From positions 2,852,001-2,916,000 of the forward strand of contig NZ_QPER01000001.1 of assembly GCF_009455635.1 (NCBI RefSeq): a DNA stretch of 64,000 nt, written 5' to 3'. Source of the stretch: Paraburkholderia agricolaris. GTDB lineage: Bacteria > Pseudomonadota > Gammaproteobacteria > Burkholderiales > Burkholderiaceae. Positions 1 through 64,000 of this stretch are shown here, piece by piece. A program made the position numbers and the translations under genes. The notes under the pieces were generated by a model. It worked only from the letters and a program-made list of their open reading frames with translations. It had not been told where the DNA came from and ran no database searches. Every line of letters starts with the position of its first letter. Position 1 is the stretch's first letter.

Positions 1-64
1 GGCGATCCAGAAACCGCCCTCGCCTTGCATGTCAGCCTTGCATGTCAAAAAAAGGAAATCCATC

Positions 65-1963
65 GTGAATCCTAATCCGTCCGTCGCGCACGCGGCGTTC
101 GAAACATCGGCGGTTCCCAACCGCCAGCGACCCATGCTGATCGGTTCAGCTTCCGTGAGCATCACGCGCAACGGCGACGAATGGCGCCTCGAGTCCGGCG
201 AAGCGTTGTGCGACTATCCAGAACGCCTCACCGACCGTCTCGAGCGCGGCGCGCGGTCTCACCCGGACCGTCTGCTCGTCGCGCAACGCGATGCAAACGG
301 CGACTGGATCGGCATCACGTACGCGCAGATGCTCGAACGCGCACGGGCAATCGGCCACGCGCTCATCGAACGCGGACTCAACGCTCAGCGTCCTGTCGCC
401 ATCCTGTCGGGAAACGATCTTGCGCACCTTCAGCTCGCACTCGGCGCGATGTGGGTGGGCGTGCCATATGCGCCCGTCTCGCCGGCCTATTCGCTCGTCT
501 CACGGGACTATGCGAAGCTGCGCCACGTACTGGACGTGCTAACGCCTGGTCTCGTGTTCGCCGCGGACGGTTCCGCGTTTGCCGCCGCGATTCACGCAAC
601 CGTGCCGGCGAACGTGGAAGTCGCCATCGTTACCGGCGAGTGCAGGGGCCGCGACGCCACGCCGTTCGAATCGCTGCTCGCCACGCAACGCCCCTCGATC
701 GAAACTGCGCACGATCTTGTAGACGGCGATACGATCGCCAAGATCCTGTTTACATCCGGTTCGACGTCGTTGCCCAAGGCGGTGCCGACCACCAACCGGA
801 TGCTCTGCAGCAACCAGCAGATGCTCACGCAGACGTTTCCGCAGTTCGAGGTCGAACCGCCCGTGCTCGTCGACTGGCTGCCGTGGAATCACACCTTCGG
901 CGGCAGTCACAACGTAGGCATCGCGCTCTACAACGGCGGCACGCTCTATATCGACGACGGCAAGCCCGTTCCAGGCAAATTCGACGAGACGCTGCGCAAC
1001 CTGCGCGACGTCGCGCCCACGGTCTACTTCAATGTGCCGAAAGGTTGGGAAGAACTGACTGCCGCGCTGGAAGTCGATGCGGCCCTGCGCGAACGCTTCT
1101 TTTCGCGGGTCAGGATGTACTTCTTTGCGGGCGCGGGGTTGTCGCAGGCGGCATGGAACAGGCTCGAACAGGTGACCGAGCGTTACTGCGGCGAGCGCAT
1201 CCGGATCATGGCCGGACTCGGCATGACCGAGACATCGCCCTGCTGCCTTTTCACGACCGGTCCGCTCATGCAGGCGGGCTATGTCGGCCTGCCGGCGCCT
1301 GGATGCAGCGTCAAGCTGGTGCCGGAGGACGGCAAGCTGGAAGCGCGCTTCAAGGGGCCGCACGTCATGCAAGGCTATTGGCGGGCACACACGGGCATGA
1401 GTGCGGCTTCGTTCGATGAAGACGGCTATTACTGCAGCGGCGATGCGCTGCGCTTTGCGGATCCGCTGCACCCGGAGTTCGGTCTGATGTTCGACGGGCG
1501 CATTGCGGAAGATTTCAAGCTCAGCACCGGCACGTTCGTGAGCGTCGGGCCGATGCGCGCGCGCATCGTCTCGCAAGGGGCGCCATATATTCAGGACGTG
1601 GTCGTCACCGGACGCGATCGCAACACGGTAGGTGTGCTCGTGTTTCCACGTATCGATCTTTGCCGCACGCTCGCCGCGCTTGACGAATCGGTCAGTGTGC
1701 GCGAAGTACTTTGCTCTGTCGCGGTGCGGGCGTTCTTTGCCGACCTGCTTGCACGCCTGAATAGCGATTCGACCGGCAGCGCGAACTATATCGACGTCAT
1801 GCGGCTGCTCGACGCGCCCCCTTCTCTTGATGCCGGCGAAGTCACCGACAAGGGTTCGCTCAACGTCAACGCGGTATTGACACGCCGTGCTTCGTTCGTC
1901 GATTCGATGTATGACGGCACGTCGGACGATCCGACCATACTTCGCGCCATGCGCTCACGCTGA
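65..1963 (+). CDS. fcs: Feruloyl-CoA synthase (ANL-family acyl-CoA synthetase)
   Basis: Activates ferulate and related hydroxycinnamates with ATP and CoA, the first step of CoA-dependent phenylpropanoid breakdown in the cytoplasm. The protein is about 632 residues. An AMP-binding P-loop reading FTSGSTSLPKAVP lies near residues 229-241 and an adenylate motif GLGMTETSP follows in the middle. The early stretch AMWVGVPYAPVSPAYSLVSR is typical of feruloyl-CoA synthases as I recall the family. An ATG lies upstream at 29, but the GTG at 65 is preceded by AAAGGAAA at good spacing and is preferred. The usual partner, enoyl-CoA hydratase/aldolase, is not downstream: a ClC gene converges 13 bp away. Any partner would be left of the window. 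The substrate assignment is by family resemblance; a related aryl-CoA ligase is the alternative. Confidence 0.75.
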   Translation: MNPNPSVAHAAFETSAVPNRQRPMLIGSASVSITRNGDEWRLESGEALCDYPERLTDRLERGARSHPDRLLVAQRDANGDWIGITYAQMLERARAIGHALIERGLNAQRPVAILSGNDLAHLQLALGAMWVGVPYAPVSPAYSLVSRDYAKLRHVLDVLTPGLVFAADGSAFAAAIHATVPANVEVAIVTGECRGRDATPFESLLATQRPSIETAHDLVDGDTIAKILFTSGSTSLPKAVPTTNRMLCSNQQMLTQTFPQFEVEPPVLVDWLPWNHTFGGSHNVGIALYNGGTLYIDDGKPVPGKFDETLRNLRDVAPTVYFNVPKGWEELTAALEVDAALRERFFSRVRMYFFAGAGLSQAAWNRLEQVTERYCGERIRIMAGLGMTETSPCCLFTTGPLMQAGYVGLPAPGCSVKLVPEDGKLEARFKGPHVMQGYWRAHTGMSAASFDEDGYYCSGDALRFADPLHPEFGLMFDGRIAEDFKLSTGTFVSVGPMRARIVSQGAPYIQDVVVTGRDRNTVGVLVFPRIDLCRTLAALDESVSVREVLCSVAVRAFFADLLARLNSDSTGSANYIDVMRLLDAPPSLDAGEVTDKGSLNVNAVLTRRASFVDSMYDGTSDDPTILRAMRSR

Positions 1964-1976
1964 GGGGTTCAAAGGT

Positions 1977-3314
1977 CTAGCGGGCCTTGCCCGCCCCCGC
2001 CCGGCCCCAATTGAAACCGGAACCAAACTGCAGCGCAGGCGCCCACTTCACGCACGCCTGAAAACTCAGCGCGGCGCCGCCGACGGCAAACAGAACCGGA
2101 ATCAGAAAGTCGTGGCCCACGCGGGTAAATTCAAACATGAGAACCACCGCTGTTATCGGCATCTGCATCGATGCGGCCAGAAATGCCGTCGCGCCGACAA
2201 CGGCAAACGCGCCCAAAGAAGCCCCCGGCCAGAACAGACTCCAGGCGCCGCCAAGCACGATCGCCAGCAACGCGCCATTTGCAAGCCCCGGCGTCAGCAG
2301 ACCGCCCTCTGCCCCCGCGCGCAAACTGCTCACGGTAATCACCACCTTCAGCACCAGCAGCATGGCTGCGAGTGCGATCGTCAGGTTGCCGTCGAACGCC
2401 AGTCCCGCAGGACCTTTGCCATTACCGAGCAACTGCGGAAAGTGCATCGCCAGCACGCCGATGATCGCGAAGTTCAATAGCGACAACACCGGCAAGCGCC
2501 AATCCTTCGGCGCCTGGGCACGCGCGCGCTTCGTCACTTCCGTGAAACCCCACGCCGCGACGCCGAAAATCGGCCCGCACACCACCGACCAGACCACCAG
2601 CGCCGTACTCACCGTCAACGACGGCACCAGATACTGATGCTCGTTGCCCAGACCGAATTGCGCGACCAGCGCCGCCACTGCGGAGGTCACCACGGCAGGT
2701 ACCAGGGCCTTCCAGCCGAAGGTGCCCAGCAGAACCTCGAGCACAAATACCGCGCCGCCGAGCGGCACGTTATAGACGGCGGCCAGACCCGCGCCGGCGC
2801 CGCATGCGACCATGATCCGGCTCTGCTCGACTGATAAGCCCGCGCGGTGCGACAGCCACCCGGCCAGTACCGAACCGATCTCGCGCGGCGCAACTTCGCG
2901 CCCGAGCGGCGAGCCGAGCGCCACGGTCACGATCTGCAGCAACGCATGCACGATCGTGCTCAGCATCGGCATACGCGGATCGTCGGACTTGACGGCCTGG
3001 CGAATGCTCACGAGTGGCCGCCCGAAGCGATACAACGCCCACCAGCCAAGCCCCGCCACCAGTCCGCAAAGCGTCAGGATCAGCAGACGGCGTTCAGGCT
3101 CAGCAGCGGTGACACCTTGCAGGAAACTCTCGCCGCTGATCAGTTGCGTCACGCTGTAGCCGTAGGCCAGGTGCTGAATGCCGTGCAGCAGCAACGCGAG
3201 CAGCATGCCGCCGAGGCCCGCGCCGATGCCGGTCAGCAAAGTGACCACGGCCATTGCCGCAAGGGGGTTGCGGGTACGCCGCCGTGGCGTCGAAATGAGT
3301 GATTTGACTGACAT
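1977..3314 (-). CDS. Voltage-gated ClC-type chloride channel/antiporter
   Basis: Integral inner-membrane protein of the ClC family, 445 residues, moving chloride (possibly in exchange for protons). The selectivity motif GSPLGREVAP lies near residues 134-143 and keeps the glutamate that gates ClC proteins. A second conserved stretch AGAEGGLLTPGLANG appears later, and about ten or more hydrophobic segments cover the protein. An upstream in-frame start at 3335 adds seven polar residues, but the ATG at 3314 (MSVKSL) is the more natural start. The gene converges on the feruloyl-CoA synthase gene with only 13 bp between stop codons, and no terminator is evident there. Whether it is a channel or an H+/Cl- exchanger cannot be read from the sequence. 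Confidence 0.87.
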   Translation of the reverse strand: MSVKSLISTPRRRTRNPLAAMAVVTLLTGIGAGLGGMLLALLLHGIQHLAYGYSVTQLISGESFLQGVTAAEPERRLLILTLCGLVAGLGWWALYRFGRPLVSIRQAVKSDDPRMPMLSTIVHALLQIVTVALGSPLGREVAPREIGSVLAGWLSHRAGLSVEQSRIMVACGAGAGLAAVYNVPLGGAVFVLEVLLGTFGWKALVPAVVTSAVAALVAQFGLGNEHQYLVPSLTVSTALVVWSVVCGPIFGVAAWGFTEVTKRARAQAPKDWRLPVLSLLNFAIIGVLAMHFPQLLGNGKGPAGLAFDGNLTIALAAMLLVLKVVITVSSLRAGAEGGLLTPGLANGALLAIVLGGAWSLFWPGASLGAFAVVGATAFLAASMQMPITAVVLMFEFTRVGHDFLIPVLFAVGGAALSFQACVKWAPALQFGSGFNWGRAGAGKAR

Positions 3315-3529
3315 GGTGCGTCGACAGAAGCGCAATTAATGGGATAGCAGTCATCCTATTCCGCGTCGCAACATGAGTCCAATTGATTTTTCTGCTCGAC
3401 TGATGCGGTTAACGCATATATTGTGCACGCCGTCCGCCTCACCGGAAACGTCAATGCCAAAGCCCATCCGGATCGCGAAAGCCGACGGGCATGCTTATCC
3501 GTCGGCACCGCCTCACGCTTTGTCCTGCC

Positions 3530-3904
3530 TTAACTCACGGATACGAAAAACATCGACACCACACACGCGACACCGACGAACCACACCAGCGAGCGTAGCG
3601 ACGCCAGATTCGCCACATACAGCACGCCGTGCAGCACGCGCACGACGACAAAAGTAATCGCGAGCCAGTTGATCCATGGGTTGGCCCCGCCGGCCTGCCC
3701 GGCGGCGACGATTGCCGCGGTGAACATCGCCAGCGCCTCCCACGCGTTCTGATGCGCGGCGTAGGCTCGTGCGCGCCAGCCGTCGAGGCCCGCGAGATAA
3801 GTGCGCGGCGCGCCGTTGTCGTAGCGCTTGCTGACCTTCGCGAGCATGATCCACGGAAACGGCAGCACCACCACGATGAGCAGGCATAGATGCGGAATTG
3901 TCAT
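3530..3904 (-). CDS. MAPEG-family membrane protein
   Basis: Small membrane protein of 124 residues with four hydrophobic segments, matching the MAPEG family (membrane-associated proteins in eicosanoid and glutathione metabolism) in length and topology. The segment RARAYAAHQNAWEALAMF, with an arginine, histidine and glutamate in the second helix region, is the family hallmark. Bacterial members are mostly of unknown substrate, and some have glutathione transferase activity. The start ATG at 3904 has GGGAGACC upstream. The gene lies 215 bp upstream of the ClC gene on the same strand and may or may not be co-transcribed with it. Confidence 0.8.
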   Translation of the reverse strand: MTIPHLCLLIVVVLPFPWIMLAKVSKRYDNGAPRTYLAGLDGWRARAYAAHQNAWEALAMFTAAIVAAGQAGGANPWINWLAITFVVVRVLHGVLYVANLASLRSLVWFVGVACVVSMFFVSVS

Positions 3905-4309
3905 TCTTCGGTCTCCCTGTATGCGCGGCGTGAATGCCGCGAGCCGCTGTTATACCCGCCGGCATCCGCCCCCGCCAACCTGAATCCCGCGAGGGCCGCC
4001 TCTACCCGCACGCGCAACCCGCAAGGCGGATTGCGCAAAGACTGCTTGTCTTCGCCAGATAAACATTACAAATAACAAACGGAATATCAAACACAATTAA
4101 TACAATAATTACATTTTCCAGACATTTAGCATGCATTGGGATTCAGCCTGAAATTCGCTCCAGGGATTAATACGGATAAAGACGGGTTCAATCATGCAAG
4201 CGTTTAACGCTCGGCGTACACTCGCTCGAAGCCCACAGCACAGGGCACACGGGGCTGCAGAGCCGCCCGTCGTCAAACACGGGTTATTGGAGACTCAGGA
4301 GAACAATCA
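3905..4309 (+). other. Non-coding region between divergent MAPEG and MFS genes
   Basis: A 405-bp divergent intergenic region. The part from about 4065 to 4140 is clearly AT-rich compared with its surroundings and is the likely promoter area for the MFS gene to its right. No convincing ORF, tRNA or terminator was seen. A GGGCAC...GCTGCA string near 4243-4260 resembles a sigma-54 promoter but has the wrong spacing (13 instead of 12). Confidence 0.5.
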
Positions 4310-5530
4310 ATGAGCTGGACACGGGAACAGAGAAACGTAACGATCGCCGCCTATCTGGGCTGGACCCTGGACGCATTCGATTTCTTTCTAATGGTGTTCG
4401 TATTGAAAGATATCGCGGCGGAGTTCAATACGAAAATCCCCACGGTTGCCTTCGGCATTATGCTGACCCTGATTATGCGTCCGCTCGGCGCGCTGATCTT
4501 CGGCTGGCTCGCCGACAAATACGGCCGTCGTCCCACGCTGATGGTCAACATCGCGTGCTTCTCGCTGCTGGAATTGCTGTCCGGCTTTTCGCCCAACCTG
4601 ACCACCCTGCTCGTGCTGCGCGCCCTGTTCGGCATCGCGATGGGCGGCGAATGGGGTGTGGGCGGCGCGCTGACGATGGAAACCGTGCCGCCGAAATCGC
4701 GCGGCATTGTGTCGGGCCTCCTGCAAGCCGGCTATCCGAGCGGCTACCTGCTCGCTTCGGTCGTGTTCGGCGTCTTCTACCAATACATCGGCTGGCGCGG
4801 CATGTTCTTCGTCGGCGTGCTGCCGGCGCTGCTCGTGCTGTACGTGCGGGCGCACGTGCCGGAGTCGCCGGCTTTCAAGACGCTCGAGAAGAAAACGCGT
4901 CCGGGTCTCGTCGCCACATTGAAGCAGAACGTCGGCCTGTCGCTCTATGCGATCGTGCTGATGACCGCGTTCAACTTCTTCTCGCACGGTTCGCAGGATC
5001 TGTATCCGACCTTCCTGCGCGTGCAGCATCAGTTCGACGCGCATACGGTGTCGTGGATCACGATCACTCTGAACATCGGCGCGATTTGCGGCGGTCTGTT
5101 CTTCGGCTGGTTCTCGGAGAAGATCGGCCGCAAGCGCGCGATTTTCATCGCCGCATTGATCGCGTTGCCGGTATTGCCGCTGTGGGCGTTCTCGTCCACG
5201 CCCGTGCTGCTCGCAGCCGGTGCCTTCCTGATGCAGATCTCCGTGCAAGGCGCATGGGGTGTGATTCCGGTGCACCTGAACGAAATCTCGCCCGATGAAA
5301 TCCGCGCGACGTTCCCGGGCCTCGTGTACCAGCTCGGCAATCTGATCGCGTCGGTCAACGGTCCGCTGCAGGCGAGCGCCGCCGAAGCGCATGGCAACAA
5401 CTACGCGCTGATCATGGCAATCGTGATCGGTATCGTGGCGGTGGTGATCGCCGCGCTGATTCCGTTCAGCCGCGAACGCCGCGGCATCGACATGACGCAG
5501 TCGGCCAAGCAGGTCGCGGCACAGCTTTAA
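4310..5530 (+). CDS. MFS transporter, sialate/lactate:H+ symporter (SHS) type
   Basis: Inner-membrane transporter of 406 residues with about 12 hydrophobic helices. The loop 2-3 signature GWLADKYGRRPTLM and the loop 8-9 copy GWFSEKIGRKRA are standard MFS motifs. The start MSWTREQRNVTIAAYLGWTLDAFDFF resembles the sialate:H+ symporter group, which also includes JEN1-type monocarboxylate carriers. The substrate is therefore probably an organic acid, but this is inference. ATG at 4310 is preceded by CAGGAG. A strong terminator follows at 5681-5716. No catabolic gene sits next to it to fix the substrate. Confidence 0.8.
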   Translation: MSWTREQRNVTIAAYLGWTLDAFDFFLMVFVLKDIAAEFNTKIPTVAFGIMLTLIMRPLGALIFGWLADKYGRRPTLMVNIACFSLLELLSGFSPNLTTLLVLRALFGIAMGGEWGVGGALTMETVPPKSRGIVSGLLQAGYPSGYLLASVVFGVFYQYIGWRGMFFVGVLPALLVLYVRAHVPESPAFKTLEKKTRPGLVATLKQNVGLSLYAIVLMTAFNFFSHGSQDLYPTFLRVQHQFDAHTVSWITITLNIGAICGGLFFGWFSEKIGRKRAIFIAALIALPVLPLWAFSSTPVLLAAGAFLMQISVQGAWGVIPVHLNEISPDEIRATFPGLVYQLGNLIASVNGPLQASAAEAHGNNYALIMAIVIGIVAVVIAALIPFSRERRGIDMTQSAKQVAAQL

Positions 5531-5680
5531 GCGTTCGAACTAAACAGCTATTTCGCCGGCGCGTTATCAGGCACAATAGCTGCGAAGGCGGGCTCGAACC
5601 GCCATGAGCAGATAAGCACCGCCAACGAGCGGCGCAGGCAACACAAAAAGCAAGGCCAACACAGGTAGCAAGCAATACGA

Positions 5681-5716
5681 GGCCGTTCCGATTTCGATCG
5701 GAACGGCCTTTTTTAT
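5681..5716 (+). terminator. Rho-independent terminator after the MFS gene
   Basis: Perfect 12-bp stem GGCCGTTCCGAT / ATCGGAACGGCC with a 4-nt loop, followed by TTTTTTATTT. It lies 150 bp beyond the MFS stop and ends that transcript before the TetR gene. Confidence 0.9.
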
Positions 5717-5845
5717 TTCCGCGCGGTTTGACGTGCCCGCGTGCACTGGAAAGGCGGACCTTCGTCAGGTCTTCTAGAGGAGTTAGTCCACATCGAGTCC
5801 TTGATCGCAGTCCCCATCCTTCTTTATCCTGAAAAAAACGGCTGT

Positions 5846-5863
5846 TTCAAATAGTCATTTGAA
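5846..5863. promoter_or_regulatory. Palindromic operator candidate for the TetR/PsrA-like regulator
   Basis: TTCAAAT-AGTC-ATTTGAA, a perfect 7-bp inverted repeat with a 4-nt spacer, 45 bp before the regulator's start codon. Its size, placement and AT-rich arms suit a TetR dimer. It resembles the kind of box bound by PsrA (AAAC...GTTT arms) but is not identical to it. Autoregulation is inferred. No second copy was seen before fadE or fadD. Confidence 0.6.
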
Positions 5864-5907
5864 TCGCTTGTTTGCGGGCCGGATGCCCGGCAACTGGGAG
5901 ACGCAAA

Positions 5908-6801
5908 ATGGCAGTTCGCACAACAGGCCGGCATGCCGGCGACACGAAGTCCCGCATCCTCGACGCCGCTGAAACACTCTTCATCGAATGCGGCTATGAG
6001 GCCATGTCCCTGCGCCAGATTACTTCGCGTGCCGAAGTGAATCTCGCGGCGGTCAACTATCACTTCGGCAGCAAGGAATCGCTGATTCACTCGATGCTGT
6101 CGCGCCGGCTCGACCGGCTCAACCAGGAGCGGCTCAAGCTGCTCGACCGCTTCGACGAAATGCTCGGCGCGCGCCTGACCTGCGAGCATGTGCTCGGCGC
6201 GATGTTCATTCCGGCGTTGCGCCTGTCGCGCGATCCACGCGTTGGCGGCAAGGCGTTTCTGCGCTTGCTGGGGCGGGCTTATACGGATCCGTCAGCGTTC
6301 ATTCGGGACTTTCTGAATGCGCATTACGAGTCGGTGGCGGTGCGCTTTTTCGACGCCTTCCAGCGTGCGCTGCCGCATCTGCCGCGCGAGGAGCTTGGCT
6401 GGCGTCTGCACTTCGCGATCGGCGCGCTGTCCGGCGTGCTGGCCGGCACCGATACCGACAGCCTGATTTCCGAGTTCTCGCAAGGCAAGTCGATGAACGA
6501 TCTGCAACTGATCGCGCGTCTGGCTTCGCTGATGGTAGCCGCGCTGAAAGCACCGCTGCCGGACGGCTCGCAACTGGCCACGTTTGCCGCCGTACTCGGC
6601 GACGCCACCGAAAGCGCTCCCGAAGCTCAGGCAGAAGGCGCGAATCCTGCTGCCGGGGTAGCGGGTGCGCAGCCGGCGTCAGGCGGATCAGGTGAGTCTG
6701 GCGGATTCGATACGTCGTCGCCGGCGGTCTCGGACGGTGAACGCCGCGGTGGCGACGTTGAGGCGAGCTCGTTTCAGCCCGCGTTGCACGGCACGGCCTG
6801 A
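5908..6801 (+). CDS. TetR-family regulator, PsrA-like
   Basis: DNA-binding repressor of 297 residues. The N-terminal helix-turn-helix (about residues 12-58) contains SLRQITSRAEVNLAAVNYHF and GSKESLI, closely matching Pseudomonas PsrA, the fatty-acid-responsive regulator of beta-oxidation and rpoS. The ligand domain contains FLRLLGRAYTDPS, also PsrA-like. The last 65 residues or so are a Gly/Ala/Ser/Glu-rich low-complexity tail that PsrA lacks. ATG at 5908 has GGGAGA upstream; an upstream in-frame TTG at 5872 is less likely. A palindrome at 5846-5863 is its probable operator. fadE and the rest of a beta-oxidation set follow on the same strand, so fatty-acyl-CoA is the likely ligand (inferred). 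Confidence 0.85.
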   Translation: MAVRTTGRHAGDTKSRILDAAETLFIECGYEAMSLRQITSRAEVNLAAVNYHFGSKESLIHSMLSRRLDRLNQERLKLLDRFDEMLGARLTCEHVLGAMFIPALRLSRDPRVGGKAFLRLLGRAYTDPSAFIRDFLNAHYESVAVRFFDAFQRALPHLPREELGWRLHFAIGALSGVLAGTDTDSLISEFSQGKSMNDLQLIARLASLMVAALKAPLPDGSQLATFAAVLGDATESAPEAQAEGANPAAGVAGAQPASGGSGESGGFDTSSPAVSDGERRGGDVEASSFQPALHGTA

Positions 6802-7083
6802 CTGGAATCGAAGCGGATGCGGACGGCGCCGCGATGGGCCATCCGCGTGCAAAAACATGAATGAATACCGCCTATCCGAGCAGCACGTCTAAGTCCCGCA
6901 CCTAAACAACGTCACGCTGTCGAACTGAAAACACGACACGAAAAACGCGCCAGGGGCGCCATGCAAAAGCGCCCCGGGCACGCGACGTAGCAGCAACACC
7001 GCCAGTTGGAAGATCAATAGAACGCGAGCCGTCCGCGACCCGTGGATGCGTTCGCACGCACCATCGAAACAGGAGGAAACGTC

Positions 7084-9582
7084 ATGCCGTGGTTCATCCT
7101 AGTGCTCGTCATTGCCGCTCTGGCGCTCGTCTACGTTCAGGCGCGCGCCTCATGGTGGCTTGCCTTCATGATCGTCTGGGTGGCGGCCGCGCATGTCAGC
7201 GGAGCGGCGGGGCCGGTGGCGACGACGGTGCTCGCGATCGTGTTCGTGCTCCCCGCGCTCGTCCTCACGCTCAAACCGCTGCGCCGTACGTGGCTCACGA
7301 AACCCGTGCTCGACATCTTCCGCAAGATCCTGCCTGAGATGTCGCCGACCGAGCGCGACGCCATCGAAGCCGGCACCGTCTGGTGGGACGCCCAGCTGTT
7401 CTCCGGACGCCCGCACTGGGACACCTTGCTCGGCTACGGCCCGGCCACGCTCACCGCCGAGGAACAAGCGTTTCTCGACGTCGAATGCGAGCGCCTGTGC
7501 GATCTGGCGAACGACTGGGAAACCACCATGGTGTGGCAGGATCTGTCGCCGGAAACCTGGCAATACATCAAGGAACGCGGCTTTCTCGGCGTGATCATTC
7601 CGAAGCAGTACGGCGGCAAACAGTTCTCCGCTTACGCGCATTCGCAGGTCATCATGAAGCTCTCCACGCGCTGCTCGGCGGCCGCCGTTTCGGTGATGGT
7701 GCCGAACTCGCTCGGCCCGGCCGAACTGCTGATGCACTACGGCACCGAAGAGCAGAAGAACCACTATCTGCCGCGCCTCGCGCGTGGCGAGGATATCCCC
7801 TGCTTCGCGTTGACGAGCCCTTACGCGGGCTCGGATGCCGCCGCGATTCCCGACGTCGGCATTGTCTGCAAGGGGACTTTTGAAGGCCGCGAAACGCTGG
7901 GTTTTCGCGTCACGTGGGACAAGCGCTACATCACGCTCGGACCGATCGCGACCGTGCTCGGCCTCGCGTTCCGCGCGCTCGATCCTGACCACCTGCTCGG
8001 CTCGAATGACGAACCCGGCATCACCTGCGCGCTGATTCCGACCGATCATCCGGGCGTCAACATCGGCCGCCGTCACTGGCCGCTGAACGCGGTGTTCCAG
8101 AACGGCCCGAACTCCGGCAAAGACGTCTTCATTCCGCTCGACTGGGTAATCGGCGGACGCGCGCAGGTGGGCAACGGCTGGCGCATGCTGATGGAATGTC
8201 TCGCCGCGGGCCGCGCGATTTCGCTGCCGTCGTCGAATGTGGGGATGGCGAAGATCGCCGTGCGCGGCACCGGCGCCTATGCCGCGATTCGCCGCCAGTT
8301 CCGTACCGCCGTCGGCAAATTCGAGGGCGTGCAGGAAGCACTCGGCCGCATGGGCGGCAATCTCTATGTGATGGACGCCGCGCGCCGCCTGTCCGCGCAT
8401 GCGGTGGACCTCGGCGAAAAACCCTCGGTGATTTCGGCGATCGCCAAGTATCACATCACTGAACGCGCCCGCATGGTCATCAACGACGGCATGGACGTCG
8501 CCGCCGGCAAGGGCATCTGCATGGGTCCGTCGAACTTTCTCGCGCGCGCCTATCAGCAGGTGCCGATTGCGATCACCGTGGAAGGCGCGAACATCCTCAC
8601 GCGTTGCCTGATCATCTTCGGCCAGGGGGCGATTCGCTGTCATCCGTATGTGCTGAAGGAAATGGAAGCCACGCGCGAAACGGATCGCGCCAAGGCGCTG
8701 CGCGATTTCGATGCGGCCTTCTTCGGCCACGTCAGCTTCACGCTCTCGAACGTGGTGCGCAGTTTCGTGTACGGCATCACGGGCGGTGCATTCATCGTCA
8801 AGCCGCGCACGGCGTACGCACCGCTGCTGCCGTACTACCGCGCGGCGACCCGAATCTCCACCGCGTTCGCCTTGCTCGCGGACGTCTCCATGTTCGTGCT
8901 CGGCGGCGACCTGAAACGGCGTGAGCGCATTTCGGGGCGTCTGGGCGACGTGCTCTCGCAGCTCTACCTGATCTCCGCGACGCTCAAGCGTTTCGAAGAC
9001 GAAGGCCGCCAGGCAGAAGATCTGCCGCTGGTGCGCTGGGGCGTCGAAGACTCGCTGTACAAGGCCCAACACGCGCTCGACGGCGTGCTCGCCAACTACC
9101 CGAATCGCGTCGCCGCGGCGCTGGTGCGCGCGCTGGCATTCCCGTTCGGCCTGCCGCATCGCGAGCCGTCCGACCGCCTCGGCACCGAGATCGCGGAACT
9201 GATGCAAACGCCGGGCGCGGCGCGCAACCGCCTCGTATCCGACTCGTACGTCCCACATCCCGATGTCGATGCGCTGGGCTACGGCGAGCTCGTATTCGAG
9301 CTGAACCCACGCTTCACGGAGATCGACCAGAAACTGCGTGAAGCGGTCAAGCAAGGTTTGCTTGAACCGATGCCGCAAAGCTTGCCGCAACTGGCCGCGT
9401 GGACCGACGCTGCCCTGCACAAAGGCCTGATCGACGCCGACGATCGCCGAGTGCTGGAAGACTACGCGAAGTATGGCGCGCAAGTCGTGCAGGTCGACGA
9501 CTTCCCGCCGGACTTCGACATGCTCGCCAACTTGCAGAAGCGCAAGGACGCGCTCGAAAAAGCGCTGGAACTCGCGGCCTGA
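7084..9582 (+). CDS. fadE: Acyl-CoA dehydrogenase FadE
   Basis: Catalyses the first oxidation of acyl-CoA to trans-2-enoyl-CoA with FAD. At 832 residues it is of the long FadE class (E. coli FadE is 814), not the usual 380-residue acyl-CoA dehydrogenase. The N-terminus has two or three hydrophobic segments (residues about 2-75), fitting membrane association. The catalytic core includes the conserved stretches FALTSPYAGSDAAAIPD and TVEGANILTRCLIIFGQGA. ATG at 7084 has AGGAGG at ideal spacing; an in-frame GTG at 7042 would add 14 residues but lacks this site. The 282 bp between the TetR gene and fadE hold no ORF and no clear operator. Confidence 0.93.
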   Translation: MPWFILVLVIAALALVYVQARASWWLAFMIVWVAAAHVSGAAGPVATTVLAIVFVLPALVLTLKPLRRTWLTKPVLDIFRKILPEMSPTERDAIEAGTVWWDAQLFSGRPHWDTLLGYGPATLTAEEQAFLDVECERLCDLANDWETTMVWQDLSPETWQYIKERGFLGVIIPKQYGGKQFSAYAHSQVIMKLSTRCSAAAVSVMVPNSLGPAELLMHYGTEEQKNHYLPRLARGEDIPCFALTSPYAGSDAAAIPDVGIVCKGTFEGRETLGFRVTWDKRYITLGPIATVLGLAFRALDPDHLLGSNDEPGITCALIPTDHPGVNIGRRHWPLNAVFQNGPNSGKDVFIPLDWVIGGRAQVGNGWRMLMECLAAGRAISLPSSNVGMAKIAVRGTGAYAAIRRQFRTAVGKFEGVQEALGRMGGNLYVMDAARRLSAHAVDLGEKPSVISAIAKYHITERARMVINDGMDVAAGKGICMGPSNFLARAYQQVPIAITVEGANILTRCLIIFGQGAIRCHPYVLKEMEATRETDRAKALRDFDAAFFGHVSFTLSNVVRSFVYGITGGAFIVKPRTAYAPLLPYYRAATRISTAFALLADVSMFVLGGDLKRRERISGRLGDVLSQLYLISATLKRFEDEGRQAEDLPLVRWGVEDSLYKAQHALDGVLANYPNRVAAALVRALAFPFGLPHREPSDRLGTEIAELMQTPGAARNRLVSDSYVPHPDVDALGYGELVFELNPRFTEIDQKLREAVKQGLLEPMPQSLPQLAAWTDAALHKGLIDADDRRVLEDYAKYGAQVVQVDDFPPDFDMLANLQKRKDALEKALELAA

Positions 9583-9706
9583 GTGCCTTAAAAAAACATC
9601 CGGGCCGGGCACACGCAGATGCCCCAAACTGGGTGCACACTGACACACGTCCGGGGTCTCCCCGGAGCGATCTCCTTCGGGCGTGGCCAGCGGAGCAACG
9701 AACAAT

Positions 9707-11137
9707 ATGAACGACTCTTATCTGAACTTCGTCAATTCGCCCTTCGGCGCGCGCCTCGCGCGCTCGCTGGGCTTACCGAAGCCTGAGGTCCTGCGCCGCT
9801 ATCGGGCGGACCGGCCCGAGTTCGACGGCCTGATCGCGATCGGCGCGGGCCGCGAACCGCATCTGCTCGACGCGCTCGCGAATCTCGTGGCGAGCGTCGG
9901 CATGACCAGCGTCGCGCATGAAAGCGCCGGGCTGTGGGTGCCGCTCGCGAATCGCCATGGTCTGATGACGGGCCGTTTCGAGGCAGCGGAGCCCGGTTCG
10001 CAGGGCAAGCTCGCCGCCCTGCTGTTCGATGCGAGCGGCATCGAAGACAGCAGCCAGCTCGAACCGCTGCATGGTTTCTTCCACGATACGCTGCGCTCGC
10101 TTGGCAAGTGCGGCCGCATTGTCGTGCTGGGCCGGCCGCCGGAAGCCTGCGCGAACCCGCGCCAATGGACCGCACAACGCGCGCTTGAGGGTCTCGTGCG
10201 TTCGCTCGGCAAGGAAGCGCGGCGCGGCATTACCGCGAATCTCGTCTATGTGGAAAAAGGTGCCGAGCACGGTATCGAAGCGACGCTGCGATTCTTTCTG
10301 TCGCCGCGTTCCGCGTATGTGTCGGGCCAGGTGGTACGGATCGGCGTGCCGGCTAGCACAGGAGCTGGGGCCGGGACCGCGGCCTGGCCGCCGTTCGACT
10401 GGAAACAACCGCTCGCGGGCCGGCGCGCCGTGGTCACCGGCGCCGCGCGCGGCATCGGCGCGTCGATTGCGGGCGTGCTCGCCGAGCAAGGCGCGCACGT
10501 GATCGGCATCGACATCCCTTCGGCACGCGAGGCGCTCGATTCGACCATGCGCCAGTTGAACGGCACCGCCCTCGCCTTCGACATCGCCGCGCCCGAAGCG
10601 CCCGCGCAGATCGCCGCGGCGCTCGACGAGCAAGGCGTGGATATCGTCGTGCATAACGCCGGCATCACCAAGGACAAAACCATCGCGAAGATGACCGACG
10701 CCGCGTGGCAAAGCGTAATCGACATCAACCTGTCCGCGCAGGAGCGGATCGACGACGCCCTGCTCGCAGCCGGTATCCTGCGCGACGGCGGCCGTATCAT
10801 CGGCGTGTCTTCGATCAGCGGTATTGCCGGCAATCTCGGCCAGACCAATTACGCCACCTCCAAAGCCGGTGTGATCGGGCGGGTGCAAAGCATGGCGCCG
10901 CATCTGCGCGCGCGCGGCATCACGATCAACGCGGTTGCGCCCGGCTTTATCGAAACGCAGATGACCGCGAAGATTCCGCTGACCATCCGCGAAGCCGGCC
11001 GCCGGATGAATTCGATGAGCCAGGGCGGCCAGCCGGTGGACGTGGCGCAGACCATCGCGTGGCTCGCGCATCCGGGATCGGCGGGCGTGAGCGGCCAGAT
11101 CGTGCGCGTGTGCGGACAAAGCCTGATTGGAGCATGA
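9707..11137 (+). CDS. Two-domain FabG-like 3-hydroxyacyl-CoA dehydrogenase (SDR)
   Basis: High-molecular-weight FabG of 476 residues. The N-terminal half (about 1-225) is a degenerate Rossmann-like domain without a clear nucleotide motif. The C-terminal half is a full short-chain dehydrogenase: TGAARGIGASIAG cofactor loop, NAG at VVHNAGITKD, catalytic serine at GVSSISGIAG and YATSK as Tyr/Lys pair. Mycobacterium tuberculosis FabG4 has this same two-domain build and lies beside a MaoC-type hydratase (HtdX), FadA2 and FadE5. Expected reaction: reversible oxidation of (R)-3-hydroxyacyl-CoA to 3-oxoacyl-CoA. The stop overlaps the next start (ATGA). ATG at 9707 is chosen for the family-like N-terminus MNDSYLNFVNSPFG. 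Confidence 0.87.
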   Translation: MNDSYLNFVNSPFGARLARSLGLPKPEVLRRYRADRPEFDGLIAIGAGREPHLLDALANLVASVGMTSVAHESAGLWVPLANRHGLMTGRFEAAEPGSQGKLAALLFDASGIEDSSQLEPLHGFFHDTLRSLGKCGRIVVLGRPPEACANPRQWTAQRALEGLVRSLGKEARRGITANLVYVEKGAEHGIEATLRFFLSPRSAYVSGQVVRIGVPASTGAGAGTAAWPPFDWKQPLAGRRAVVTGAARGIGASIAGVLAEQGAHVIGIDIPSAREALDSTMRQLNGTALAFDIAAPEAPAQIAAALDEQGVDIVVHNAGITKDKTIAKMTDAAWQSVIDINLSAQERIDDALLAAGILRDGGRIIGVSSISGIAGNLGQTNYATSKAGVIGRVQSMAPHLRARGITINAVAPGFIETQMTAKIPLTIREAGRRMNSMSQGGQPVDVAQTIAWLAHPGSAGVSGQIVRVCGQSLIGA

Positions 11138-12060
11138 GCATGGGTGAGCCGGGTGATCCGTTCCGGAGCGCTCACGCAGCGAGCGCGGGCCGTCCGAAGA
11201 CCGTCGTCATCGAACCTTTGCCCACGCCGGCGAAGCTGTATGGGCGCGCGTTGTCGGGCATCGTCAAACGCGGGCGCGAAGCGCACTTGCCGGCGTTGCG
11301 CCTCGTGCGCCCCGCCGTGACCCTGGACCCGGGGTCGATCTGGCGTTATTCGCAGGTCTGCGGCTTCATCCCCGAGCACGGCGTGCCGCTCACGTATCCG
11401 CATCTGCTGGCTTTCCCGCTGCATCTGCTGATGCTGACGGATCCGGCGTTTCCGTGGCCGGCGCTCGGCCTCGTGCATCTGGCGAACCACGTGCGGCTAC
11501 GCCGGCCGCTCACTTACAAGGACACGTTGCGCATCGAGGTGGAATTCGGTGCGCTGCTGCGTCACGACAAGGGTCAGGCGTTCGTGCTGCATACGCGCAT
11601 GTACCGCCGCGGTGAAGCAGTATGGGATGGCGACAGTGTCTATCTGAAACGCGGCGTGCCGGCGAGCGGCAGCCGGCTCGATCCGCTGGAACTCGCACCC
11701 GATGGGCTGGAACGCATCTCGCGCTGGCAACTGCCGCCGCAGCTGGGGCGCGACTATGCGCGTGCGTCCGGCGACTACAACCCGATTCACCTGAGCGCGC
11801 TATCCGCGAAGGTATTCGGCTTTCCGCGCGCCATTGCACATGGCATGTGGACGCTGGCGCGCGCCGCCGCCGCGCTGCAACCGCCAAAGCCGCTCGCCGA
11901 AGCCACGCTCTCCGCCGAATTCAAAGTGCCGATGCTGCTGCCCGGCGAAGCGACGCTGTGGAGCGCATCGCCTTCGCTGATCGAGCGCGACATCGAGGTA
12001 CGCGACATTGCCGGGGAAAAACCGCATTTGCGCGGCCGCATGCAATGGAAACTGCTATGA
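11134..12060 (+). CDS. MaoC-family (R)-specific enoyl-CoA hydratase
   Basis: Double hot-dog hydratase of 308 residues. The C-terminal MaoC signature YARASGDYNPIHLS followed by FGFPRAIAHGMWT carries the Asp/His hydratase dyad (about residues 210-240). The N-terminal half is a second, non-catalytic hot-dog fold. The reaction is addition of water to trans-2-enoyl-CoA to give the (R)-3-hydroxy product. Translation is coupled to the FabG-like gene through ATGA at 11134-11137; the frame is open further upstream but that stretch lies inside the previous gene. The pairing with an SDR suggests a joint hydratase/dehydrogenase step. Confidence 0.85.
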   Translation: MSMGEPGDPFRSAHAASAGRPKTVVIEPLPTPAKLYGRALSGIVKRGREAHLPALRLVRPAVTLDPGSIWRYSQVCGFIPEHGVPLTYPHLLAFPLHLLMLTDPAFPWPALGLVHLANHVRLRRPLTYKDTLRIEVEFGALLRHDKGQAFVLHTRMYRRGEAVWDGDSVYLKRGVPASGSRLDPLELAPDGLERISRWQLPPQLGRDYARASGDYNPIHLSALSAKVFGFPRAIAHGMWTLARAAAALQPPKPLAEATLSAEFKVPMLLPGEATLWSASPSLIERDIEVRDIAGEKPHLRGRMQWKLL

Positions 12061-12161
12061 CACGCCAACCTGACCGGACCGTACCGGCGCGTCACCTCGC
12101 TCGCACCGGCTGCACTATCCGCACAATCCGATAACCAGAGAACGATCCAAAGGAGCCGAGC

Positions 12162-13463
12162 ATGTCCAACCCGCAGCCCGCCGTGCGCCGCGTCGCCATC
12201 ATCGGCGGCAACCGGATTCCGTTTGCCCGCTCGAACACCGCTTACGCGACCGCGTCGAATCAGGACATGCTGACCTTCACGCTGCAAGGCCTGATCGACC
12301 GCTATAACCTGCACGGCGAACGCCTGGGCGAAGTCGCAGCGGGCGCCGTCATCAAGCACTCGCGCGACTTCAATCTGACGCGCGAAGCGGTGCTGTCCAC
12401 CACGCTTGCGAAGGAAACGCCGGCCTATGACGTGCAGCAGGCCTGCGGCACCGGGTTGGAAGCGGCCATTCTGGTTGCCAACAAAATCGCCCTCGGACAG
12501 ATCGAAGCGGGGATCGCGGGCGGTGTCGACACGACCTCCGATGCGCCGATCGGCGTCAACGAACGCATGCGCAAGATCCTGCTCGAGGCGAATCGCGGCA
12601 AAAGCACCGGCCAACGTGTCGGCGCGCTGGCCAAGCTGCGGCCGGGCATGTTTTTCAAACCGCTGTTGCCTCGTAACGGCGAGCCGCGCACCGGGCTTTC
12701 GATGGGCGAGCATTGCGAACTGATGGCCAAGCGCTGGAACATCTCGCGCGAAGCGCAGGACGTGCTCGCTTACGACAGCCACCGCAAGCTCAGCGAGGCG
12801 TATGCGCGCGGCTTCCTTAACGATCTGATGACGCCGTACCGTGGCCTTGCGCGTGACAACAATCTGCGCTCCGACCTGACGCTCGAAAAACTCGCCGGTC
12901 TGAAGCCGGTATTCGATCGCGACGCCGGCACGCTGACGGCCGGCAATTCCACGCCGCTGACCGACGGCGCCTCCGCCGTGCTGCTGGCAAGCGAAGAATG
13001 GGCGGCCAGACATGGGCTGCCGGTGCTGGCGTATCTGAGCTGGTCCGAAACCGCCGCCGTCGACTTTTTCGACAAGAAAGAAGGCCTGCTGATGGCGCCC
13101 GCCTATGCGGTGCCGCGTATGCTGGCGCGCGCCGGGCTCACCTTGCAGGACTTCGACTTGTATGAAATTCACGAAGCCTTCGCAGCGCAGGTGTTGTGCA
13201 CGCTCACAGCGTGGCAGGATGACGAATATTGCCGAACGCAACTCGGCTTGCCGGGGCCACTCGGCGCGATCGATCGGGCAAAATTGAATGTGAACGGCAG
13301 CTCGCTCGCTACCGGCCATCCGTTTGCGGCGACGGGTGGCCGCATCGTCGCGGGACTCGCGAAAATGCTGGCGCAACTCGACAAGCCGGCCGGCACGGCA
13401 CGCGGGCTGATCTCGATCTGCGCCGCGGGCGGCCAGGGCGTGGTGGCGATTCTAGAACGCTGA
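12162..13463 (+). CDS. Acetyl-CoA C-acyltransferase (thiolase, FadI/FadA2 type)
   Basis: Thiolytic cleavage of 3-oxoacyl-CoA to acetyl-CoA and a shortened acyl-CoA. 433 residues, close to FadI (436). The nucleophile is Cys95 in QQACGTGLEA, with His386 in ATGHPFAATGGR and Cys420 in ICAAGGQG completing the thiolase triad. The middle contains GVDTTSDAPIGVNERM, shared with FadI-type rather than PhaA-type thiolases. The start has AAAGGAG upstream. It sits 101 bp after the MaoC gene and is likely in the same operon. The lack of a FadJ/FadB partner next to it is unusual for a FadI. Confidence 0.88.
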   Translation: MSNPQPAVRRVAIIGGNRIPFARSNTAYATASNQDMLTFTLQGLIDRYNLHGERLGEVAAGAVIKHSRDFNLTREAVLSTTLAKETPAYDVQQACGTGLEAAILVANKIALGQIEAGIAGGVDTTSDAPIGVNERMRKILLEANRGKSTGQRVGALAKLRPGMFFKPLLPRNGEPRTGLSMGEHCELMAKRWNISREAQDVLAYDSHRKLSEAYARGFLNDLMTPYRGLARDNNLRSDLTLEKLAGLKPVFDRDAGTLTAGNSTPLTDGASAVLLASEEWAARHGLPVLAYLSWSETAAVDFFDKKEGLLMAPAYAVPRMLARAGLTLQDFDLYEIHEAFAAQVLCTLTAWQDDEYCRTQLGLPGPLGAIDRAKLNVNGSSLATGHPFAATGGRIVAGLAKMLAQLDKPAGTARGLISICAAGGQGVVAILER

Positions 13464-13608
13464 GCGTCGTGCTTCAGTGAATGCCCTGTTTCGAAGCTTG
13501 CTGCAATGAGCGCGCTGCTTATTGCTTTCATTGCTGCTTTGATGACTGCATGACTGGCTGTAAAGCCAGCACACAAACAGATGAAGCCCCGGCTTCAGGA
13601 GACGACCG

Positions 13609-15426
13609 ATGACCCAGCCCACGCAAACCCAGTTCTCGTCCGCCGCCGTATCCACAGCGCCCGCGCATACGGCGGACCAGGCGCCCGGTCAAACGCCTGG
13701 ACAGGCGACAAATCATGCGCCCAACACCGACGGCATCTGGTACGCGTCGTATCCGGCCGACGTGCCTCATGAGATCGACGTCAACCAGTACGAATCCGTC
13801 GTGCAGTTCTTCGACGAATGTATTGCGCAGTTCCGCGAGCGCGTCGCGTACGTGAGCGTCGGCGCGGACATGACCTATGGCGAACTCGGCCGCAAGGCCG
13901 CGGCATTCGCCGCGTATCTGCAAGGCATCGGCGTGAAATCCGGCGAGCGCGTCGCGATCATGCTGCCGAACACGTTTCAGTATCCGGTGTCGCTGTTCGG
14001 TGTGCTGAAAGCCGGCGGCGTGGTCGTCAACGTCAATCCGCTCTATACGGTGCGCGAGCTTGCGCATCAGTTGAAGGACAGCGGCGCGCAAACCATCATC
14101 GTGTTCGAGAACTTTGCGAAGACCGTTGAGGATGCGTTGCCCGGCACCAAGGTGCAGAACGTGATCGTGACGGGTCTGGGCGATCTGCTCGCCGACGGTC
14201 TGAATCTGAAGGGGCGTCTGCTCAATTTCATGCTGCGCCACGTCAAGAAGATGGTGCCGCCGTACAACCTGCCGAAAGCGGTGCCGCTGCTCGACGCGCT
14301 TTCGATCGGTTACACGCGGCCGCTGACACCCGTGCACCCCACTCACAACGACATCGCCTTCCTGCAATACACCGGCGGCACCACCGGCGTGGCCAAAGGT
14401 GCGATGCTCACGCACAAGAACATCATCGCCAACCTGTTGCAGGCAAAAGCGTGGTCCGAAGGCCAGTTGAGCGGCGAGATCGAAACAGTGCTGACACCGC
14501 TGCCGCTCTATCACATCTATTCGCTGACCGTGAACGCGTTGATCTTCATGGGACTCGGCGGACGCAATATTCTGATCGCCAATCCGCGCGACATGAAGCG
14601 CGTGATGATGATCATCCGTCACGAGAAATTCACCGGCATGACGGCCGTCAACACACTCTACAACGCGTTCCTCGATAACGAGGAGTTCTGCAAACGTGAT
14701 TTCTCGAACCTGAAGCTCGCGATGGCCGGCGGCATGGCCACGCAGAAGTCGGTCGCCGATCGATTCAAGGCGGTCACCGGCAAGCCGATCATCGAAGGCT
14801 ATGGGCTGACCGAGTGCTCGCCGATCGTCTCGATGAATCCCGTGGATCTCACCAATCTGCGCGACTTCGAAGGCTCGATCGGTCTGCCCGCGCCGTCCAC
14901 GCAGGTGCGCTTCAGGAAAGACGACGGCACGTGGGCCAACATCGGTGAAGCGGGCGAGCTGTGCGTGAAGGGGCCACAGGTCATGAAAGGCTACTGGAAT
15001 CGCCCGGAAGAAACCGCCAAGGCAATCGACGACGACGGCTGGCTTGCCACCGGCGACATCGGTGTGATGGACTCGCGCGGCTTCATCCGTTTGATCGACA
15101 GGAAGAAAGACATGATCCTGGTGTCGGGCTTTAACGTCTATCCGAACGAAGTCGAAGACGTGATCGCGACGCTTCCGGATGTGCGCGAAGTCGCCGCAAT
15201 CGGCGTGCCCGATGAAGCGCAAGGCGAACGGGTGAAGGTGTTTATCGTCAAGCGCAATCCGGCGCTGACCGCGGAACAGGTGATCGCTCACTGCCGCAAG
15301 AATCTCACGGGGTACAAGGTGCCGAAGCTCGTCGAGTTTCGCGACGAGCTGCCGCAAACCAATGTCGGCAAGATTCTGCGCCGCGCGCTGCGCGACGAGG
15401 AACTCGCGAAGCAAAAACCTGCCTGA
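13609..15426 (+). CDS. fadD: Long-chain fatty acid-CoA ligase
   Basis: Activates fatty acids to acyl-CoA via an acyl-AMP. 605 residues. The P-loop YTGGTTGVAKGAMLTHKN is near residues 254-271, GYGLTECSP near 399-407, and the hinge/fatty-acid signature region includes GDIGVMDSRGFIRLIDRKKD. The C-terminal lysine motif QTNVGKILRRAL is present. It carries an extended 40-residue Ala/Thr/Pro-rich N-terminus. The start at 13609 has CAGGAGACG. It feeds the fadE/MaoC/SDR/thiolase set just upstream, 145 bp after the thiolase gene. Confidence 0.92.
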   Translation: MTQPTQTQFSSAAVSTAPAHTADQAPGQTPGQATNHAPNTDGIWYASYPADVPHEIDVNQYESVVQFFDECIAQFRERVAYVSVGADMTYGELGRKAAAFAAYLQGIGVKSGERVAIMLPNTFQYPVSLFGVLKAGGVVVNVNPLYTVRELAHQLKDSGAQTIIVFENFAKTVEDALPGTKVQNVIVTGLGDLLADGLNLKGRLLNFMLRHVKKMVPPYNLPKAVPLLDALSIGYTRPLTPVHPTHNDIAFLQYTGGTTGVAKGAMLTHKNIIANLLQAKAWSEGQLSGEIETVLTPLPLYHIYSLTVNALIFMGLGGRNILIANPRDMKRVMMIIRHEKFTGMTAVNTLYNAFLDNEEFCKRDFSNLKLAMAGGMATQKSVADRFKAVTGKPIIEGYGLTECSPIVSMNPVDLTNLRDFEGSIGLPAPSTQVRFRKDDGTWANIGEAGELCVKGPQVMKGYWNRPEETAKAIDDDGWLATGDIGVMDSRGFIRLIDRKKDMILVSGFNVYPNEVEDVIATLPDVREVAAIGVPDEAQGERVKVFIVKRNPALTAEQVIAHCRKNLTGYKVPKLVEFRDELPQTNVGKILRRALRDEELAKQKPA

Positions 15427-15473
15427 CAGGCTAGGCGTGCGCTATCACGCCGGCCATCCTTTCGGAGAGATTC

Positions 15474-16496
15474 ATGAAGCACAGCACGTCCTCAGACTTG
15501 AACCGCTCGTCGGTCTTCATGCGTCTCACTCGTTTTTCATCGGCGGCCACCCCGTTGGGGGCCTCCCTGACTGCTTCATTACGTACGCTTTCATCTCGTG
15601 GACTGCTGATCGGTGCGCTGGCGGCCAGCGCCGCCATGCTCGCGCCGCCGACGTTCGCGCAGAACGACGACACCCCGCCCGCGCTCGATACCGCCAGTGC
15701 CGTGAAGGCGCCCACCACGCCGTCCTCGCAGGTCGGCAAGCTTACGCTCGATCAGCAGGTCAAGTGGCTGCGCGCCGCGCAACAAAGCGGCGCCATGGAG
15801 AAGCTCGACGACGCACAACTGGTCGCCCTGTTCCAGTCGCTCGATCCGCTTGCGCTGCCGCGTTACATCAAGGAAGGGCCGAACGGCTACCCGTCTTACG
15901 AGTTCGTCATGTCACGCTCGGAACGCATTCACGGTCAATGGCCCGACAAGCCCGATCATATGCTGGTGCGCTTAGCCCACGATCCGCTGCGAATCTACGC
16001 GAAGTGGCTGCCCGACGGCGCGCACGCCGGCCAGGAAATCATCTACGACGAATCCAAACGCACCGACGAAATGTACGGTCATCTCGGCGGCATCATGAAT
16101 GTGATGCCGCTATGGACCTCAGTGACCGGCGCCCTCGCCCGTGCGCAGTCGAACCACCAGGTGCGCGATCTCGGCACCGAGTACATTGCCAACCAGTACC
16201 TTGCCGAAGGCAAGAAATATATCGAGGCCGGCTTGCCGCGCTCGACCCAGGTGGAAGTAAAAACGATCGACGGCGTGCGCGTGGTTGCCTTCACCTTTGA
16301 AACGCCGACCGGTCAGCCGCAGTTCTATGCGAAGAAAGAAACACTCGGGCTCGATCTGCGGCATCCGTATTTCCGTACCGTCGAGTCCTATAACAACGAC
16401 GGCAAGATCTTCGAGAAGATCGTCTTCGAAAGCATCACGCCTAAAACCTTCGACGACTCGACCTTCGATCCGAACAACAAGGCCTATAAGTTCTAG
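15474..16496 (+). CDS. DUF1571-containing exported protein
   Basis: 340 residues with a long N-terminal leader: a polar stretch, then a hydrophobic segment (about residues 43-60) ending in PPTFAQ, a plausible signal peptidase I site. The mature part matches DUF1571 as I recall it (EFVMSRSERIHGQWPDKPDHMLVRL and a second half with YFRTVESYNNDG). The function of the family is unknown; lipoprotein-carrier-like folds have been suggested for similar proteins, but nothing here proves it. ATG at 15474 has GGAGAG. It is 47 bp after fadD, so it may be co-transcribed. Its stop overlaps the convergent gene's stop within a CTAG. Confidence 0.75.
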   Translation: MKHSTSSDLNRSSVFMRLTRFSSAATPLGASLTASLRTLSSRGLLIGALAASAAMLAPPTFAQNDDTPPALDTASAVKAPTTPSSQVGKLTLDQQVKWLRAAQQSGAMEKLDDAQLVALFQSLDPLALPRYIKEGPNGYPSYEFVMSRSERIHGQWPDKPDHMLVRLAHDPLRIYAKWLPDGAHAGQEIIYDESKRTDEMYGHLGGIMNVMPLWTSVTGALARAQSNHQVRDLGTEYIANQYLAEGKKYIEAGLPRSTQVEVKTIDGVRVVAFTFETPTGQPQFYAKKETLGLDLRHPYFRTVESYNNDGKIFEKIVFESITPKTFDDSTFDPNNKAYKF

Positions 16497-16909
16497 CGGA
16501 TAAAGCGCGGCGTCAGCACGAAAGTGACATGCCCAACCTGCGCAATGGGCCCCGCACCCTGCTCGCTGCCACGCTCGACCATCTGGCCTACGCGGATGGC
16601 AAGCTGCTTGAGCACGAAGTAATCGGACGCGCGTGTGAAACCGATCAACGACGCGGGCGATTGCGCTGACGTTTGCCTGAGACGCGGCGCCAGGGTGGTG
16701 TACCAGAGCACGCCGATATCGTCGCCCGTTTCGAAGACAGGCAGCTTCATCTGCGCGACGTAGTCGGCGAATGCGGGGCCGCCCGCAAGGGTGGAATCGA
16801 TCACCGCAAGCGTATCGCGGCGAGCGGCTGCCTGCGCGAGCCACGGCCACACACCGCCTGCCGCGCTCGAAAGCCATGCGCCGGTCATCATGAAAGCGCG
16901 TCGGTCCAT
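16493..16909 (-). CDS. Small exported protein with twin-arginine-like leader
   Basis: 138 residues, not recognised. The leader begins MDRRAFMMTGAWLSSAAGG and runs into a hydrophobic stretch ending near AQAAARR, which resembles a Tat signal (RRxFM) or a Sec signal. The mature part has mixed polar composition without Cys pairs or haem motifs. It follows the flavoenzyme gene by 4 bp on the same strand, so the two are translationally linked. In p-cresol methylhydroxylase the neighbour of the flavoprotein is a cytochrome c; this protein has no CXXCH and cannot be that. A partner or accessory role for the oxidase is inferred only from position. Confidence 0.7.
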   Translation of the reverse strand: MDRRAFMMTGAWLSSAAGGVWPWLAQAAARRDTLAVIDSTLAGGPAFADYVAQMKLPVFETGDDIGVLWYTTLAPRLRQTSAQSPASLIGFTRASDYFVLKQLAIRVGQMVERGSEQGAGPIAQVGHVTFVLTPRFIR

Positions 16910-16913
16910 GATC

Positions 16914-18491
16914 TTAGGTGTAGCCTCGCCGGTCGCGCCACGCCGCCGGCCAGATGCCTTGCTTGCCCGGCGCGAGAATGCCGTTCGGGTCGAGTGCGTC
17001 CTTGATCGTTTCCGATAGCCGCAGCAACGCGCCGTCGTTGAAACTGTACTGCGCCGCGGCGAAATCCATATACGCGAGATGCGCGCGATATTCGCCGTAG
17101 CCCGCGGCGCGCGCATCGCTCATCAACGAACGCAGTAATGCACCGGCCTGCTCGACCTGGCTCGCGTCGTCGCGGTCGAAAATCGCTGCGAAAATGTGAT
17201 GCAGATGACGCATGCCCGCCGTAAAGCCGCCGTAGTAATCGAAGCCGTATTCCGCCGCACGCGTCTTGACCATCGTGTACTGGCGCAGCGCATCGCGTCC
17301 GCTCGCCGGACACACCGGTGCGAAATCCACATGGGCGCCCGCGCCGCCGCGCCAGTCGAGCATGCGAAACGCGCTCATCGCGGGGATGCCGGCCATATTG
17401 CGGTCGCCGCCCGCCGTGGGTTGCGCATCGCCCGCATAGCGAGCGGCCGAGAGTTTCGCCTGTGGCACGTGGGCGAATGCGCGCTGCACGATCGCATAGT
17501 GCGCATCGATCAGTTCAGGCGTGCCGTATAGCGCGAAATGCAGATTCCAGCGGCCCACATTCAGCTTGTCGAGCATCGCCGCCACCGCGCTCTCGGGCAT
17601 CGCGCCCTTGCCTTCGTACCACTGTTGACGTGCCGACAATCCGGCGGCCCGGCGCAACCCGCCCTCGATCACGGCGTGATTGCGGATCGTTTCATCGAGC
17701 CGCAATGGCCGCAGAATATCGACGATCGTTTCGAGATCCGCTTCGTGTCGAAACTGGATTTCGCCGAGCAGATACGCGGGCGGCGCCGGCATCAGCCAGA
17801 CGCCGAGCTTGGTGACGATGCCGTAGTTCGACTGCATGAACATCGCGTCGAAGGAAGGTCCATAGCCCGGTTGAAACAGTTGCCACGCGGTGCCGATTTC
17901 GATGCCACCCATGCCGGTGCGCAGCACGTCGCCGTTCGCGAGTACCACTTCCATGCCGCACTGCGCCGCCGCATGATCGCCGTACGCGGTATAGCCGAAG
18001 CCGCGCTCGAGCGTATTGCCGACTACGCTGCCCCAACCCGCCGCGGGCGGATCGACCCACAGCCTGTAGCCGTGTTCGCGCAGATGCGCGTACAGATCGA
18101 AGTAGCTGACACCCGGTTCGACCAGCGCGTAGGCAAGCGTCTCGTTCACTTCGATGATGCGGTTCATGCGCTGCAAATCGAGCACGACCGACCCCGCCAG
18201 TCGCGGCGCGGCGCCACCGTACGCGAAGTTGCGTCCGGTCGAGACCGTCCATAACGGAATGCGAAATTGATTGGCAATCCGCAACACTGCACGAATTTCG
18301 TCGACGGATGCGGGCAGCAGCGCGGCGGACGCCGAGAACGCTTCGCGCTCGCCGGGTGCGAACGGATCGAGATACGCGGCGAGCCCGGCGGCCGAAGTGA
18401 TCACCTGCGGCTCACCGAGAATCGCGCGCCAGCCCGCGAGCGCGCGATCGAACCCGGCGGCGGAAACCTTCGGCGGCAGGCTGCGCGTCAA
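16914..18491 (-). CDS. Vanillyl-alcohol-oxidase-family FAD oxidase (eugenol oxidase/4-cresol dehydrogenase type)
   Basis: 525-residue flavoenzyme. The PP-loop FAD domain (about 58-240) contains TVSTGRNFAYGG, GSVVGNTLERGFGYTAYGDH and CGMEVVLANGDVLRTGMGG, close to p-cresol methylhydroxylase and eugenol oxidase. The C-terminus has YGEYRAHLAYMD and DPNGILAPGKQGIW. His387 in GAGAHVDFAPVCP falls where eugenol oxidase has its covalent histidyl-FAD (His390), so an oxidase with bound FAD is likely. Substrates would be para-substituted phenols such as eugenol or vanillyl alcohol (inferred). No signal peptide. The start is TTG at 18491, preceded by AAGGGAG at good spacing. It lies downstream of an ECF-type promoter and a His-rich exported protein. 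Confidence 0.85.
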   Translation of the reverse strand: MTRSLPPKVSAAGFDRALAGWRAILGEPQVITSAAGLAAYLDPFAPGEREAFSASAALLPASVDEIRAVLRIANQFRIPLWTVSTGRNFAYGGAAPRLAGSVVLDLQRMNRIIEVNETLAYALVEPGVSYFDLYAHLREHGYRLWVDPPAAGWGSVVGNTLERGFGYTAYGDHAAAQCGMEVVLANGDVLRTGMGGIEIGTAWQLFQPGYGPSFDAMFMQSNYGIVTKLGVWLMPAPPAYLLGEIQFRHEADLETIVDILRPLRLDETIRNHAVIEGGLRRAAGLSARQQWYEGKGAMPESAVAAMLDKLNVGRWNLHFALYGTPELIDAHYAIVQRAFAHVPQAKLSAARYAGDAQPTAGGDRNMAGIPAMSAFRMLDWRGGAGAHVDFAPVCPASGRDALRQYTMVKTRAAEYGFDYYGGFTAGMRHLHHIFAAIFDRDDASQVEQAGALLRSLMSDARAAGYGEYRAHLAYMDFAAAQYSFNDGALLRLSETIKDALDPNGILAPGKQGIWPAAWRDRRGYT

Positions 18492-18554
18492 GGTATCTCC
18501 CTTGCGGCCAGGCGCGCAGGCGCAGGCACGGGCGTAGACGCAGACGCCGGCAAG

Positions 18555-19049
18555 CTAGCGGCGCATCCCACCGCCGCCAGCGCCGCCGTGCGACATGCCG
18601 CTCCATACGTGCGTCGGCGCGCCACCATGCCAGGTGCCGCCATGCACGCCCATTCCGTACGATCCGTGGCCATAACGCACATGATCCATGTGATGAAAAT
18701 GATGAAAGCGGTCGACGAAAATGACCGACACGCCAGCAGCGAATACCACCGGCGGTCCCCAGTACCATGGATCGTAGTAATACACCGGAGCCGGGCCGAA
18801 GGCCAGCGCGCCAGCGTCGTCTTCGACGATCTGCCAGCTGCCGTCCGGCTGCAGGCACGCCCGCCCGCCGACCTGCTGGACGACACCGTCGATCTCCGTC
18901 TGACCCACGACGAAGCGGCACGTCGACGCATCGTTCAACGGCGCATTCGCGTCTGTTTGCGCCGCGACCGGCGTCGCACAAACAGCGCACAGGCACAGAC
19001 ACGCTACGCCGGAACACAGCCTGATGCCGGATTGATGAAAAGTACGCAT
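18555..19049 (-). CDS. Exported His/Gly-rich protein
   Basis: 164 residues, unknown function. A signal peptide (about 1-30, ending CATPVAAQ) is followed by a short domain with two cysteines (CRFVVGQTEIDGVVQQVGGRAC), then YYYDPWYWGPP, a hydrophobic segment VVFAAGVSVIFVD, and a tail rich in His, Gly and Met (FHHFHHMDH, HGGTWHGGAP). The His/Met tail could bind metal ions. ATG at 19049 has GAGG upstream; the frame stays open further up to 19238 but no credible leader is there. It is preceded by an ECF-type promoter at 19190-19217 and leads into the flavoenzyme gene 63 bp on. Confidence 0.75.
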   Translation of the reverse strand: MRTFHQSGIRLCSGVACLCLCAVCATPVAAQTDANAPLNDASTCRFVVGQTEIDGVVQQVGGRACLQPDGSWQIVEDDAGALAFGPAPVYYYDPWYWGPPVVFAAGVSVIFVDRFHHFHHMDHVRYGHGSYGMGVHGGTWHGGAPTHVWSGMSHGGAGGGGMRR

Positions 19050-19189
19050 GATTTCACTACCTCGACGCGCCGGCGTTGCGACTCGCAAAAAGCGCGTCGG
19101 CACCGTAAAGACCCCGTCGGTTCGCCTCGCATGAGACCGTGCCGTCGCGGCGCATACGCAAGTGCCGGGCAACAGGGTCCTGCAGCGAG

Positions 19190-19217
19190 TAAACGAAGCG
19201 CCGCGCGGCGCTATTCC
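19190..19217 (-). promoter_or_regulatory. ECF-sigma-type promoter upstream of the exported His-rich protein/flavooxidase genes
   Basis: On the minus strand GGAATAG (19217-19211), a 15-nt spacer and CGTTTA (19195-19190). It matches the element before the sigma-factor operon (GGAATAA-N15-CGTTAA) in sequence and spacing. It lies between the anti-sigma stop (19319) and the next start (19049). Confidence 0.55.
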
Positions 19218-19318
19218 TGCAGCATGGGCGGCTGCCACACGTTTCTGTTACGACGTGTTGCACGCGATATCTCAGGGCTGAGGTGGGCCTGGCGCTGGCG
19301 CCTGGCGTGCTTCCGGCG

Positions 19319-20185
19319 CTACTGCCAGGTTTCCGGTTTGCCGCCGAGCGCGCTGCACACTTCGATCGCGATCGAGCGCAGCTTGTCCTCCGCAATCGGC
19401 CCGGACAACGCATAACCCATACGGTCGCTGACCCAGTAGAAGGTCCGGCGGTTGCCGTCGCGGAACAGGCGGAAGGCGGTTTCGTCGCGAGAAATACCCG
19501 TGATGTACAGCGTGAGCCGCTCGCCGCTGCGATTTTCGTACATGAACTGCGCGGCCGGTCCCGCTTCGCCGGGCAACAACCGCCCCCCCACCAGCGAATA
19601 ACCGTACTCCTGCAACGACGGCACCGACAGCGGCCGGTTCAGGCGCTTGGACAGCCAGCTGATCAGATGCTCTTCCTCGTTCGCGGCGACTTCAACAGGA
19701 TGACGCTGCTCGGGCGTGTACACGGCATAGGCGATGTCGGCGCGCTCGGCAAAGCTCGGCGGCTGGCCGCCCAAGCCGTTCCACGCGCCGCCCGTCAGAC
19801 GCGGCGCAAGCGGCCCGAGCGCGAGCGCCAGACCCGCGCCGGCCGCGAGCCAGCACGCGGCGAGGCCGGCGCGCTGCCACCACGGCGTCGGCCGCCGCAC
19901 CACGATGAAGGCCGGCTCGCCGGCGTCGCTCTGCTCCGTACCGCCAGCGCTTGCGCCGTGCCCATCGAGTTCGGGCTCACGGTTGCGCGTCGATGCCCCG
20001 CACAGCGCCTGCAGCGCCGCTTTCTGCGCGCGCCACGCGGCCACCCGGGCGGCCGCCTGAGGTTGCCGGCTGAGTTGCGCCTCGATCGCGGCGTGCTCGG
20101 CAGGCGGCAACTCGCCGTCGACAAATGCCGACAGCATTCGCAGATCGGGCCCCTCAGGCAAGCTGGAATCGTGGTCGTTATTCAT
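19319..20185 (-). CDS. Membrane anti-sigma factor
   Basis: 288 residues. The cytoplasmic N-terminus begins with an anti-sigma-like helix set (LRMLSAFVDGELPPAEHAAIEAQL); it lacks the HxxxCxxC zinc motif of ZAS proteins. One transmembrane segment lies near residues 110-130 (LAACWLAAGAGLALALGPLA). The C-terminal half is periplasmic. It should hold the adjacent ECF sigma factor inactive at the membrane until an envelope signal is sensed. Start: TGATG overlap with the sigma stop, so ATG at 20185 is preferred over the GTG one codon earlier. The 269-bp gap downstream contains a promoter-like element but no gene I can support. Confidence 0.82.
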   Translation of the reverse strand: MNNDHDSSLPEGPDLRMLSAFVDGELPPAEHAAIEAQLSRQPQAAARVAAWRAQKAALQALCGASTRNREPELDGHGASAGGTEQSDAGEPAFIVVRRPTPWWQRAGLAACWLAAGAGLALALGPLAPRLTGGAWNGLGGQPPSFAERADIAYAVYTPEQRHPVEVAANEEEHLISWLSKRLNRPLSVPSLQEYGYSLVGGRLLPGEAGPAAQFMYENRSGERLTLYITGISRDETAFRLFRDGNRRTFYWVSDRMGYALSGPIAEDKLRSIAIEVCSALGGKPETWQ

Positions 20186-20739
20186 CACGGATTTCTCACT
20201 ACTTTCAGCGGCGGGACTTTACGCGCCAACCCCACGGCGTCGCCTTCGAGCGGCCCATCCGTCATCAGCACGCGCATGTGTTCCCGCGCGCGCGACAACC
20301 GCGACATCACCGTGCCGATCGGTACGCCGAGCGCCTTCGACGCTTCCTGATATGACAGTTCCTCCACGCAAACCAGCAGCAGCACTTCGCGTTGTTCGAC
20401 CGGCAGGCAATACAGCGCGCGCTGCAGATCGCGCAATACCAGGCCATCGACCTCGCCATGCGGTGCTTCGAGATTGCGCCATGGCGCGCTTTCGTCGTCG
20501 ACGGCAATCTCGCGACGGCCGCGCAACTGATCGATGTAAAGATGCCGCAGGATGGTCAGCAGCCACGCCCGCAAGTTGCTGTTCGGACGGAACGCCGCCC
20601 AGCGGGCGAACGCGCGCTCCGCCGTATCCTGCACGAGGTCGTCGGCCCACGCGCGGTCGCCCGTCAGCGCGCGCGCATAGCGGCGCAGCTGCGGGAGCCA
20701 CGAAATCACTTCGGCTTCGAAATTCACCCGGCGCGGCAA
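20185..20739 (-). CDS. ECF RNA polymerase sigma factor
   Basis: 184 residues with region 2 (about 10-75: YARALTGDRAWADDLVQDTAERAF and LRAWLLTILRHLYIDQLRGR) and region 4 (about 115-165: LPVEQREVLLLVCVEELSYQEASKALGVPIGTVMSRLSRAREHM). It directs polymerase to a small stress or envelope regulon. The annotated start is TTG at 20739, 3 bp after the small upstream gene; a GTG at 20727 is an alternative. Neither has a strong ribosome site, so translational coupling is likely. It is followed by its anti-sigma gene with a TGATG junction. Two GGAATA[A/G]-N15-CGTT[A/T]A elements nearby are its probable promoters (inferred). Confidence 0.88.
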   Translation of the reverse strand: MPRRVNFEAEVISWLPQLRRYARALTGDRAWADDLVQDTAERAFARWAAFRPNSNLRAWLLTILRHLYIDQLRGRREIAVDDESAPWRNLEAPHGEVDGLVLRDLQRALYCLPVEQREVLLLVCVEELSYQEASKALGVPIGTVMSRLSRAREHMRVLMTDGPLEGDAVGLARKVPPLKVVRNP

Positions 20740-20742
20740 CGC

Positions 20743-20889
20743 TCAGTAGCCGCCGGTGCTACCTGAGTTGCCACTGCTGCCCGAGGCGCTGTTGTCGGTC
20801 GCGGCGGAGGTGCAGGCGCTGGTGGCAAGCGAGCCGAGCGCGAGCGCCAGCAGCACGAAAGCAGCGGAGAAAATCCGGGATAATTTCAT
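20743..20889 (-). CDS. Small exported Ser/Gly-rich protein (possible lipoprotein)
   Basis: 48 residues: a hydrophobic leader (about 3-24), a cysteine at SLATSAC, and a short Ser/Gly/Asn tail. The sequence around the cysteine is a poor lipobox (Thr at -3), so lipidation is uncertain. ATG at 20889 has a clear GGAGACTCACC ribosome site. It is the first gene of the sigma/anti-sigma operon and ends 3 bp before the sigma factor. Its role is unknown; it may be a leader that couples translation of the sigma gene. Confidence 0.7.
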   Translation of the reverse strand: MKLSRIFSAAFVLLALALGSLATSACTSAATDNSASGSSGNSGSTGGY

Positions 20890-20977
20890 GGTGAGTCTCC
20901 TGATGAATACCCGGCCGGCGCCTGCAAGCCGGGAATCCTGCCGGCCACGTGCGATATGCAGCGCCGCCATGCCTGGA

Positions 20978-21005
20978 TTAACGCGAGCAGACGGTGATTT
21001 ATTCC
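20978..21005 (-). promoter_or_regulatory. ECF-sigma-type promoter upstream of the sigma/anti-sigma operon
   Basis: Minus strand GGAATAA (21005-20999), 15-nt spacer, CGTTAA (20983-20978), about 90 bp before the small first gene. Same pattern as the element at 19190-19217. Points to autoregulation by the ECF factor. Confidence 0.55.
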
Positions 21006-21258
21006 ACATACGGCGGTATCAGGCACTTTCTTTTTCCGCCAACCGCATCGGGCGCACCCAAGCGCGGGTCCGACCGAGCGCGACCGAAGAAAGGGCTATT
21101 CGTCCGCAGATTCGTAACTCAACGTTACAGTCAATAGTTATCAGATGCTTATGTGCGCGCAAGCCGTTATAGTGGACGGAGTTCGGCCGCCGACGCGTTC
21201 CGCCCCCACACAGGGTAGAATCGCGGCGAACAACCGTTTTACCTAACCTGAATTGTCC

Positions 21259-21753
21259 ATGGCTTCCGCAGAATCGCATCCGCAAAACGATTTCATGAAC
21301 GCTGCGCGCAAAGAACGAAAGCGCGTCGAGATTTACCTTGTCAACGGCATTCGTCTGACGGGGTGTATCGAGTCGTTCGATCAGTATCTGGTGATGCTGC
21401 GCACGCCTGTCGGCCTGCAAGGCATCTACAAGCGCGCGATCTCGACGATCCAGCTCGACACCGGCACCCGTCCGGCACCGCGAGCCGGACGGCCTTCGCA
21501 CGGCGAGCACACCACGCGCGGCCCGCACGGTTCGCGTGAACCGCGCGACCATCGTGAGCCGCGCGAACCGCGTGAACCGCGCGAGTCGTACGGCGCGCCG
21601 GCCTCGGATCGCCCCGCGCCCGATCGTAGCAGCAGCACGTCCGACGGTCCGGTGGTGGTAACACGCCGCCGGCGCCTGTTCGGCACGGGCGGCGGCGACA
21701 ATGGCAACCATGGCGGCGGCAATCATGGTGGCAACGGCGGCGGCAACGAATAA
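21259..21753 (+). CDS. hfq2: Hfq2, long-tailed RNA chaperone
   Basis: 164 residues. The Sm fold fills about residues 10-72: [20 protein letters not shown], then [19 protein letters not shown] (Sm1) and IYKRAISTI (Sm2). The usual YKH motif is YKR here, a change at the proximal-face histidine. The C-terminal tail is unusual: a run of Arg-Glu-Pro repeats (about 93-112) and then a Gly/Asn/His-rich end. Burkholderia cenocepacia has a comparable second Hfq (Hfq2) with a long tail; the main hfq usually lies elsewhere. It should bind small RNAs and mRNAs as a hexamer. ATG at 21259; an in-frame TTG at 21253 is also possible. No strong ribosome site is visible. Confidence 0.88.
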
Positions 21754-21774
21754 ACCGCCGCCGCAGCGGCCTGG

Positions 21775-22002
21775 CTACTCCGACGGATAGCCGAGCCGCT
21801 GCAAAATCTTCTCCAGCCGCATTACCTGCAAGTCCGTCAGCTCAAATCCGCCTTTGACCGCCAGCACGCGGCGCCGCCAGTACCCGGCGTCCAGCATGCG
21901 CAGTGCCGGTTGCCGTGTCGCCCAATCCAGATGTTCCAGCTCGGCTTCCACCACGTGTGACGCGTTGAAGCGCTGCGCGCGCGGAGCGTTTTTTCGGTCC
22001 AT
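21775..22002 (-). CDS. Small conserved protein of unknown function
   Basis: 75 residues, mostly helical, charged, no signal peptide or membrane segment. It reads VVEAELEHLDWATRQPALRML in the middle and ends in a Leu-rich helix (DLQVMRLEKILQRLGYPSE). It converges on hfq2 with a 21-bp gap. I recall similar short proteins in Burkholderia but know no function. Confidence 0.55.
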   Translation of the reverse strand: MDRKNAPRAQRFNASHVVEAELEHLDWATRQPALRMLDAGYWRRRVLAVKGGFELTDLQVMRLEKILQRLGYPSE

Positions 22003-22351
22003 TTCGTTCGCTGCCTTGGTGTTCGCTGCTTCTGTTTGCTCCCCTCCCGAGCCGGATGCTGCCCTGTTGCCCGTTCACGGTATGCCGTGCGGTCTGCCGG
22101 CTGGTGTGGCCGGCGGATGCTTTTTGTTGTCAGGCGACACTCGGAAAACGACTTGATGCGGGATGGTTTTAACTTTTGTTTTTTTCTGTTGTTTTGTTGT
22201 CTGGTTTCTTGGGGTTTTGGATTTGAAGGAACTGTCTGCCGGAGAGTGGTCTGGTCGTTCGGCTGATGCACGGCTGATGCTCGGCTGATGCTCGCGTGAG
22301 CTCGCTTTGCGCTATGCTGAACTGTTGGCTTTTCTTCTAACGGAGCACGTT
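22003..22351 (+). other. Intergenic region upstream of the split small gene
   Basis: 349 bp without a supportable gene. The part from about 22155 to 22235 is T-rich on the plus strand, unlike its surroundings. An 11-bp tandem repeat lies at 22260-22292. The end (TTGCGCTATGCTGAACTG near 22307-22324) may hold the promoter of the interrupted gene at 22352. Confidence 0.45.
22260..22292. repeat. Three tandem 11-bp repeats
   Basis: CGGCTGATGC[A/T] three times in a row with one base difference in the first copy. It lies 60 bp upstream of the IS-interrupted gene and may be a slippage tract or a binding array. Confidence 0.85.
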
Positions 22352-22476
22352 ATGACCAAGCAGAAGCAACAGGCATCTCATCCCAAAGAAACTGCCTGTT
22401 AGCGCCGATGTAAAAATGACCCTGGCGCCGAAGTAAACCTGACCCACCTGGGAGACGATGGCGGATTTTGCCGCCG

Positions 22477-24272
<1,796 letters not shown>

Positions 24273-24587
24273 TACAGGACCCGGGTGGGTCAGATTTACT
24301 TCGGCGAAACCTCCAAATGTGGGTCAGGTTTCAGTCGGCGTTGACAACTGCCCAGCCCGCCGAGTCCCTCGAAGACCGGCTCGATGAAGCGCTCGAGGAA
24401 AGCTTTCCTGCAAGTGATCCAATCGCCGTTGATGTGGGTGAGGCGAGGCGTTCGACAGTGGACAAGGAGGCCTCGCCCGGAGGGAAGAAGCGGCATTAGA
24501 GGTCTGGCTTTGCGCGGGCGCTGTTTTTCTTGTTTCTTTATGCCCGGCGGGGGGTTTGTTGGCCTTTCCTTGCTGCTTTAGTGGTCC

Positions 24588-24634
24588 ATTAGTGTTGCCC
24601 CTGTGCGGGGCGGCACTTACTTTCTTTGCCGCCG
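24588..24634. repeat. Left half of a palindromic dispersed repeat, split by IS481
   Basis: Contains CCCCTGTGCGGGGC and the arm CTTACTTTCTTTGC (24616-24629). The matching arm GCAAAGAAAGATAAG lies at 25908-25922 after the IS481 element. Together they make a long hairpin around GCCGCCG. I recall this repeat as common between genes in Paraburkholderia genomes. Confidence 0.7.
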
Positions 24635-25902
24635 TGTATAGACCGGAGACATGGTTGACAAACGTGCGGAGACATCATTGACACTTTATGGTCAGTGATT
24701 GTCGCTCCTCAGGTCAAGGGTGAGGATGCGGTGATGGGCAAACCAGAATTCAAATACGCCGTCTTCGCCCGGCTTTGCGCGTGCCGCAACCGGCAGTCCA
24801 TAAAGTGCATTCGAGACCTTGAGGTGCCGTCCTTCAAAGCGTAGCCGGCCATCCGATTTAACCAGCAGCACCACGTCATCCGGGCCGTACTCCGGCTCCG
24901 GCAGGATCGATGGATACGCCCGGGGGCTCGGCCGGTAACGGCTGATGGGCGTGTCCATGCCGATCGCCTCATGCGGGCGCTCGCAGTTATATACGGTGCG
25001 CCAGCGGTCCAGTTCCTGTTGCACGTGCTGCTGGGTAGCGAAGCTTCGTCCGTTCAGTACTTCAGCCTTCAGCGTACGGTGAAACCGCTCGTCCTTGCCG
25101 TTGGTCTGCGGGTGGTAAGGCCGGCTGTAACTGATGCGGATACCCAGCCGGATCAGCCAGACGGCCAGCTCGGTGAGCTGACCCGGACTGCCAGGCGAAC
25201 CCCACGGCGAGCCGTTATCGGTATTGATGCGTAACGGCAGGCCATAGTGTCCAAACGCCTCCCGCAATCCCGTCTGCACGGTAGCGGTGTCGGTGGGTCC
25301 ACAGGCGCGCAGCAGGATGCTGAAGCGCGAGTGGTCGTCGAGTACCGTCAGGGGGCTGCAGCGCTCCTTCCCGAGGGTCTCAAAGTGCCCCTTGAAGTCC
25401 ATCTGCCAGAGTACGTTAGGCTGCTCGTGCTCAAAGCGCTTCCAGGGTTGGCTCATCGCTGAATCGGCCGGCAGGATCAGGTTGTGCCGGTGCAGGATGT
25501 CGGTCACGGTGCTGGGCTGCGGCACCGCCTCAAGGCCCAGATCACGCAGGCGCCGGCGGATCTTGCGGCCGCCCCAGCGCGGATGGGCCTGGCGCAGCCG
25601 TACCACTTCCTGCTCCATCGCAGTGGGGGTCTTCGACGGACTGCTGAGCGGGCGTCGGGATTGATCTGCCAGCGCATGCTCGCCGCGATTGAGCCATTTG
25701 TAGCCGGTCTGCCGGCTGATGTTAAAGCGCTGGCACAGCTCGGTCATCGTCAGCGTGTCCTGACTGGCCAGATGAACAAATTCCTGTCGGAGGCTCATGG
25801 TGTCTCTTGCGTTCCAGGGCATGGTCGGGACCGGGCGTTTTAGTACCCGGAAGTGTCAACCATGTCCCCGCACACCTGTCAGCTATGTCTCCGGTCTATA
25901 CA
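24635..25902 (-). mobile_element. IS481-family insertion sequence, 1268 bp, complete
   Basis: Ends TGTATAGACCGGAGACAT (left) and ATGTCTCCGGTCTATACA (right) are an 18-bp perfect inverted repeat, with further similarity inwards (GTGCGGAGACATCATTGACA against GTGCGGGGACATGGTTGACA). Flanked by a 6-bp direct repeat CCGCCG (24629-24634 and 25903-25908). It contains one intact transposase gene on the minus strand. The insertion sits exactly in the loop of a palindromic dispersed repeat. Confidence 0.95.
24692..25822 (-). CDS. IS481-family transposase
   Basis: 376 residues. N-terminal helix-turn-helix (LTMTELCQRFNISRQTGYKWL), then an rve integrase core with Asp in NVLWQMDFKGHF, Asp in LRINTDNGSPWG and Glu in NGKDERFHRTLKAE. 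The C-terminal part (about 320-376) is a small beta domain often seen in this family. Start at 25822 (MPWNARD); an internal ATG at 25798 is possible. No frameshift or stop. Confidence 0.93.
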   Translation of the reverse strand: MPWNARDTMSLRQEFVHLASQDTLTMTELCQRFNISRQTGYKWLNRGEHALADQSRRPLSSPSKTPTAMEQEVVRLRQAHPRWGGRKIRRRLRDLGLEAVPQPSTVTDILHRHNLILPADSAMSQPWKRFEHEQPNVLWQMDFKGHFETLGKERCSPLTVLDDHSRFSILLRACGPTDTATVQTGLREAFGHYGLPLRINTDNGSPWGSPGSPGQLTELAVWLIRLGIRISYSRPYHPQTNGKDERFHRTLKAEVLNGRSFATQQHVQQELDRWRTVYNCERPHEAIGMDTPISRYRPSPRAYPSILPEPEYGPDDVVLLVKSDGRLRFEGRHLKVSNALYGLPVAARAKPGEDGVFEFWFAHHRILTLDLRSDNH

Positions 25903-26355
25903 CCGCCGCAAAGAAAGATAAGCAAAGAAAGCGGCTCACCCCGCCAGCTCATAAGCGGGTCCCCCGCGCAGCCACGGTAGTGGTGCATCTGGAATCCGTG
26001 CACTCGCACACTCCCCGCTAGTGACAACGCACTCATCAGCTCCCACTCCGCACTGCGTGCGTCGCGGATGGGCATGCCTGGGAAACCACGGGTGTGCGAT
26101 CGTCTAGTGGCGATCGCGGAGATCAGGTGGGTATGCTGAATCGTCGCCTAGCGGCCAAAGTGCTGCGGAAATGGGGGATTGCGGCTCGGCCGCTGAGGGG
26201 CTTCGGAAACACCGTTTGGGCCGTGGATAGGCGGCCGCGTTGTCAGACGGCTTGTACTGCGTGTACGCCCCGTGCGTCCTGCACATCCAATGAGTCGGGC
26301 GGCGCTTTCGCGCCGCCCTCCCATTTTCTGTCTCCCCGTCTCCCGGCTGGCGCGC
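25903..26355. other. Repeat remnant and non-coding DNA between IS481 and the DUF2968 gene
   Basis: The first 50-150 bp are the right half of the dispersed palindromic repeat (GCAAAGAAAG arms, then GCGGCTCACCCCGCCAGCTC and onward). The rest has open frames but none with a ribosome site or family resemblance. Near 26296-26318 there is a GC-rich hairpin (GGGCGGCGC / GCGCCGCCC), which may end the DUF2968 transcript from the right, though it has no T-run on that strand. Confidence 0.5.
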
Positions 26356-27072
26356 TTAGTGCGTCGGCAGGCCGGTTTCCAGTTGACGCTGCAGTTCGCG
26401 AACCTGGCGTTGCGCGGCGCGCAGCTGGTCCTGCGCAGCAGCCTTCTGCTGAGCCAGCGCGGTTGCTTCGGCGCGGGTCTGCGATTGCTGATTCGTCACA
26501 ATGGTCTGCTGCTGACGTGCGACGTCAAGGTCAGCCTGCAAACGGTTTGCACGGTCCTGCGACAAGGCGATCATGCGTTCCGTGAACGCCTTCTGCGCCT
26601 CCAGCTGCGTGCGGCGAATCTCGACGTCAGACAGTTGCAGCGTCTGACGTACAAAATCCTTGTAAATCATGTCGGCACGCGCGGCGTCCTGCGTCTTGAT
26701 GACGCGCCAGAAATTCTTCTGCTGGAACAACGCCACGTAGTACGTCATCTCCTTGCCGTAAAACAGCAAGCTCGCTCCGTAGCTGCCGTTGTACGTCGTG
26801 CGCAATTCGCTCAGATCCGAGCCGCGGATCATCTGCTGCAATTCCGCTACATTGCCCGCCGCAGACTGCTTGGCTTCGTCCGGCGTCAATGCGTTCGTCT
26901 GCGCCTGTCCAGCCGCTGTATTGGCCGGCAAAGCCGTCGTCGCGCCCGGCTGGGAAACGACGCCAGCGCTCGCCCCACTATCCGGCAAAGCCTGCGCATT
27001 CACGCCCTGCACGGCCCCCATCGCGATGAATGCGGCCAGGGCAATCTGCCGTAGTTTCGACTTTCGGTCCAT
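26356..27072 (-). CDS. DUF2968 exported coiled-coil protein
   Basis: 238 residues. A signal peptide ends near GVNAQ (residue 27). A middle region (about 70-135) reads LRTTYNGSYGASLLFYG and FWRVIKTQDAARAD, as in DUF2968. The last 100 residues are a long Gln/Ala/Arg-rich coiled coil (QTLQLSDVEIRRTQLEAQKA onwards). Function unknown. It lies 47 bp after the VpsR-like regulator on the same strand, so it may be the last gene of the pilus locus. Confidence 0.8.
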   Translation of the reverse strand: MDRKSKLRQIALAAFIAMGAVQGVNAQALPDSGASAGVVSQPGATTALPANTAAGQAQTNALTPDEAKQSAAGNVAELQQMIRGSDLSELRTTYNGSYGASLLFYGKEMTYYVALFQQKNFWRVIKTQDAARADMIYKDFVRQTLQLSDVEIRRTQLEAQKAFTERMIALSQDRANRLQADLDVARQQQTIVTNQQSQTRAEATALAQQKAAAQDQLRAAQRQVRELQRQLETGLPTH

Positions 27073-27119
27073 GTAAATCCTGCTTGAACAGTTTTTGTTT
27101 TAGTACAACCGTCTCATTA

Positions 27120-28511
27120 TTACTCACTTTCGCGGGTTTCGGGCTCTTCGTCAAAAATTTGGTACTTGCGCATCTTCTCCCACAAAACCTTGCGGCTAAT
27201 GCCCAGGTACAGCGCCGTATCCTGCCTGCGCCAACCGTTTGCGTCGAGCGCGGCCAGCACGCGATTGCGCTCGGCCATGTCCCATTTGCTGCGATCCACC
27301 AGCACCTCGGCGGCGCTCTCGGCCGGCACCGGCTGGCTGGTGCGCGCGAGCGCGAGCAGCCGTTGCAGGCGCGCCGCGTCCCACGCGCCGATCTGGCGCA
27401 CCGTCACGCCGATCCGCTCGGCCAGGTTGCGCAGTTCGCGCACATTGCCGGGGAAATACGTGTCGGCCACCGCATCGGCGAGCCAGTATGGAAGGTCGGG
27501 TAGGCCGGCAAGACGCTCGCTGCCAACCACCTGTGCGATGAACGCCTTGAAGATCGCAATCTTGTCGACCGCGCCCCGCTCTTCGAGCGACGGAATTTTC
27601 AACTCGATCACGGCCAGCCGGTAGTACAGATCGGCGCGGAAAGTGCCGTCCTTGACCAGTTGCGGCAGGTGCTTGTTGGTCGCCGCGACCAGCCGGAAAT
27701 CGAGCTTCACCGGTGTGGCCGAACCGATACGCGTGACCGCGCTGTCTTCGAGCACACGCAGCAGTTTGACCTGCTGGTAGAGCGGCAAATCGCCTATTTC
27801 GTCGAGAAACAGCGTGCCGCCGTCAGCCTGTTCGAAGTAGCCCTTGTGCGCGACCACCGCGCCGGTAAACGAGCCTTTCGAGTGGCCGAAGAACAGCGAT
27901 TCGAACAAACCGTCCGGAATCGCACCGCAGTTCACCGCGACGAACGGCCCCTGGCCGTAGCGGGTATGTTTCTCGTGCAGCAGTTGCGCAATGCGCTCCT
28001 TGCCGACGCCGGTTTCGCCGTGCACCAGCACGCTCGTGTCGCAATCGGCAAACGTGTCGACTTCGTGCAGCAACGCCTGCATGCACTCCGAGTTGGCGAT
28101 CATCGCGTCCGACTCGTGCGTCTTGGCGCTGTGCGCGCGCAATTGCAGCACCAGCTTCATGACCATGCCGCGCAATTCGGCGCAGGTGAAGTCGAGCGGC
28201 AGGATGTGCGAATAGTCGGACGGGTAAGTGGCCGGATCATGGTCGCGCGGCGCGGCGCCGACCCACACGACGGGAATGCCGTGCGCGGCTTGCCAGTCGC
28301 GCATGAGCAGCGCGCCGCTGTCGATCACCGACACGCTGATGATCGCGAGCGACGGCCGCAACGCAGTCCGTTCAGGCGAGATCGCGATATCGTCCGCGCG
28401 GATCACTTCGACATCGAAGCTCGCCATGCAGCGCGCGACCCGGTCGACGATGTCGGCCTTGCCCTCCCAGACGTAGATATCGAGTTCCTCGATTTTGGGG
28501 TTGGTTCTCAT
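27120..28511 (-). CDS. Sigma-54-type enhancer-binding regulator, VpsR-like
   Basis: 463 residues. The N-terminal 130 residues form a receiver-like domain without the usual phospho-acceptor pocket (VpsR/FleQ style). The AAA+ core has Walker A GETGVGKE (165-172), Walker B TLFLDEIG (233-240) and the polymerase-contact loop GSFTGA (213-218), one residue away from the canonical GAFTGA. A Fis-type helix-turn-helix closes the protein (about 418-452, [20 protein letters not shown]). Relatives in Vibrio and Burkholderia bind cyclic di-GMP and control matrix genes; that is family knowledge, not visible here. It lies 15 bp after tadG, at the end of the pilus operon. A sigma-54 promoter at 40870 is a candidate target. 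Confidence 0.88.
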
Positions 28512-28526
28512 CTTGTCTTGGTTACG

Positions 28527-30341
28527 CTAGTTGACCAGTTGCGCGACGCCGCACGTCAGCGACATGTTGTGGACTGTGGCGGTGCCGACTTGTGCGCCCA
28601 ACAACGCAAGCGTTGGGACGAGGATGTTGTCGAGGCTCGAAAGAATAGGGGTAAGCGCGGTCGCGAGGGCCGTCGCAAGACCGGAGACAATCGGTTGAAG
28701 CAATTGGGAGAGGTCGATCGCTGCAACGCCGACCTGAAGTGCGCCGGGCTTTGCCAACGCCGTGAGTAGCTGGCCAGTGAAGGTTCCCAATCCAGTACCA
28801 AGCTGGTTCGAATTAACCGTCTGGGTAGAGTCAAAGCTTCCGGTAGAACCGTTAAACGGTGGCAAGGTCTGAGCACCGGGCCCGAATGTCAGTGGTCCAA
28901 TACCGTTGAGAGCCACATTCGCTACCGGGATGTTGACTCCTAGCACAACGGCATTTACCGATGCCACGTTAATGGTGCCCCCGCACGTTGAATTTGCGCC
29001 GAGGCACACCGTTGCAACACTCGGCGTAACCTGGATTACCGCATTGGTGGCGGCCTTCGTGCTTTCACAGTCCACCGAGACCAGATCGGCGACGCCTTTG
29101 CCGACCGTCGCCGACACTACGAGCGGCGTATTCAGTGCGGCGACGGTAACGGACAGGCCCGGAATTCCAATGGACAATGTCGGGAATATCGCCGGTAGCA
29201 AGTTCACGCTCAAGTTGACTACCGCCGTGCGCGCCTCCGTGCGCCACGGTGCATTGGCGGCCGTCCCCACAGTGCCGCCCTCGCCTACCGCCAGCACCGG
29301 TGGGTTGATGACCTGCAAGGAAATCCCGGCCGCCCCGAGCAGCCCTGCCGTTACGTTGATCACAGGTGCCTTGCCGGTCGTTGGGTCCGGACGCTGCGCG
29401 ATCTGCGCGGCGACCATTACCGCATCGAATGCATTGATCGTGGCGGTCGTCGCGGCATTCGGATTGGCCAGCCCAAGCGCAAGCAAGCCAGGCGCCGAGG
29501 GACCGTTATCCCCAACCGTGATGTTCTGACCACCAGGAACGGCAACGGCCAACGTCTGCAAAATCGCCGCGTTGACGGTGTCTCCGCCCGCCTGTAACGC
29601 GTTGACCATCGCGACCATCAACTGCTGATAAGTCACCGTAGTAGCGAGCAAGCCTTGCATCGTCGACGCGCCTAGCGCCGCCATCAAATCGCCCAGCTTG
29701 ATATGCGCGGTCGCCAGGCTCTGCGTGTCACCCACGCTGAGCGACACGCTGGTATTCAGCAACCCACCAAGGATCGCGTTCAGTAGCGCCGATTGCTGCG
29801 TATTGATCGTCGCGATGCCGGTGCCAAGCGAAAACGCATCGATGTTGGACGCAAGCGCGGTGGCGGTCGCCTGCACGGTGCGCGACGGCCCGAGGAAGAA
29901 ATAAGGTACGACCTGCGTCGCCTGCACCTGCACCGCATTGAGCGGGTTGCCCGTCGTGCCGAAGTAGCTACTGGTAGTCGTATCCCAGCGTCCGCAGGTC
30001 GTGCTGAGGGTGGTGCCGGTGCCGTTGGCGGTGAAACCGTTGGACGTGGCATTCTGCTGCGCGGCCATGGTCGCCGTCGTGCAGCCGCCAGACGTGCTGA
30101 TAACCTGGACCGCCGCCATCGCCGCCAGATCCGCAGTGCGCTGCAACTGCCTGCGCACGAAATACACATTGCCAATGTCGATCGCGCCGAGCGCCGCTAT
30201 CGCGATGCTCAGCCAGATCACCGCCAGAACCGCGATCGCGCCATGCTGGCGGCGTGCGCCGGGCATCGGCGCGCCGCCGCGCCGCGCGCGAAGCAAGCGC
30301 GGATGGCGGGCGGCCACGGTAAAGGTCGAAGAATTGCTCAT
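28527..30341 (-). CDS. tadG: Pilus-assembly protein TadG-like
   Basis: 604 residues. After a basic leader, one hydrophobic helix (AIAVLAVIWLSIAIAALGAIDIGN, about 37-60) anchors it in the inner membrane, followed by FVRRQLQRTADLAAMAAVQV, the TadG-like N-terminal signature. The rest is a large Ala/Thr/Val-rich periplasmic region with few charged residues. TadG members are minor pseudopilin-like or assembly factors of Flp pili. It lacks a clear von Willebrand domain, which longer TadG proteins have. Start ATG at 30341, 1 bp after the preceding stop; the frame is open to 30383 but overlaps that gene. Confidence 0.82.
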   Translation of the reverse strand: MSNSSTFTVAARHPRLLRARRGGAPMPGARRQHGAIAVLAVIWLSIAIAALGAIDIGNVYFVRRQLQRTADLAAMAAVQVISTSGGCTTATMAAQQNATSNGFTANGTGTTLSTTCGRWDTTTSSYFGTTGNPLNAVQVQATQVVPYFFLGPSRTVQATATALASNIDAFSLGTGIATINTQQSALLNAILGGLLNTSVSLSVGDTQSLATAHIKLGDLMAALGASTMQGLLATTVTYQQLMVAMVNALQAGGDTVNAAILQTLAVAVPGGQNITVGDNGPSAPGLLALGLANPNAATTATINAFDAVMVAAQIAQRPDPTTGKAPVINVTAGLLGAAGISLQVINPPVLAVGEGGTVGTAANAPWRTEARTAVVNLSVNLLPAIFPTLSIGIPGLSVTVAALNTPLVVSATVGKGVADLVSVDCESTKAATNAVIQVTPSVATVCLGANSTCGGTINVASVNAVVLGVNIPVANVALNGIGPLTFGPGAQTLPPFNGSTGSFDSTQTVNSNQLGTGLGTFTGQLLTALAKPGALQVGVAAIDLSQLLQPIVSGLATALATALTPILSSLDNILVPTLALLGAQVGTATVHNMSLTCGVAQLVN

Positions 30342-30342
30342 G

Positions 30343-30726
30343 TCAGTTCGTACCGCCGCCAGGGCCGCTGCCACCGGTCGCACTCATCGCGCCACCGGCA
30401 CCACCGCTGCCACCGCTGCCGGAATTCAACGCGGAACCGTAAAGATCGGGAATCTTGCTCTTGAACGATTCCATGTAGCGGCGATAGGCGAGCCCGGCTT
30501 CGGCCCCCAGCATAGGCAGCGCCTGTGCAGCCGCCGTGTTGCTGCTTTGCAGGTCGAGCCAGGCGCGGGTCGAGTGACCCACCTCGCTTACGCGGACCGG
30601 TGGTGTGGCCTCAACCGGCTGAGCGGTGTCGTTCGTCTGCGCAACCGCAGGAGCAGCCATTCCCATTGCCATGCCGAAGCACAGCATCGCCGCTGCCCAG
30701 CTCCGCTTCGTTGTTCCGCTATTCAT
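30343..30726 (-). CDS. DUF3613 exported protein
   Basis: 127 residues: signal peptide (ending near APAVAQ), then a short helical domain (TRAWLDLQSSNTAAAQALPM ... YRRYMESFKSKIPDLYG) typical of DUF3613, then a Gly/Ser-rich tail. DUF3613 genes are found inside tad loci; function unknown. ATG at 30726 follows GGGGAG and is preferred over the start at 30756. It sits between tadD and tadG. Confidence 0.78.
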   Translation of the reverse strand: MNSGTTKRSWAAAMLCFGMAMGMAAPAVAQTNDTAQPVEATPPVRVSEVGHSTRAWLDLQSSNTAAAQALPMLGAEAGLAYRRYMESFKSKIPDLYGSALNSGSGGSGGAGGAMSATGGSGPGGGTN

Positions 30727-30774
30727 CTCAACTCCCCTGATTACCTGATCGGTCACGCCACGCTCATCGCGCGT

Positions 30775-31662
30775 TCACTGCGCGAAGCGCTGCAAGACGC
30801 GCGGTGCCGGCTCGATACCCTGCGCGCTCGCGACCGTGCCGGTGCTGACGACTGCCCCCGTCTGCCCGACCTGTTGTTGTGGTTGTATCTGCGACCCGCG
30901 AGACAGCGCGCGCCCCGCCGCGGCCACTTTCGCCGCATCACTGCGAATCGCCGCACGCACGTCAGGCGTGAACTTCTGCTGATTCATCACCGCCAGTGCC
31001 TGAGCCTGGTCGCCACTGGCGAGCAGATAAAGCACCATGTTGCTGACGATCTTCGGATTGTTCTGATCGAGCTCGGCTGCCTTCATGAGCGGCACGCGCG
31101 CGCCGTTCACGTCGCCATCGCGCAATCGCGCATAACCGAGATCCGACAGCGTTACCGCGTCGGTCGGCGCGAGTTGCACCGCCTGCTGCAATTCCTGCGC
31201 CGCGTGCGCAAAGTCACCGGCCGCACCGGCGATCAAACCGCGTCCGCGATAGCCGCGCGCGGCGAGCGGCGTCTTCAGCAGTTGGCCGTAAGCAGTCCCG
31301 GCAGCGTCAGGCTGATCGGTCATGCGCAATGCGTCGGCGCGGAGCAAAATCGTGTCGGGGCTGACGCCGTACTGCTTTTCGTACGCGTCGATATGCGCAA
31401 GCGAAGCGAAATAAAGCCCCTGCGACTGCATCTGGTCGATCAGGCCAAGGTACATGCCGGGCGTGTCCGGCGCGGGATCCCGATTGGCCTGCTGGGCCAT
31501 CGCCGCACGCTCGGCCTGCGCGCCAACACCATAGCCCATCACGTCTTTGGACGCGCACGCGCCGAGCAGGGACAACATGGCCAGCGCCGCAGCGCAGCGT
31601 GTGGCGCGTCGCGCGGTCCGTGTGGAATACACCGGGAATTCGAACGGTAGACAGTGAGCCAT
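30775..31662 (-). CDS. tadD: TadD-like TPR lipoprotein
   Basis: 295 residues. Basic leader and lipobox LLGAC with Cys36, so an outer-membrane lipoprotein is likely. Tetratricopeptide repeats cover about 100-240 (ALRMTDQPDAAGTAYGQLL; AAQELQQAVQLAPTDAVTL; LDQNNPKIVSNMVLYLL). TadD-type lipoproteins help the RcpA secretin assemble. ATG at 31662 has AAGGA upstream; the longer frame to 31734 overlaps tadC. Confidence 0.85.
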   Translation of the reverse strand: MAHCLPFEFPVYSTRTARRATRCAAALAMLSLLGACASKDVMGYGVGAQAERAAMAQQANRDPAPDTPGMYLGLIDQMQSQGLYFASLAHIDAYEKQYGVSPDTILLRADALRMTDQPDAAGTAYGQLLKTPLAARGYRGRGLIAGAAGDFAHAAQELQQAVQLAPTDAVTLSDLGYARLRDGDVNGARVPLMKAAELDQNNPKIVSNMVLYLLASGDQAQALAVMNQQKFTPDVRAAIRSDAAKVAAAGRALSRGSQIQPQQQVGQTGAVVSTGTVASAQGIEPAPRVLQRFAQ

Positions 31663-31672
31663 TGCAAAATCC

Positions 31673-32683
31673 TTACCGATGCATCGAGAGCAGTGAATGC
31701 TGAACAGCCAGCACGCCCGGGCCGGCTGTGACAATCATCAGCGCGGGTAGCAGCGTGACAATCATCACGCCGGTCATCTTCACGGCGAGGCGGCCAATGC
31801 GTTCGCGCAGCATTGCCCGGCGCGTTTCACGCAGACGGTCACCGAACTGCTTGAGCGGTTCCTGCACGGCGCCACCGTGCCGATCGACCTGCACGAGCAG
31901 GCGCACGACCGCGCGCAAATCTTCGTTGTCGTAACTGGAAGCGAGCCGGTTCAGCGACTGCTCGCGAGTACGACCGGTCGCAAACTGACGCTGTGCGATT
32001 TCCAGTTCGCTCGACAGCACCGGCAGCATCGAGCGGAAATCGTTGACCATCACCTGCAAGCTCTGATCGAGCGACAAACCCACGCCCTGCAGCAGGCGCA
32101 ACAGATCGACCAGCAATGGCAATTCGTCGACCACGCCGGCGCGGCGCTTGCTGGCACGCCGCCTGAGTAGGATCTTCGGCAGCATGAAGCCCACGACGAC
32201 CGAGATGATCACCAGCACGACGAGGCGCGAGCCATCCAGATAATCGTGCCCCAGGGTGCCGGCCAGCGCAGGCAGCGCCAGCGCGCCCACGAGCCGCGCC
32301 ACCAGAAAGAGGCCACGCGTGCGCGTATCGATGAATCCGCATTGTTCAAGCAGCCGGCGGTCTTCTTCGGCAACGATCTGTCGGCCGAATGGTGTGTCGA
32401 GCCAGCGAATCCCGGTGTGCGCAAAGCGCTCGAGCAAGCCTTTGAAACCCTTTGGCTGCACGTTGTGCCGGACAACTTTGTCGCCCTGAACACCCTCAGC
32501 ACCGCGTGCAGCCACCGAGGCAGCCGCCGCTGCAGTCTGCAACGCGCGTTCGTCGAGCGCGTGCCTTAGCATTCGTTCACTGCGCCGTACGGCGGCCACG
32601 CGCGCCAGCACCAGCGCCGCAAGCAACAGCAGCGCGAACGCGGCAAGCGCCAGCGCGAGAGCGATGAGTTGATGGGCTTGCAT
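31673..32683 (-). CDS. tadC: Pilus-assembly inner-membrane protein TadC
   Basis: 336 residues, type II secretion F-domain protein. The N-terminal helix (about 5-30) is followed by a cytoplasmic region, paired helices near 130-170, the F-domain VVDELPLLVDLLRLLQGVGLS and a final helix pair. It forms the platform with TadB on which the TadA motor works. Start ATG at 32683, 2 bp after the tadB stop; the longer frame (to 33445) lies inside tadB. Confidence 0.88.
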   Translation of the reverse strand: MQAHQLIALALALAAFALLLLAALVLARVAAVRRSERMLRHALDERALQTAAAAASVAARGAEGVQGDKVVRHNVQPKGFKGLLERFAHTGIRWLDTPFGRQIVAEEDRRLLEQCGFIDTRTRGLFLVARLVGALALPALAGTLGHDYLDGSRLVVLVIISVVVGFMLPKILLRRRASKRRAGVVDELPLLVDLLRLLQGVGLSLDQSLQVMVNDFRSMLPVLSSELEIAQRQFATGRTREQSLNRLASSYDNEDLRAVVRLLVQVDRHGGAVQEPLKQFGDRLRETRRAMLRERIGRLAVKMTGVMIVTLLPALMIVTAGPGVLAVQHSLLSMHR

Positions 32684-32685
32684 CG

Positions 32686-33705
32686 TCACGTCCTCAGCCT
32701 CGCGAGGCGATACAACATATAGGCGCCGACCATCTGCAAGCCGAACGCCAGATAGACCAGTAGCCGCCCGGTTGGGTCGAACCACATCGAGGCGAAATAA
32801 CTCGGATTGGAGAGAATCAGAAAACCGCCAATGCCGATCGGCAGCATCGCCAGCACCCACGACGACAGCCGCGTTTCCGCCGACATCGCCACGAGTTCGC
32901 GCTCGGCCTGTTCGAGATCGCGCATGAACGAGGCCATGCGGTCGAGCATCACGTCGGCACGACCGCCGTATTTGACCGACAGCCGCAGCACCGCACCAAC
33001 CAGTTCGAGCTCGCGCACGCCATAGATCACCGCGACCTGCGAAAGCGCACGATCGATTTCGACGCCGGTGCGCAGCATTCGCGACACGTAGTCCAGGCAT
33101 TCGCGCAGCGGCGCTTCGGTGCTTTGCAATGCCGCCTGAAACGCGGCGGGTACGCTGTTGCCGAGCGTAATCAGACGCACGATGCCGTCGAGGAACAGCG
33201 GCAGTTGCCGCACGATCAGTTGACGGCGCTTGTTCGCGCGCACCGACAGCAGAAAATAAATGAACATCACGCACGCAATCAGCGTCGCGCCGACGGCCAG
33301 CAAACCACCCACCAACGCCGCCCAGGTACACAGCAACAACACGATCGCGCAAGTGATCACGACCGGCCCCTTGGACTGGGCAACGCCCGCGCGAGCCATC
33401 GCGTGTTGCAACATGAAGCGAACCCGCGCCTGCAGGTAGCGCCACTGCGCGAGCCAGTCCGCATCGGCCGGCAGAGCTTGAGGTGCGATCGCGACAGGCG
33501 CAGAGCCGGCGCGCGCAGCCGCAGCGCGCGGATTGCCCGCCGCCCCGCTCGCGAGGCCACCCGGCATCGCCACCGCCATACGGCTATCGATATAGCGTTC
33601 AGTGCTCATCTGGTCTTTGCGTTGCGTGCCACGCTGCCACAACAGCAACGCGAGCGCCGCGCACAGCAGCGCAAGCGCCGCGAAGACCAGTACCGCGCTA
33701 GACAT
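32686..33705 (-). CDS. tadB: Pilus-assembly inner-membrane protein TadB
   Basis: 339 residues, F-domain platform protein. N-terminal helix MSSAVLVFAALALLC, paired helices near 130-185, F-domain RQLPLFLDGIVRLITLGNSVP and C-terminal helices. ATG at 33705 overlaps the tadA stop by 8 bp; the longer open frame to 33813 reads through tadA's Gly-rich tail region in another frame and is not used. Confidence 0.88.
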   Translation of the reverse strand: MSSAVLVFAALALLCAALALLLWQRGTQRKDQMSTERYIDSRMAVAMPGGLASGAAGNPRAAAARAGSAPVAIAPQALPADADWLAQWRYLQARVRFMLQHAMARAGVAQSKGPVVITCAIVLLLCTWAALVGGLLAVGATLIACVMFIYFLLSVRANKRRQLIVRQLPLFLDGIVRLITLGNSVPAAFQAALQSTEAPLRECLDYVSRMLRTGVEIDRALSQVAVIYGVRELELVGAVLRLSVKYGGRADVMLDRMASFMRDLEQAERELVAMSAETRLSSWVLAMLPIGIGGFLILSNPSYFASMWFDPTGRLLVYLAFGLQMVGAYMLYRLARLRT

Positions 33706-35101
33706 TGAAGCCTCCGCCGAAACCACCGCTGCCACCGCCGAAGCCACCACCGCCGAAACCGCCGCCACTGCTGCCAAAGCCCGCGTTGCCGAAGCCGTTC
33801 TGCGCTTCGCCACCGCTCAACGCCTGACGGAAACGCGTCAGCTTCGGCGAGTGCGGATGGATGCCGAGCGAAACCCAGTTATCGAGTTCTTCGCCTTCCG
33901 CGGTTGCGATCGCCTCGTAGCGATACAGCTCCTGAGTCGCGATGATGTTGTCCGACAGACCCGTGACTTCGGTGATCGACAGAATCCGTCGGCGCCCGTT
34001 GGAAAGCCGTCCGATCTGCACGATGAAATCGATCGCGTTCGCGATCTGCCGGCGCAGGCTCGACTCCGTACCCTGGAACCCCGCGAAACCCGCCAGCATT
34101 TCGAGGCGGTACAGACATTCGCGCGGCGAGCTGGCGTGCACGGTGCCCATCGAGCCGTCGTGGCCGGTGTTCATCGCCTGCAGCATTTCGAGCACCTCGC
34201 CGCCGCGCACTTCGCCGACGATGATGCGGTCCGGCCGCATCCGCAAGGTATTGCGCAGCAGGTCCCGAATCGTCACGACGCCCGCGCCGTCAAAACCGCC
34301 CGGTCGGCTTTCGAGCCGCACCACGTGCGGGTGGTTCAGCGACAGTTCGGCCGTGTCTTCGATCGTCACGACCCGTTCCGGCTCGGGGATGTGAAACGCC
34401 AGCGCATTGAGCAGCGACGTCTTGCCCGAGCTCGTGCCGCCGGACACCAGGATGTTGCAGCGCGCGGCGACCGCCGCATCGAGCAGCGCGCCGATTTCCG
34501 GGTTGTAGGTACCGTTCGCGAGCAGATCCTCGGGACGCATCGGATCTTTGCGGAATTTACGGATCGAGACGATCGGCCCGTCGATCGACAGCGGTTCGAT
34601 CACCACATTCACCCGCCCACCGTTCGGCAAGCGTGCGTCGACCATCGGGTTCGATTCGTCCAGGCGCCGTCCGATCGGCGCGAGAATGCGCCGCACGATC
34701 CGCAACAAATGCGCGTTGTCGGCAAAGCGCACCTGAATCCTGGTCAGGATGCCGTGCCGCGACACGTACACGTCGTTGTAGCCGTTGATCAGAATATCTT
34801 CGACAGCCGGATCGGCGAGCAGATCCTCGATCGGCCCGAAGCCTGCCAGTTCCTTGGTCAGCGCCTCGGCAATCAACCTGACTTCGCTCTCGTTGATCGG
34901 TATCCGGCGCAGCCGCACGAAACTGTCCATCTCCAGATCGACGAACTGGTTGATGGCGTTGCGCGACCAGCGGCCGAATTCGGAGCCGAGTTCCTCGATC
35001 CGCGTGAGCAGATGTTCGTGCGCCGCGTTCTTGATGTCCTGGAACTGCTGGCTATGCGCGAACGAAGGCGCGTCGTCGGCAAATTCGATTTCTTTTGCCA
35101 T
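33698..35101 (-). CDS. tadA: Flp pilus motor ATPase TadA (CpaF)
   Basis: 467 residues, secretion ATPase that drives pilin assembly. Walker A GGTSSGKT (221-228), Asp box VVTIEDTAEL (244-253), Walker B DRIIVGEVRGGE (291-302), and the His box with HDGSMGTVHA (314-323). An N-terminal helical domain precedes the core. The last 40 residues are a Gly/Phe-rich low-complexity tail (GFGSSGGGFGGGGFGGG), not a normal part of CpaF. The gene overlaps tadB. Confidence 0.93.
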   Translation of the reverse strand: MAKEIEFADDAPSFAHSQQFQDIKNAAHEHLLTRIEELGSEFGRWSRNAINQFVDLEMDSFVRLRRIPINESEVRLIAEALTKELAGFGPIEDLLADPAVEDILINGYNDVYVSRHGILTRIQVRFADNAHLLRIVRRILAPIGRRLDESNPMVDARLPNGGRVNVVIEPLSIDGPIVSIRKFRKDPMRPEDLLANGTYNPEIGALLDAAVAARCNILVSGGTSSGKTSLLNALAFHIPEPERVVTIEDTAELSLNHPHVVRLESRPGGFDGAGVVTIRDLLRNTLRMRPDRIIVGEVRGGEVLEMLQAMNTGHDGSMGTVHASSPRECLYRLEMLAGFAGFQGTESSLRRQIANAIDFIVQIGRLSNGRRRILSITEVTGLSDNIIATQELYRYEAIATAEGEELDNWVSLGIHPHSPKLTRFRQALSGGEAQNGFGNAGFGSSGGGFGGGGFGGGSGGFGGGFNV

Positions 35102-35104
35102 CGT

Positions 35105-36346
35105 CTATGACCGCTTGTAAGTGGTTGGAATGAAGCGCTTGAGCGCGCCGAGCGCGGATTTGCTGCCTGTTTGCGAGGCTGCGCGCGCCGCGCCGCCGAG
35201 TCGTTCGATCAAGGGTTCGAGCGCCCGCACGTAGGGGTCGCGCGCGGCGGCATCGGCAAGCAGATGTCCCTGATTGACCGCCTGCCCGAGTGTGATGCGC
35301 CGCTCCGGCAAACTGGCCAGCAACGGAATTTCCAGCCGCTGCGCAATCTGTGCGGCGGCCAGCCCAAGGTCGGCGTCGAACTTGTTGACGATCAGTTGCA
35401 CATTCGCCGTGTCCACCCCCTCCTCGCGCAACGCGTCGAGCACGCCGACCGCCGATACGATCGAGGCAACACCCTGATCGCACAACAACCAGGTTTCGTC
35501 GGCGGCCTGCACGACGTGAGCGATGAACTCGCTATTGGTGAAGCCGCCGAGATCGACGATCTGTTGATCGAAGAATGCGCGCAGCCGGTTCAGCAGACCG
35601 ATCGACGACGAGTACGAGACCTCGCGCATATCGGCGAGATTGGGTGGCAGCGTGGTGAGCGCGAGACCGCTCGAATGATGCGACAGCGCGGTATGCACGA
35701 AGGTCTGATCGAAGCGGCGCAGATTGCGCACGGCTTCGACGAAGTTGAATTCGCTGCGCGTGTTCAGAAGCAACGAGCCGTCGCCGGCCGGCAAGCCGAG
35801 ATCAAGCAACGCGGCCTGCCGTCCTTGCGCGACGTCGCGCCGTTGCAACATCACCGCCAGGTTCGCGGCCAGCGTGCTTACCCCCATGCCGATGCGCGCG
35901 CCCAGCAACGCGGTGACGCGACCATGGCGGCTGACTGGTTCAACGAGGTTGTCCAGTACCTGGCGTGTGATCCGTAACGCGTCTTCGGCGGGTGCGGATA
36001 CGTCGATGAAATCGCGCACGCCGGCACGCAGCGCGGCCAACGCGCTTTCAGGCTCGGCGAGCGATCCGAGCGCGACGATCTGCATGCCGGGATAAGCTGC
36101 GCGCACCGCACTCGCCGCAGCACTCGCCGCGGCGGCACGGCCACCGGAAAAATCGACGAACACCAGCGACGGATTCAACGCCGCGATGCGCTGCATCAGC
36201 ATCGAGGGATCCAGTGTGGCCGCTTCGACCACGCCAGCGCCCACCAACGTATCGGCGAGCCAATGCACGTGCGCGTCGGCTAGCGACGCGAACACGAAAT
36301 AGTCGGTGACCGCCCTTTCAGTCAATGAATGCGTTCTCGCGTTCAT
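35105..36346 (-). CDS. tadZ: TadZ/CpaE-like localisation protein
   Basis: 413 residues. N-terminal receiver-like domain (about 10-130) without a clear phospho-acceptor, then a ParA/MinD-like ATPase domain. Its nucleotide loop reads GARIGMGVSTLAANLA, which lacks the signature lysines of MinD (KGGxGKT), so ATP hydrolysis may be weak or lost. TadZ proteins place the pilus machine in the cell. The start at 36346 is favoured because AAAAGG lies 9 bases upstream; ATG 36355 is three codons earlier. It precedes tadA by 3 bp. Confidence 0.85.
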   Translation of the reverse strand: MNARTHSLTERAVTDYFVFASLADAHVHWLADTLVGAGVVEAATLDPSMLMQRIAALNPSLVFVDFSGGRAAAASAAASAVRAAYPGMQIVALGSLAEPESALAALRAGVRDFIDVSAPAEDALRITRQVLDNLVEPVSRHGRVTALLGARIGMGVSTLAANLAVMLQRRDVAQGRQAALLDLGLPAGDGSLLLNTRSEFNFVEAVRNLRRFDQTFVHTALSHHSSGLALTTLPPNLADMREVSYSSSIGLLNRLRAFFDQQIVDLGGFTNSEFIAHVVQAADETWLLCDQGVASIVSAVGVLDALREEGVDTANVQLIVNKFDADLGLAAAQIAQRLEIPLLASLPERRITLGQAVNQGHLLADAAARDPYVRALEPLIERLGGAARAASQTGSKSALGALKRFIPTTYKRS

Positions 36347-36478
36347 GTTGGACATCCTTTTGCGGCATCGGCTGCCAAGCCGCCGCGTCGTACTGCCTGC
36401 CAGCCGGCCTACGCGGTTCGCGTGCCTGCTGACTCACTGCTCCACCGATCCGGCGCGCCGTTTGGGCGCCCGCCGGCT

Positions 36479-37882
36479 TCACTTCGAAAATCCCGGCACC
36501 GCATCATGCGCCGCCGCCACACCACCGATCAGCGAACGCCACACCGGGGCATTACGCTGCTCGGACTGCTCGCCCGGCGTCGTCGGCAAGGCCGCACCCT
36601 TCGCGAACGGCGACACCAGATGCGGCGTCACGATGATCACCAGTTCCTTCTCGTTCTGCTGGTAATTCAGTTGCTTGAAGAAGGTGCCGATCACCGGCAG
36701 ATCGCCGAGCAAAGGCACCTTCGCGACATTCGACGCGGTTTCGCGGTCGATCAGGCCGCCGATCACGAAACTCTCGCCGTCGCCGAGTTCGACCGTGGTG
36801 TCGGCACGGCGCGTTGTGAACGCGGGCACCGACACGCCGCTAATCGTCACGGCATTGGAGAAATCGAGTTGGCTCGCCTCCGGCGCTACCTTCAACGCAA
36901 TGCGTTGCGGACTCAATACGGTCGGCGTCAGCGTGAGCCCGACCCCATAGGGCTTGAATTCGATCGAGGTCGAACCGAGTGCCTGCGGCACCGGAATCGG
37001 TATCTCGCCACCGGCAAGGAAACTCGCGCTCTGCCCGGATAAGGCCACGAGTGTCGGCTCGGCCAGCACGCGCGCAAGGTTGTTGCTCTCCAGCAGGCTC
37101 AGGTTCGCGAACAGTCCATGCGTGGCTGAGTTGAAAACCAGGTTGAACGCCGACGAAATCGGCGTCGAACTCGTCATTTGCGGCGCCTGCCCTGCGGTTG
37201 CCGAAAGCGAGTTGAGCGCCGACGGTGCAAACGAGCCGAACGTAAAGCCGTTGTTCTGCTTGAAGAAGTTAAAACCCACCTCTTTGAGCACCGAGCGGCT
37301 GAACTCGACCACCCGCACATCGACCTGCACCACCGCGCGGCTCGCCACCGACGAGGTGTCGAACACCGCACCGTCCTTGCCGAGCGAACCTTCCGCAGCG
37401 ACCACGGCGCGCTGGTGCGCCTCCATCGTCGCGGCCGAGCCCGAGACCACCGCCGTGCTGCCGAGCACCTTGACGGCCGGCGTATCGGGCCCAAGCAGCG
37501 AGGCCGCGGCCGGCGTGATGACGTTGACCGTATAGGTCAGCGGCGCTTCGCGATCACTGGTCCACAACATCAGGTTGGTCGTGCCCGCTGCTTTGCCAAC
37601 CAGCAGCACGCCGCCACGCTTGTCACCCTTGATAATCAGCACGTCGGCCACCGCAGGGTCACCGATCGCGACACGCTTCAACGTACGGCCGGGTGCGAGC
37701 GACTGCTGCGCGCCGACCTTCAGGTCGATGGTCTGCGAGTACGCAGCTTGCGCCGCGTCGGACATCTGTGACGATTGCCCCCGCTGCACCACCGGACCCG
37801 CCGCATCAGTCGCAGCCGATAGGCCGAGCAAGGCCAACCCGAGCCACGCCGCTTTTCCGAAAACAAAATTCCGTTCTGTCAT
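36479..37882 (-). CDS. rcpA: Outer-membrane secretin RcpA (CpaC)
   Basis: 467 residues. Signal peptide, an N-terminal pilus/secretin domain (about 50-130, LAPGRTLKRVAIGDPAVADVL), a BON-like stretch and the secretin core (about 215-440: GGEIPIPVPQ, GVGLTLTPTVLSP, LGDGESFVIGGLIDRE and PLLGDLPVIGTFF). It forms the gated outer-membrane pore for the Flp pilus. It is 123 bp before tadZ and 41 bp after rcpC. Confidence 0.92.
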   Translation of the reverse strand: MTERNFVFGKAAWLGLALLGLSAATDAAGPVVQRGQSSQMSDAAQAAYSQTIDLKVGAQQSLAPGRTLKRVAIGDPAVADVLIIKGDKRGGVLLVGKAAGTTNLMLWTSDREAPLTYTVNVITPAAASLLGPDTPAVKVLGSTAVVSGSAATMEAHQRAVVAAEGSLGKDGAVFDTSSVASRAVVQVDVRVVEFSRSVLKEVGFNFFKQNNGFTFGSFAPSALNSLSATAGQAPQMTSSTPISSAFNLVFNSATHGLFANLSLLESNNLARVLAEPTLVALSGQSASFLAGGEIPIPVPQALGSTSIEFKPYGVGLTLTPTVLSPQRIALKVAPEASQLDFSNAVTISGVSVPAFTTRRADTTVELGDGESFVIGGLIDRETASNVAKVPLLGDLPVIGTFFKQLNYQQNEKELVIIVTPHLVSPFAKGAALPTTPGEQSEQRNAPVWRSLIGGVAAAHDAVPGFSK

Positions 37883-37923
37883 GTAGTTTTGGACGCGTCC
37901 GGCCGCCCGCTCCCTGAAACTGC

Positions 37924-38868
37924 TTACCAGGCGACCGTCTCGGCGCGCCCACCCCGTATCACTTCGATACCGCTCTTTGTACTATTGGTGTTGCCAGCAA
38001 CCCGCGTCGGCGGCAGCGGCACATGCGGCAGCGCCGGCCGTACACCCGCGCCTGCCGAATTGCCGCTTCCCGACAAGGCGTCGAGCGACACGCCCGCCGC
38101 GGCGCGAGTCGAATCCTGCAGCGGCGCGCTTGCGCCGGCCACCGCTGCCGTTTTCAACACGGTTGGATAGGCCGGTAACACATTCTGATCGACTACTTCG
38201 GCATCCTTGGGATTGCGCAACGCGAAGATCAAACGGCCGGCGCTTTCGGCGAGCGTCAGGCGGTCCACGTCGGCGACCGGCACAGCCAGCACCGCGGTGC
38301 GCACCATGCCGTTCGGGTCACCCGGGTTGTCACTGCTTGTGGTTGCATTGCCGAACGCGAGCACGCGCACTTTCGACATCAGCAAGCGCGCCTGGGTACG
38401 ATCGATTTCACCGCCGTTGCCAACAGCGCCGTCGCGCTTGAGTGTGAAAAACACATCGACAAAATTACCGGGCCGCAGCCGGTTACCGACCGCGTTGCCT
38501 TCGTCGACCCTCACCGCCAACGCTCGCTCACCCGGATCGACACGCTCCGCGAGCCCCGACGACAGCTGGGTTTCAAGCACCGGCGAGTCCGCACCGATTT
38601 CCGCGTTCGGCACGCGGCCGGCCAGTTGCGCCGGATCGGTAAAGGCTCCGTTCGGATTGATCGGCAGCGACTGCACACGCAGTTCGTCGACGGTAATCGG
38701 CTTGCCTGCGGGCAGCGCGTGGGTCGCCACCACCACCGGGAAACTCGCCTGCGCTACAGGGGTCACGGCAACGGGCGCCGGGCGGCGCGACAGCATCCAC
38801 GCGAACAGGCCGAGCAGCAACGCGGCTACGATCAGCACCCCTGCAAGAATTTTTGTCAGATTCGGCAT
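37924..38868 (-). CDS. rcpC: RcpC/CpaB pilus-assembly protein
   Basis: 314 residues. N-terminal helix (about 8-26), then a SAF domain (VVATHALPAGKPITVDELRVQ region; written here only as two parts, ATHALPAGKPIT and VDELRV) and an RcpC/CpaB domain with RLRPGNFVDVFFTL. It sits in the periplasm and supports the secretin. It is the first of the large assembly genes after tadE. Confidence 0.88.
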   Translation of the reverse strand: MPNLTKILAGVLIVAALLLGLFAWMLSRRPAPVAVTPVAQASFPVVVATHALPAGKPITVDELRVQSLPINPNGAFTDPAQLAGRVPNAEIGADSPVLETQLSSGLAERVDPGERALAVRVDEGNAVGNRLRPGNFVDVFFTLKRDGAVGNGGEIDRTQARLLMSKVRVLAFGNATTSSDNPGDPNGMVRTAVLAVPVADVDRLTLAESAGRLIFALRNPKDAEVVDQNVLPAYPTVLKTAAVAGASAPLQDSTRAAAGVSLDALSGSGNSAGAGVRPALPHVPLPPTRVAGNTNSTKSGIEVIRGGRAETVAW

Positions 38869-38959
38869 GACGACTCACTGCTACGGTTAAACAATGCCGC
38901 GCCGGGCGAGCGTTCGCACCCGCATGGACGGACATAAAGGCTGGGAGCCGGCGCGTGCG

Positions 38960-39457
38960 TCACTGAATATTCTCCGGGTTGAGTTGTACAGTGGCGTTGC
39001 TCGACAGTGTGTTAGGCAGCGTGATGTTCATGAGTGGCAAGTTCGGCACGATCGGACTAGCCTGATAGTTGTAGGCGAGCAGGACATTCACGCACTGCAT
39101 GGTGTTATTAGGGCCGCAGGGTGCCGAAGAAGACGTACACTGCGCGGATTTCACCAGTGTCGCGATCACTAACTTTGCTGCCGCGCAGCCGGCGTTCCCA
39201 CGATTGACGAGCGCGGTTTGCAGCGACGTGTTGGCCTGCCAGTTCAGCGCGGCGCGCGCGCCTTCTTCCGCAGCGAGCGTCAGGTTCTGCTGCGCCACGA
39301 AAATCAGACTGAAGGTCACAATCCCGTACAGAATGATGAAGAACAGCGGGAACACCATCGCAAATTCAATTGCCGTGACGCCCCGTTGCGCGCGCGCGCG
39401 CAATACCCGGACGCGCTTGAGCGGCGCGCGCGCAGCATGGATCGAACATAGCTTCAT
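38960..39457 (-). CDS. tadE: TadE-like minor pseudopilin
   Basis: 165 residues. The segment QRGVTAIEFAMVFPLFFII (about 24-42) is a prepilin-type signature with the conserved Glu after the cleavage point, followed by one helix and a periplasmic domain with four cysteines (CTSSSAPC among them). It should be cut by TadV. ATG at 39457 overlaps the tadV stop (ATGA). Confidence 0.87.
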   Translation of the reverse strand: MKLCSIHAARAPLKRVRVLRARAQRGVTAIEFAMVFPLFFIILYGIVTFSLIFVAQQNLTLAAEEGARAALNWQANTSLQTALVNRGNAGCAAAKLVIATLVKSAQCTSSSAPCGPNNTMQCVNVLLAYNYQASPIVPNLPLMNITLPNTLSSNATVQLNPENIQ

Positions 39458-39954
39458 CGCAGCCCCCCGGGCAGCCCTTGCAGCACAAGCCATGCACTGG
39501 CGGCAACGGCAAGACACGCGGCGTACGGCGTAGAGGATTTACCGGCCAACTCGAAAGTCGCGCCGGGAGAACGGATCAGACCGGCGAGCCGCGTACGGGT
39601 CGTAATCAACAGCCAGAGCGCATGCACGCCCGCGGCGAGACTGGCCGCCATCCAAAGTCCGAGCAACGCATGCATCCCGCACCACGCGCCCATGACGGCA
39701 AACACCTTGACGTCGGCAGCGCCCATCACGCCGAGTGCGAAAAATGGCAGCAACGCGACCAGACCGATTAGTGCGCCAATGCCCGCCTGGGTCAACGACA
39801 CGCCAAAGGGCCCACACTGGAGAAACGCGCAGCAGAAAGCCGCCGCCAGACCGGCAGCGACAACTGAATTGGAAATACGTCGACTGCGGCAGTCACTTAT
39901 AGCGACCACCGCAGCCCAGGCGACAAATAACAAAGTACCGACAGAGACATTCAT
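39454..39954 (-). CDS. tadV: Prepilin peptidase TadV (CpaA)
   Basis: 166 residues with about five helices. The two catalytic aspartates are seen in VAISDCRSRRISN (near residue 20) and GAADVKVFAVMG (GxxD near residue 80). It cleaves Flp and TadE pre-proteins. ATG at 39954 is chosen because the frame upstream to 39999 has no hydrophobic start. Confidence 0.88.
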   Translation of the reverse strand: MNVSVGTLLFVAWAAVVAISDCRSRRISNSVVAAGLAAAFCCAFLQCGPFGVSLTQAGIGALIGLVALLPFFALGVMGAADVKVFAVMGAWCGMHALLGLWMAASLAAGVHALWLLITTRTRLAGLIRSPGATFELAGKSSTPYAACLAVAASAWLVLQGLPGGLR

Positions 39955-40095
39955 TTCGCACTCGACAGGCGAAGCAACGCCATGCGAATTGCAATGCAAT
40001 TCGCATTAACCAATTTGGCGGTGCGTTAGAAAACGCCGACGAAGCGAACAAACGTATTAACGTCAGTCGCTCCGCTGGACGTTTACAGGTTGCCC

Positions 40096-40275
40096 TTACG
40101 CTGCTGCCGGAACGACGATCAGAGCCTGGACCGCATTCAACACGGTTTTGAGGCTCGTGCCGATGTTTGTTACCGACGTAGCAATGACGAGTACTACTAA
40201 CCCCGCGATCAAACCATACTCGATGGCCGTCACGGCCCGGTTATCTCTCAGGAAGCGTTTGGCGAACTTTTTCAT
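40096..40275 (-). CDS. flp: Flp-type pilin
   Basis: 59 residues: MKKFAKRFLRDNRAVTAIEY, then GLIAGLVVLVIATSV and a short tail ending in VVPAAA. The processing signature is TAIEYGLIAG with Glu and Tyr at the expected +5/+6 positions, and a single hydrophobic helix follows. It is the major pilin of the Tad pilus built by the downstream genes, 141 bp before tadV. Confidence 0.93.
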   Translation of the reverse strand: MKKFAKRFLRDNRAVTAIEYGLIAGLVVLVIATSVTNIGTSLKTVLNAVQALIVVPAAA

Positions 40276-40420
40276 TTTTACCCTCGGACTTTCATTTATT
40301 TCGTTTGTTTACGTGCTGCTTCGGATGACGGAGTCTTGAGCGCTACGGGACCATTGGTCTCTCATTCCTGGTCCTGCTTGTTGCGCCGCAGAAGCACCGC
40401 CTTGCAGCCGGCTTCAATAA

Positions 40421-40445
40421 AACAGATGTCTGTTAGCTGTCTGTT
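40421..40445. promoter_or_regulatory. Operator-like repeats in the flp leader
   Basis: AACAGATGTCTGTT (40421-40434) is a near-perfect palindrome with 6-bp arms, and TGTCTGTT recurs in direct orientation at 40438-40445 after 3 bp. It lies between the flp promoter and its start codon, where a repressor would block transcription. Confidence 0.45.
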
Positions 40446-40486
40446 CGATTACGCACCTCCCTCGTCAATCCTTGATGCTTTCGGGT

Positions 40487-40515
40487 TTTATAGCCGAACA
40501 ATCATATTTAAGCAA
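40487..40515 (-). promoter_or_regulatory. flp: Sigma-70 promoter candidate for flp
   Basis: Minus strand TTGCTT (40515-40510), 17-nt spacer, TATAAA (40492-40487). It lies about 210 bp before the flp start, giving a long 5' leader. Confidence 0.5.
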
Positions 40516-40682
40516 TTGTCCGCTGCCCTTAGCCCCACACCATATGCGTTTTGATGTCGTACTCAGGTTAACGGCAGTTCGTGCGTTGCAGCACATAGGA
40601 ATAACCATGAGTTAGATTCGCTGCACTAATTATTTGTTTGAACAGAACGTTTCAAGCGCAAGAAACCCTCTCGCTGCGCTTG

Positions 40683-40728
40683 CGTTACGCCGTGTTTCGT
40701 AACGGCGCGCGCGGCTCGTTACGTTACG
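40683..40728. repeat. Cluster of four CGTTACG heptamers
   Basis: CGTTACG at 40683-40689, its inverse CGTAACG at 40698-40704, and two overlapping copies at 40717-40723 and 40722-40728. The first pair forms an inverted repeat with an 8-nt gap. Position 140-190 bp upstream of the sigma-54 promoter fits an enhancer-type activator site. Confidence 0.6.
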
Positions 40729-40869
40729 CAGCCCCCGCAAACGTTTAGCGGATTGATATTCGCACGCTATATCCGAGTTAGCGGGCACTCCATCAATTCC
40801 TCGCAAAGCCATATCAGATATGGCTTCACGCCCTTCAGTAAAAAAATATCCTGCATTACTCAGTCGAAA

Positions 40870-40885
40870 TGGCACGGCTCATGCA
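40870..40885 (+). promoter_or_regulatory. Sigma-54 (RpoN) promoter before the repeat lipoprotein gene
   Basis: TGGCACGGCTCATGCA matches the sigma-54 pattern TGGCACG-N4-TTGCA with the exact GG-to-GC spacing and one change (A for T in the -12 box). Transcription would start near 40895, 40 bp before the ATG at 40935. Confidence 0.6.
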
Positions 40886-40934
40886 GAGATACGCACGCAG
40901 CAACACCCAATAACACATGCGATGCGAGGGCGAC

Positions 40935-42443
40935 ATGAACATTCAAACGGCCAACACTACAGTACGAACAACCCTGATTGCGGCCAGCGTGGCAGCGATG
41001 CTTTCTCTTGGCGCTTGCGGGGGCTCCGGAACCCTAAGTTCCGGTACCGGCAGCAACAGCACCGGCAGCGGTTCCGCCGGTGGCACCCTGTCCACCAGCG
41101 GCACCGGAGGCACCAGCGGTACCAGCGGCAGCGGCTCGATGGGTTCGGGCGGTTCCGGCTCCACCTCCGGCAGCACCAATTCGGGAAGCAGCTCGGGTAC
41201 GGACAGCGGAACGGGAACAGGTACGACCCCAGTCGCGAATGCGCTCGGCACAGTCATCGGCAATTCCAGCGGCGTGGTCAGCGATGTCGGCGCGACGGTC
41301 TCGAGCATCGGCACCGTGATCGGCTCGCAAAACCTGCCCGGCGTCAGCTCGCAAACCACCCAGGCCGCCGGCGGCATCGTGCAGCAAGTCGGCTCGGCAG
41401 TCTCGACGCTCGGCAACGGCGTATCGCAAGGACTCGGCCAACTCGGCACCGGCGGCAACGCGGTCGGCACAACGGTCTCGAGCCTCGGTGGCGTGGTCGG
41501 TCATGTCGGCGGCGCCGTGACGGACGCGGGCAACCTCGTGACCAGTCTCGGCAGCGGCCCGCTCGCGCCGTTGGCAGCGGTCACCACCCCACTCGGCGGT
41601 GTCGTCGATACGCTCGGCGGTGCCGTGACCAACGCCGGCAACACGCTCACCACCGCACTCTCGACGGGTCCGGTTCAGCAGATCACGCAAACACTCAGCA
41701 CCGCGATCACACCGATTACGTCGATGGTCGCAGCGACCACGCAGACGGTCGGCAACACGACAGGCCTCGGCGCACCGCTGAACGGTCTGCTCTCGACACT
41801 CGGCGGTGGCCTGGGCAAGGCCGGCACGCTGATAAGCGCAACCGGCGGCAATCCGATCACAGCCGCTCTTGGCCATACGGTCACCGATACGGGCACCACG
41901 GTCGCATCGTTGGGCGGTCTGCTCACCGGCGGCACCAGCGGCAATCCGCTCGCTCCGCTCACCAGCGTGCTCGGTGGCTTGACCGGCGGCTCCAGCAGCG
42001 GCCCGCTCGCCCCGCTCACCAGCGTACTCGGTGGCTTGACCGGCGGCTCCGGCTCCAGCAGCAACCCGCTCGCTCCGGTTACCGGCTTGCTCGGCGGCTT
42101 GACGGGCGGCCTTGGCGGCGCCTCGAGCGGCAGCAGCCCGCTGGCACCTGTTACCGGTCTGCTCTCGAGCGTGACCAACGGCCTGAGCAGCGCGACCGGC
42201 GGCAGCAGCAGCCCGCTTGCCCCGGTTACCGGCCTGCTCTCGAGCGTGACCGGTGCGCTCGGCGGCGTCACCACCACGGCAGCCGCCACGCCGGCCGCGA
42301 CGACCAGCACCACCTCGACCACCTCGAGCCCCGGCCTCTCGCTGTCGAGCACCAGCGGCAAGGGATCGTCGGCCAGCAACCCGCTCGCCCCGGTGACGTC
42401 GCTCCTCGGCGGCCTGCTCGGCGGTCTGGGTGGGAAGAAGTAA
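40935..42443 (+). CDS. Gly/Ser/Thr-rich repeat lipoprotein A
   Basis: 502 residues, function unknown. Signal peptide with lipobox LGAC (Cys28) and Gly at +2, which favours the outer membrane. Then a Gly/Ser/Thr linker (about 29-95), a middle domain of pseudo-repeats rich in LG, TV and SS (about 97-330), and a C-terminal set of six repeats built on PLAP[LV]T-[SG][VL]LGGLTGG (about 337-497). There are almost no charged residues and no Cys after the lipobox. Automated annotation sometimes calls such proteins collagen-like, but Gly-X-Y triplets are absent. ATG at 40935 has GAGGG; a sigma-54 promoter lies just upstream. A paralogue follows in tandem. Confidence 0.85.
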   Translation: MNIQTANTTVRTTLIAASVAAMLSLGACGGSGTLSSGTGSNSTGSGSAGGTLSTSGTGGTSGTSGSGSMGSGGSGSTSGSTNSGSSSGTDSGTGTGTTPVANALGTVIGNSSGVVSDVGATVSSIGTVIGSQNLPGVSSQTTQAAGGIVQQVGSAVSTLGNGVSQGLGQLGTGGNAVGTTVSSLGGVVGHVGGAVTDAGNLVTSLGSGPLAPLAAVTTPLGGVVDTLGGAVTNAGNTLTTALSTGPVQQITQTLSTAITPITSMVAATTQTVGNTTGLGAPLNGLLSTLGGGLGKAGTLISATGGNPITAALGHTVTDTGTTVASLGGLLTGGTSGNPLAPLTSVLGGLTGGSSSGPLAPLTSVLGGLTGGSGSSSNPLAPVTGLLGGLTGGLGGASSGSSPLAPVTGLLSSVTNGLSSATGGSSSPLAPVTGLLSSVTGALGGVTTTAAATPAATTSTTSTTSSPGLSLSSTSGKGSSASNPLAPVTSLLGGLLGGLGGKK

Positions 42444-42627
42444 GCCATGCGGCCGCAGCCGTCGAAAGAAGCGCGGTCACCAGTACCCGGAGTGCGGCCC
42501 GCCAGCTGTACTCCGGCTCTGCCGGAACCTGGCTGAATTGAGCCGCGCCGCTCAAACACCCGTTACACCGGCGCACGGAAACAACGCACACGACATCCAG
42601 AAGACACTGAGACACTGAGGAGCACAC

Positions 42628-44070
42628 ATGTCCACCCAACGTTTTTTTTCTCTCCATGCGGCATGCGCGACCGTGTCGTCGTTGCGCGCACCGTTGATCG
42701 CCGTAGCGGTCGCAGGCTTGCTCGCCGCGTGTGGCGGCAATGGCGTCACTGTGCCATCGAGCGCGTCCGGCAGCGGTAGCGCCGGCGGCGGCGGTACGAC
42801 CAGCGGCGGGCCGCCCACCACCTCGACGTCGAGCACCAACGGCGTCGCCACCGCCGCTGCAAAGACCACCAGCGACCTCGGCAACGCGATCGCCTCGCAG
42901 ACCATTCCAGGCCTCAGCCCGCAAGTCACGCAAGGTCTCGGCAACGCCGTCTCGAGTACCAGCACCACGCTGAATTCGCTCGCCAATGCGGTGAGCGACG
43001 GCGTCGGGCAAATCGGCGTGACCTCCAATCCGGTCGGCACCACGGTCGCCGGACTCGGCTCGGTGGTCAGCTCGACGAGCGGTGTCGTGCAAGGTCTGAG
43101 CACGACGGTCGGTGGCCTCGGCACCGGCAATCTCGCGCCGCTCTCGCCGCTCACCACGCCGTTGGCAAGCGTGCTTTCCACCACCGCCGGCGCGCTGAAC
43201 GCGGGTGGCGCGACTCTCGGCAATACGCTGGCCTCGGTACCGGTGCAACAGATCACCCAGCCGCTCAACACCGCGATCACACCGATCGTGCAGACCGTCG
43301 GACTCGTCACGCAGACGGTCGGCACGCAGACCGGCCTCGGCGCGCCGGTCGGCGGCCTGCTTGCGCAAATCGGCGGCGCGGTGAGTTCGGCCGGCACGCA
43401 AGTCGGCGCGACCACGAAGAATCCGCTCGGCGCCGATGTCGGCAACCTGGTCAGCTCGCTCGGCAACACGGTGACGAACGCCGGCGGCCTCGTCAATCCG
43501 AACGGCCCGAATGGCGCGAATCCGATTCCCGGCTTGATTACGAGCCTCGTCGGCAGCACCAACGTCGCCGTCGTCAATGGGCCGCCTGCCAACGGCAGCC
43601 CGTTCGGCCCGCTGCAAAACACGCTCGCGAGTCTCGGGCTCGGCAACAACCCGCTCGGCTCGGTCTCGACCCTGCTCGGCGGCACACCGCTGTCAGGCCT
43701 GACCTCGGCACTGGGCGGCACGCCCCTGAGCGCGCTGACGTCGGGAACGGGCGGCTCGCCGCTCGGTTCGCTGACCTCACTGCTGGGCGGCACGCCTTTG
43801 AGTTCGCTGACTTCGACGTTGGGTGGATTGGGCGGCACGGGTAGCGCATCGAATCCGCTGTCGTCGCTGACCGGCGCGCTCTCCGGCGTTACCAGCAGCA
43901 CCTCGGGCAGCAGCGGCGGCCCGCTCGCCCCCGTAACCGCCCTCGTCGGCCAGTTGACCGGCGCACTCAGTTCGGCGGCCGGCTCGACGAGCAGTTCGGG
44001 CAACTCCAGCAGCGCAACAGGTGGCTTGACGACACTGCTCGGCGGCCTGCTGCCGGTGAGCCATAAGTAG
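42628..44070 (+). CDS. Gly/Ser/Thr-rich repeat lipoprotein B
   Basis: 480 residues, tandem paralogue of lipoprotein A. Lipobox LAAC (Cys35). It shares the middle domain (for example VQQITQ..NTAITPI and TQTVG..TGLGAP) but its C-terminal repeats are of the form PL[SG][AS]LTS-LGG, ending in a single PLAPVT copy and a basic tail. A 184-bp gap separates it from A, with a GAGGAG ribosome site and a 9-bp tandem GACACTGA[GA] just before the start. Probable role: surface adhesin or matrix component (inferred from composition and context). Confidence 0.85.
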   Translation: MSTQRFFSLHAACATVSSLRAPLIAVAVAGLLAACGGNGVTVPSSASGSGSAGGGGTTSGGPPTTSTSSTNGVATAAAKTTSDLGNAIASQTIPGLSPQVTQGLGNAVSSTSTTLNSLANAVSDGVGQIGVTSNPVGTTVAGLGSVVSSTSGVVQGLSTTVGGLGTGNLAPLSPLTTPLASVLSTTAGALNAGGATLGNTLASVPVQQITQPLNTAITPIVQTVGLVTQTVGTQTGLGAPVGGLLAQIGGAVSSAGTQVGATTKNPLGADVGNLVSSLGNTVTNAGGLVNPNGPNGANPIPGLITSLVGSTNVAVVNGPPANGSPFGPLQNTLASLGLGNNPLGSVSTLLGGTPLSGLTSALGGTPLSALTSGTGGSPLGSLTSLLGGTPLSSLTSTLGGLGGTGSASNPLSSLTGALSGVTSSTSGSSGGPLAPVTALVGQLTGALSSAAGSTSSSGNSSSATGGLTTLLGGLLPVSHK

Positions 44071-44155
44071 TCCGCATAAGTTGCAGATCTATGCCGCGTG
44101 CATAGGACGTCGTTTCTGACGCCCCGTTACACAGTGCGCATGGCAGTTCGCCTTA

Positions 44156-44207
44156 TCACGTGCTCCGCGCTTGTGCAGATGATGCTCAAGCCCAACGGAG
44201 CACGTGA
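44156..44207. promoter_or_regulatory. Long hairpin between lipoprotein B and the TpsB gene
   Basis: TCACGTGCTCCG (44156-44167) pairs perfectly with CGGAGCACGTGA (44196-44207), and an inner GCTTG/CAAGC pair (44169-44173, 44187-44191) extends the stem. No T-run follows on either strand, so it is probably an mRNA processing or control structure, or an operator with CACGTG cores. Confidence 0.6.
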
Positions 44208-44317
44208 CGTAATACATGCAAGCATGGCAGTATGCGTCGAGCCACACATAAGCGATCGCGACCAGCCCGGCCAGGCGGCGCGTCCGCAAGACAAGAACGG
44301 CATACGAGGAAAATCCG

Positions 44318-46024
44318 ATGAAACTCGGGTACGGTAGTAAATGGACCCTCCTGCTCGCTGCGATTGCGGCAAGCGCGATGCAGGTAGACGCACAAGCGCA
44401 GTCACGCCCGGCTGGCCCGACAGGCGGCAACCCACTCGATTCGCTGCCGCAGATCAAGGCACCCGATAAGGGCCCGAACGTGACCATGCAGGTTGCACCG
44501 CAAGCCCCGCAACTTCAGGAACTGCTGGCCCGCCATCTGACGCCCTCCAAGATCCAGGTCGAGGGCGTGAAATCCATTCCGTTCGATGAAGTCGCGCAGC
44601 GCTTCACGCCGCTCGTCGGCAAGGACACCACGATTGGCGATCTGATTCAGGTCGCCAACGGCGTCACCAAGCTGTATCAGGATCGCGGCTACGCGCTCTC
44701 GTTCGCGTTCATTCCCGCGCAGACCTTCGAGGGCGGCGTGGTACGCGTGACGGTGGTGGAAGGCTACGTCTCCACGGTCAAGGTGACGGGCAAGGCGGGG
44801 GCGGTGGAAGACAAGATCCGCGCGATCGCGGACCACATCGTTGCCGACCGGCCGCTCAGGCGCGCCACCTTCGAGCGTTACGTCAATGTGCTGGGCCTGC
44901 TGCCCGGCGTGAAGGTCGCGGCCAACGTGCCGCCGCCGCAAAATACCGACGGCGCCACGACGCTCGAACTAAACGTCGATCGCAAACCGTTCGACGTCAG
45001 CACCGGTATCGACTTCAACCACCCCGGCGTGCAAGGCTTGCTGACCGCCACCGAGAATGGCCTCACCGCGCTTGGTGAACAACTGAGCGTGTCGGCCTTG
45101 CTGCCGAAGGGCCGTGACAACGTCACCTATCTCGCCGCGCACGCCACGGTGCCGATCGGCAGCGACGGCTTGATCGGGAAGATCGACGCAACGCACTATC
45201 GCGGCAATCCGGTCGACAATCCCGGCCTGCCCTCCTACATCCAGCGCACGGTCATCAACGACAAGATCGGCGGCTCACTGGCCTATCCGATCCTGCTGAA
45301 CAACAAGCAAAGCGTGATCGGCACGGCCTCCGTCTACGCGTCGCACGACGAGGACAGCTACAACAATCAGCAAACCGGCGCGCAGCTCGGCTTTCGCTCG
45401 CAGGTGCGGGTGTTGCAACTGCAGGCCGATTACGTGAACGTGGAAACCGGCCAGGTGCGCCGCGCAAGTATCACGGTAGCAAAGGCATTCGATATTCTGG
45501 GGGCATCGAAATCCGGCGACACGAACGTGCCAGGCACCACCGTCACGAATCCGGCGTCGATTAACTTCGTGCGGACCGGCGCAAGCTTTTCGCAAACCAA
45601 CGAGTGGCCGTTGAAGATCGGCACCGCGGTTTCGTTAACCGGCCAATACAGCGCCGTCTCGCTGCCGACGTCGGAACAGATCTCGTTCGGCGCGCAACGC
45701 TTCGCGCAGGGTTATCAACCGGGTGAAGCATCGGGCGATTCGGGCTGGGGCGCGATGTTCGAAGTCAACCGGGGGTTTACACCGGGCTTCACCTATCTGC
45801 GCACCTTCACGCCCTACGTGTCATTCGACATGGCCCGCGTCTACCTGCACGCGGGAACGCCATCGCCGTCGAGGCTGTCGTCGATTGCATTCGGATTCCG
45901 GATCTCGGACGCGAAGTATTACAGCCTGGACCTGTCGGTAGCCAAGGCAATCGGCGACGCGCCGGTGGAGAGCACGTCACGCAGCCCACGCATCAACGCG
46001 ACGTTCTCGTATCAGTTGAACTGA
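44318..46024 (+). CDS. TpsB/FhaC/ShlB-family outer-membrane transporter
   Basis: 568 residues. Signal peptide (cleavage near VDAQA), a proline-rich linker, a POTRA region (about 75-200: KIQVEGVKSIPFDEVAQRF and VVRVTVVEGYVSTVKVTG) and a 16-strand-type barrel ending in FSYQLN. The conserved barrel motif is seen as FGAQRFAQGYQPGEA (VRGY position reads AQGY). Two-partner systems export a large TpsA with an N-terminal secretion domain; none lies next to this gene. Upstream are two repeat lipoproteins without such a domain, downstream a DUF2147 gene. ATG at 44318 follows CGAGGAAAA. Confidence 0.87.
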   Translation: MKLGYGSKWTLLLAAIAASAMQVDAQAQSRPAGPTGGNPLDSLPQIKAPDKGPNVTMQVAPQAPQLQELLARHLTPSKIQVEGVKSIPFDEVAQRFTPLVGKDTTIGDLIQVANGVTKLYQDRGYALSFAFIPAQTFEGGVVRVTVVEGYVSTVKVTGKAGAVEDKIRAIADHIVADRPLRRATFERYVNVLGLLPGVKVAANVPPPQNTDGATTLELNVDRKPFDVSTGIDFNHPGVQGLLTATENGLTALGEQLSVSALLPKGRDNVTYLAAHATVPIGSDGLIGKIDATHYRGNPVDNPGLPSYIQRTVINDKIGGSLAYPILLNNKQSVIGTASVYASHDEDSYNNQQTGAQLGFRSQVRVLQLQADYVNVETGQVRRASITVAKAFDILGASKSGDTNVPGTTVTNPASINFVRTGASFSQTNEWPLKIGTAVSLTGQYSAVSLPTSEQISFGAQRFAQGYQPGEASGDSGWGAMFEVNRGFTPGFTYLRTFTPYVSFDMARVYLHAGTPSPSRLSSIAFGFRISDAKYYSLDLSVAKAIGDAPVESTSRSPRINATFSYQLN

Positions 46025-46298
46025 GGCTCGACAGTGCCGCGTCCTGATTAGAGGTTCCACTATCAAAAGGCGCGCGCACTTTCATGCGCACTTCACGTAT
46101 TCTGCGCTGGTGATATGCAGCCCGCGGCATTCGAGCCGCGAGTCGCAGAACGATGTAGCCGAAGCTGAACCTGAGGGCCATGCCGGATACACCAGGCATC
46201 ACGGCGACCGGAAGTTGAAAACCGCCCGAGATGTCCGAGATGTTAATAACGCCGCGCGACCATGATCGCGCCGTCTTTAATCAAGGAGGAAGACAACC

Positions 46299-46781
46299 AT
46301 GCAATTCACTCAACACGCGCGCACGATCGCGCTTCGCACAGCCAAACATGCCGCCCTCGCCGGCGTGCTTCTCGTCAGTGCCATCACGGCGATGGCACAA
46401 ACCGATTCGCCGGTCGGCACATGGCAAACCATCGACGATCACACCGGCCAACCGAAAGCACTCGTGCAAATTACGCAGGACGGTAGCGGCTCGCTAAACG
46501 GCAAGGTGATCAAGGGACTCAATGCGAACGATCAACCGGATCGCCGCTGCACTGAATGTACGGATACGCGCAAGGACCAGTTGATTCTCGGCATGACGAT
46601 CATCAACGATATGAAAAAGGACGGCGACGGCTGGGATAACGGGCAGATTCTCGACCCGGAAAACGGCAAGGTCTACAAGTGCAAGATGCACCTGGAAGAT
46701 GGTGGGAACAAGCTGGTGGTGCGCGGCTACATTGGCGTTTCGCTGCTAGGGCGCTCGCAAACCTGGATTCGTCAGCAATAA
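46299..46781 (+). CDS. DUF2147 exported protein
   Basis: 160 residues. A signal peptide ends at AMAQ (about residue 34). The mature part has PVGTWQTIDDHTGQPKALVQ, DRRCTECTDTRKDQ (a CxxC pair) and GWDNGQILDPENGKVYKC, all typical of DUF2147. Family members are periplasmic beta-barrel-like small proteins of unknown role. Strong ribosome site AAGGAGG. The 274 bp upstream hold no gene; a terminator follows at 46884. Confidence 0.85.
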   Translation: MQFTQHARTIALRTAKHAALAGVLLVSAITAMAQTDSPVGTWQTIDDHTGQPKALVQITQDGSGSLNGKVIKGLNANDQPDRRCTECTDTRKDQLILGMTIINDMKKDGDGWDNGQILDPENGKVYKCKMHLEDGGNKLVVRGYIGVSLLGRSQTWIRQQ

Positions 46782-46883
46782 TGAGCGAGTCGTTCAGGCG
46801 CCGGCGCCTGAGACGGGATTGAAATACGACGCGAAGTTAATGCGCTATTAGGGCGACCACCGCAGCCCTGATAGCGCCACAAG

Positions 46884-46919
46884 AAACGGCCAGCGATTGC
46901 GATCGTCTGGCCGTTTTTT
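46884..46919 (+). terminator. Rho-independent terminator
   Basis: Stem AAACGGCCAG / CTGGCCGTTT with a 13-nt loop, then TTTTTTG. Ends the DUF2147 transcript; the A-rich left arm lets it also serve the minus-strand gene to the right. Confidence 0.85.
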
Positions 46920-46944
46920 GTTTGAGCCTGGCTGACTGGCGTCG

Positions 46945-47394
46945 TCATGCAGCGTGCTTGAAGGGAGACGCATACGCGAACGGTGACGACGGCAACGGTT
47001 TGACCGCAGCCGGGCCATACGCCGTAGGTGCTGCGGCCGCGACCCTCTCTGCGTCGACGCCCTTCTGTTCCGCGCTCACATGCTTACGCATGCGTGCTTC
47101 CATCAGGTTGCAGAGCTCTTCGCTCCCGGCGCCAAACAACTGGTCCATCACGCGCTTGAGCACGCCGGATTCGTACCACGCCTTGAAGCGGCGGTGACAG
47201 GTCTGATACGACGGATATTTGCGCGGCATGGCGGACCAGGTCGCGCCGCTGTACATCACCCACAGTACGCCGTTGAGCACCGAGCGCGTGTTGGCAAGCG
47301 GCCGGCCACGCAGTTCGGAGCGCGGACGCAACTCAGGGAGCAACGGCGCAACACGTTGCCATTCTTCGTCATTGATATCGCGGTACGGATTCAT
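46945..47394 (-). CDS. Solitary IS5-type transposase N-terminal domain protein (probably domesticated)
   Basis: 149 residues. Residues about 1-85 match the N-terminal domain of IS5/IS402 transposases (DUF4096): WQRVAPLLPE, NTRSVLNGVLWVMYSGATWSAMPRKYPSYQTCHRRFKAW. The DDE catalytic half is missing. Instead the protein ends in a helix (LCNLMEARMRKHVSAEQKG) and an Ala/Pro-rich tail. No terminal inverted repeats or target duplication were seen. The ribosome site AAAGGAG before ATG at 47394 is strong. A DNA-binding protein derived from a transposase is likely; a truncated IS is the alternative. Confidence 0.75.
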   Translation of the reverse strand: MNPYRDINDEEWQRVAPLLPELRPRSELRGRPLANTRSVLNGVLWVMYSGATWSAMPRKYPSYQTCHRRFKAWYESGVLKRVMDQLFGAGSEELCNLMEARMRKHVSAEQKGVDAERVAAAAPTAYGPAAVKPLPSSPFAYASPFKHAA

Positions 47395-47556
47395 GGTTAC
47401 TCCTTTGTCAAAACCATGACAAAGAAGATATCCAGTCGTCCGCAGGCGGAATATAAGACCAATCCGAATCTTGAAAATACGCCTTCTTACATCGCCTGTT
47501 CGGCGAGCGGATCGTGATCTATCGCAAAAGCATTCGCGCCCACGTCATGCGAAGGC

Positions 47557-48654
47557 TCAGGTAAGCGACGTATCGACGATCCGGCGCGGGGCGTCGAGAT
47601 ACTCTTTCGATTGCATTTCAATAATGCGCGACACCGTCCGCGTGAATTCGTTAGCCATCGGACCGTCGACGTATAACTGCTCGGGCGGCACCGCGGCCGA
47701 CATCAGCAGCTTGACCTTGTGGTCGTAGAACACGTCGATCAGCCAGGTGAAGCGGCGCGCCTCCGAGGCCATGCGCACCGACATCTGCGGCACGCCGGAC
47801 AGGATCACCGCGTGAAAGCGGCTCGCCAGTTCCAGGTAATCGTTCTGCGAGCGCGGACCGCCGCACAATGTCGCGAAATCGAACCACACGACGCCGTCGG
47901 CGCGGCGCAGCGCCTTCAGCTCGCGCTTTTCGATGCGCAGGATAGGACTCTCGTCCGGAACCGCTGCAAGACGCGAAAACGCGTCGCGCAACGCTTTGTC
48001 CGAAGCGGCGCCGAGCGGCGTGTGATACACCTCGACCTGAGCCAGCGTGCGCTTGCGGTAGTCGATGCCCGCGTCGACGTTGATCACGTCGAGCTTCGAC
48101 TTGATCAGCTCGATGGCCGGCAGCATGCGGTCGCGATGCAGACCGTCCGGATATAACGTGTCCGGATCGTAATTGGACGTCATCACGAACTGCACCCCGT
48201 TCTCGAACAGCTTGTCGAGCAGACGGTAGAGAATCATCGCGTCGGCAATATCCGAGACGTGAAACTCGTCGAAACAGATCAGCCGGTAACGCTTGGCGAT
48301 ACGACGCGCGAGTTCGTCGAGCGGATCGGCCGTGCCTTTCAGTTCTTCCAGTTCGCGATGGACCTCGCGCATGAACTCGTGGAAATGCAGCCGTGTTTTG
48401 CGCTGCACCGGCACGATCATGTAGAAGCTGTCCATCAGGAAGCTTTTACCCCGCCCTACGCCGCCCCACATGTACACGCCGCGTGGCAGATCCGGGTGGA
48501 TGATCAGCTTCTTGAACGCGTTCGAGCGGCGCGACTTGTATTCGACCCACTCTTCATAGCACCGCTGCAGACGGTCGACCGCCGCACGTTGCGCCGGGTC
48601 CGATTGATAACCCCGCGTCTGCAGTTCTTTCTCGTAGTATTCGGTGACGTTCAT
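47557..48654 (-). CDS. zapE: Cell division ATPase ZapE (AFG1-like)
   Basis: 365 residues, AFG1-like P-loop ATPase acting at the division ring. Walker A WGGVGRGKSF (about 64-73), Walker B RLICFDEFHVSD. Length and order match E. coli ZapE (375). It lies 90 bp after lpdA, separated by a terminator, in the Burkholderia order sucA-odhB-lpdA-zapE. Confidence 0.93.
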   Translation of the reverse strand: MNVTEYYEKELQTRGYQSDPAQRAAVDRLQRCYEEWVEYKSRRSNAFKKLIIHPDLPRGVYMWGGVGRGKSFLMDSFYMIVPVQRKTRLHFHEFMREVHRELEELKGTADPLDELARRIAKRYRLICFDEFHVSDIADAMILYRLLDKLFENGVQFVMTSNYDPDTLYPDGLHRDRMLPAIELIKSKLDVINVDAGIDYRKRTLAQVEVYHTPLGAASDKALRDAFSRLAAVPDESPILRIEKRELKALRRADGVVWFDFATLCGGPRSQNDYLELASRFHAVILSGVPQMSVRMASEARRFTWLIDVFYDHKVKLLMSAAVPPEQLYVDGPMANEFTRTVSRIIEMQSKEYLDAPRRIVDTSLT

Positions 48655-48672
48655 TGTGTTGCTGCAAAAAGA

Positions 48673-48702
48673 AAGGCGGGAGGGAGTGAACCCGCCCGCC
48701 TT
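48673..48702 (-). terminator. Rho-independent terminator between lpdA and zapE
   Basis: On the minus strand AAGGCGGG ... CCCGCCTT followed by TCTTTTT. It ends the 2-oxoglutarate dehydrogenase operon, so zapE needs read-through or its own promoter. Confidence 0.8.
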
Positions 48703-48744
48703 CGTGGTGATACCAGAGTTGCGTTCAGTCAGGCGTGCGCGTGA

Positions 48745-50175
48745 TTACATGTTCAGCGCGCGCTTGTCCACGGCGAGTGCCGCTTCGCGCATGACTTCCG
48801 ACAGCGACGGGTGCGGATGGCAAATACGGCCGATGTCTTCCGAGGCCGCCTTGAATTCCATCGCCACCACGGCTTCCGCGATCAGGTCCGATGCGTTCGC
48901 CGAGATGATGTGCACGCCGAGCAGTTCGTCGGTCTTCGCGTCGGCGATCATCTTGACGAAACCATCCGCCTTGTTGATGCCCAGCGCGCGGCCGTTCGCC
49001 ATGAACGGGAACTGGCCCGTCTTGATCTCGCGGCCTTCGGCCTTCAGTTGCTGCTCCGTCTTGCCGACCCACGCGATTTCCGGTTCGGTGTAGATCACCC
49101 ACGGAATGCAGTTGTAGTCGATATGCGGCTTCTGGCCGTCGATGATTTCGGCGACCAGCACGCCTTCATCTTCAGCCTTGTGCGCGAGCATCGGGCCACG
49201 CACCACGTCGCCGATTGCGTACACGTTCGGCACAGCCGTCGCGCAGTGGTCGTCGACGTCGATGAAGCCGCGCTCGTTCGCCTTCAGGCCGATTGCTTCG
49301 AGACCGAGGTTGTCGGTGTTCGGCACGCGGCCGATCGACACGATCAGGCGGTCGGCTTCGAGCGTTTGCGCGTTGCCGTCCTTGTCCGTGTAATTGATCG
49401 TGACGCTCTTGTCGGTAGTCTTGATTTCACCGACCTTCACGCCGACGTGAATATCCAGACCTTGCTTCTTGAACTGCTTGGCGGCTTCCTTGGCGAGCGC
49501 CTGGTCAGCCGCGCCGAGGAATTCCGGCAGCGCTTCGAGCACGGTCACGTCCGCGCCGAGACGGCGCCACACCGAACCGAGTTCCAGACCGATCACGCCC
49601 GCGCCGATCACGGCAAGCTTCTTCGGCACGGAGTCGAACGTCAGTGCGCCTTCGTTGTCGGCCACGATCTTGTTATCGACCGGAACGTTCGGCAAATGGC
49701 GCGCCTTCGAGCCCGTTGCGATGATGACGTTCTTCGCCGTCACGACTTCCGTCTCGCCTTCGCCGCTGACTTCGATCTGCACGCCGGCGTCCGTCTTGCC
49801 GGTGAACTTGCCATGGCCCTTGAGCCACGTGATCTTGTTCTTGCGGAACAGGAATTCGATACCCTTGGTCATCTTCTCGACGATGCCTTCCTTGCGGGCC
49901 AGCATCTTCGCGATATCGACCTGCACGTTTTCCACGCTGATACCGTGGTCGGCGAGGTGATGCGATGCGTTTTCAAATTCTTCCGACGACGCGAGCAGCG
50001 CCTTCGACGGAATGCAACCCACGTTCAGGCACGTGCCGCCGAGCTTCAGCGCGCCGGCCGGGTTCTTCCATTTTTCGATACATGCAACCGTCTTGCCGAG
50101 CTGTGCGGCGCGGATTGCAGCGATGTAGCCGCCGGGGCCGGCGCCGATCACGACGACGTCAAATTCTTTGGACAT
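48745..50175 (-). CDS. lpdA: Dihydrolipoyl dehydrogenase (E3)
   Basis: 476 residues. FAD motif [14 protein letters not shown] (about 8-21), redox disulphide Cys49/Cys54 in [16 protein letters not shown] motif [15 protein letters not shown], and the C-terminal active-site HPHPSLSE. Re-oxidises the lipoyl group of E2. ATG at 50175 (MSKEFDVVV) is used; the frame to 50313 has no credible start. Third gene of the odh operon. Confidence 0.95.
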
Positions 50176-50292
50176 GACAATCCTTTGGATGGCGGAACGG
50201 CGCGCGGCCACGCTTCGTAGCGCGCGTCGTTCCTGTACTGCGGAATGCGAAAGACTTGATGCTTGCTTGATGCCTGCTCGGTTCTTATATGG

Positions 50293-50320
50293 CGCCGGCT
50301 TGCGCGATGACAAGCCGGCG
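50293..50320. other. Stem-loop between odhB and lpdA
   Basis: CGCCGGCTTG / CAAGCCGGCG, a 10-bp perfect stem with an 8-nt loop and no T-run. Probably an mRNA processing or stabilising structure inside the operon. Confidence 0.6.
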
Positions 50321-50336
50321 CAGGCCGAGCCCGTGC

Positions 50337-51623
50337 TTACAGGTCGAGCAGCAGGCGCGCCGGGTCTTCCAGCGCATCCTTCATGGCGACCAGCGACAGC
50401 ACCGCTTCGCGACCGTCGATGATCCGGTGGTCGTACGACAGCGCCAGATAGTTCATCGGACGGATCACGATCTGGCCGTTTTCGACCACAGCGCGTTCCT
50501 TGGTGGCGTGCACGCCCAGGATAGCGGATTGCGGCGGGTTGATAATCGGGGTCGACAGCATCGAGCCGAACACACCGCCGTTCGAGATCGAGAACGTACC
50601 ACCCGTCATTTCTTCGATCGACAGCTTGCCGTCCTTGGCCTTCTGACCGAACTCGGCAATCTTCTTCTCGATTTCAGCGAGGCTCAGCTGATCTGCGTTG
50701 CGCAGGATCGGCACCACCAGGCCACGCGGCGAACCGACCGCGATACCGATGTCGAAGTAGCCGTGATAGACGATGTCGTTACCGTCGATCGATGCGTTCA
50801 CGAGCGGGAATTTCTTCAGCGCGTGAACCGCCGCCTTCACGAAGAACGACATGAAGCCCAGCTTCACGCCATGTTCCTTTTCGAACTTGTCTTTGTACTT
50901 GTTGCGCAGGTCCATCACCGGCGCCATGTTCACTTCGTTGAACGTGGTCAGGATGGCGTTGGTTTGCTGCGACTCGAGCAGACGCTCGGCGATACGCGCA
51001 CGCAGACGCGACATCGGCACGCGTTGTTCCGGGCGGTCCTTCAGCCATTGGTCGGCCGAAGCGGGCGCCTTGACGTCCGGCAGCGACGGCTTTGCAGCCT
51101 TCGGTGCGGCAGCCGGCGCCGGCGCGGCCTTCGCAGCCGGTGCAGGTGCGGCTTGACCCGCGGTCAGCACGTCACCCTTGGTGATGCGGCCGTCGCGGCC
51201 CGTGCCGGCGACGTCGCCCGCGCCCAGACCCTTCTCGGCCATCAGCTTGCCGGCGGCCGGCGAAGCAGCGGTGTTCGCACCCGTTGCGGATGCGGCTTGA
51301 GCAGCCGGAGCGGCGGCGGGAGCCGGTGCGGCTTCCGGCGCCGGCTTCACTTCGGCTTCGACAGCAGCAGCGCCTGCCTTGCCTTCGGTGTCGATCTTCG
51401 CGATCACCTGATCCGCCACGACGATGTCGCCGTCGTTCGAGATCACTTGCGCGAGCACGCCGGCCGAGGGTGCCGGCACTTCGAGCACGACCTTGTCGGT
51501 CTCGATTTCGATAAGAATTTCGTCTTGTGCAACAGCCTCGCCGGGCTTCTTCTTCCACTGCAGCATGGTGGCTTCCGAAACCGACTCGGAGAGCTGGGGA
51601 ACCTTGACTTCAACAATAGCCAT
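50337..51623 (-). CDS. odhB: 2-oxoglutarate dehydrogenase E2 (dihydrolipoyllysine succinyltransferase)
   Basis: 428 residues. Lipoyl domain with Lys44 in [13 protein letters not shown], an Ala/Pro/Lys-rich linker, an E3/E1-binding domain ([25 protein letters not shown]), a second Ala-rich linker, and the catalytic domain ending in [14 protein letters not shown] with His399 and Asp403. Forms the core of the TCA-cycle complex. Lies 151 bp after sucA. Confidence 0.95.
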
Positions 51624-51774
51624 TATGAATATCCTGAATACGTATCGGGTGACGGCGCGATCTATGTACTCGACGACCGCCTGCGAACCTCGAATGCCGC
51701 GTGTGACCCATCAAGTCGGTCACTAAGCGCGGCACGGGAAAGCGCAGCGCGCTTTCCCGGTTCGGCTCGTGTGC

Positions 51775-54636
51775 TTATTTAGCGATCGACGCGCTCTTGA
51801 GGCGGCCGAAAGCGCCTTCGACCAGCGCCTTCTGCTGCTCGTAGTGCTTCGCGTAGTAGCCGACTGCCGGCGAGGCCGAAGCCGGACGTCCGCTGTATGC
51901 CAGCTTCTGCCCGTCCTTCATGCCTTCCTTCAGATGGTGTTCGATGTAGAACCACGGGCCTTGATTCTGCGGCTCGTCCTGCACCCACACCACTTCGGTC
52001 GCGTTGTCGTACTTCTTCATTTCCGCTTCGAACTGCTTATGCGCGAACGGATAGAGCTGTTCGATACGGATGATCGCGACGTCGTTCGACTTCGATTCAC
52101 GGCGATGCGCCAGCAGGTCGTAGTACACGCGGCCCGAGCAGGCCACCACGCGCTTGACCTTCTTCGGCTCGATCGCTTCGTCGATTTCGCCGAGGATCGG
52201 CTGGAACGCACCCTTCGCCAGTTCCGACAGATCCGACACGGCTTCCTTGTGACGCAGCAGCGACTTCGGCGTAGCCACGATCAGCGGCTTCCTGAACAGG
52301 CGGATCATCTGACGGCGCAACAGGTGGAAAATCTGCGCCGGCGTGGTCGGCTGAACCACTTGCATGTTGTGATCCGCGCACAATTGCAGGAAACGCTCGA
52401 TACGTGCCGACGAGTGCTCCGGACCCTGGCCTTCGTAGCCATGCGGCAGCAGCATCGTGAGACCCGAAACACGGCCCCACTTCACTTCGCCCGACGAGAT
52501 GAACTGGTCGATCACGACTTGCGCGCCGTTCACGAAGTCGCCGAACTGCGCTTCCCACGCGACGAACGTATTCGGTTCAGCGGTCGAGTAACCGTATTCG
52601 AAACCCAGCACCGCTTCTTCCGACAGCACCGAGTCGATCACCGTGAACTTCGCCTGACCTTCGGCGATGTTCTGCAGCGGCACGTACGTGCCGTCATTCC
52701 AGCGTTCGCGATTCTGATCGTGCAGCACCGCGTGACGGTGCGTGAACGTGCCGCGGCCCGAGTCCTGACCGGTCAGGCGAACCGAGTAGCCCGATGCGAC
52801 CAGCGACGCGAACGCGAGGTGTTCGCCCATGCCCCAGTCGAGCTTCGCTTCGCCACGGCCCATCGCGCGACGGTCGTTGAGAACGCGCTCGACCAGCGGG
52901 TGAACCTTGAAGTTTTCCGGAACCGTGGTGACGCGCTCAGCGAGGCGTTTCAACTCAGCCAGCGGCACTGCGGTGTCGGCTGCGTCGGTCCACTTGCGGT
53001 TCAGGAACGGAACCCAGTCCACCGCGTACTTGCTCTTGTAGTTCGACAGGACCGGGTCGACCGTGTGGTGACCTTCGTCCATCGCCTTGCGGTAAGCCTT
53101 GACGAATTCGTCGCCTTCTTCCGCGGTGATCACGCCTTGCTGCACGAGCTTTTCAGCGTACAGTGCGCGCGTGCCCGGGTGCTTGGCGATCGTCTTGTAC
53201 ATCAGCGGCTGCGTGACAGCCGGCGTGTCCTGCTCGTTGTGACCGAGCTTGCGGAAGCAGACGATGTCGACGACGACGTCCTTGTGGAACTGCATCCGGA
53301 AGTCGATAGCCAACTGCGTAGCCAGCACAACCGCTTCAGGATCGTCACCGTTCACGTGCAGCACCGGCGCCTCGATCATCTTGACGACGTCCGAGCAGTA
53401 CAACGTGGAGCGCGAATCGCGCGGGTCCGACGTCGTGAAACCGATCTGGTTGTTGATGACGATGTGCAGCGTGCCGTGCGTGCCGTAACCGCGCGTTTGC
53501 GCGAGGTTCAGCGTTTCCATCACGACGCCCTGGCCCGCGAAGGCCGCGTCGCCGTGGATCTGCACCGGCAGCACTTGCAGGCCGCTGTCGTCGCCGCGGC
53601 GATCCATACGCGCCTTCGCCGAACCTTCGACCACCGGGTTGACGATTTCGAGGTGCGACGGGTTGAACGCGAGTGACAGGTGAACCGGGCCGCCTTCGGT
53701 CGAGACGTCCGACGAGAAGCCCTTGTGGTACTTCACGTCGCCAGCCGGCAGGTCGTCGACGTGCTTGCCTTCGAATTCGGCGAACAGGTCGGCCGGCATC
53801 TTGCCGAGCGTATTGACCAGCACGTTCAGACGGCCACGGTGGGCCATGCCGATAACGATTTCCTGCACGCCGTTGGCGCCGCCATGACGCACGACTTCGT
53901 CCATCGAGGCGATGAAGCTTTCGCCGCCTTCGAGCGAGAAGCGTTTCTGGCCGACGTACTTGGTGTGCAGGAAGCGCTCGAGGCCTTCAGCGGCCGTCAG
54001 GCGATTCAGGATGTGCTTTTTCTTTTCATTGGAGAAATTCGGCGTCGAACGGATCGACTCGAGCTTCTCTTTCCACCAGCGCTTCTGTTCCGGATCACTG
54101 ATGTACATGTACTCGGCGCCGATCGTGCCGCAGTACGTGTCACGCAGGGCCTTGACGATCTCGCGCAACGAAGCACGCTCGAATCCGAAATACAGATTTG
54201 TGGCGCTGAACTCCTGGTCCATGTCGGCTTCGGTGAAGTCGTAGAACGCGGGTTCAAGTTCGGGGATAGCGGGACGTTCGCGGCGCTTCAGGGGATCGAG
54301 ATTGGCCCATTGCGAGCCGAGGAAGCGATATGCGCCGATGAGGGACTGCACATAGACTTGCTTGCGGGAGGTAGCGAGGTCTTCGCCGCCAGTTGCCGTG
54401 CGCGGGATAAAGGCATTCGCCTTGGCCCGTTGCGCAAACGATTCGACGATCGGGCCATGGGCCACGTCGTTGGCATTGCTGCCATCCGATGCAGGAACGT
54501 TCTGCAACGCATCGAAATAGCTGCGCCAGTTCTCGGGCACTGACGCCGGATTATCGAGATACGCTTCGTACATTTCTTCTACGTACGGAGCATTGCCGCC
54601 AAACAGATAAGAGTTCGACTGGAATTGCTTCATCAT
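51775..54636 (-). CDS. sucA: 2-oxoglutarate dehydrogenase E1
   Basis: 953 residues, thiamine-diphosphate enzyme that decarboxylates 2-oxoglutarate. N-terminal E1 motif FQSNSYLFGGNAPYVEEMYE, substrate-site HRGRLNVLVN, cofactor region GDAAFAGQGVVMET and LHIVINNQIGFTTSDP, and C-terminal YEGQGPEHSSARIERF. The start is ATG at 54636, because AAAGGTGAG lies 8 bases before it; the GTG at 54648 is part of that site. A 12-bp palindrome TTTCTCGAGAAA sits at 54660-54671, close to the ribosome site. Confidence 0.95.
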   Translation of the reverse strand: MMKQFQSNSYLFGGNAPYVEEMYEAYLDNPASVPENWRSYFDALQNVPASDGSNANDVAHGPIVESFAQRAKANAFIPRTATGGEDLATSRKQVYVQSLIGAYRFLGSQWANLDPLKRRERPAIPELEPAFYDFTEADMDQEFSATNLYFGFERASLREIVKALRDTYCGTIGAEYMYISDPEQKRWWKEKLESIRSTPNFSNEKKKHILNRLTAAEGLERFLHTKYVGQKRFSLEGGESFIASMDEVVRHGGANGVQEIVIGMAHRGRLNVLVNTLGKMPADLFAEFEGKHVDDLPAGDVKYHKGFSSDVSTEGGPVHLSLAFNPSHLEIVNPVVEGSAKARMDRRGDDSGLQVLPVQIHGDAAFAGQGVVMETLNLAQTRGYGTHGTLHIVINNQIGFTTSDPRDSRSTLYCSDVVKMIEAPVLHVNGDDPEAVVLATQLAIDFRMQFHKDVVVDIVCFRKLGHNEQDTPAVTQPLMYKTIAKHPGTRALYAEKLVQQGVITAEEGDEFVKAYRKAMDEGHHTVDPVLSNYKSKYAVDWVPFLNRKWTDAADTAVPLAELKRLAERVTTVPENFKVHPLVERVLNDRRAMGRGEAKLDWGMGEHLAFASLVASGYSVRLTGQDSGRGTFTHRHAVLHDQNRERWNDGTYVPLQNIAEGQAKFTVIDSVLSEEAVLGFEYGYSTAEPNTFVAWEAQFGDFVNGAQVVIDQFISSGEVKWGRVSGLTMLLPHGYEGQGPEHSSARIERFLQLCADHNMQVVQPTTPAQIFHLLRRQMIRLFRKPLIVATPKSLLRHKEAVSDLSELAKGAFQPILGEIDEAIEPKKVKRVVACSGRVYYDLLAHRRESKSNDVAIIRIEQLYPFAHKQFEAEMKKYDNATEVVWVQDEPQNQGPWFYIEHHLKEGMKDGQKLAYSGRPASASPAVGYYAKHYEQQKALVEGAFGRLKSASIAK

Positions 54637-55033
54637 TTTTACGCTCACCTTTCTTCGAGTTTCTCGAGAAATAGCGGGTTACAGAACCTTCCGCGACACG
54701 GCCTGACCGTTTAGCGGATTGCGCGAATCAAGTCTTGCTTGGAAGGACCTAAAACTTTGCACCCGGGGAGCATATCACAGAACGGATAGTGCAGATAGCA
54801 GACGGATTGCCGCTCAAGCCCATGGCGACGGGCTTTCAGCGACATTACCAAGGCTCGCAATAGTCTTCTGCGGAAAACAGGGACAAACACGACAAACGAA
54901 CATTCAACGGCGAGCAACTGCGCCCAACGCCGGATGAGCGCCAAAAGGAGCGCCAGAAACGGCAAAAGCCACCCGAAGGTGGCTTCTGCCTGACAGCGCG
55001 GCGCTTACCTGAGGATAGCGCGCCGGTGCTGAT
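54637..55033 (-). other. Leader region between typA and sucA
   Basis: 397 bp. It holds the typA terminator (54964-54985), the sucA promoter region and the TTTCTCGAGAAA palindrome near the sucA ribosome site. An open frame of 84 codons (54711-54965) has no ribosome site and is not called. Confidence 0.5.
54964..54985 (-). terminator. Terminator after typA
   Basis: Minus strand AAGCCACC-TTCG-GGTGGCTT followed by TTGCC. Stable UUCG tetraloop hairpin, 48 bp after the typA stop. The T-run is short. Confidence 0.75.
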
Positions 55034-56860
55034 TTAGTCCACTGCGCCCTTACGGCTAGCGCTGCGGCGCTCATGTTCCTTCAGGTAACGCTTGCGCAGA
55101 CGGATGGATTGCGGCGTAACTTCGACGAGTTCGTCGTCGTCGATGAATTCAACCGCGTATTCCAGCGACATCTGGATCGGCGGCACAAGGCGCACCGCTT
55201 CGTCCGTACCCGACGAACGCACGTTGGTCAGCTGCTTACCCTTGATCGGGTTCACGACCAGATCGTTGTCACGGCTGTGGATACCGATGATCATGCCCTC
55301 ATACAGCGGCTCGCCCGGCGACACGAACATGCGGCCGCGATCCTGCAGCTTCCACAGTGCGTAGGCAACTGCCGCGCCGTCGTCCTGCGAGATCAGCACG
55401 CCATTGCGACGCTCGCCCACCGCGCCTTCCTTGACCGGCTGATACGAATCGAACGTGTGGCTCATCAGGCCCGTGCCGCGCGTGAGCGTCAGGAATTCCG
55501 ACTGGAAGCCGATCAGGCCACGCGCCGAGATACGGTACTCGAGACGCGTACGGCCGCGGCCGTCCGACGCCATGTCGAGCATTTCGCCCTTGCGGCGGCC
55601 CAGCTCTTCCATCACGCCACCCTGGTGGCTGTCTTCCATGTCGACGGTCAGGTTTTCGTACGGCTCGTGCTTCACGCCGTCGACTTCCGTCATCACCACG
55701 CGCGGACGCGACACGGCCAGCTCGTAGCCTTCACGGCGCATGTTTTCGACCAGAATGGTCAGGTGCAACTCGCCGCGGCCTGCCACTTCGAACGTCGTTT
55801 CGTCGCCCGTTTCTTTCACGCGCAGCGCGACGTTGTGGTTCAGTTCCTTCATCAGGCGGTCACGAATCTGACGGCTCGTGACGAACTTGCCTTCGCGGCC
55901 GGCCAGCGGCGACGAATTGACGAGGAAGTTCATCGTCAGGGTCGGTTCGTCGACGGTGATCATCGGCAGGGCTTCCGGCTGTTCCGGCGAGCAGATGGTC
56001 ACGCCGATACCGATTTCTTCGATCCCGTTGATCAGCACGATGTCGCCGGCTTCAGCCGAGTCGACCTGCACGCGCTCCAGACCCTTGAACGACAGGACCT
56101 GATTGATCTTGCGGTTCAGGATCGCGCCGTCGGGGCCGGAACGCACCGCGACGGACATACCCGGCTTGATCGTGCCACGCGTGATGCGGCCGACGCCGAT
56201 ACGGCCAACGTACGACGAATAGTCCAGCGACGTGATCTGCAGTTGCAGCGGCGCTGCCGGATCGGCCGGGCGGACCGGCACGTGCTGCAGCACGGCTTCG
56301 AACAGCGGACGCATGTCGCCTTCGCGCACGTCCGGCGTCAGACCCGCGTAGCCGTTCAGGCCCGACGCGTAGACGATCGGGAAATCGAGTTGTTCGTCGG
56401 TTGCGCCCAGCTTGTCGAACAGGTCGAAGGTCTGGTTGATCACCCAGTCGATCCGCGCGCCCGGGCGGTCAACCTTGTTGATCACGACGATCGGCTTCAG
56501 ACCGAGCGCCAGCGCCTTCTTGGTCACGAAGCGCGTTTGCGGCATCGGGCCTTCGACTGCGTCGACCAGCAACAGCACCGAGTCGACCATCGACAGCACG
56601 CGCTCCACTTCACCGCCGAAGTCGGCGTGGCCCGGGGTGTCGACGATGTTGATGTGCGTGCCTTCATACTCGACCGCGCAGTTCTTCGAAAGAATCGTGA
56701 TGCCACGCTCCTTTTCGATGTCGTTCGAGTCCATCACGCGCTCGACAACCTGCTGGTTGTCGCGGAACGTGGCCGTCTGGCGGAGGAGCTGATCGACGAG
56801 CGTGGTCTTGCCGTGGTCGACGTGGGCAATGATGGCGATGTTGCGTAGGGCGCGAGTCAT
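55034..56860 (-). CDS. typA: Ribosome-associated GTPase TypA/BipA
   Basis: 608 residues. Translation-factor GTPase: AHVDHGKTT (12-20), G3 DTPGH, G4 NKVD, then domain II, an EF-G-like domain and the C-terminal BipA domain ([20 protein letters not shown]). Acts on ribosomes under stress and cold. ATG at 56860 (MTRALRN) is used; the open frame upstream to 57034 crosses the promoter. Confidence 0.95.
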
Positions 56861-57178
56861 AGGAACCTGGAGACAGTTGAGTGCGCCAGCAGCAGCATTG
56901 TGTACGAAGCCAACAAAGCCCAAAGCGCACTTTTGGGAACCCAACATTATAGCACGCCCAAATGAACCTATCTGGTATTCCCTGATAGCCCCGCCGTCTT
57001 TCATGCAAGGGCACGTAGGAAAAGAACTCACCACAGCCTCGCAAGACCCTACGCAAAGCCGCGCGCATTGTGACTTGAGGAGGGAAAGTTCCTTGCCTAA
57101 GCTGTAATAACGCTTGCCGCGTCAATCAACCGCCCCCTATAATCCTGCCTAGTCAACCATTGCATTCGCACGAGAATC
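56861..57178. other. Divergent promoter region between typA and marR
   Basis: 318 bp. A minus-strand TATAAT at 56951-56946 is the likely -10 box for typA, 86 bp upstream of its start (its -35 is weak). A plus-strand promoter for marR lies at 57114-57143. No gene. Confidence 0.55.
57114..57143 (+). promoter_or_regulatory. Sigma-70 promoter of the MarR/efflux operon
   Basis: TTGCCG (57114-57119), 18-nt spacer, TATAAT (57138-57143), 36 bp before the marR start. The hexamer CTTGCC occurs both inside the -35 region and 21 bp upstream (57092-57097), a possible MarR contact. Confidence 0.55.
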
Positions 57179-57697
57179 ATGACGGATCCGTCCTTAACGC
57201 CCGACCCAATCGTCAGCGAATACCAGCTAGGCGAAAGCGTCGGCTATCTGCTCTCCCGGGTGAAATCGACCATGTCGAACCTGGTCACGCAGCGCAGCAT
57301 GGCGGAGCTGGGCATTACCAGTCAGCAAGGCAGCATCCTGTTCATGGTGGCAAGCGGCAAGTGCCTGCTGGCCGCCGAACTGGCGCGTGAATACGGCATA
57401 GATGCTAGCGCCGTCACGCGTCTGGTCGATCGTCTGGAGAAGCGCGGGTTACTCACGCGAGTGCGCAGCAACGAAGACCGGCGGGTTGTCCGGCTTGCGC
57501 TGACACCGGAAGGCCATGCCATCGCGGCGAGAATGCCTGCCATTTTCAACGGTGTGCTGGACAGTCTGCTGGGCGGTTTCACCCCGGAAGAGGTCGGCTT
57601 CCTGAAGAGCATGCTGCGTCGCGTACTCGTCAATTCCGGCGAACAACCACCGGGACTAACCCGTGATGCAGCAAGCAATTTTGACAGCAAATCGTAA
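57179..57697 (+). CDS. MarR-family regulator of the efflux operon
   Basis: 172 residues. Winged helix-turn-helix (about 60-115) with LAAELAREYGIDASAVTRLV, DRLEKRGLLTRVRSNEDRRV and VRLALTPEG. First gene of an operon with an outer-membrane factor, an EmrA adaptor and an EmrB pump, the layout of many drug-responsive MarR systems. Likely represses the operon until a phenolic or lipophilic compound binds (inferred). Confidence 0.87.
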   Translation: MTDPSLTPDPIVSEYQLGESVGYLLSRVKSTMSNLVTQRSMAELGITSQQGSILFMVASGKCLLAAELAREYGIDASAVTRLVDRLEKRGLLTRVRSNEDRRVVRLALTPEGHAIAARMPAIFNGVLDSLLGGFTPEEVGFLKSMLRRVLVNSGEQPPGLTRDAASNFDSKS

Positions 57698-57709
57698 TAA
57701 ATTGCTTGC
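57671..57709. promoter_or_regulatory. Inverted repeat at the marR/efflux junction
   Basis: GCAAGCAATTT (57671-57681) and AAATTGCTTGC (57699-57709), perfect 11-bp arms 17 bp apart, spanning the marR stop. Could be a MarR operator or an mRNA hairpin that lowers expression of the pump genes relative to marR. Confidence 0.6.
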
Positions 57710-57746
57710 AGTGTCCATCATTACATTCCACTCAAAGAGTCGAGCG

Positions 57747-59285
57747 ATGAAATCCCTTTCCCTGTCCGCGCCCGCGCTTTCGAGCCGGGCCGCTGTCGCC
57801 GCCGCGGTGACAGCGCTCGCCCTCACGGGGTGCGCGAACTACTTCGGCATGAAGAGCGACAAGCAGATCTCGTCGCCGACTCAGTATGAGTCCGCCCAGA
57901 GTCTGCCCGGCCAGGGCGGCGTGTGGCCGTCGCTCGACTGGGCCAACCAGTTCGGCGACCCGCAGTTGCCGAAACTGATCGCGGAAGCGCTGGAGGGCAG
58001 CCCTTCGATCGCACAGGCGCAGGCACGCCTCGCCAAGGCTTCGTCGTACATTGAAAGCTCGCGCTCGGCGCTGTACCCGAAGGTCAACGGCAGCTATTCG
58101 TGGACTCGCGAACTGTTCTCGGGCAACGCGCTCTACCCGCCTCCGTACGGCGGCACCTGGTATAGCGAGAACAACGTGCTGGCAAGCGCGTCGTGGGATC
58201 TGGACCTGTGGGGCAAGAACCGCCAGCGTCTGGGCCAAGCCGTCTCGCAGGAAAAGGCTGCGGAAGCCGATATGCAGCAGGCGCGCGTAACGCTCGCCGC
58301 CTCCGTGGCGAGCACCTATAACCAGCTTGCCCAGTTGTACGCATTCCGCGACATCGCGGCGCGCGAAATCGCCAACCGGCAGGATATCGGCCGCATCACC
58401 AACGGCCGCGTCAGCGCCGGCCTCGACACCAACGTCGAACGGCAAACCGCGAACGGCAACATCGCGACCAGCCAGGCGAATTTGACCGACCTTGACGGTC
58501 AGATCACGGTGGTGCGCTATCAGTTGGGCGCGCTGCTCGGCAAGGGTCCGGACCGCGGTCTGCAGATCGCCAAACCGGTGCTGACCACCGGCGGCACGGT
58601 CGCGCTGCCTGACAACCTGCCGGCCGACCTCGTGGCGCGCCGCGCGGACATCGTCGCCGCGCGCTGGCAGGTCGAAGCCGCGATGCATGACGTGAAGGAA
58701 GCAAAAGCCGAATTCTTCCCGGACATCAACCTCGCCGCCGGCGTGGGTTTCGACGCGTTCGGCTGGGGCCGCTTCCTGAAGTCGGGCAGCCGCCAGATGC
58801 AATTAGGCCCGGCGATTCACCTGCCGATCTTCGACGCCGGCGCGCTGCGCTCGCAGTTGAAGGGCCGCTACGCCGACTTCGACCTGGACGTGGCGAACTA
58901 CAACCAGACGCTGATCAGTGCCCTGTCGGATGTCGCGACGCAGGTGTCGTCGATCCGTTCGATCGACCAGCAATCGGGCGATGCCCAGCGCGCGCTCGAC
59001 GCGTCGACCAAGGCCTATCAGCTGGCAGTGATCCGCTACAAGGCAGGTTTGTCTCCGCAGTTGCAGGTGCTGACCGCCGACCAGAACCGCTTGAGCGCCG
59101 AACAGACGGTGACGAGCCTGAAGATGCGCCGCCGCGACATGCAGATCGGCCTCATCAAGGCGCTCGGCGGCGGTTTCGACGCAACGCAGACCGGCCTCGT
59201 GGTACCGACCGACGCTCCGGCACCAGCCGCCGCGGCACCGGCCGCCGCGGCATCATCCGCCGCCACGACCGCCGCTGCAAACTGA
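57747..59285 (+). CDS. Outer-membrane efflux lipoprotein, NodT/OprM type
   Basis: 512 residues. Signal with lipobox ALTGC (Cys29). Two outer-membrane-efflux repeats cover about 75-470 (LIAEALEGSPSIAQAQARLA ... VASTYNQLAQLYAFRDIAAR; and LVARRADIVAARWQVEAAMHD, typical of NodT). Ends in an Ala/Pro-rich tail. It is the TolC-like channel for EmrA/EmrB. ATG at 57747; the frame upstream to 57663 overlaps marR. Confidence 0.9.
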   Translation: MKSLSLSAPALSSRAAVAAAVTALALTGCANYFGMKSDKQISSPTQYESAQSLPGQGGVWPSLDWANQFGDPQLPKLIAEALEGSPSIAQAQARLAKASSYIESSRSALYPKVNGSYSWTRELFSGNALYPPPYGGTWYSENNVLASASWDLDLWGKNRQRLGQAVSQEKAAEADMQQARVTLAASVASTYNQLAQLYAFRDIAAREIANRQDIGRITNGRVSAGLDTNVERQTANGNIATSQANLTDLDGQITVVRYQLGALLGKGPDRGLQIAKPVLTTGGTVALPDNLPADLVARRADIVAARWQVEAAMHDVKEAKAEFFPDINLAAGVGFDAFGWGRFLKSGSRQMQLGPAIHLPIFDAGALRSQLKGRYADFDLDVANYNQTLISALSDVATQVSSIRSIDQQSGDAQRALDASTKAYQLAVIRYKAGLSPQLQVLTADQNRLSAEQTVTSLKMRRRDMQIGLIKALGGGFDATQTGLVVPTDAPAPAAAAPAAAASSAATTAAAN

Positions 59286-59360
59286 AGCCGCACTGCCGCA
59301 ACCACACTCGCACGAACATCCGAATAAACGACGACGCTTGAGAGAACCCGGAGCACATCA

Positions 59361-60632
59361 ATGAGCACCACCCAACAGCCCGCGGCTACTACACAGCCGG
59401 CTCAATCGGCCCCGCAGCCGACGCAACCGGCCCAACCGCCGGCGAACAACGGCAAACGCAAGCGCATGATGACGCTGCTCGTCATCGTGATCCTGATCGC
59501 CGCGGTCGCCTACGGCCTTTACTACTTCCTCGACGCACGCTTCCATGAAGACACCGACGACGCGTACGTGAACGGCAACGTCGTGCAGATCACGCCGCAA
59601 GTCACCGGCACGGTGATCGCGGTGAACGCGGACGACACGCAGACCGTGAAGGCCGGCGACCCGCTCGTCGTGCTCGATCCGGCCGACGCGCGCGTCGCGC
59701 TCGAACAGGCCGAAGCGAATCTCGCGCAGACGGTGCGCCAGGTGCGCGGCCTGTTCGCCGACGACAACCAGTACCAGGCGCAGGTTGCCCAACGCCAGTC
59801 CGATCTGTCGCGCGCCCAGGACGACCTGAAGCGCCGCCTGACGGTCGCGCAAACCGGCGCCGTGTCGCAGGAAGAAATCTCGCACGCCCGCGACGCCGTG
59901 AAGAGCGCGCAAGCCTCCGTCGATGCCGCCGAGCAGCAACTGGCGTCGAACCGCGCGCTGACCGCCAACACCACGATCGCGAATCACCCGAACGTGCAGG
60001 CCGCCGCCGCGAAGGTCCGCGACGCGTACCTGAACAATGCACGTAACAACCTGCCGGCGCCGGTCACCGGCTACGTCGCGAAGCGCTCGGTGCAGGTCGG
60101 CCAGCGCGTTTCGCCGGGCACCCCGCTGATGGCCATCGTGCCGCTGGGCGGCGTGTGGGTCGATGCGAACTTCAAGGAAGTGCAACTGAAGCACATGCGC
60201 ATCGGTCAGCCGGTCGAGTTGACGGCCGACGTGTACGGTTCGTCCGTGGTGTACCACGGCAAGGTGGTCGGCTTCTCGGCGGGTACCGGTTCGGCGTTCT
60301 CGCTGCTGCCGGCACAGAACGCAACCGGCAACTGGATCAAGGTGGTGCAGCGTCTGCCGGTACGGATCGCGCTCGACCCGCAGGAACTTGAAAAGCATCC
60401 GCTGCGTATCGGCCTGTCGATGCAAGCCGACGTGAGCATCAAGGACGACCAGGGGGGCCAGCTCGGCCAGGCGCCGAACACGGTCTATCAGACCAATGTG
60501 TTCGACAAGTACGGCGACCAGGCGGACGCTGAAATCGCCCGCATCATTTCGGAAAACGCAGGTCCGAACGGCGGTTCGCAAAAATCGCTTCAAAGCAGCA
60601 GCGCCTCCAGGCCCGCTGCGAAGATGATGTAA
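59361..60632 (+). CDS. emrA: EmrA-type membrane-fusion adaptor
   Basis: 423 residues. Gln/Pro-rich cytoplasmic start, one transmembrane helix (about 37-55), biotinyl-lipoyl-like halves (DDAYVNGNVVQITPQVTGTV and LPAPVTGYVAKRSVQVGQRV), a coiled-coil hairpin (about 115-200) and a beta-barrel domain with VWVDANFKEVQLKHMRIGQP. Joins the EmrB pump to the outer-membrane channel. 75 bp after the channel gene. Confidence 0.92.
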   Translation: MSTTQQPAATTQPAQSAPQPTQPAQPPANNGKRKRMMTLLVIVILIAAVAYGLYYFLDARFHEDTDDAYVNGNVVQITPQVTGTVIAVNADDTQTVKAGDPLVVLDPADARVALEQAEANLAQTVRQVRGLFADDNQYQAQVAQRQSDLSRAQDDLKRRLTVAQTGAVSQEEISHARDAVKSAQASVDAAEQQLASNRALTANTTIANHPNVQAAAAKVRDAYLNNARNNLPAPVTGYVAKRSVQVGQRVSPGTPLMAIVPLGGVWVDANFKEVQLKHMRIGQPVELTADVYGSSVVYHGKVVGFSAGTGSAFSLLPAQNATGNWIKVVQRLPVRIALDPQELEKHPLRIGLSMQADVSIKDDQGGQLGQAPNTVYQTNVFDKYGDQADAEIARIISENAGPNGGSQKSLQSSSASRPAAKMM

Positions 60633-60663
60633 GCGGCGCGACGATTCCTAGAAGGTTTTTTTA

Positions 60664-62226
60664 ATGGCTCAGGCTCAGGCGCAAGTCCCTCATCCGCCGC
60701 TCGAGGGCGCGCAACTGGTGATCGGCACCATCGCGGTGTCGCTCGCCGTGTTCATGAACGTGCTCGACACGTCGATTGCAAACGTGTCGATCCCCTCCAT
60801 TTCGGGCGACCTCGGTGTGTCGTCCGACCAGGGTACATGGGTGATCACGTCGTTCGCGGTGGCGAACGCGATCTCCGTGCCGCTGACCGGCTGGCTCACC
60901 GACCGTATCGGCCAGGTGCGCCTGTTCATGGCGTCGATCATTCTGTTCGTGATCTCGTCATGGATGTGCGGCCTCGCGCCCACCCTGCCGTTCCTGCTGG
61001 CTTCGCGCGTGCTGCAAGGCGCCGTGGCCGGCCCGATGATTCCGCTGTCGCAAACGCTGCTGCTCGCCAGCTATCCACGCGCCAAGGCGCCGATGGCGCT
61101 GTCGATGTGGGCAATGACCACGCTGATCGCGCCGGTGGCCGGGCCGATTCTCGGCGGTTGGATCTCGGACAACATCTCGTGGCCGTGGATTTTCTACGTC
61201 AACATCCCTGTCGGTGCGATTGCCGCCATCGCGACGTGGACGATTTTCCGCAACCGCGATTCGGTCATCAAAAAGGCGCCGATCGACGGCGTCGGTCTCG
61301 GCCTGCTGATCCTCTGGGTCGGCTCGTTGCAGATCATGCTCGATAAGGGCAAGGACCTCGACTGGTTCTCGTCGACCACGATCGTCGTGCTGGCGCTGGT
61401 CGCGGTGATCGCGCTCGCGTTCTTCATTGTGTGGGAATTGACGGCCGAGCATCCGGTGGTCGATCTGTCACTCTTCAGCCGGCGCAATTTCACGAGCGGC
61501 ACGGTTGCGTTGTCGATTGGCTACGGGCTCTACTTCGGCAACCTCGTGTTGCTGCCGTTGTGGCTGCAAACCAATATCGGCTACACCGCCACTGAAGCGG
61601 GTCTCGTGATGGCGCCGGTCGGCCTGTTCGCGGTGCTGCTGTCGCCGATCACCGGCAAGGTGTTGCCGCGTACCGATCCGCGCTATATCGCGACCTTGTC
61701 GTTTCTGGTGTTCGCGCTGTGCTTCTGGATGCGCTCCCGTTATACGACCGGCGTCGATACGTATTCGCTTCTGTTGCCGACTCTGATTCAGGGGATCGGC
61801 ATGGCCGGGTTCTTCATCCCGCTGGTGTCGATCACGCTGTCGGGCTTGCCGGGCAACCGGATTCCGGCGGCATCGGGCTTGTCGAATTTCGTGCGGATCA
61901 TGTGCGGCGGTATCGGCACGTCGATTTTCCAGACCGCGTGGGATCACCGCACCATCATGCATCACGCGCAACTGGCCGAGCAGGCTAGCGTGTACAACCC
62001 GGTGTTCGATCAGTCGATCCGGCAGATGGGTGCGGCGGGCTTCAGTCAGCCGCAGGCGTACGGTCTGTTCAATACGATGGCAACGCAGCAGGCCGCGCAG
62101 TTGGGCGTGAACGATCTGTTCTTCGTGTCGGCGGGGATTTTCGTCGCGCTGATCGCGCTGATCTGGATGGCCAGGCCGGAACGTGCCGGTGGTGATGCGG
62201 GTGCGGCAGCGGCTGCTGCGCATTGA
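60664..62226 (+). CDS. emrB: EmrB/QacA-family MFS drug exporter (DHA2)
   Basis: 520 residues with about 14 hydrophobic helices. DHA2 signatures: NVLDTSIANVSIPSISGDLG in helix 1, GWLTDRIGQVRLF in loop 2-3 and RVLQGAVAGPMIPLSQTLLL in helix 4-5. Proton-driven export of lipophilic drugs across both membranes with EmrA and the OprM-like channel. 31 bp after emrA; a strong terminator follows. Confidence 0.92.
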   Translation: MAQAQAQVPHPPLEGAQLVIGTIAVSLAVFMNVLDTSIANVSIPSISGDLGVSSDQGTWVITSFAVANAISVPLTGWLTDRIGQVRLFMASIILFVISSWMCGLAPTLPFLLASRVLQGAVAGPMIPLSQTLLLASYPRAKAPMALSMWAMTTLIAPVAGPILGGWISDNISWPWIFYVNIPVGAIAAIATWTIFRNRDSVIKKAPIDGVGLGLLILWVGSLQIMLDKGKDLDWFSSTTIVVLALVAVIALAFFIVWELTAEHPVVDLSLFSRRNFTSGTVALSIGYGLYFGNLVLLPLWLQTNIGYTATEAGLVMAPVGLFAVLLSPITGKVLPRTDPRYIATLSFLVFALCFWMRSRYTTGVDTYSLLLPTLIQGIGMAGFFIPLVSITLSGLPGNRIPAASGLSNFVRIMCGGIGTSIFQTAWDHRTIMHHAQLAEQASVYNPVFDQSIRQMGAAGFSQPQAYGLFNTMATQQAAQLGVNDLFFVSAGIFVALIALIWMARPERAGGDAGAAAAAAH

Positions 62227-62262
62227 GGGTTTAGCCCGTTTCTGTAGCAACCGATGATGTGA

Positions 62263-62302
62263 AAAAAGGCGGGACCGCTACCAAGCGGTCCCGCCTTTTT
62301 AT
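62263..62302. terminator. Bidirectional terminator between emrB and truB
   Basis: AAAAAGGCGGGACCGCT / AGCGGTCCCGCCTTTTT, a 17-bp perfect stem with A-run and T-run on the two sides. It stops both the efflux operon and the convergent truB transcript. Confidence 0.95.
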
Positions 62303-62354
62303 TTGCCAGGTTCTTCTCTTCGCAGGCCAATTGGCGAGCTAACGGGCTAGCGGG

Positions 62355-63290
62355 CTAGCTCTCCGTGGTGACGACCAGCCGCTCGGGCGCCAATACGCCC
62401 TCGCCTTGCTTCGCGACGCCTAACAGGCGCCCTTCTTCTGCATAGACGCGTACACGTGGCGCGTTCACAGCCTCGCCGGTAATGGTCAACTCGGAGAGCT
62501 TCAGACGCTGACCGTGCAGGAAACGGCGGGTTGCGTCCTCATTCAGGGTGACGAGCGGGAACGTGGACAACAATGCATCGACGGGCTGCAGCCACGCATC
62601 ACGCTCGCTCTCCGTCGCGTCGGACAATGCGTCGAGCGTCACCGAATTCTCCAGCGTCAGTGCGCCGACGCCGGTACGCCGCAGTGCAACCAGATGCGCA
62701 CCACAACCGAGCGCCTCACCGATATCCTCGGCAAGCGTGCGAACATACGTGCCCTTACTGCACGTCACGCGAAACGTCACATCGGGCAAAGTACACGCCA
62801 GCATGTCGAGCGCGTGAATCGTCACCTGACGCCCTTCCCGCTCGACCGTCTGACCGGCGCGCGCGTATTCGTACAGCGGCTTACCGTCGCGCTTGAGCGC
62901 CGAATACATCGGCGGGACCTGAACGATATCGCCGAGAAATTTTTGCATCGCCACCTGAACCGCCGCCTGATCGCAGGTCACGTCGCGCGTGTCGATCGGC
63001 TCGCCTTCGGCGTCACCCGTGGTCGTGCGGATACCGAGGCGCATGGTCGCCTCATAAGTCTTGTCGGCTTCGAGCAGATCTTGCGAAAACTTGGTGGCTT
63101 CGCCGAAACACAGCGGCAAAAGACCCGTGGCAAGTGGATCGAGCGTGCCGGTGTGGCCCGCCTTTTTGGCCAGATAAAGACGCTTCGCGCGAATCAGCGC
63201 GTCGTTGCTCGACAGGCCGAGCGGCTTGTCGAGCAGCAGCACGCCGTCGAGCGCGCGACGCGGCACGCGGGGGCGTTGAGGTGCGGTCAT
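62355..63290 (-). CDS. truB: tRNA pseudouridine-55 synthase
   Basis: 311 residues. Catalytic Asp51 in KKAGHTGTLDPLATGLLPLC, plus the TruB start LLLDKPLGLSSNDAL and YEYARAGQTVEREGR. A C-terminal PUA-like domain (about 245-305) is present. Modifies U55 in the T-loop of tRNAs. Follows rbfA by 86 bp in the usual infB-rbfA-truB order. Confidence 0.95.
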   Translation of the reverse strand: MTAPQRPRVPRRALDGVLLLDKPLGLSSNDALIRAKRLYLAKKAGHTGTLDPLATGLLPLCFGEATKFSQDLLEADKTYEATMRLGIRTTTGDAEGEPIDTRDVTCDQAAVQVAMQKFLGDIVQVPPMYSALKRDGKPLYEYARAGQTVEREGRQVTIHALDMLACTLPDVTFRVTCSKGTYVRTLAEDIGEALGCGAHLVALRRTGVGALTLENSVTLDALSDATESERDAWLQPVDALLSTFPLVTLNEDATRRFLHGQRLKLSELTITGEAVNAPRVRVYAEEGRLLGVAKQGEGVLAPERLVVTTES

Positions 63291-63376
63291 GTCAGAAAGA
63301 CAGGGTCTTCGAAGTGTACGGAAACAGCGCTAAACAAGCAGCGGCTGAGGTATTGCAACTGAAGCACTGCAACGGC

Positions 63377-63742
63377 TCAGTCTTCTTTCGCGCGATTGGC
63401 GTTCGCCTCGTCGATCAGACGGGACATTTCAACGGCCCGTTCGATCGTCTGATCGTAATGGAAATGCAGCGTCGGCACGGTATGAATGTGCAGGCGCTTG
63501 AACAGCTGATTGTGCAGATGGCCGGCCGCGTGCTGGAGCGCTTCGAGCGTTTGTTGAGGGTCGCCGGTCAGCGTCGTGAAGTAGACCTTCGCGTGCGCGT
63601 AGTCGGGCGTCAGCTCAACGCTTTGAATCGTGACGAGGCCGATGCGCGGATCCTTGACCTCGCGCAGCAACTCGGACAGGTCGCGCTGGATCTGATCGGC
63701 GATCTGCACGTTGCGATTGGGAGAAGAACGTTTTTTAGGCAT
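63377..63742 (-). CDS. rbfA: Ribosome-binding factor A
   Basis: 122 residues. KH-like fold protein needed for 16S rRNA maturation in the 30S subunit. Recognised by [47 protein letters not shown] and [18 protein letters not shown] at 63742 (MPKKRSS). 217 bp after infB, with a terminator-like hairpin in between. Confidence 0.95.
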
Positions 63743-63902
63743 GGTGTTTGTGATCCGTTCAGACGGATGCAAAAAAGTTGTTCGTGCGCGCCGTGGCGGT
63801 TGTTGCCAGGCTTGTTACCCGGGGATGGCGATGAAGCGGCGTGATAGCGGCTGCAAACCACCCTCGTAGCGCGTTACGCGACAAAATGCGCGGGCCCAAA
63901 AA

Positions 63903-63942
63903 CAACGGGCGGAGCGGGCGCTTAAGCCCGCTCCGCCCGTTG
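63903..63942 (-). terminator. Terminator-like hairpin between infB and rbfA
   Basis: CAACGGGCGGAGCGGGC / GCCCGCTCCGCCCGTTG, a 17-bp perfect stem with a 6-nt loop; on the minus strand it is followed by TTTTTGG. It lies 18 bp after the infB stop and should reduce transcription into rbfA-truB. Confidence 0.85.
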
Positions 63943-63959
63943 AGCCAATGCCGCGTGAA

Positions 63960-64000
63960 TTACAGCGTACGCGCGACTTCGGTAACCTCGAAGACTTCGA
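63960..64000 (-). CDS. infB: Translation initiation factor IF-2, C-terminal end (partial)
   Basis: Only the last 12 full codons are in the window, reading EVFEVTEVARTL and stop. This ending and the position before rbfA and truB identify it as infB. The rest lies beyond the right edge. Confidence 0.8.
   Translation of the reverse strand, partial: EVFEVTEVARTL

Follow-up and report, generated by a model that had tools for sequence, protein, structure and literature searches.

A divergent TpsB-type transporter linked to Collagen_mid lipoproteins beside the tad pilus locus of Paraburkholderia agricolaris

Described relatives and organization of the locus

The closest described counterpart is that of Burkholderia cenocepacia, for which passages of PMC10224339, PMC2753556, PMC7970998, and PMC10303873 report two facing operons, bcal1524-1520 and bcal1525-1537, joint expression of the lipoprotein genes with Flp, and the presence of BCAL1524 in outer-membrane vesicles. 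BCAL1524 promoted autoaggregation, and the tested biofilm was unaffected (PMC10303873). A vesicle location indicates the outer membrane, not necessarily the surface. In the same literature, BCAL1522 appears as a 'putative exported heme utilization-related protein'. The window analyzed computationally here, a stretch of 64,000 nucleotides from P. agricolaris, shares gene order, orientation, Collagen_mid lipoproteins, and facing operons with bcal1524-1523-1522-1520 and bcal1525-1537; the statement of a first-pass annotation that no system of this make-up had been described was not supported. The B. cenocepacia passages mention neither a role in export, nor a sigma-54 promoter, nor co-occurrence across genera. 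The lipoproteins are already known in relatives; their proposed pairing with the channel appears to be new.

The TpsB channels described so far transport large beta-helix proteins, which are recognized via a TPS domain (passages of PMC5422565). Two-partner secretion systems (FhaC/FHA and CdiB/CdiA) share with this locus the POTRA domain and ShlB barrel, the CdiB/FhaC fold, and a channel gene beside the presumed substrate, whereas the presumed substrate here has no TPS domain, is predicted to be helical and lipid-anchored, and the channel lacks the VRGY/F arginine. Slam translocons, considered here as described in PMC5449769, likewise place an outer-membrane protein beside the lipoproteins displayed; however, their substrates share an eight-stranded barrel domain, which was not seen in the predicted helical model of the first lipoprotein, LpA. 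Bacterial collagen-like proteins with Gly-X-Y repeats resemble Collagen_mid proteins in name only; LpA is predicted to form a helical bundle rather than a triple helix, and a passage of PMC10224339 also sets the two apart. GtrR/RpfR signaling involves a sigma-54 activator (BCAL1536) within the same tad cluster, but the passages on GtrR in PMC9684580, PMC12838280, and PMC5295037 do not name Collagen_mid or tpsB genes as targets. A term search of the main text of PMC5979394 returned no mention of pilus, Flp, or collagen.

No account of TpsB as a partner of Collagen_mid lipoproteins was found in the open-access literature. The partnership was also absent from term searches of PMC12724388, in which one table row names a PF15984 protein of B. 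gladioli, PMC6692535, which counts type Vb clusters of P. kururiensis by Pfam domain with no collagen mention, PMC3079749, which yielded BCAM0695 only, PMC4104836, and PMC5234846, which yielded Flp genes and no collagen mention.

The features of the locus are listed in Table 1. Flp, prepilin peptidase, secretin, TadA, TadB, TadE, and TadG were all found, and the tad locus across the control region looks complete, as annotated previously. The minus strand carries the tad genes followed by the sigma-54 activator. CpaB and TadC were named by position in what we take to be the tad gene order.

Table 1. Features of the tad-Collagen_mid-TpsB region, in window positions
Feature	Position	Strand	Basis
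Sigma-54 enhancer-binding activator, probable GtrR (BCAL1536) ortholog	27120..28511	-	Sigma54_activat 1.4e-63
Whole tad locus	28527..39999	-	open reading frames and Pfam
TadG	28527-30383	-	sequence or profile
TadD, TadD-like TPR protein	30775-31734	-	sequence or profile
TadC	frame 31673-33445, true start ambiguous	-	position only
TadB	32686-33813	-	sequence or profile
TadA	33698-35101	-	sequence or profile
TadZ	35105-36355	-	profile match just under cut-off
Secretin	36479-37882	-	sequence or profile
CpaB	37924-38868	-	position only
TadE	38960-39517	-	sequence or profile
TadV, prepilin peptidase	39454-39999	-	sequence or profile
Flp pilin, 59 aa	40096..40275	-	sequence
Divergent control region between flp and LpA, 659 bp	40276..40934		interval of flp and LpA
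Sigma-54 promoter TGGCACG-N4-ATGCA (TGGCACGGCTCATGCA), towards LpA	40870..40885	+	conserved motif scan
LpA, Collagen_mid lipoprotein, 502 aa with Met	40935..42443	+	PF15984, lipobox; positional counterpart of BCAL1524
LpB, second Collagen_mid lipoprotein, 480 aa	42628..44070	+	PF15984, lipobox; positional counterpart of BCAL1523
TpsB-type outer-membrane transporter, divergent, 568 aa	44318..46024	+	POTRA_2/ShlB; positional counterpart of BCAL1522
DUF2147 protein, frequent passenger	46299..46781	+	PF09917 1e-33; in 77/80 named loci

The lipoproteins, the transporter, and their co-occurrence

A protein-family search assigned LpA (2.3e-66, 223.8 bits) and LpB (1.8e-58, 198 bits) to a known family, PF15984 Collagen_mid, both above its cut-off of 31.1 bits. 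Their description as almost uncharged repeat lipoproteins was borne out: mature LpA and LpB consist of 89.3% and 86.5% G/S/T/A/L/V/P, with D/E/K/R at 9 of 475 and 6 of 446 residues, respectively. GAGG precedes the LpA ATG at 40935; across the wider survey, a lipobox rule was used to place the starts of 204 lipoprotein frames. The lipoboxes read LGAC in LpA and LAAC in LpB, with Gly at +2 in both. Lipoproteins that have no Asp at +2 are, as a rule, sorted to the outer membrane, so that LpA and LpB would be directed there. The Collagen_mid region of LpA is all-helical in the predicted structure, with no strand in the model and a mean pLDDT per ten residues of 73-90 for the helices at residues 111-330. 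Long uninterrupted Gly-X-Y runs were not present, the longest G-X-X run being 4 triplets in LpA and 3 in LpB. The TPS domain (PF05860) was absent from the Pfam matches of both proteins; in this and in their predicted helicity they are unlike known TpsA substrates, which runs counter to export by TpsB.

The transporter matched the POTRA_2 (3.3e-21) and ShlB (9.5e-10) profiles, and the best fold matches of its AF2 model (pLDDT 78.5) were CdiB (6wim, E 2.8e-26) and FhaC (4ql0, 2.8e-25). Its loop 6 reads FAQGYQPGE, in which the arginine of VRGY/F is replaced. The Collagen_mid-linked TpsBs formed one clade (100/100), and this arginine was missing from 304 of 305 distinct clade sequences and present in one, in contrast to the six other TpsB-like frames compared, all of which carry VRG or VRA. 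Because the loop-6 motif including the arginine is described as essential in FhaC (PMC5422565), the channel may work otherwise or may not translocate. Both profiles matched all 36 aligned clade members, which, together with the conservation of the clade over several families, argues that TpsB is not a relic. The first-pass annotation had called TpsB an orphan. No TpsA adjoins the LpA/LpB/TpsB operon, but the search for a distant one within this genome found a pair of TPS-domain frames at distances of roughly 410 and 425 kb. They lie beside another TpsB (L230), which is of the VRGF type.

The claim that TpsB belongs with the lipoproteins was upheld by a survey of 398 family genomes, among which 221 had both TpsB and PF15984, 172 had neither, 4 had TpsB only, and 1 had PF15984 only; this near-complete co-occurrence, almost one to one and new to this study, mostly reflects linked genes inherited as a block. 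TpsB, PF15984, and TadA were found in 225, 222, and 214 genomes, respectively, with all three in 210 and none in 169; TpsB and TadA were present together in 211, TpsB without TadA in 14, and TadA without TpsB in 3. The cut-offs for TpsB (E<1e-80) and TadA (E<=1e-150) were our own and were picked after seeing the lists, and at most 7 PF15984, 3 TpsB, and 4 TadA candidates were scored per genome. Up to 6 PF15984 matches per genome were obtained, unlinked Collagen_mid paralogs among them. In the five genomes discordant for TpsB and PF15984, TpsB was broken in three, one case lay at a contig end (G287), and one was unexplained (G233, with TpsB and TadA present and PF15984 not found). The broken TpsB has an in-frame stop in G117 and is without its first 203 residues in G342; G177 holds short TpsB fragments and a truncated lipoprotein. 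TadA was present and neither TpsB nor PF15984 was found in G260, G006, and G036. Some TadA misses were artefacts, as tad genes adjoin in G061 and G262.

A Collagen_mid-type gene, detected with our own LpA/LpB profile, adjoins TpsB in 79 of the 80 named loci (the exception, L101, begins where its contig does) and in 29/29 further TpsB loci, the two sets overlapping in organisms. Outside the family, PF15984 matches passed the cut-off in four genomes, each of which has a same-clade TpsB and nearby tad genes, in differing gene orders; this recurrence outside the family is also new. In the plasmid collection, the same five records hold close TpsB and lipoprotein matches, within about 1.5 kb. TpsB stood alone in both loci read from Pandoraea-type genomes, with the lipoproteins at tad elsewhere. 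Both genomes with an unlinked TpsB keep TpsB, lipoprotein, and tad, and a genus-mate is without the lipoproteins and this tad and has a broken TpsB.

The control region and the activator

The sigma-54 site lies 49 bp upstream of the LpA ATG and has one mismatch in the -12 box, ATGCA for TTGCA. In 200-nt leaders, a score of at least 16 of 18.2 was reached by LpA orthologs in 60/60 cases, LpB in 1/60, and TpsB in 0/80, compared with 2 of 400 random pieces, which substantiates the earlier prediction of a promoter pointing into LpA. The 60 leader loci comprise every one of the 80 named loci with both starts assignable; L004, L133, L151, L190, and L199-L203, with no assignable start, were left out, and the stretches L161, L177, and L238 were uninformative. 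All 71 flp-LpA intervals, the window included, scored at least 16.2 of 18.2 towards LpA, and none reached 16 towards Flp. The site was also found at six of eight unlinked Collagen_mid genes. Among 21 leaders of lipoprotein genes lying distant or unlinked, however, 7 scored below 16 (L157, L162, L163, L167 CM+, both of L169, and L170 CM+); the L147 and L153 leaders and the two unlinked TpsB genes (L165 and L166) were also without the site. These exceptions weigh against the display reading proposed below.

The activator encoded by the pilus locus had been annotated as a sigma-54 type of the VpsR class. The type was confirmed, but not the class: its best solved relative is PDB 7vbs/7vbw, matched over the full length with 857 bits (2.9e-257), and VpsR is far weaker at 110.9 bits. 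It carries GSFTGA, which we take to be the sigma-54 activator motif. A homolog stands at the end of all 13 tad clusters examined, and from this position the tad-linked activator is probably GtrR. The conserved site, the activator, and the co-expression published for B. cenocepacia agree with the suggestion that the operon is regulated with the pilus.

Possible surface display and alternative roles

As judged from sequence, the likeliest status of the TpsB clade is that of a divergent group devoted to Collagen_mid lipoproteins, and we consider it probable that TpsB displays LpA and LpB on the surface beside Tad pili. The LpA, LpB, and TpsB genes would then form one surface-display operon of the Tad program. 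LpA and LpB, made with lipoprotein signal peptides, would be acylated and sent to the outer membrane, across which, we infer, the TpsB-type channel takes them. The Collagen_mid domain, predicted to be helical, would be exposed together with the PLAPVT-LLGGLTGG tail, both tethered through the lipid and a flexible Gly/Ser linker, and may promote adhesion between cells alongside the Flp pili. The GtrR-like activator from the tad cluster end probably switches on the sigma-54 promoter, which would couple the operon to the pilus and to regulation by diffusible signal and c-di-GMP. The unlinked Collagen_mid genes, most of which have a promoter of this type, probably share the channel.

More tentatively, and with slightly less than even confidence, the arginine-less clade may represent a type V-like secretion branch of its own. 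One channel would then export several lipoprotein clients that are helical, lipid-anchored, nearly uncharged, and free of a TPS domain, and whose genes lie both next to it and elsewhere in the genome, all within a sigma-54/GtrR regulon to which Tad pili also belong. If these proposals are correct, this channel class could do more than presently described, since its clients would be helical lipoproteins and not TPS-domain beta-helix proteins, and surface lipoproteins would have a second route beside Slam. A natural arginine-less variant would bear on what loop 6 does. Display by TpsB would also account for the surface delivery of Collagen_mid proteins, which have been proposed to act as adhesins and antigens in cystic-fibrosis-associated bacteria, and would unite these proteins with Tad pili and a quorum/c-di-GMP-linked activator in one program.

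Alternatively, TpsB might serve the Tad pilus itself by moving or assembling a pilus-associated protein, with the lipoproteins as co-regulated passengers. The joint presence of TpsB and TadA and the cohesion of the triad in several families are in line with this role, which we nevertheless regard as unlikely: discordance with PF15984 was lower than that with TadA (5 versus 17 of 398 genomes), L106 and L121 retain lipoprotein and TpsB while the roughly 8 kb upstream of them gave no tad match, in G242 the pair adjoins a tad locus without its middle, and the tad cluster of G260 has neither adjoining. It also seems improbable that the lipoproteins are simply members of a known Collagen_mid adhesin class that surface by another route, if at all, while TpsB has an unlinked classical TpsA or is a relic. 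The two TPS-domain frames, the lost arginine, and the relaxed specificity said of one Burkholderia TpsB family (PMC10449530) fit such an arrangement, but a VRGF TpsB already accompanies the TpsA cluster found in this genome, the clade is conserved and matches both profiles, and TpsB tracks PF15984.

We give very little credence to LpA and LpB being periplasmic or inner-leaflet lipoproteins that act as chaperones or organizers of the Tad secretin, with TpsB as a BamA-like assembly factor, even though a secretin is encoded nearby, the loop-6 arginine is missing, and LpA is predicted to be all-helical. Repeat tails and Gly/Ser linkers are features usually seen in surface proteins, and the unlinked paralogs exceed what a pilotin needs. 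The effect of the B. cenocepacia counterpart on autoaggregation, and not on the tested biofilm, also argues against such a role (PMC10303873).

Layout of the locus and its known counterpart

The best reading of our sequence comparisons is a tad-linked surface-lipoprotein system in which a dedicated, divergent TpsB would be the putative lipoprotein channel. The lipoproteins and the operon are already known; added here are the devoted candidate channel, its missing loop-6 arginine, joint decay, a triad found in several families, and the sigma-54 sites, including those of unlinked Collagen_mid paralogs. The decisive question is whether the putative TpsB channel translocates the lipoproteins.

A complete-looking tad (Flp pilus) locus lay opposite LpA on the other strand, across 659 bp, with a sigma-54 activator gene and then a DUF2968 gene at its far end. 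The DUF2968 gene was matched in 9 of 13 other tad clusters examined.

Features of the locus and two further lipoprotein genes of the same genome (plain coordinates are window positions; C, contig)
Feature	Coordinates	Strand	Remark
IS21-type istA/istB pair and integrase-core transposase	22468-25822		just past far end of tad cluster
DUF2968 gene	26356-27072	-	after sigma-54 activator
LpA	40935-42443	+	Collagen_mid PF15984 match
LpB	42628-44070	+	Collagen_mid PF15984 match
TpsB	44318-46024	+	same direction as LpA, LpB
DUF2147 gene	46299-46781	+	3' of TpsB
IS4/5-type transposase piece (DUF4096)	46945-47394	-	adjoining DUF2147 gene
Collagen_mid lipoprotein gene	G000 C1:197105-197698	-	L002, L004, L228, L229 (both genes)
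Collagen_mid lipoprotein gene	G000 C2:804418-805014	-	

The arrangement equals that of Burkholderia cenocepacia J2315, in which the Collagen_mid lipoprotein genes bcal1524 and bcal1523 are followed by bcal1522, annotated as 'putative exported heme utilization-related protein', and bcal1520, opposite the Flp cluster (PMC10224339). By gene order and size (1686 bp) alone, bcal1522 is probably the counterpart of the window TpsB; another B. cenocepacia strain (L117) had the J2315 gene order with TpsB. The transposase gene bcal1519 is on the side of the J2315 locus corresponding to that of the DUF4096 piece (PMC10224339), and a similar DUF4096-like frame occupied this place in L106.

The putative operons BCAL1524-1520 and BCAL1525-1537 have been named, and several of their genes were down in a cepR mutant (PMC2753556). 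BCAL1520, BCAL1523, BCAL1524 and Flp genes were up upon contact with host-membrane vesicles (PMC7970998). BCAL1524 was found in outer-membrane vesicles, and its deletion reduced autoaggregation and virulence in wax-moth larvae, while measured biofilm was not lowered (PMC10303873).

Lipoproteins and the divergent TpsB

Mature LpA and LpB consisted of 87-89% G/S/T/A/L/V/P and were nearly uncharged, and 187 of the 193 family members longer than 350 residues carried a basic residue among the last four positions. AlphaFold2 (58 sequences) predicted an all-helical Collagen_mid region in LpA, with seven helices at residues 99-329 and ten-residue pLDDT means mostly of 73-90 across them, flanked by putatively disordered Gly/Ser-rich and repeat parts (whole model: pLDDT 64.4, pTM 0.45). 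No solved fold matched the LpA model prominently. As a client, a helical protein with a lipid anchor would differ from the known TpsA proteins.

All 36 aligned TpsB members matched POTRA_2 and ShlB, and CdiB and FhaC were the best matches of the predicted TpsB structure (AlphaFold2, pLDDT 78.5). The loop-6 VRGY/F motif, in which Arg pairs with a barrel aspartate, has been called essential (PMC5422565). Among the TpsBs paired with Collagen_mid lipoproteins, hereafter the clade, the motif was mostly xQGY, xLGY or xLAY, and 1 of 369 rows had Arg (one among 305 distinct sequences). Five of the searched genomes supplied six other frames resembling TpsB, and all six had VRG or VRA. In a tree of 31 members and these six frames, the clade separated at 100/100, with 3.04 changes per column along the separating branch; the order among the six is unsure because they are long-branched. 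The window's own genome also had a classical two-partner locus (G000:C1:3300000-3322247; L006-L008, L230), with two large TPS-domain frames beside a VRGF-type TpsB.

Co-occurrence, gene orders and decay

Of 398 family genomes, 225 had TpsB (E<1e-80) and 222 had PF15984 (both 221, neither 172, TpsB alone 4, PF15984 alone 1). Among the exceptions, G117 had an in-frame stop in TpsB and no PF15984, and G177 had a truncated PF15984 gene and two short TpsB fragments, both with only distant TadA. G342 lacked the lipoprotein and TpsB residues 1-203 and retained tad genes. TpsB of G287 started 261 bp from a contig end, and G233, a 500-contig draft, is unexplained. With TadA (E<=1e-150) included, 210 genomes had all three and 169 none; the rest had TpsB and PF15984 (11), TpsB and TadA (1), TpsB only (3), PF15984 only (1) or TadA only (3). 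Four of the 11 TadA-negative genomes were inspected: G061 and G262 had adjoining tad genes, the locus of G371 ran into a contig end, and the tad locus of G242 had lost its middle part. In this last locus (L231, G242:C4:301000-320000), the prepilin peptidase gene led directly to TadD and the activator frames were split; TpsB and the first lipoprotein frame were still long. Four fragmented drafts of genus g10 (G179, G272, G167 and G297) had in-frame TAG stops in TpsB, and three of them lacked a close TadA, so the triad may decay together there.

A Collagen_mid-type gene, called with our own profile, adjoined TpsB in 79 of 80 named loci (two such genes in 71); flp was in the stretch in 71 and DUF2147 in 77. 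Lipoprotein and TpsB are the tight pair, and L106 and L121 had both with no tad match upstream. Two divergent lipoprotein genes lay between TpsB and flp in Cupriavidus- and Ralstonia-type loci (L164, L167-L170). TpsB was solitary in two Pandoraea-type genomes (L165, L166), and the lipoprotein genes lay some 2 Mb from it, less than 10 kb from TadA; three of these genes were opposite the tad cluster in G109 (L220).

In an order-wide search (300 genomes, partly family members), nine genomes exceeded the PF15984 cut-off. All four of these from outside the family had a clade TpsB with tad genes nearby, in varied orders. In L155 and L157, lipoprotein, TpsB and flp followed each other on one strand; in L158 and L159, TpsB and lipoproteins were divergent from flp. 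G454, below the cut-off, had neither clade TpsB nor nearby tad genes. Among 72,556 plasmid records, close TpsB (43-67% identity) and the lipoprotein occurred in the same five; three Azospirillum records had TpsB only (25-26% identity).

Sigma-54 sites

A sigma-54 site towards LpA scored at least 16.2 of 18.2 in all 71 flp-lipoprotein intervals, and none reached 16 towards flp. In fixed 200-nt leaders, sites were found for LpA in 60/60, the loci being related and these leaders thus not independent, for LpB in 1/60, for TpsB in 0/80 and in 2/400 random pieces. When unlinked genes and more distant loci were scored, 14 of 21 leaders of lipoprotein genes reached 16, compared to none of eight flp or tpsB leaders; two of the 14 sites (L168 plus-strand gene, L220) preceded the frame start by some 280 and 370 nt.

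The activator gene stood at the tad cluster end in 13 of 13 clusters examined, and its product matched PDB 7vbs over the whole length. Its position suggests that it is BCAL1536 (GtrR), which may act on the LpA sigma-54 promoter. Control by diffusible signal and c-di-GMP involves GtrR acting together with RpfR (PMC9684580, PMC12838280, PMC5295037).

Among eight unlinked Collagen_mid genes scored, L147 and L153 had no sigma-54 site and six had one (L002, L004, L132, L146, L148, L154). Neither TpsB nor tad was matched in the roughly 16 kb surrounding the two further G000 genes, and each of these genes had its own site directly upstream.
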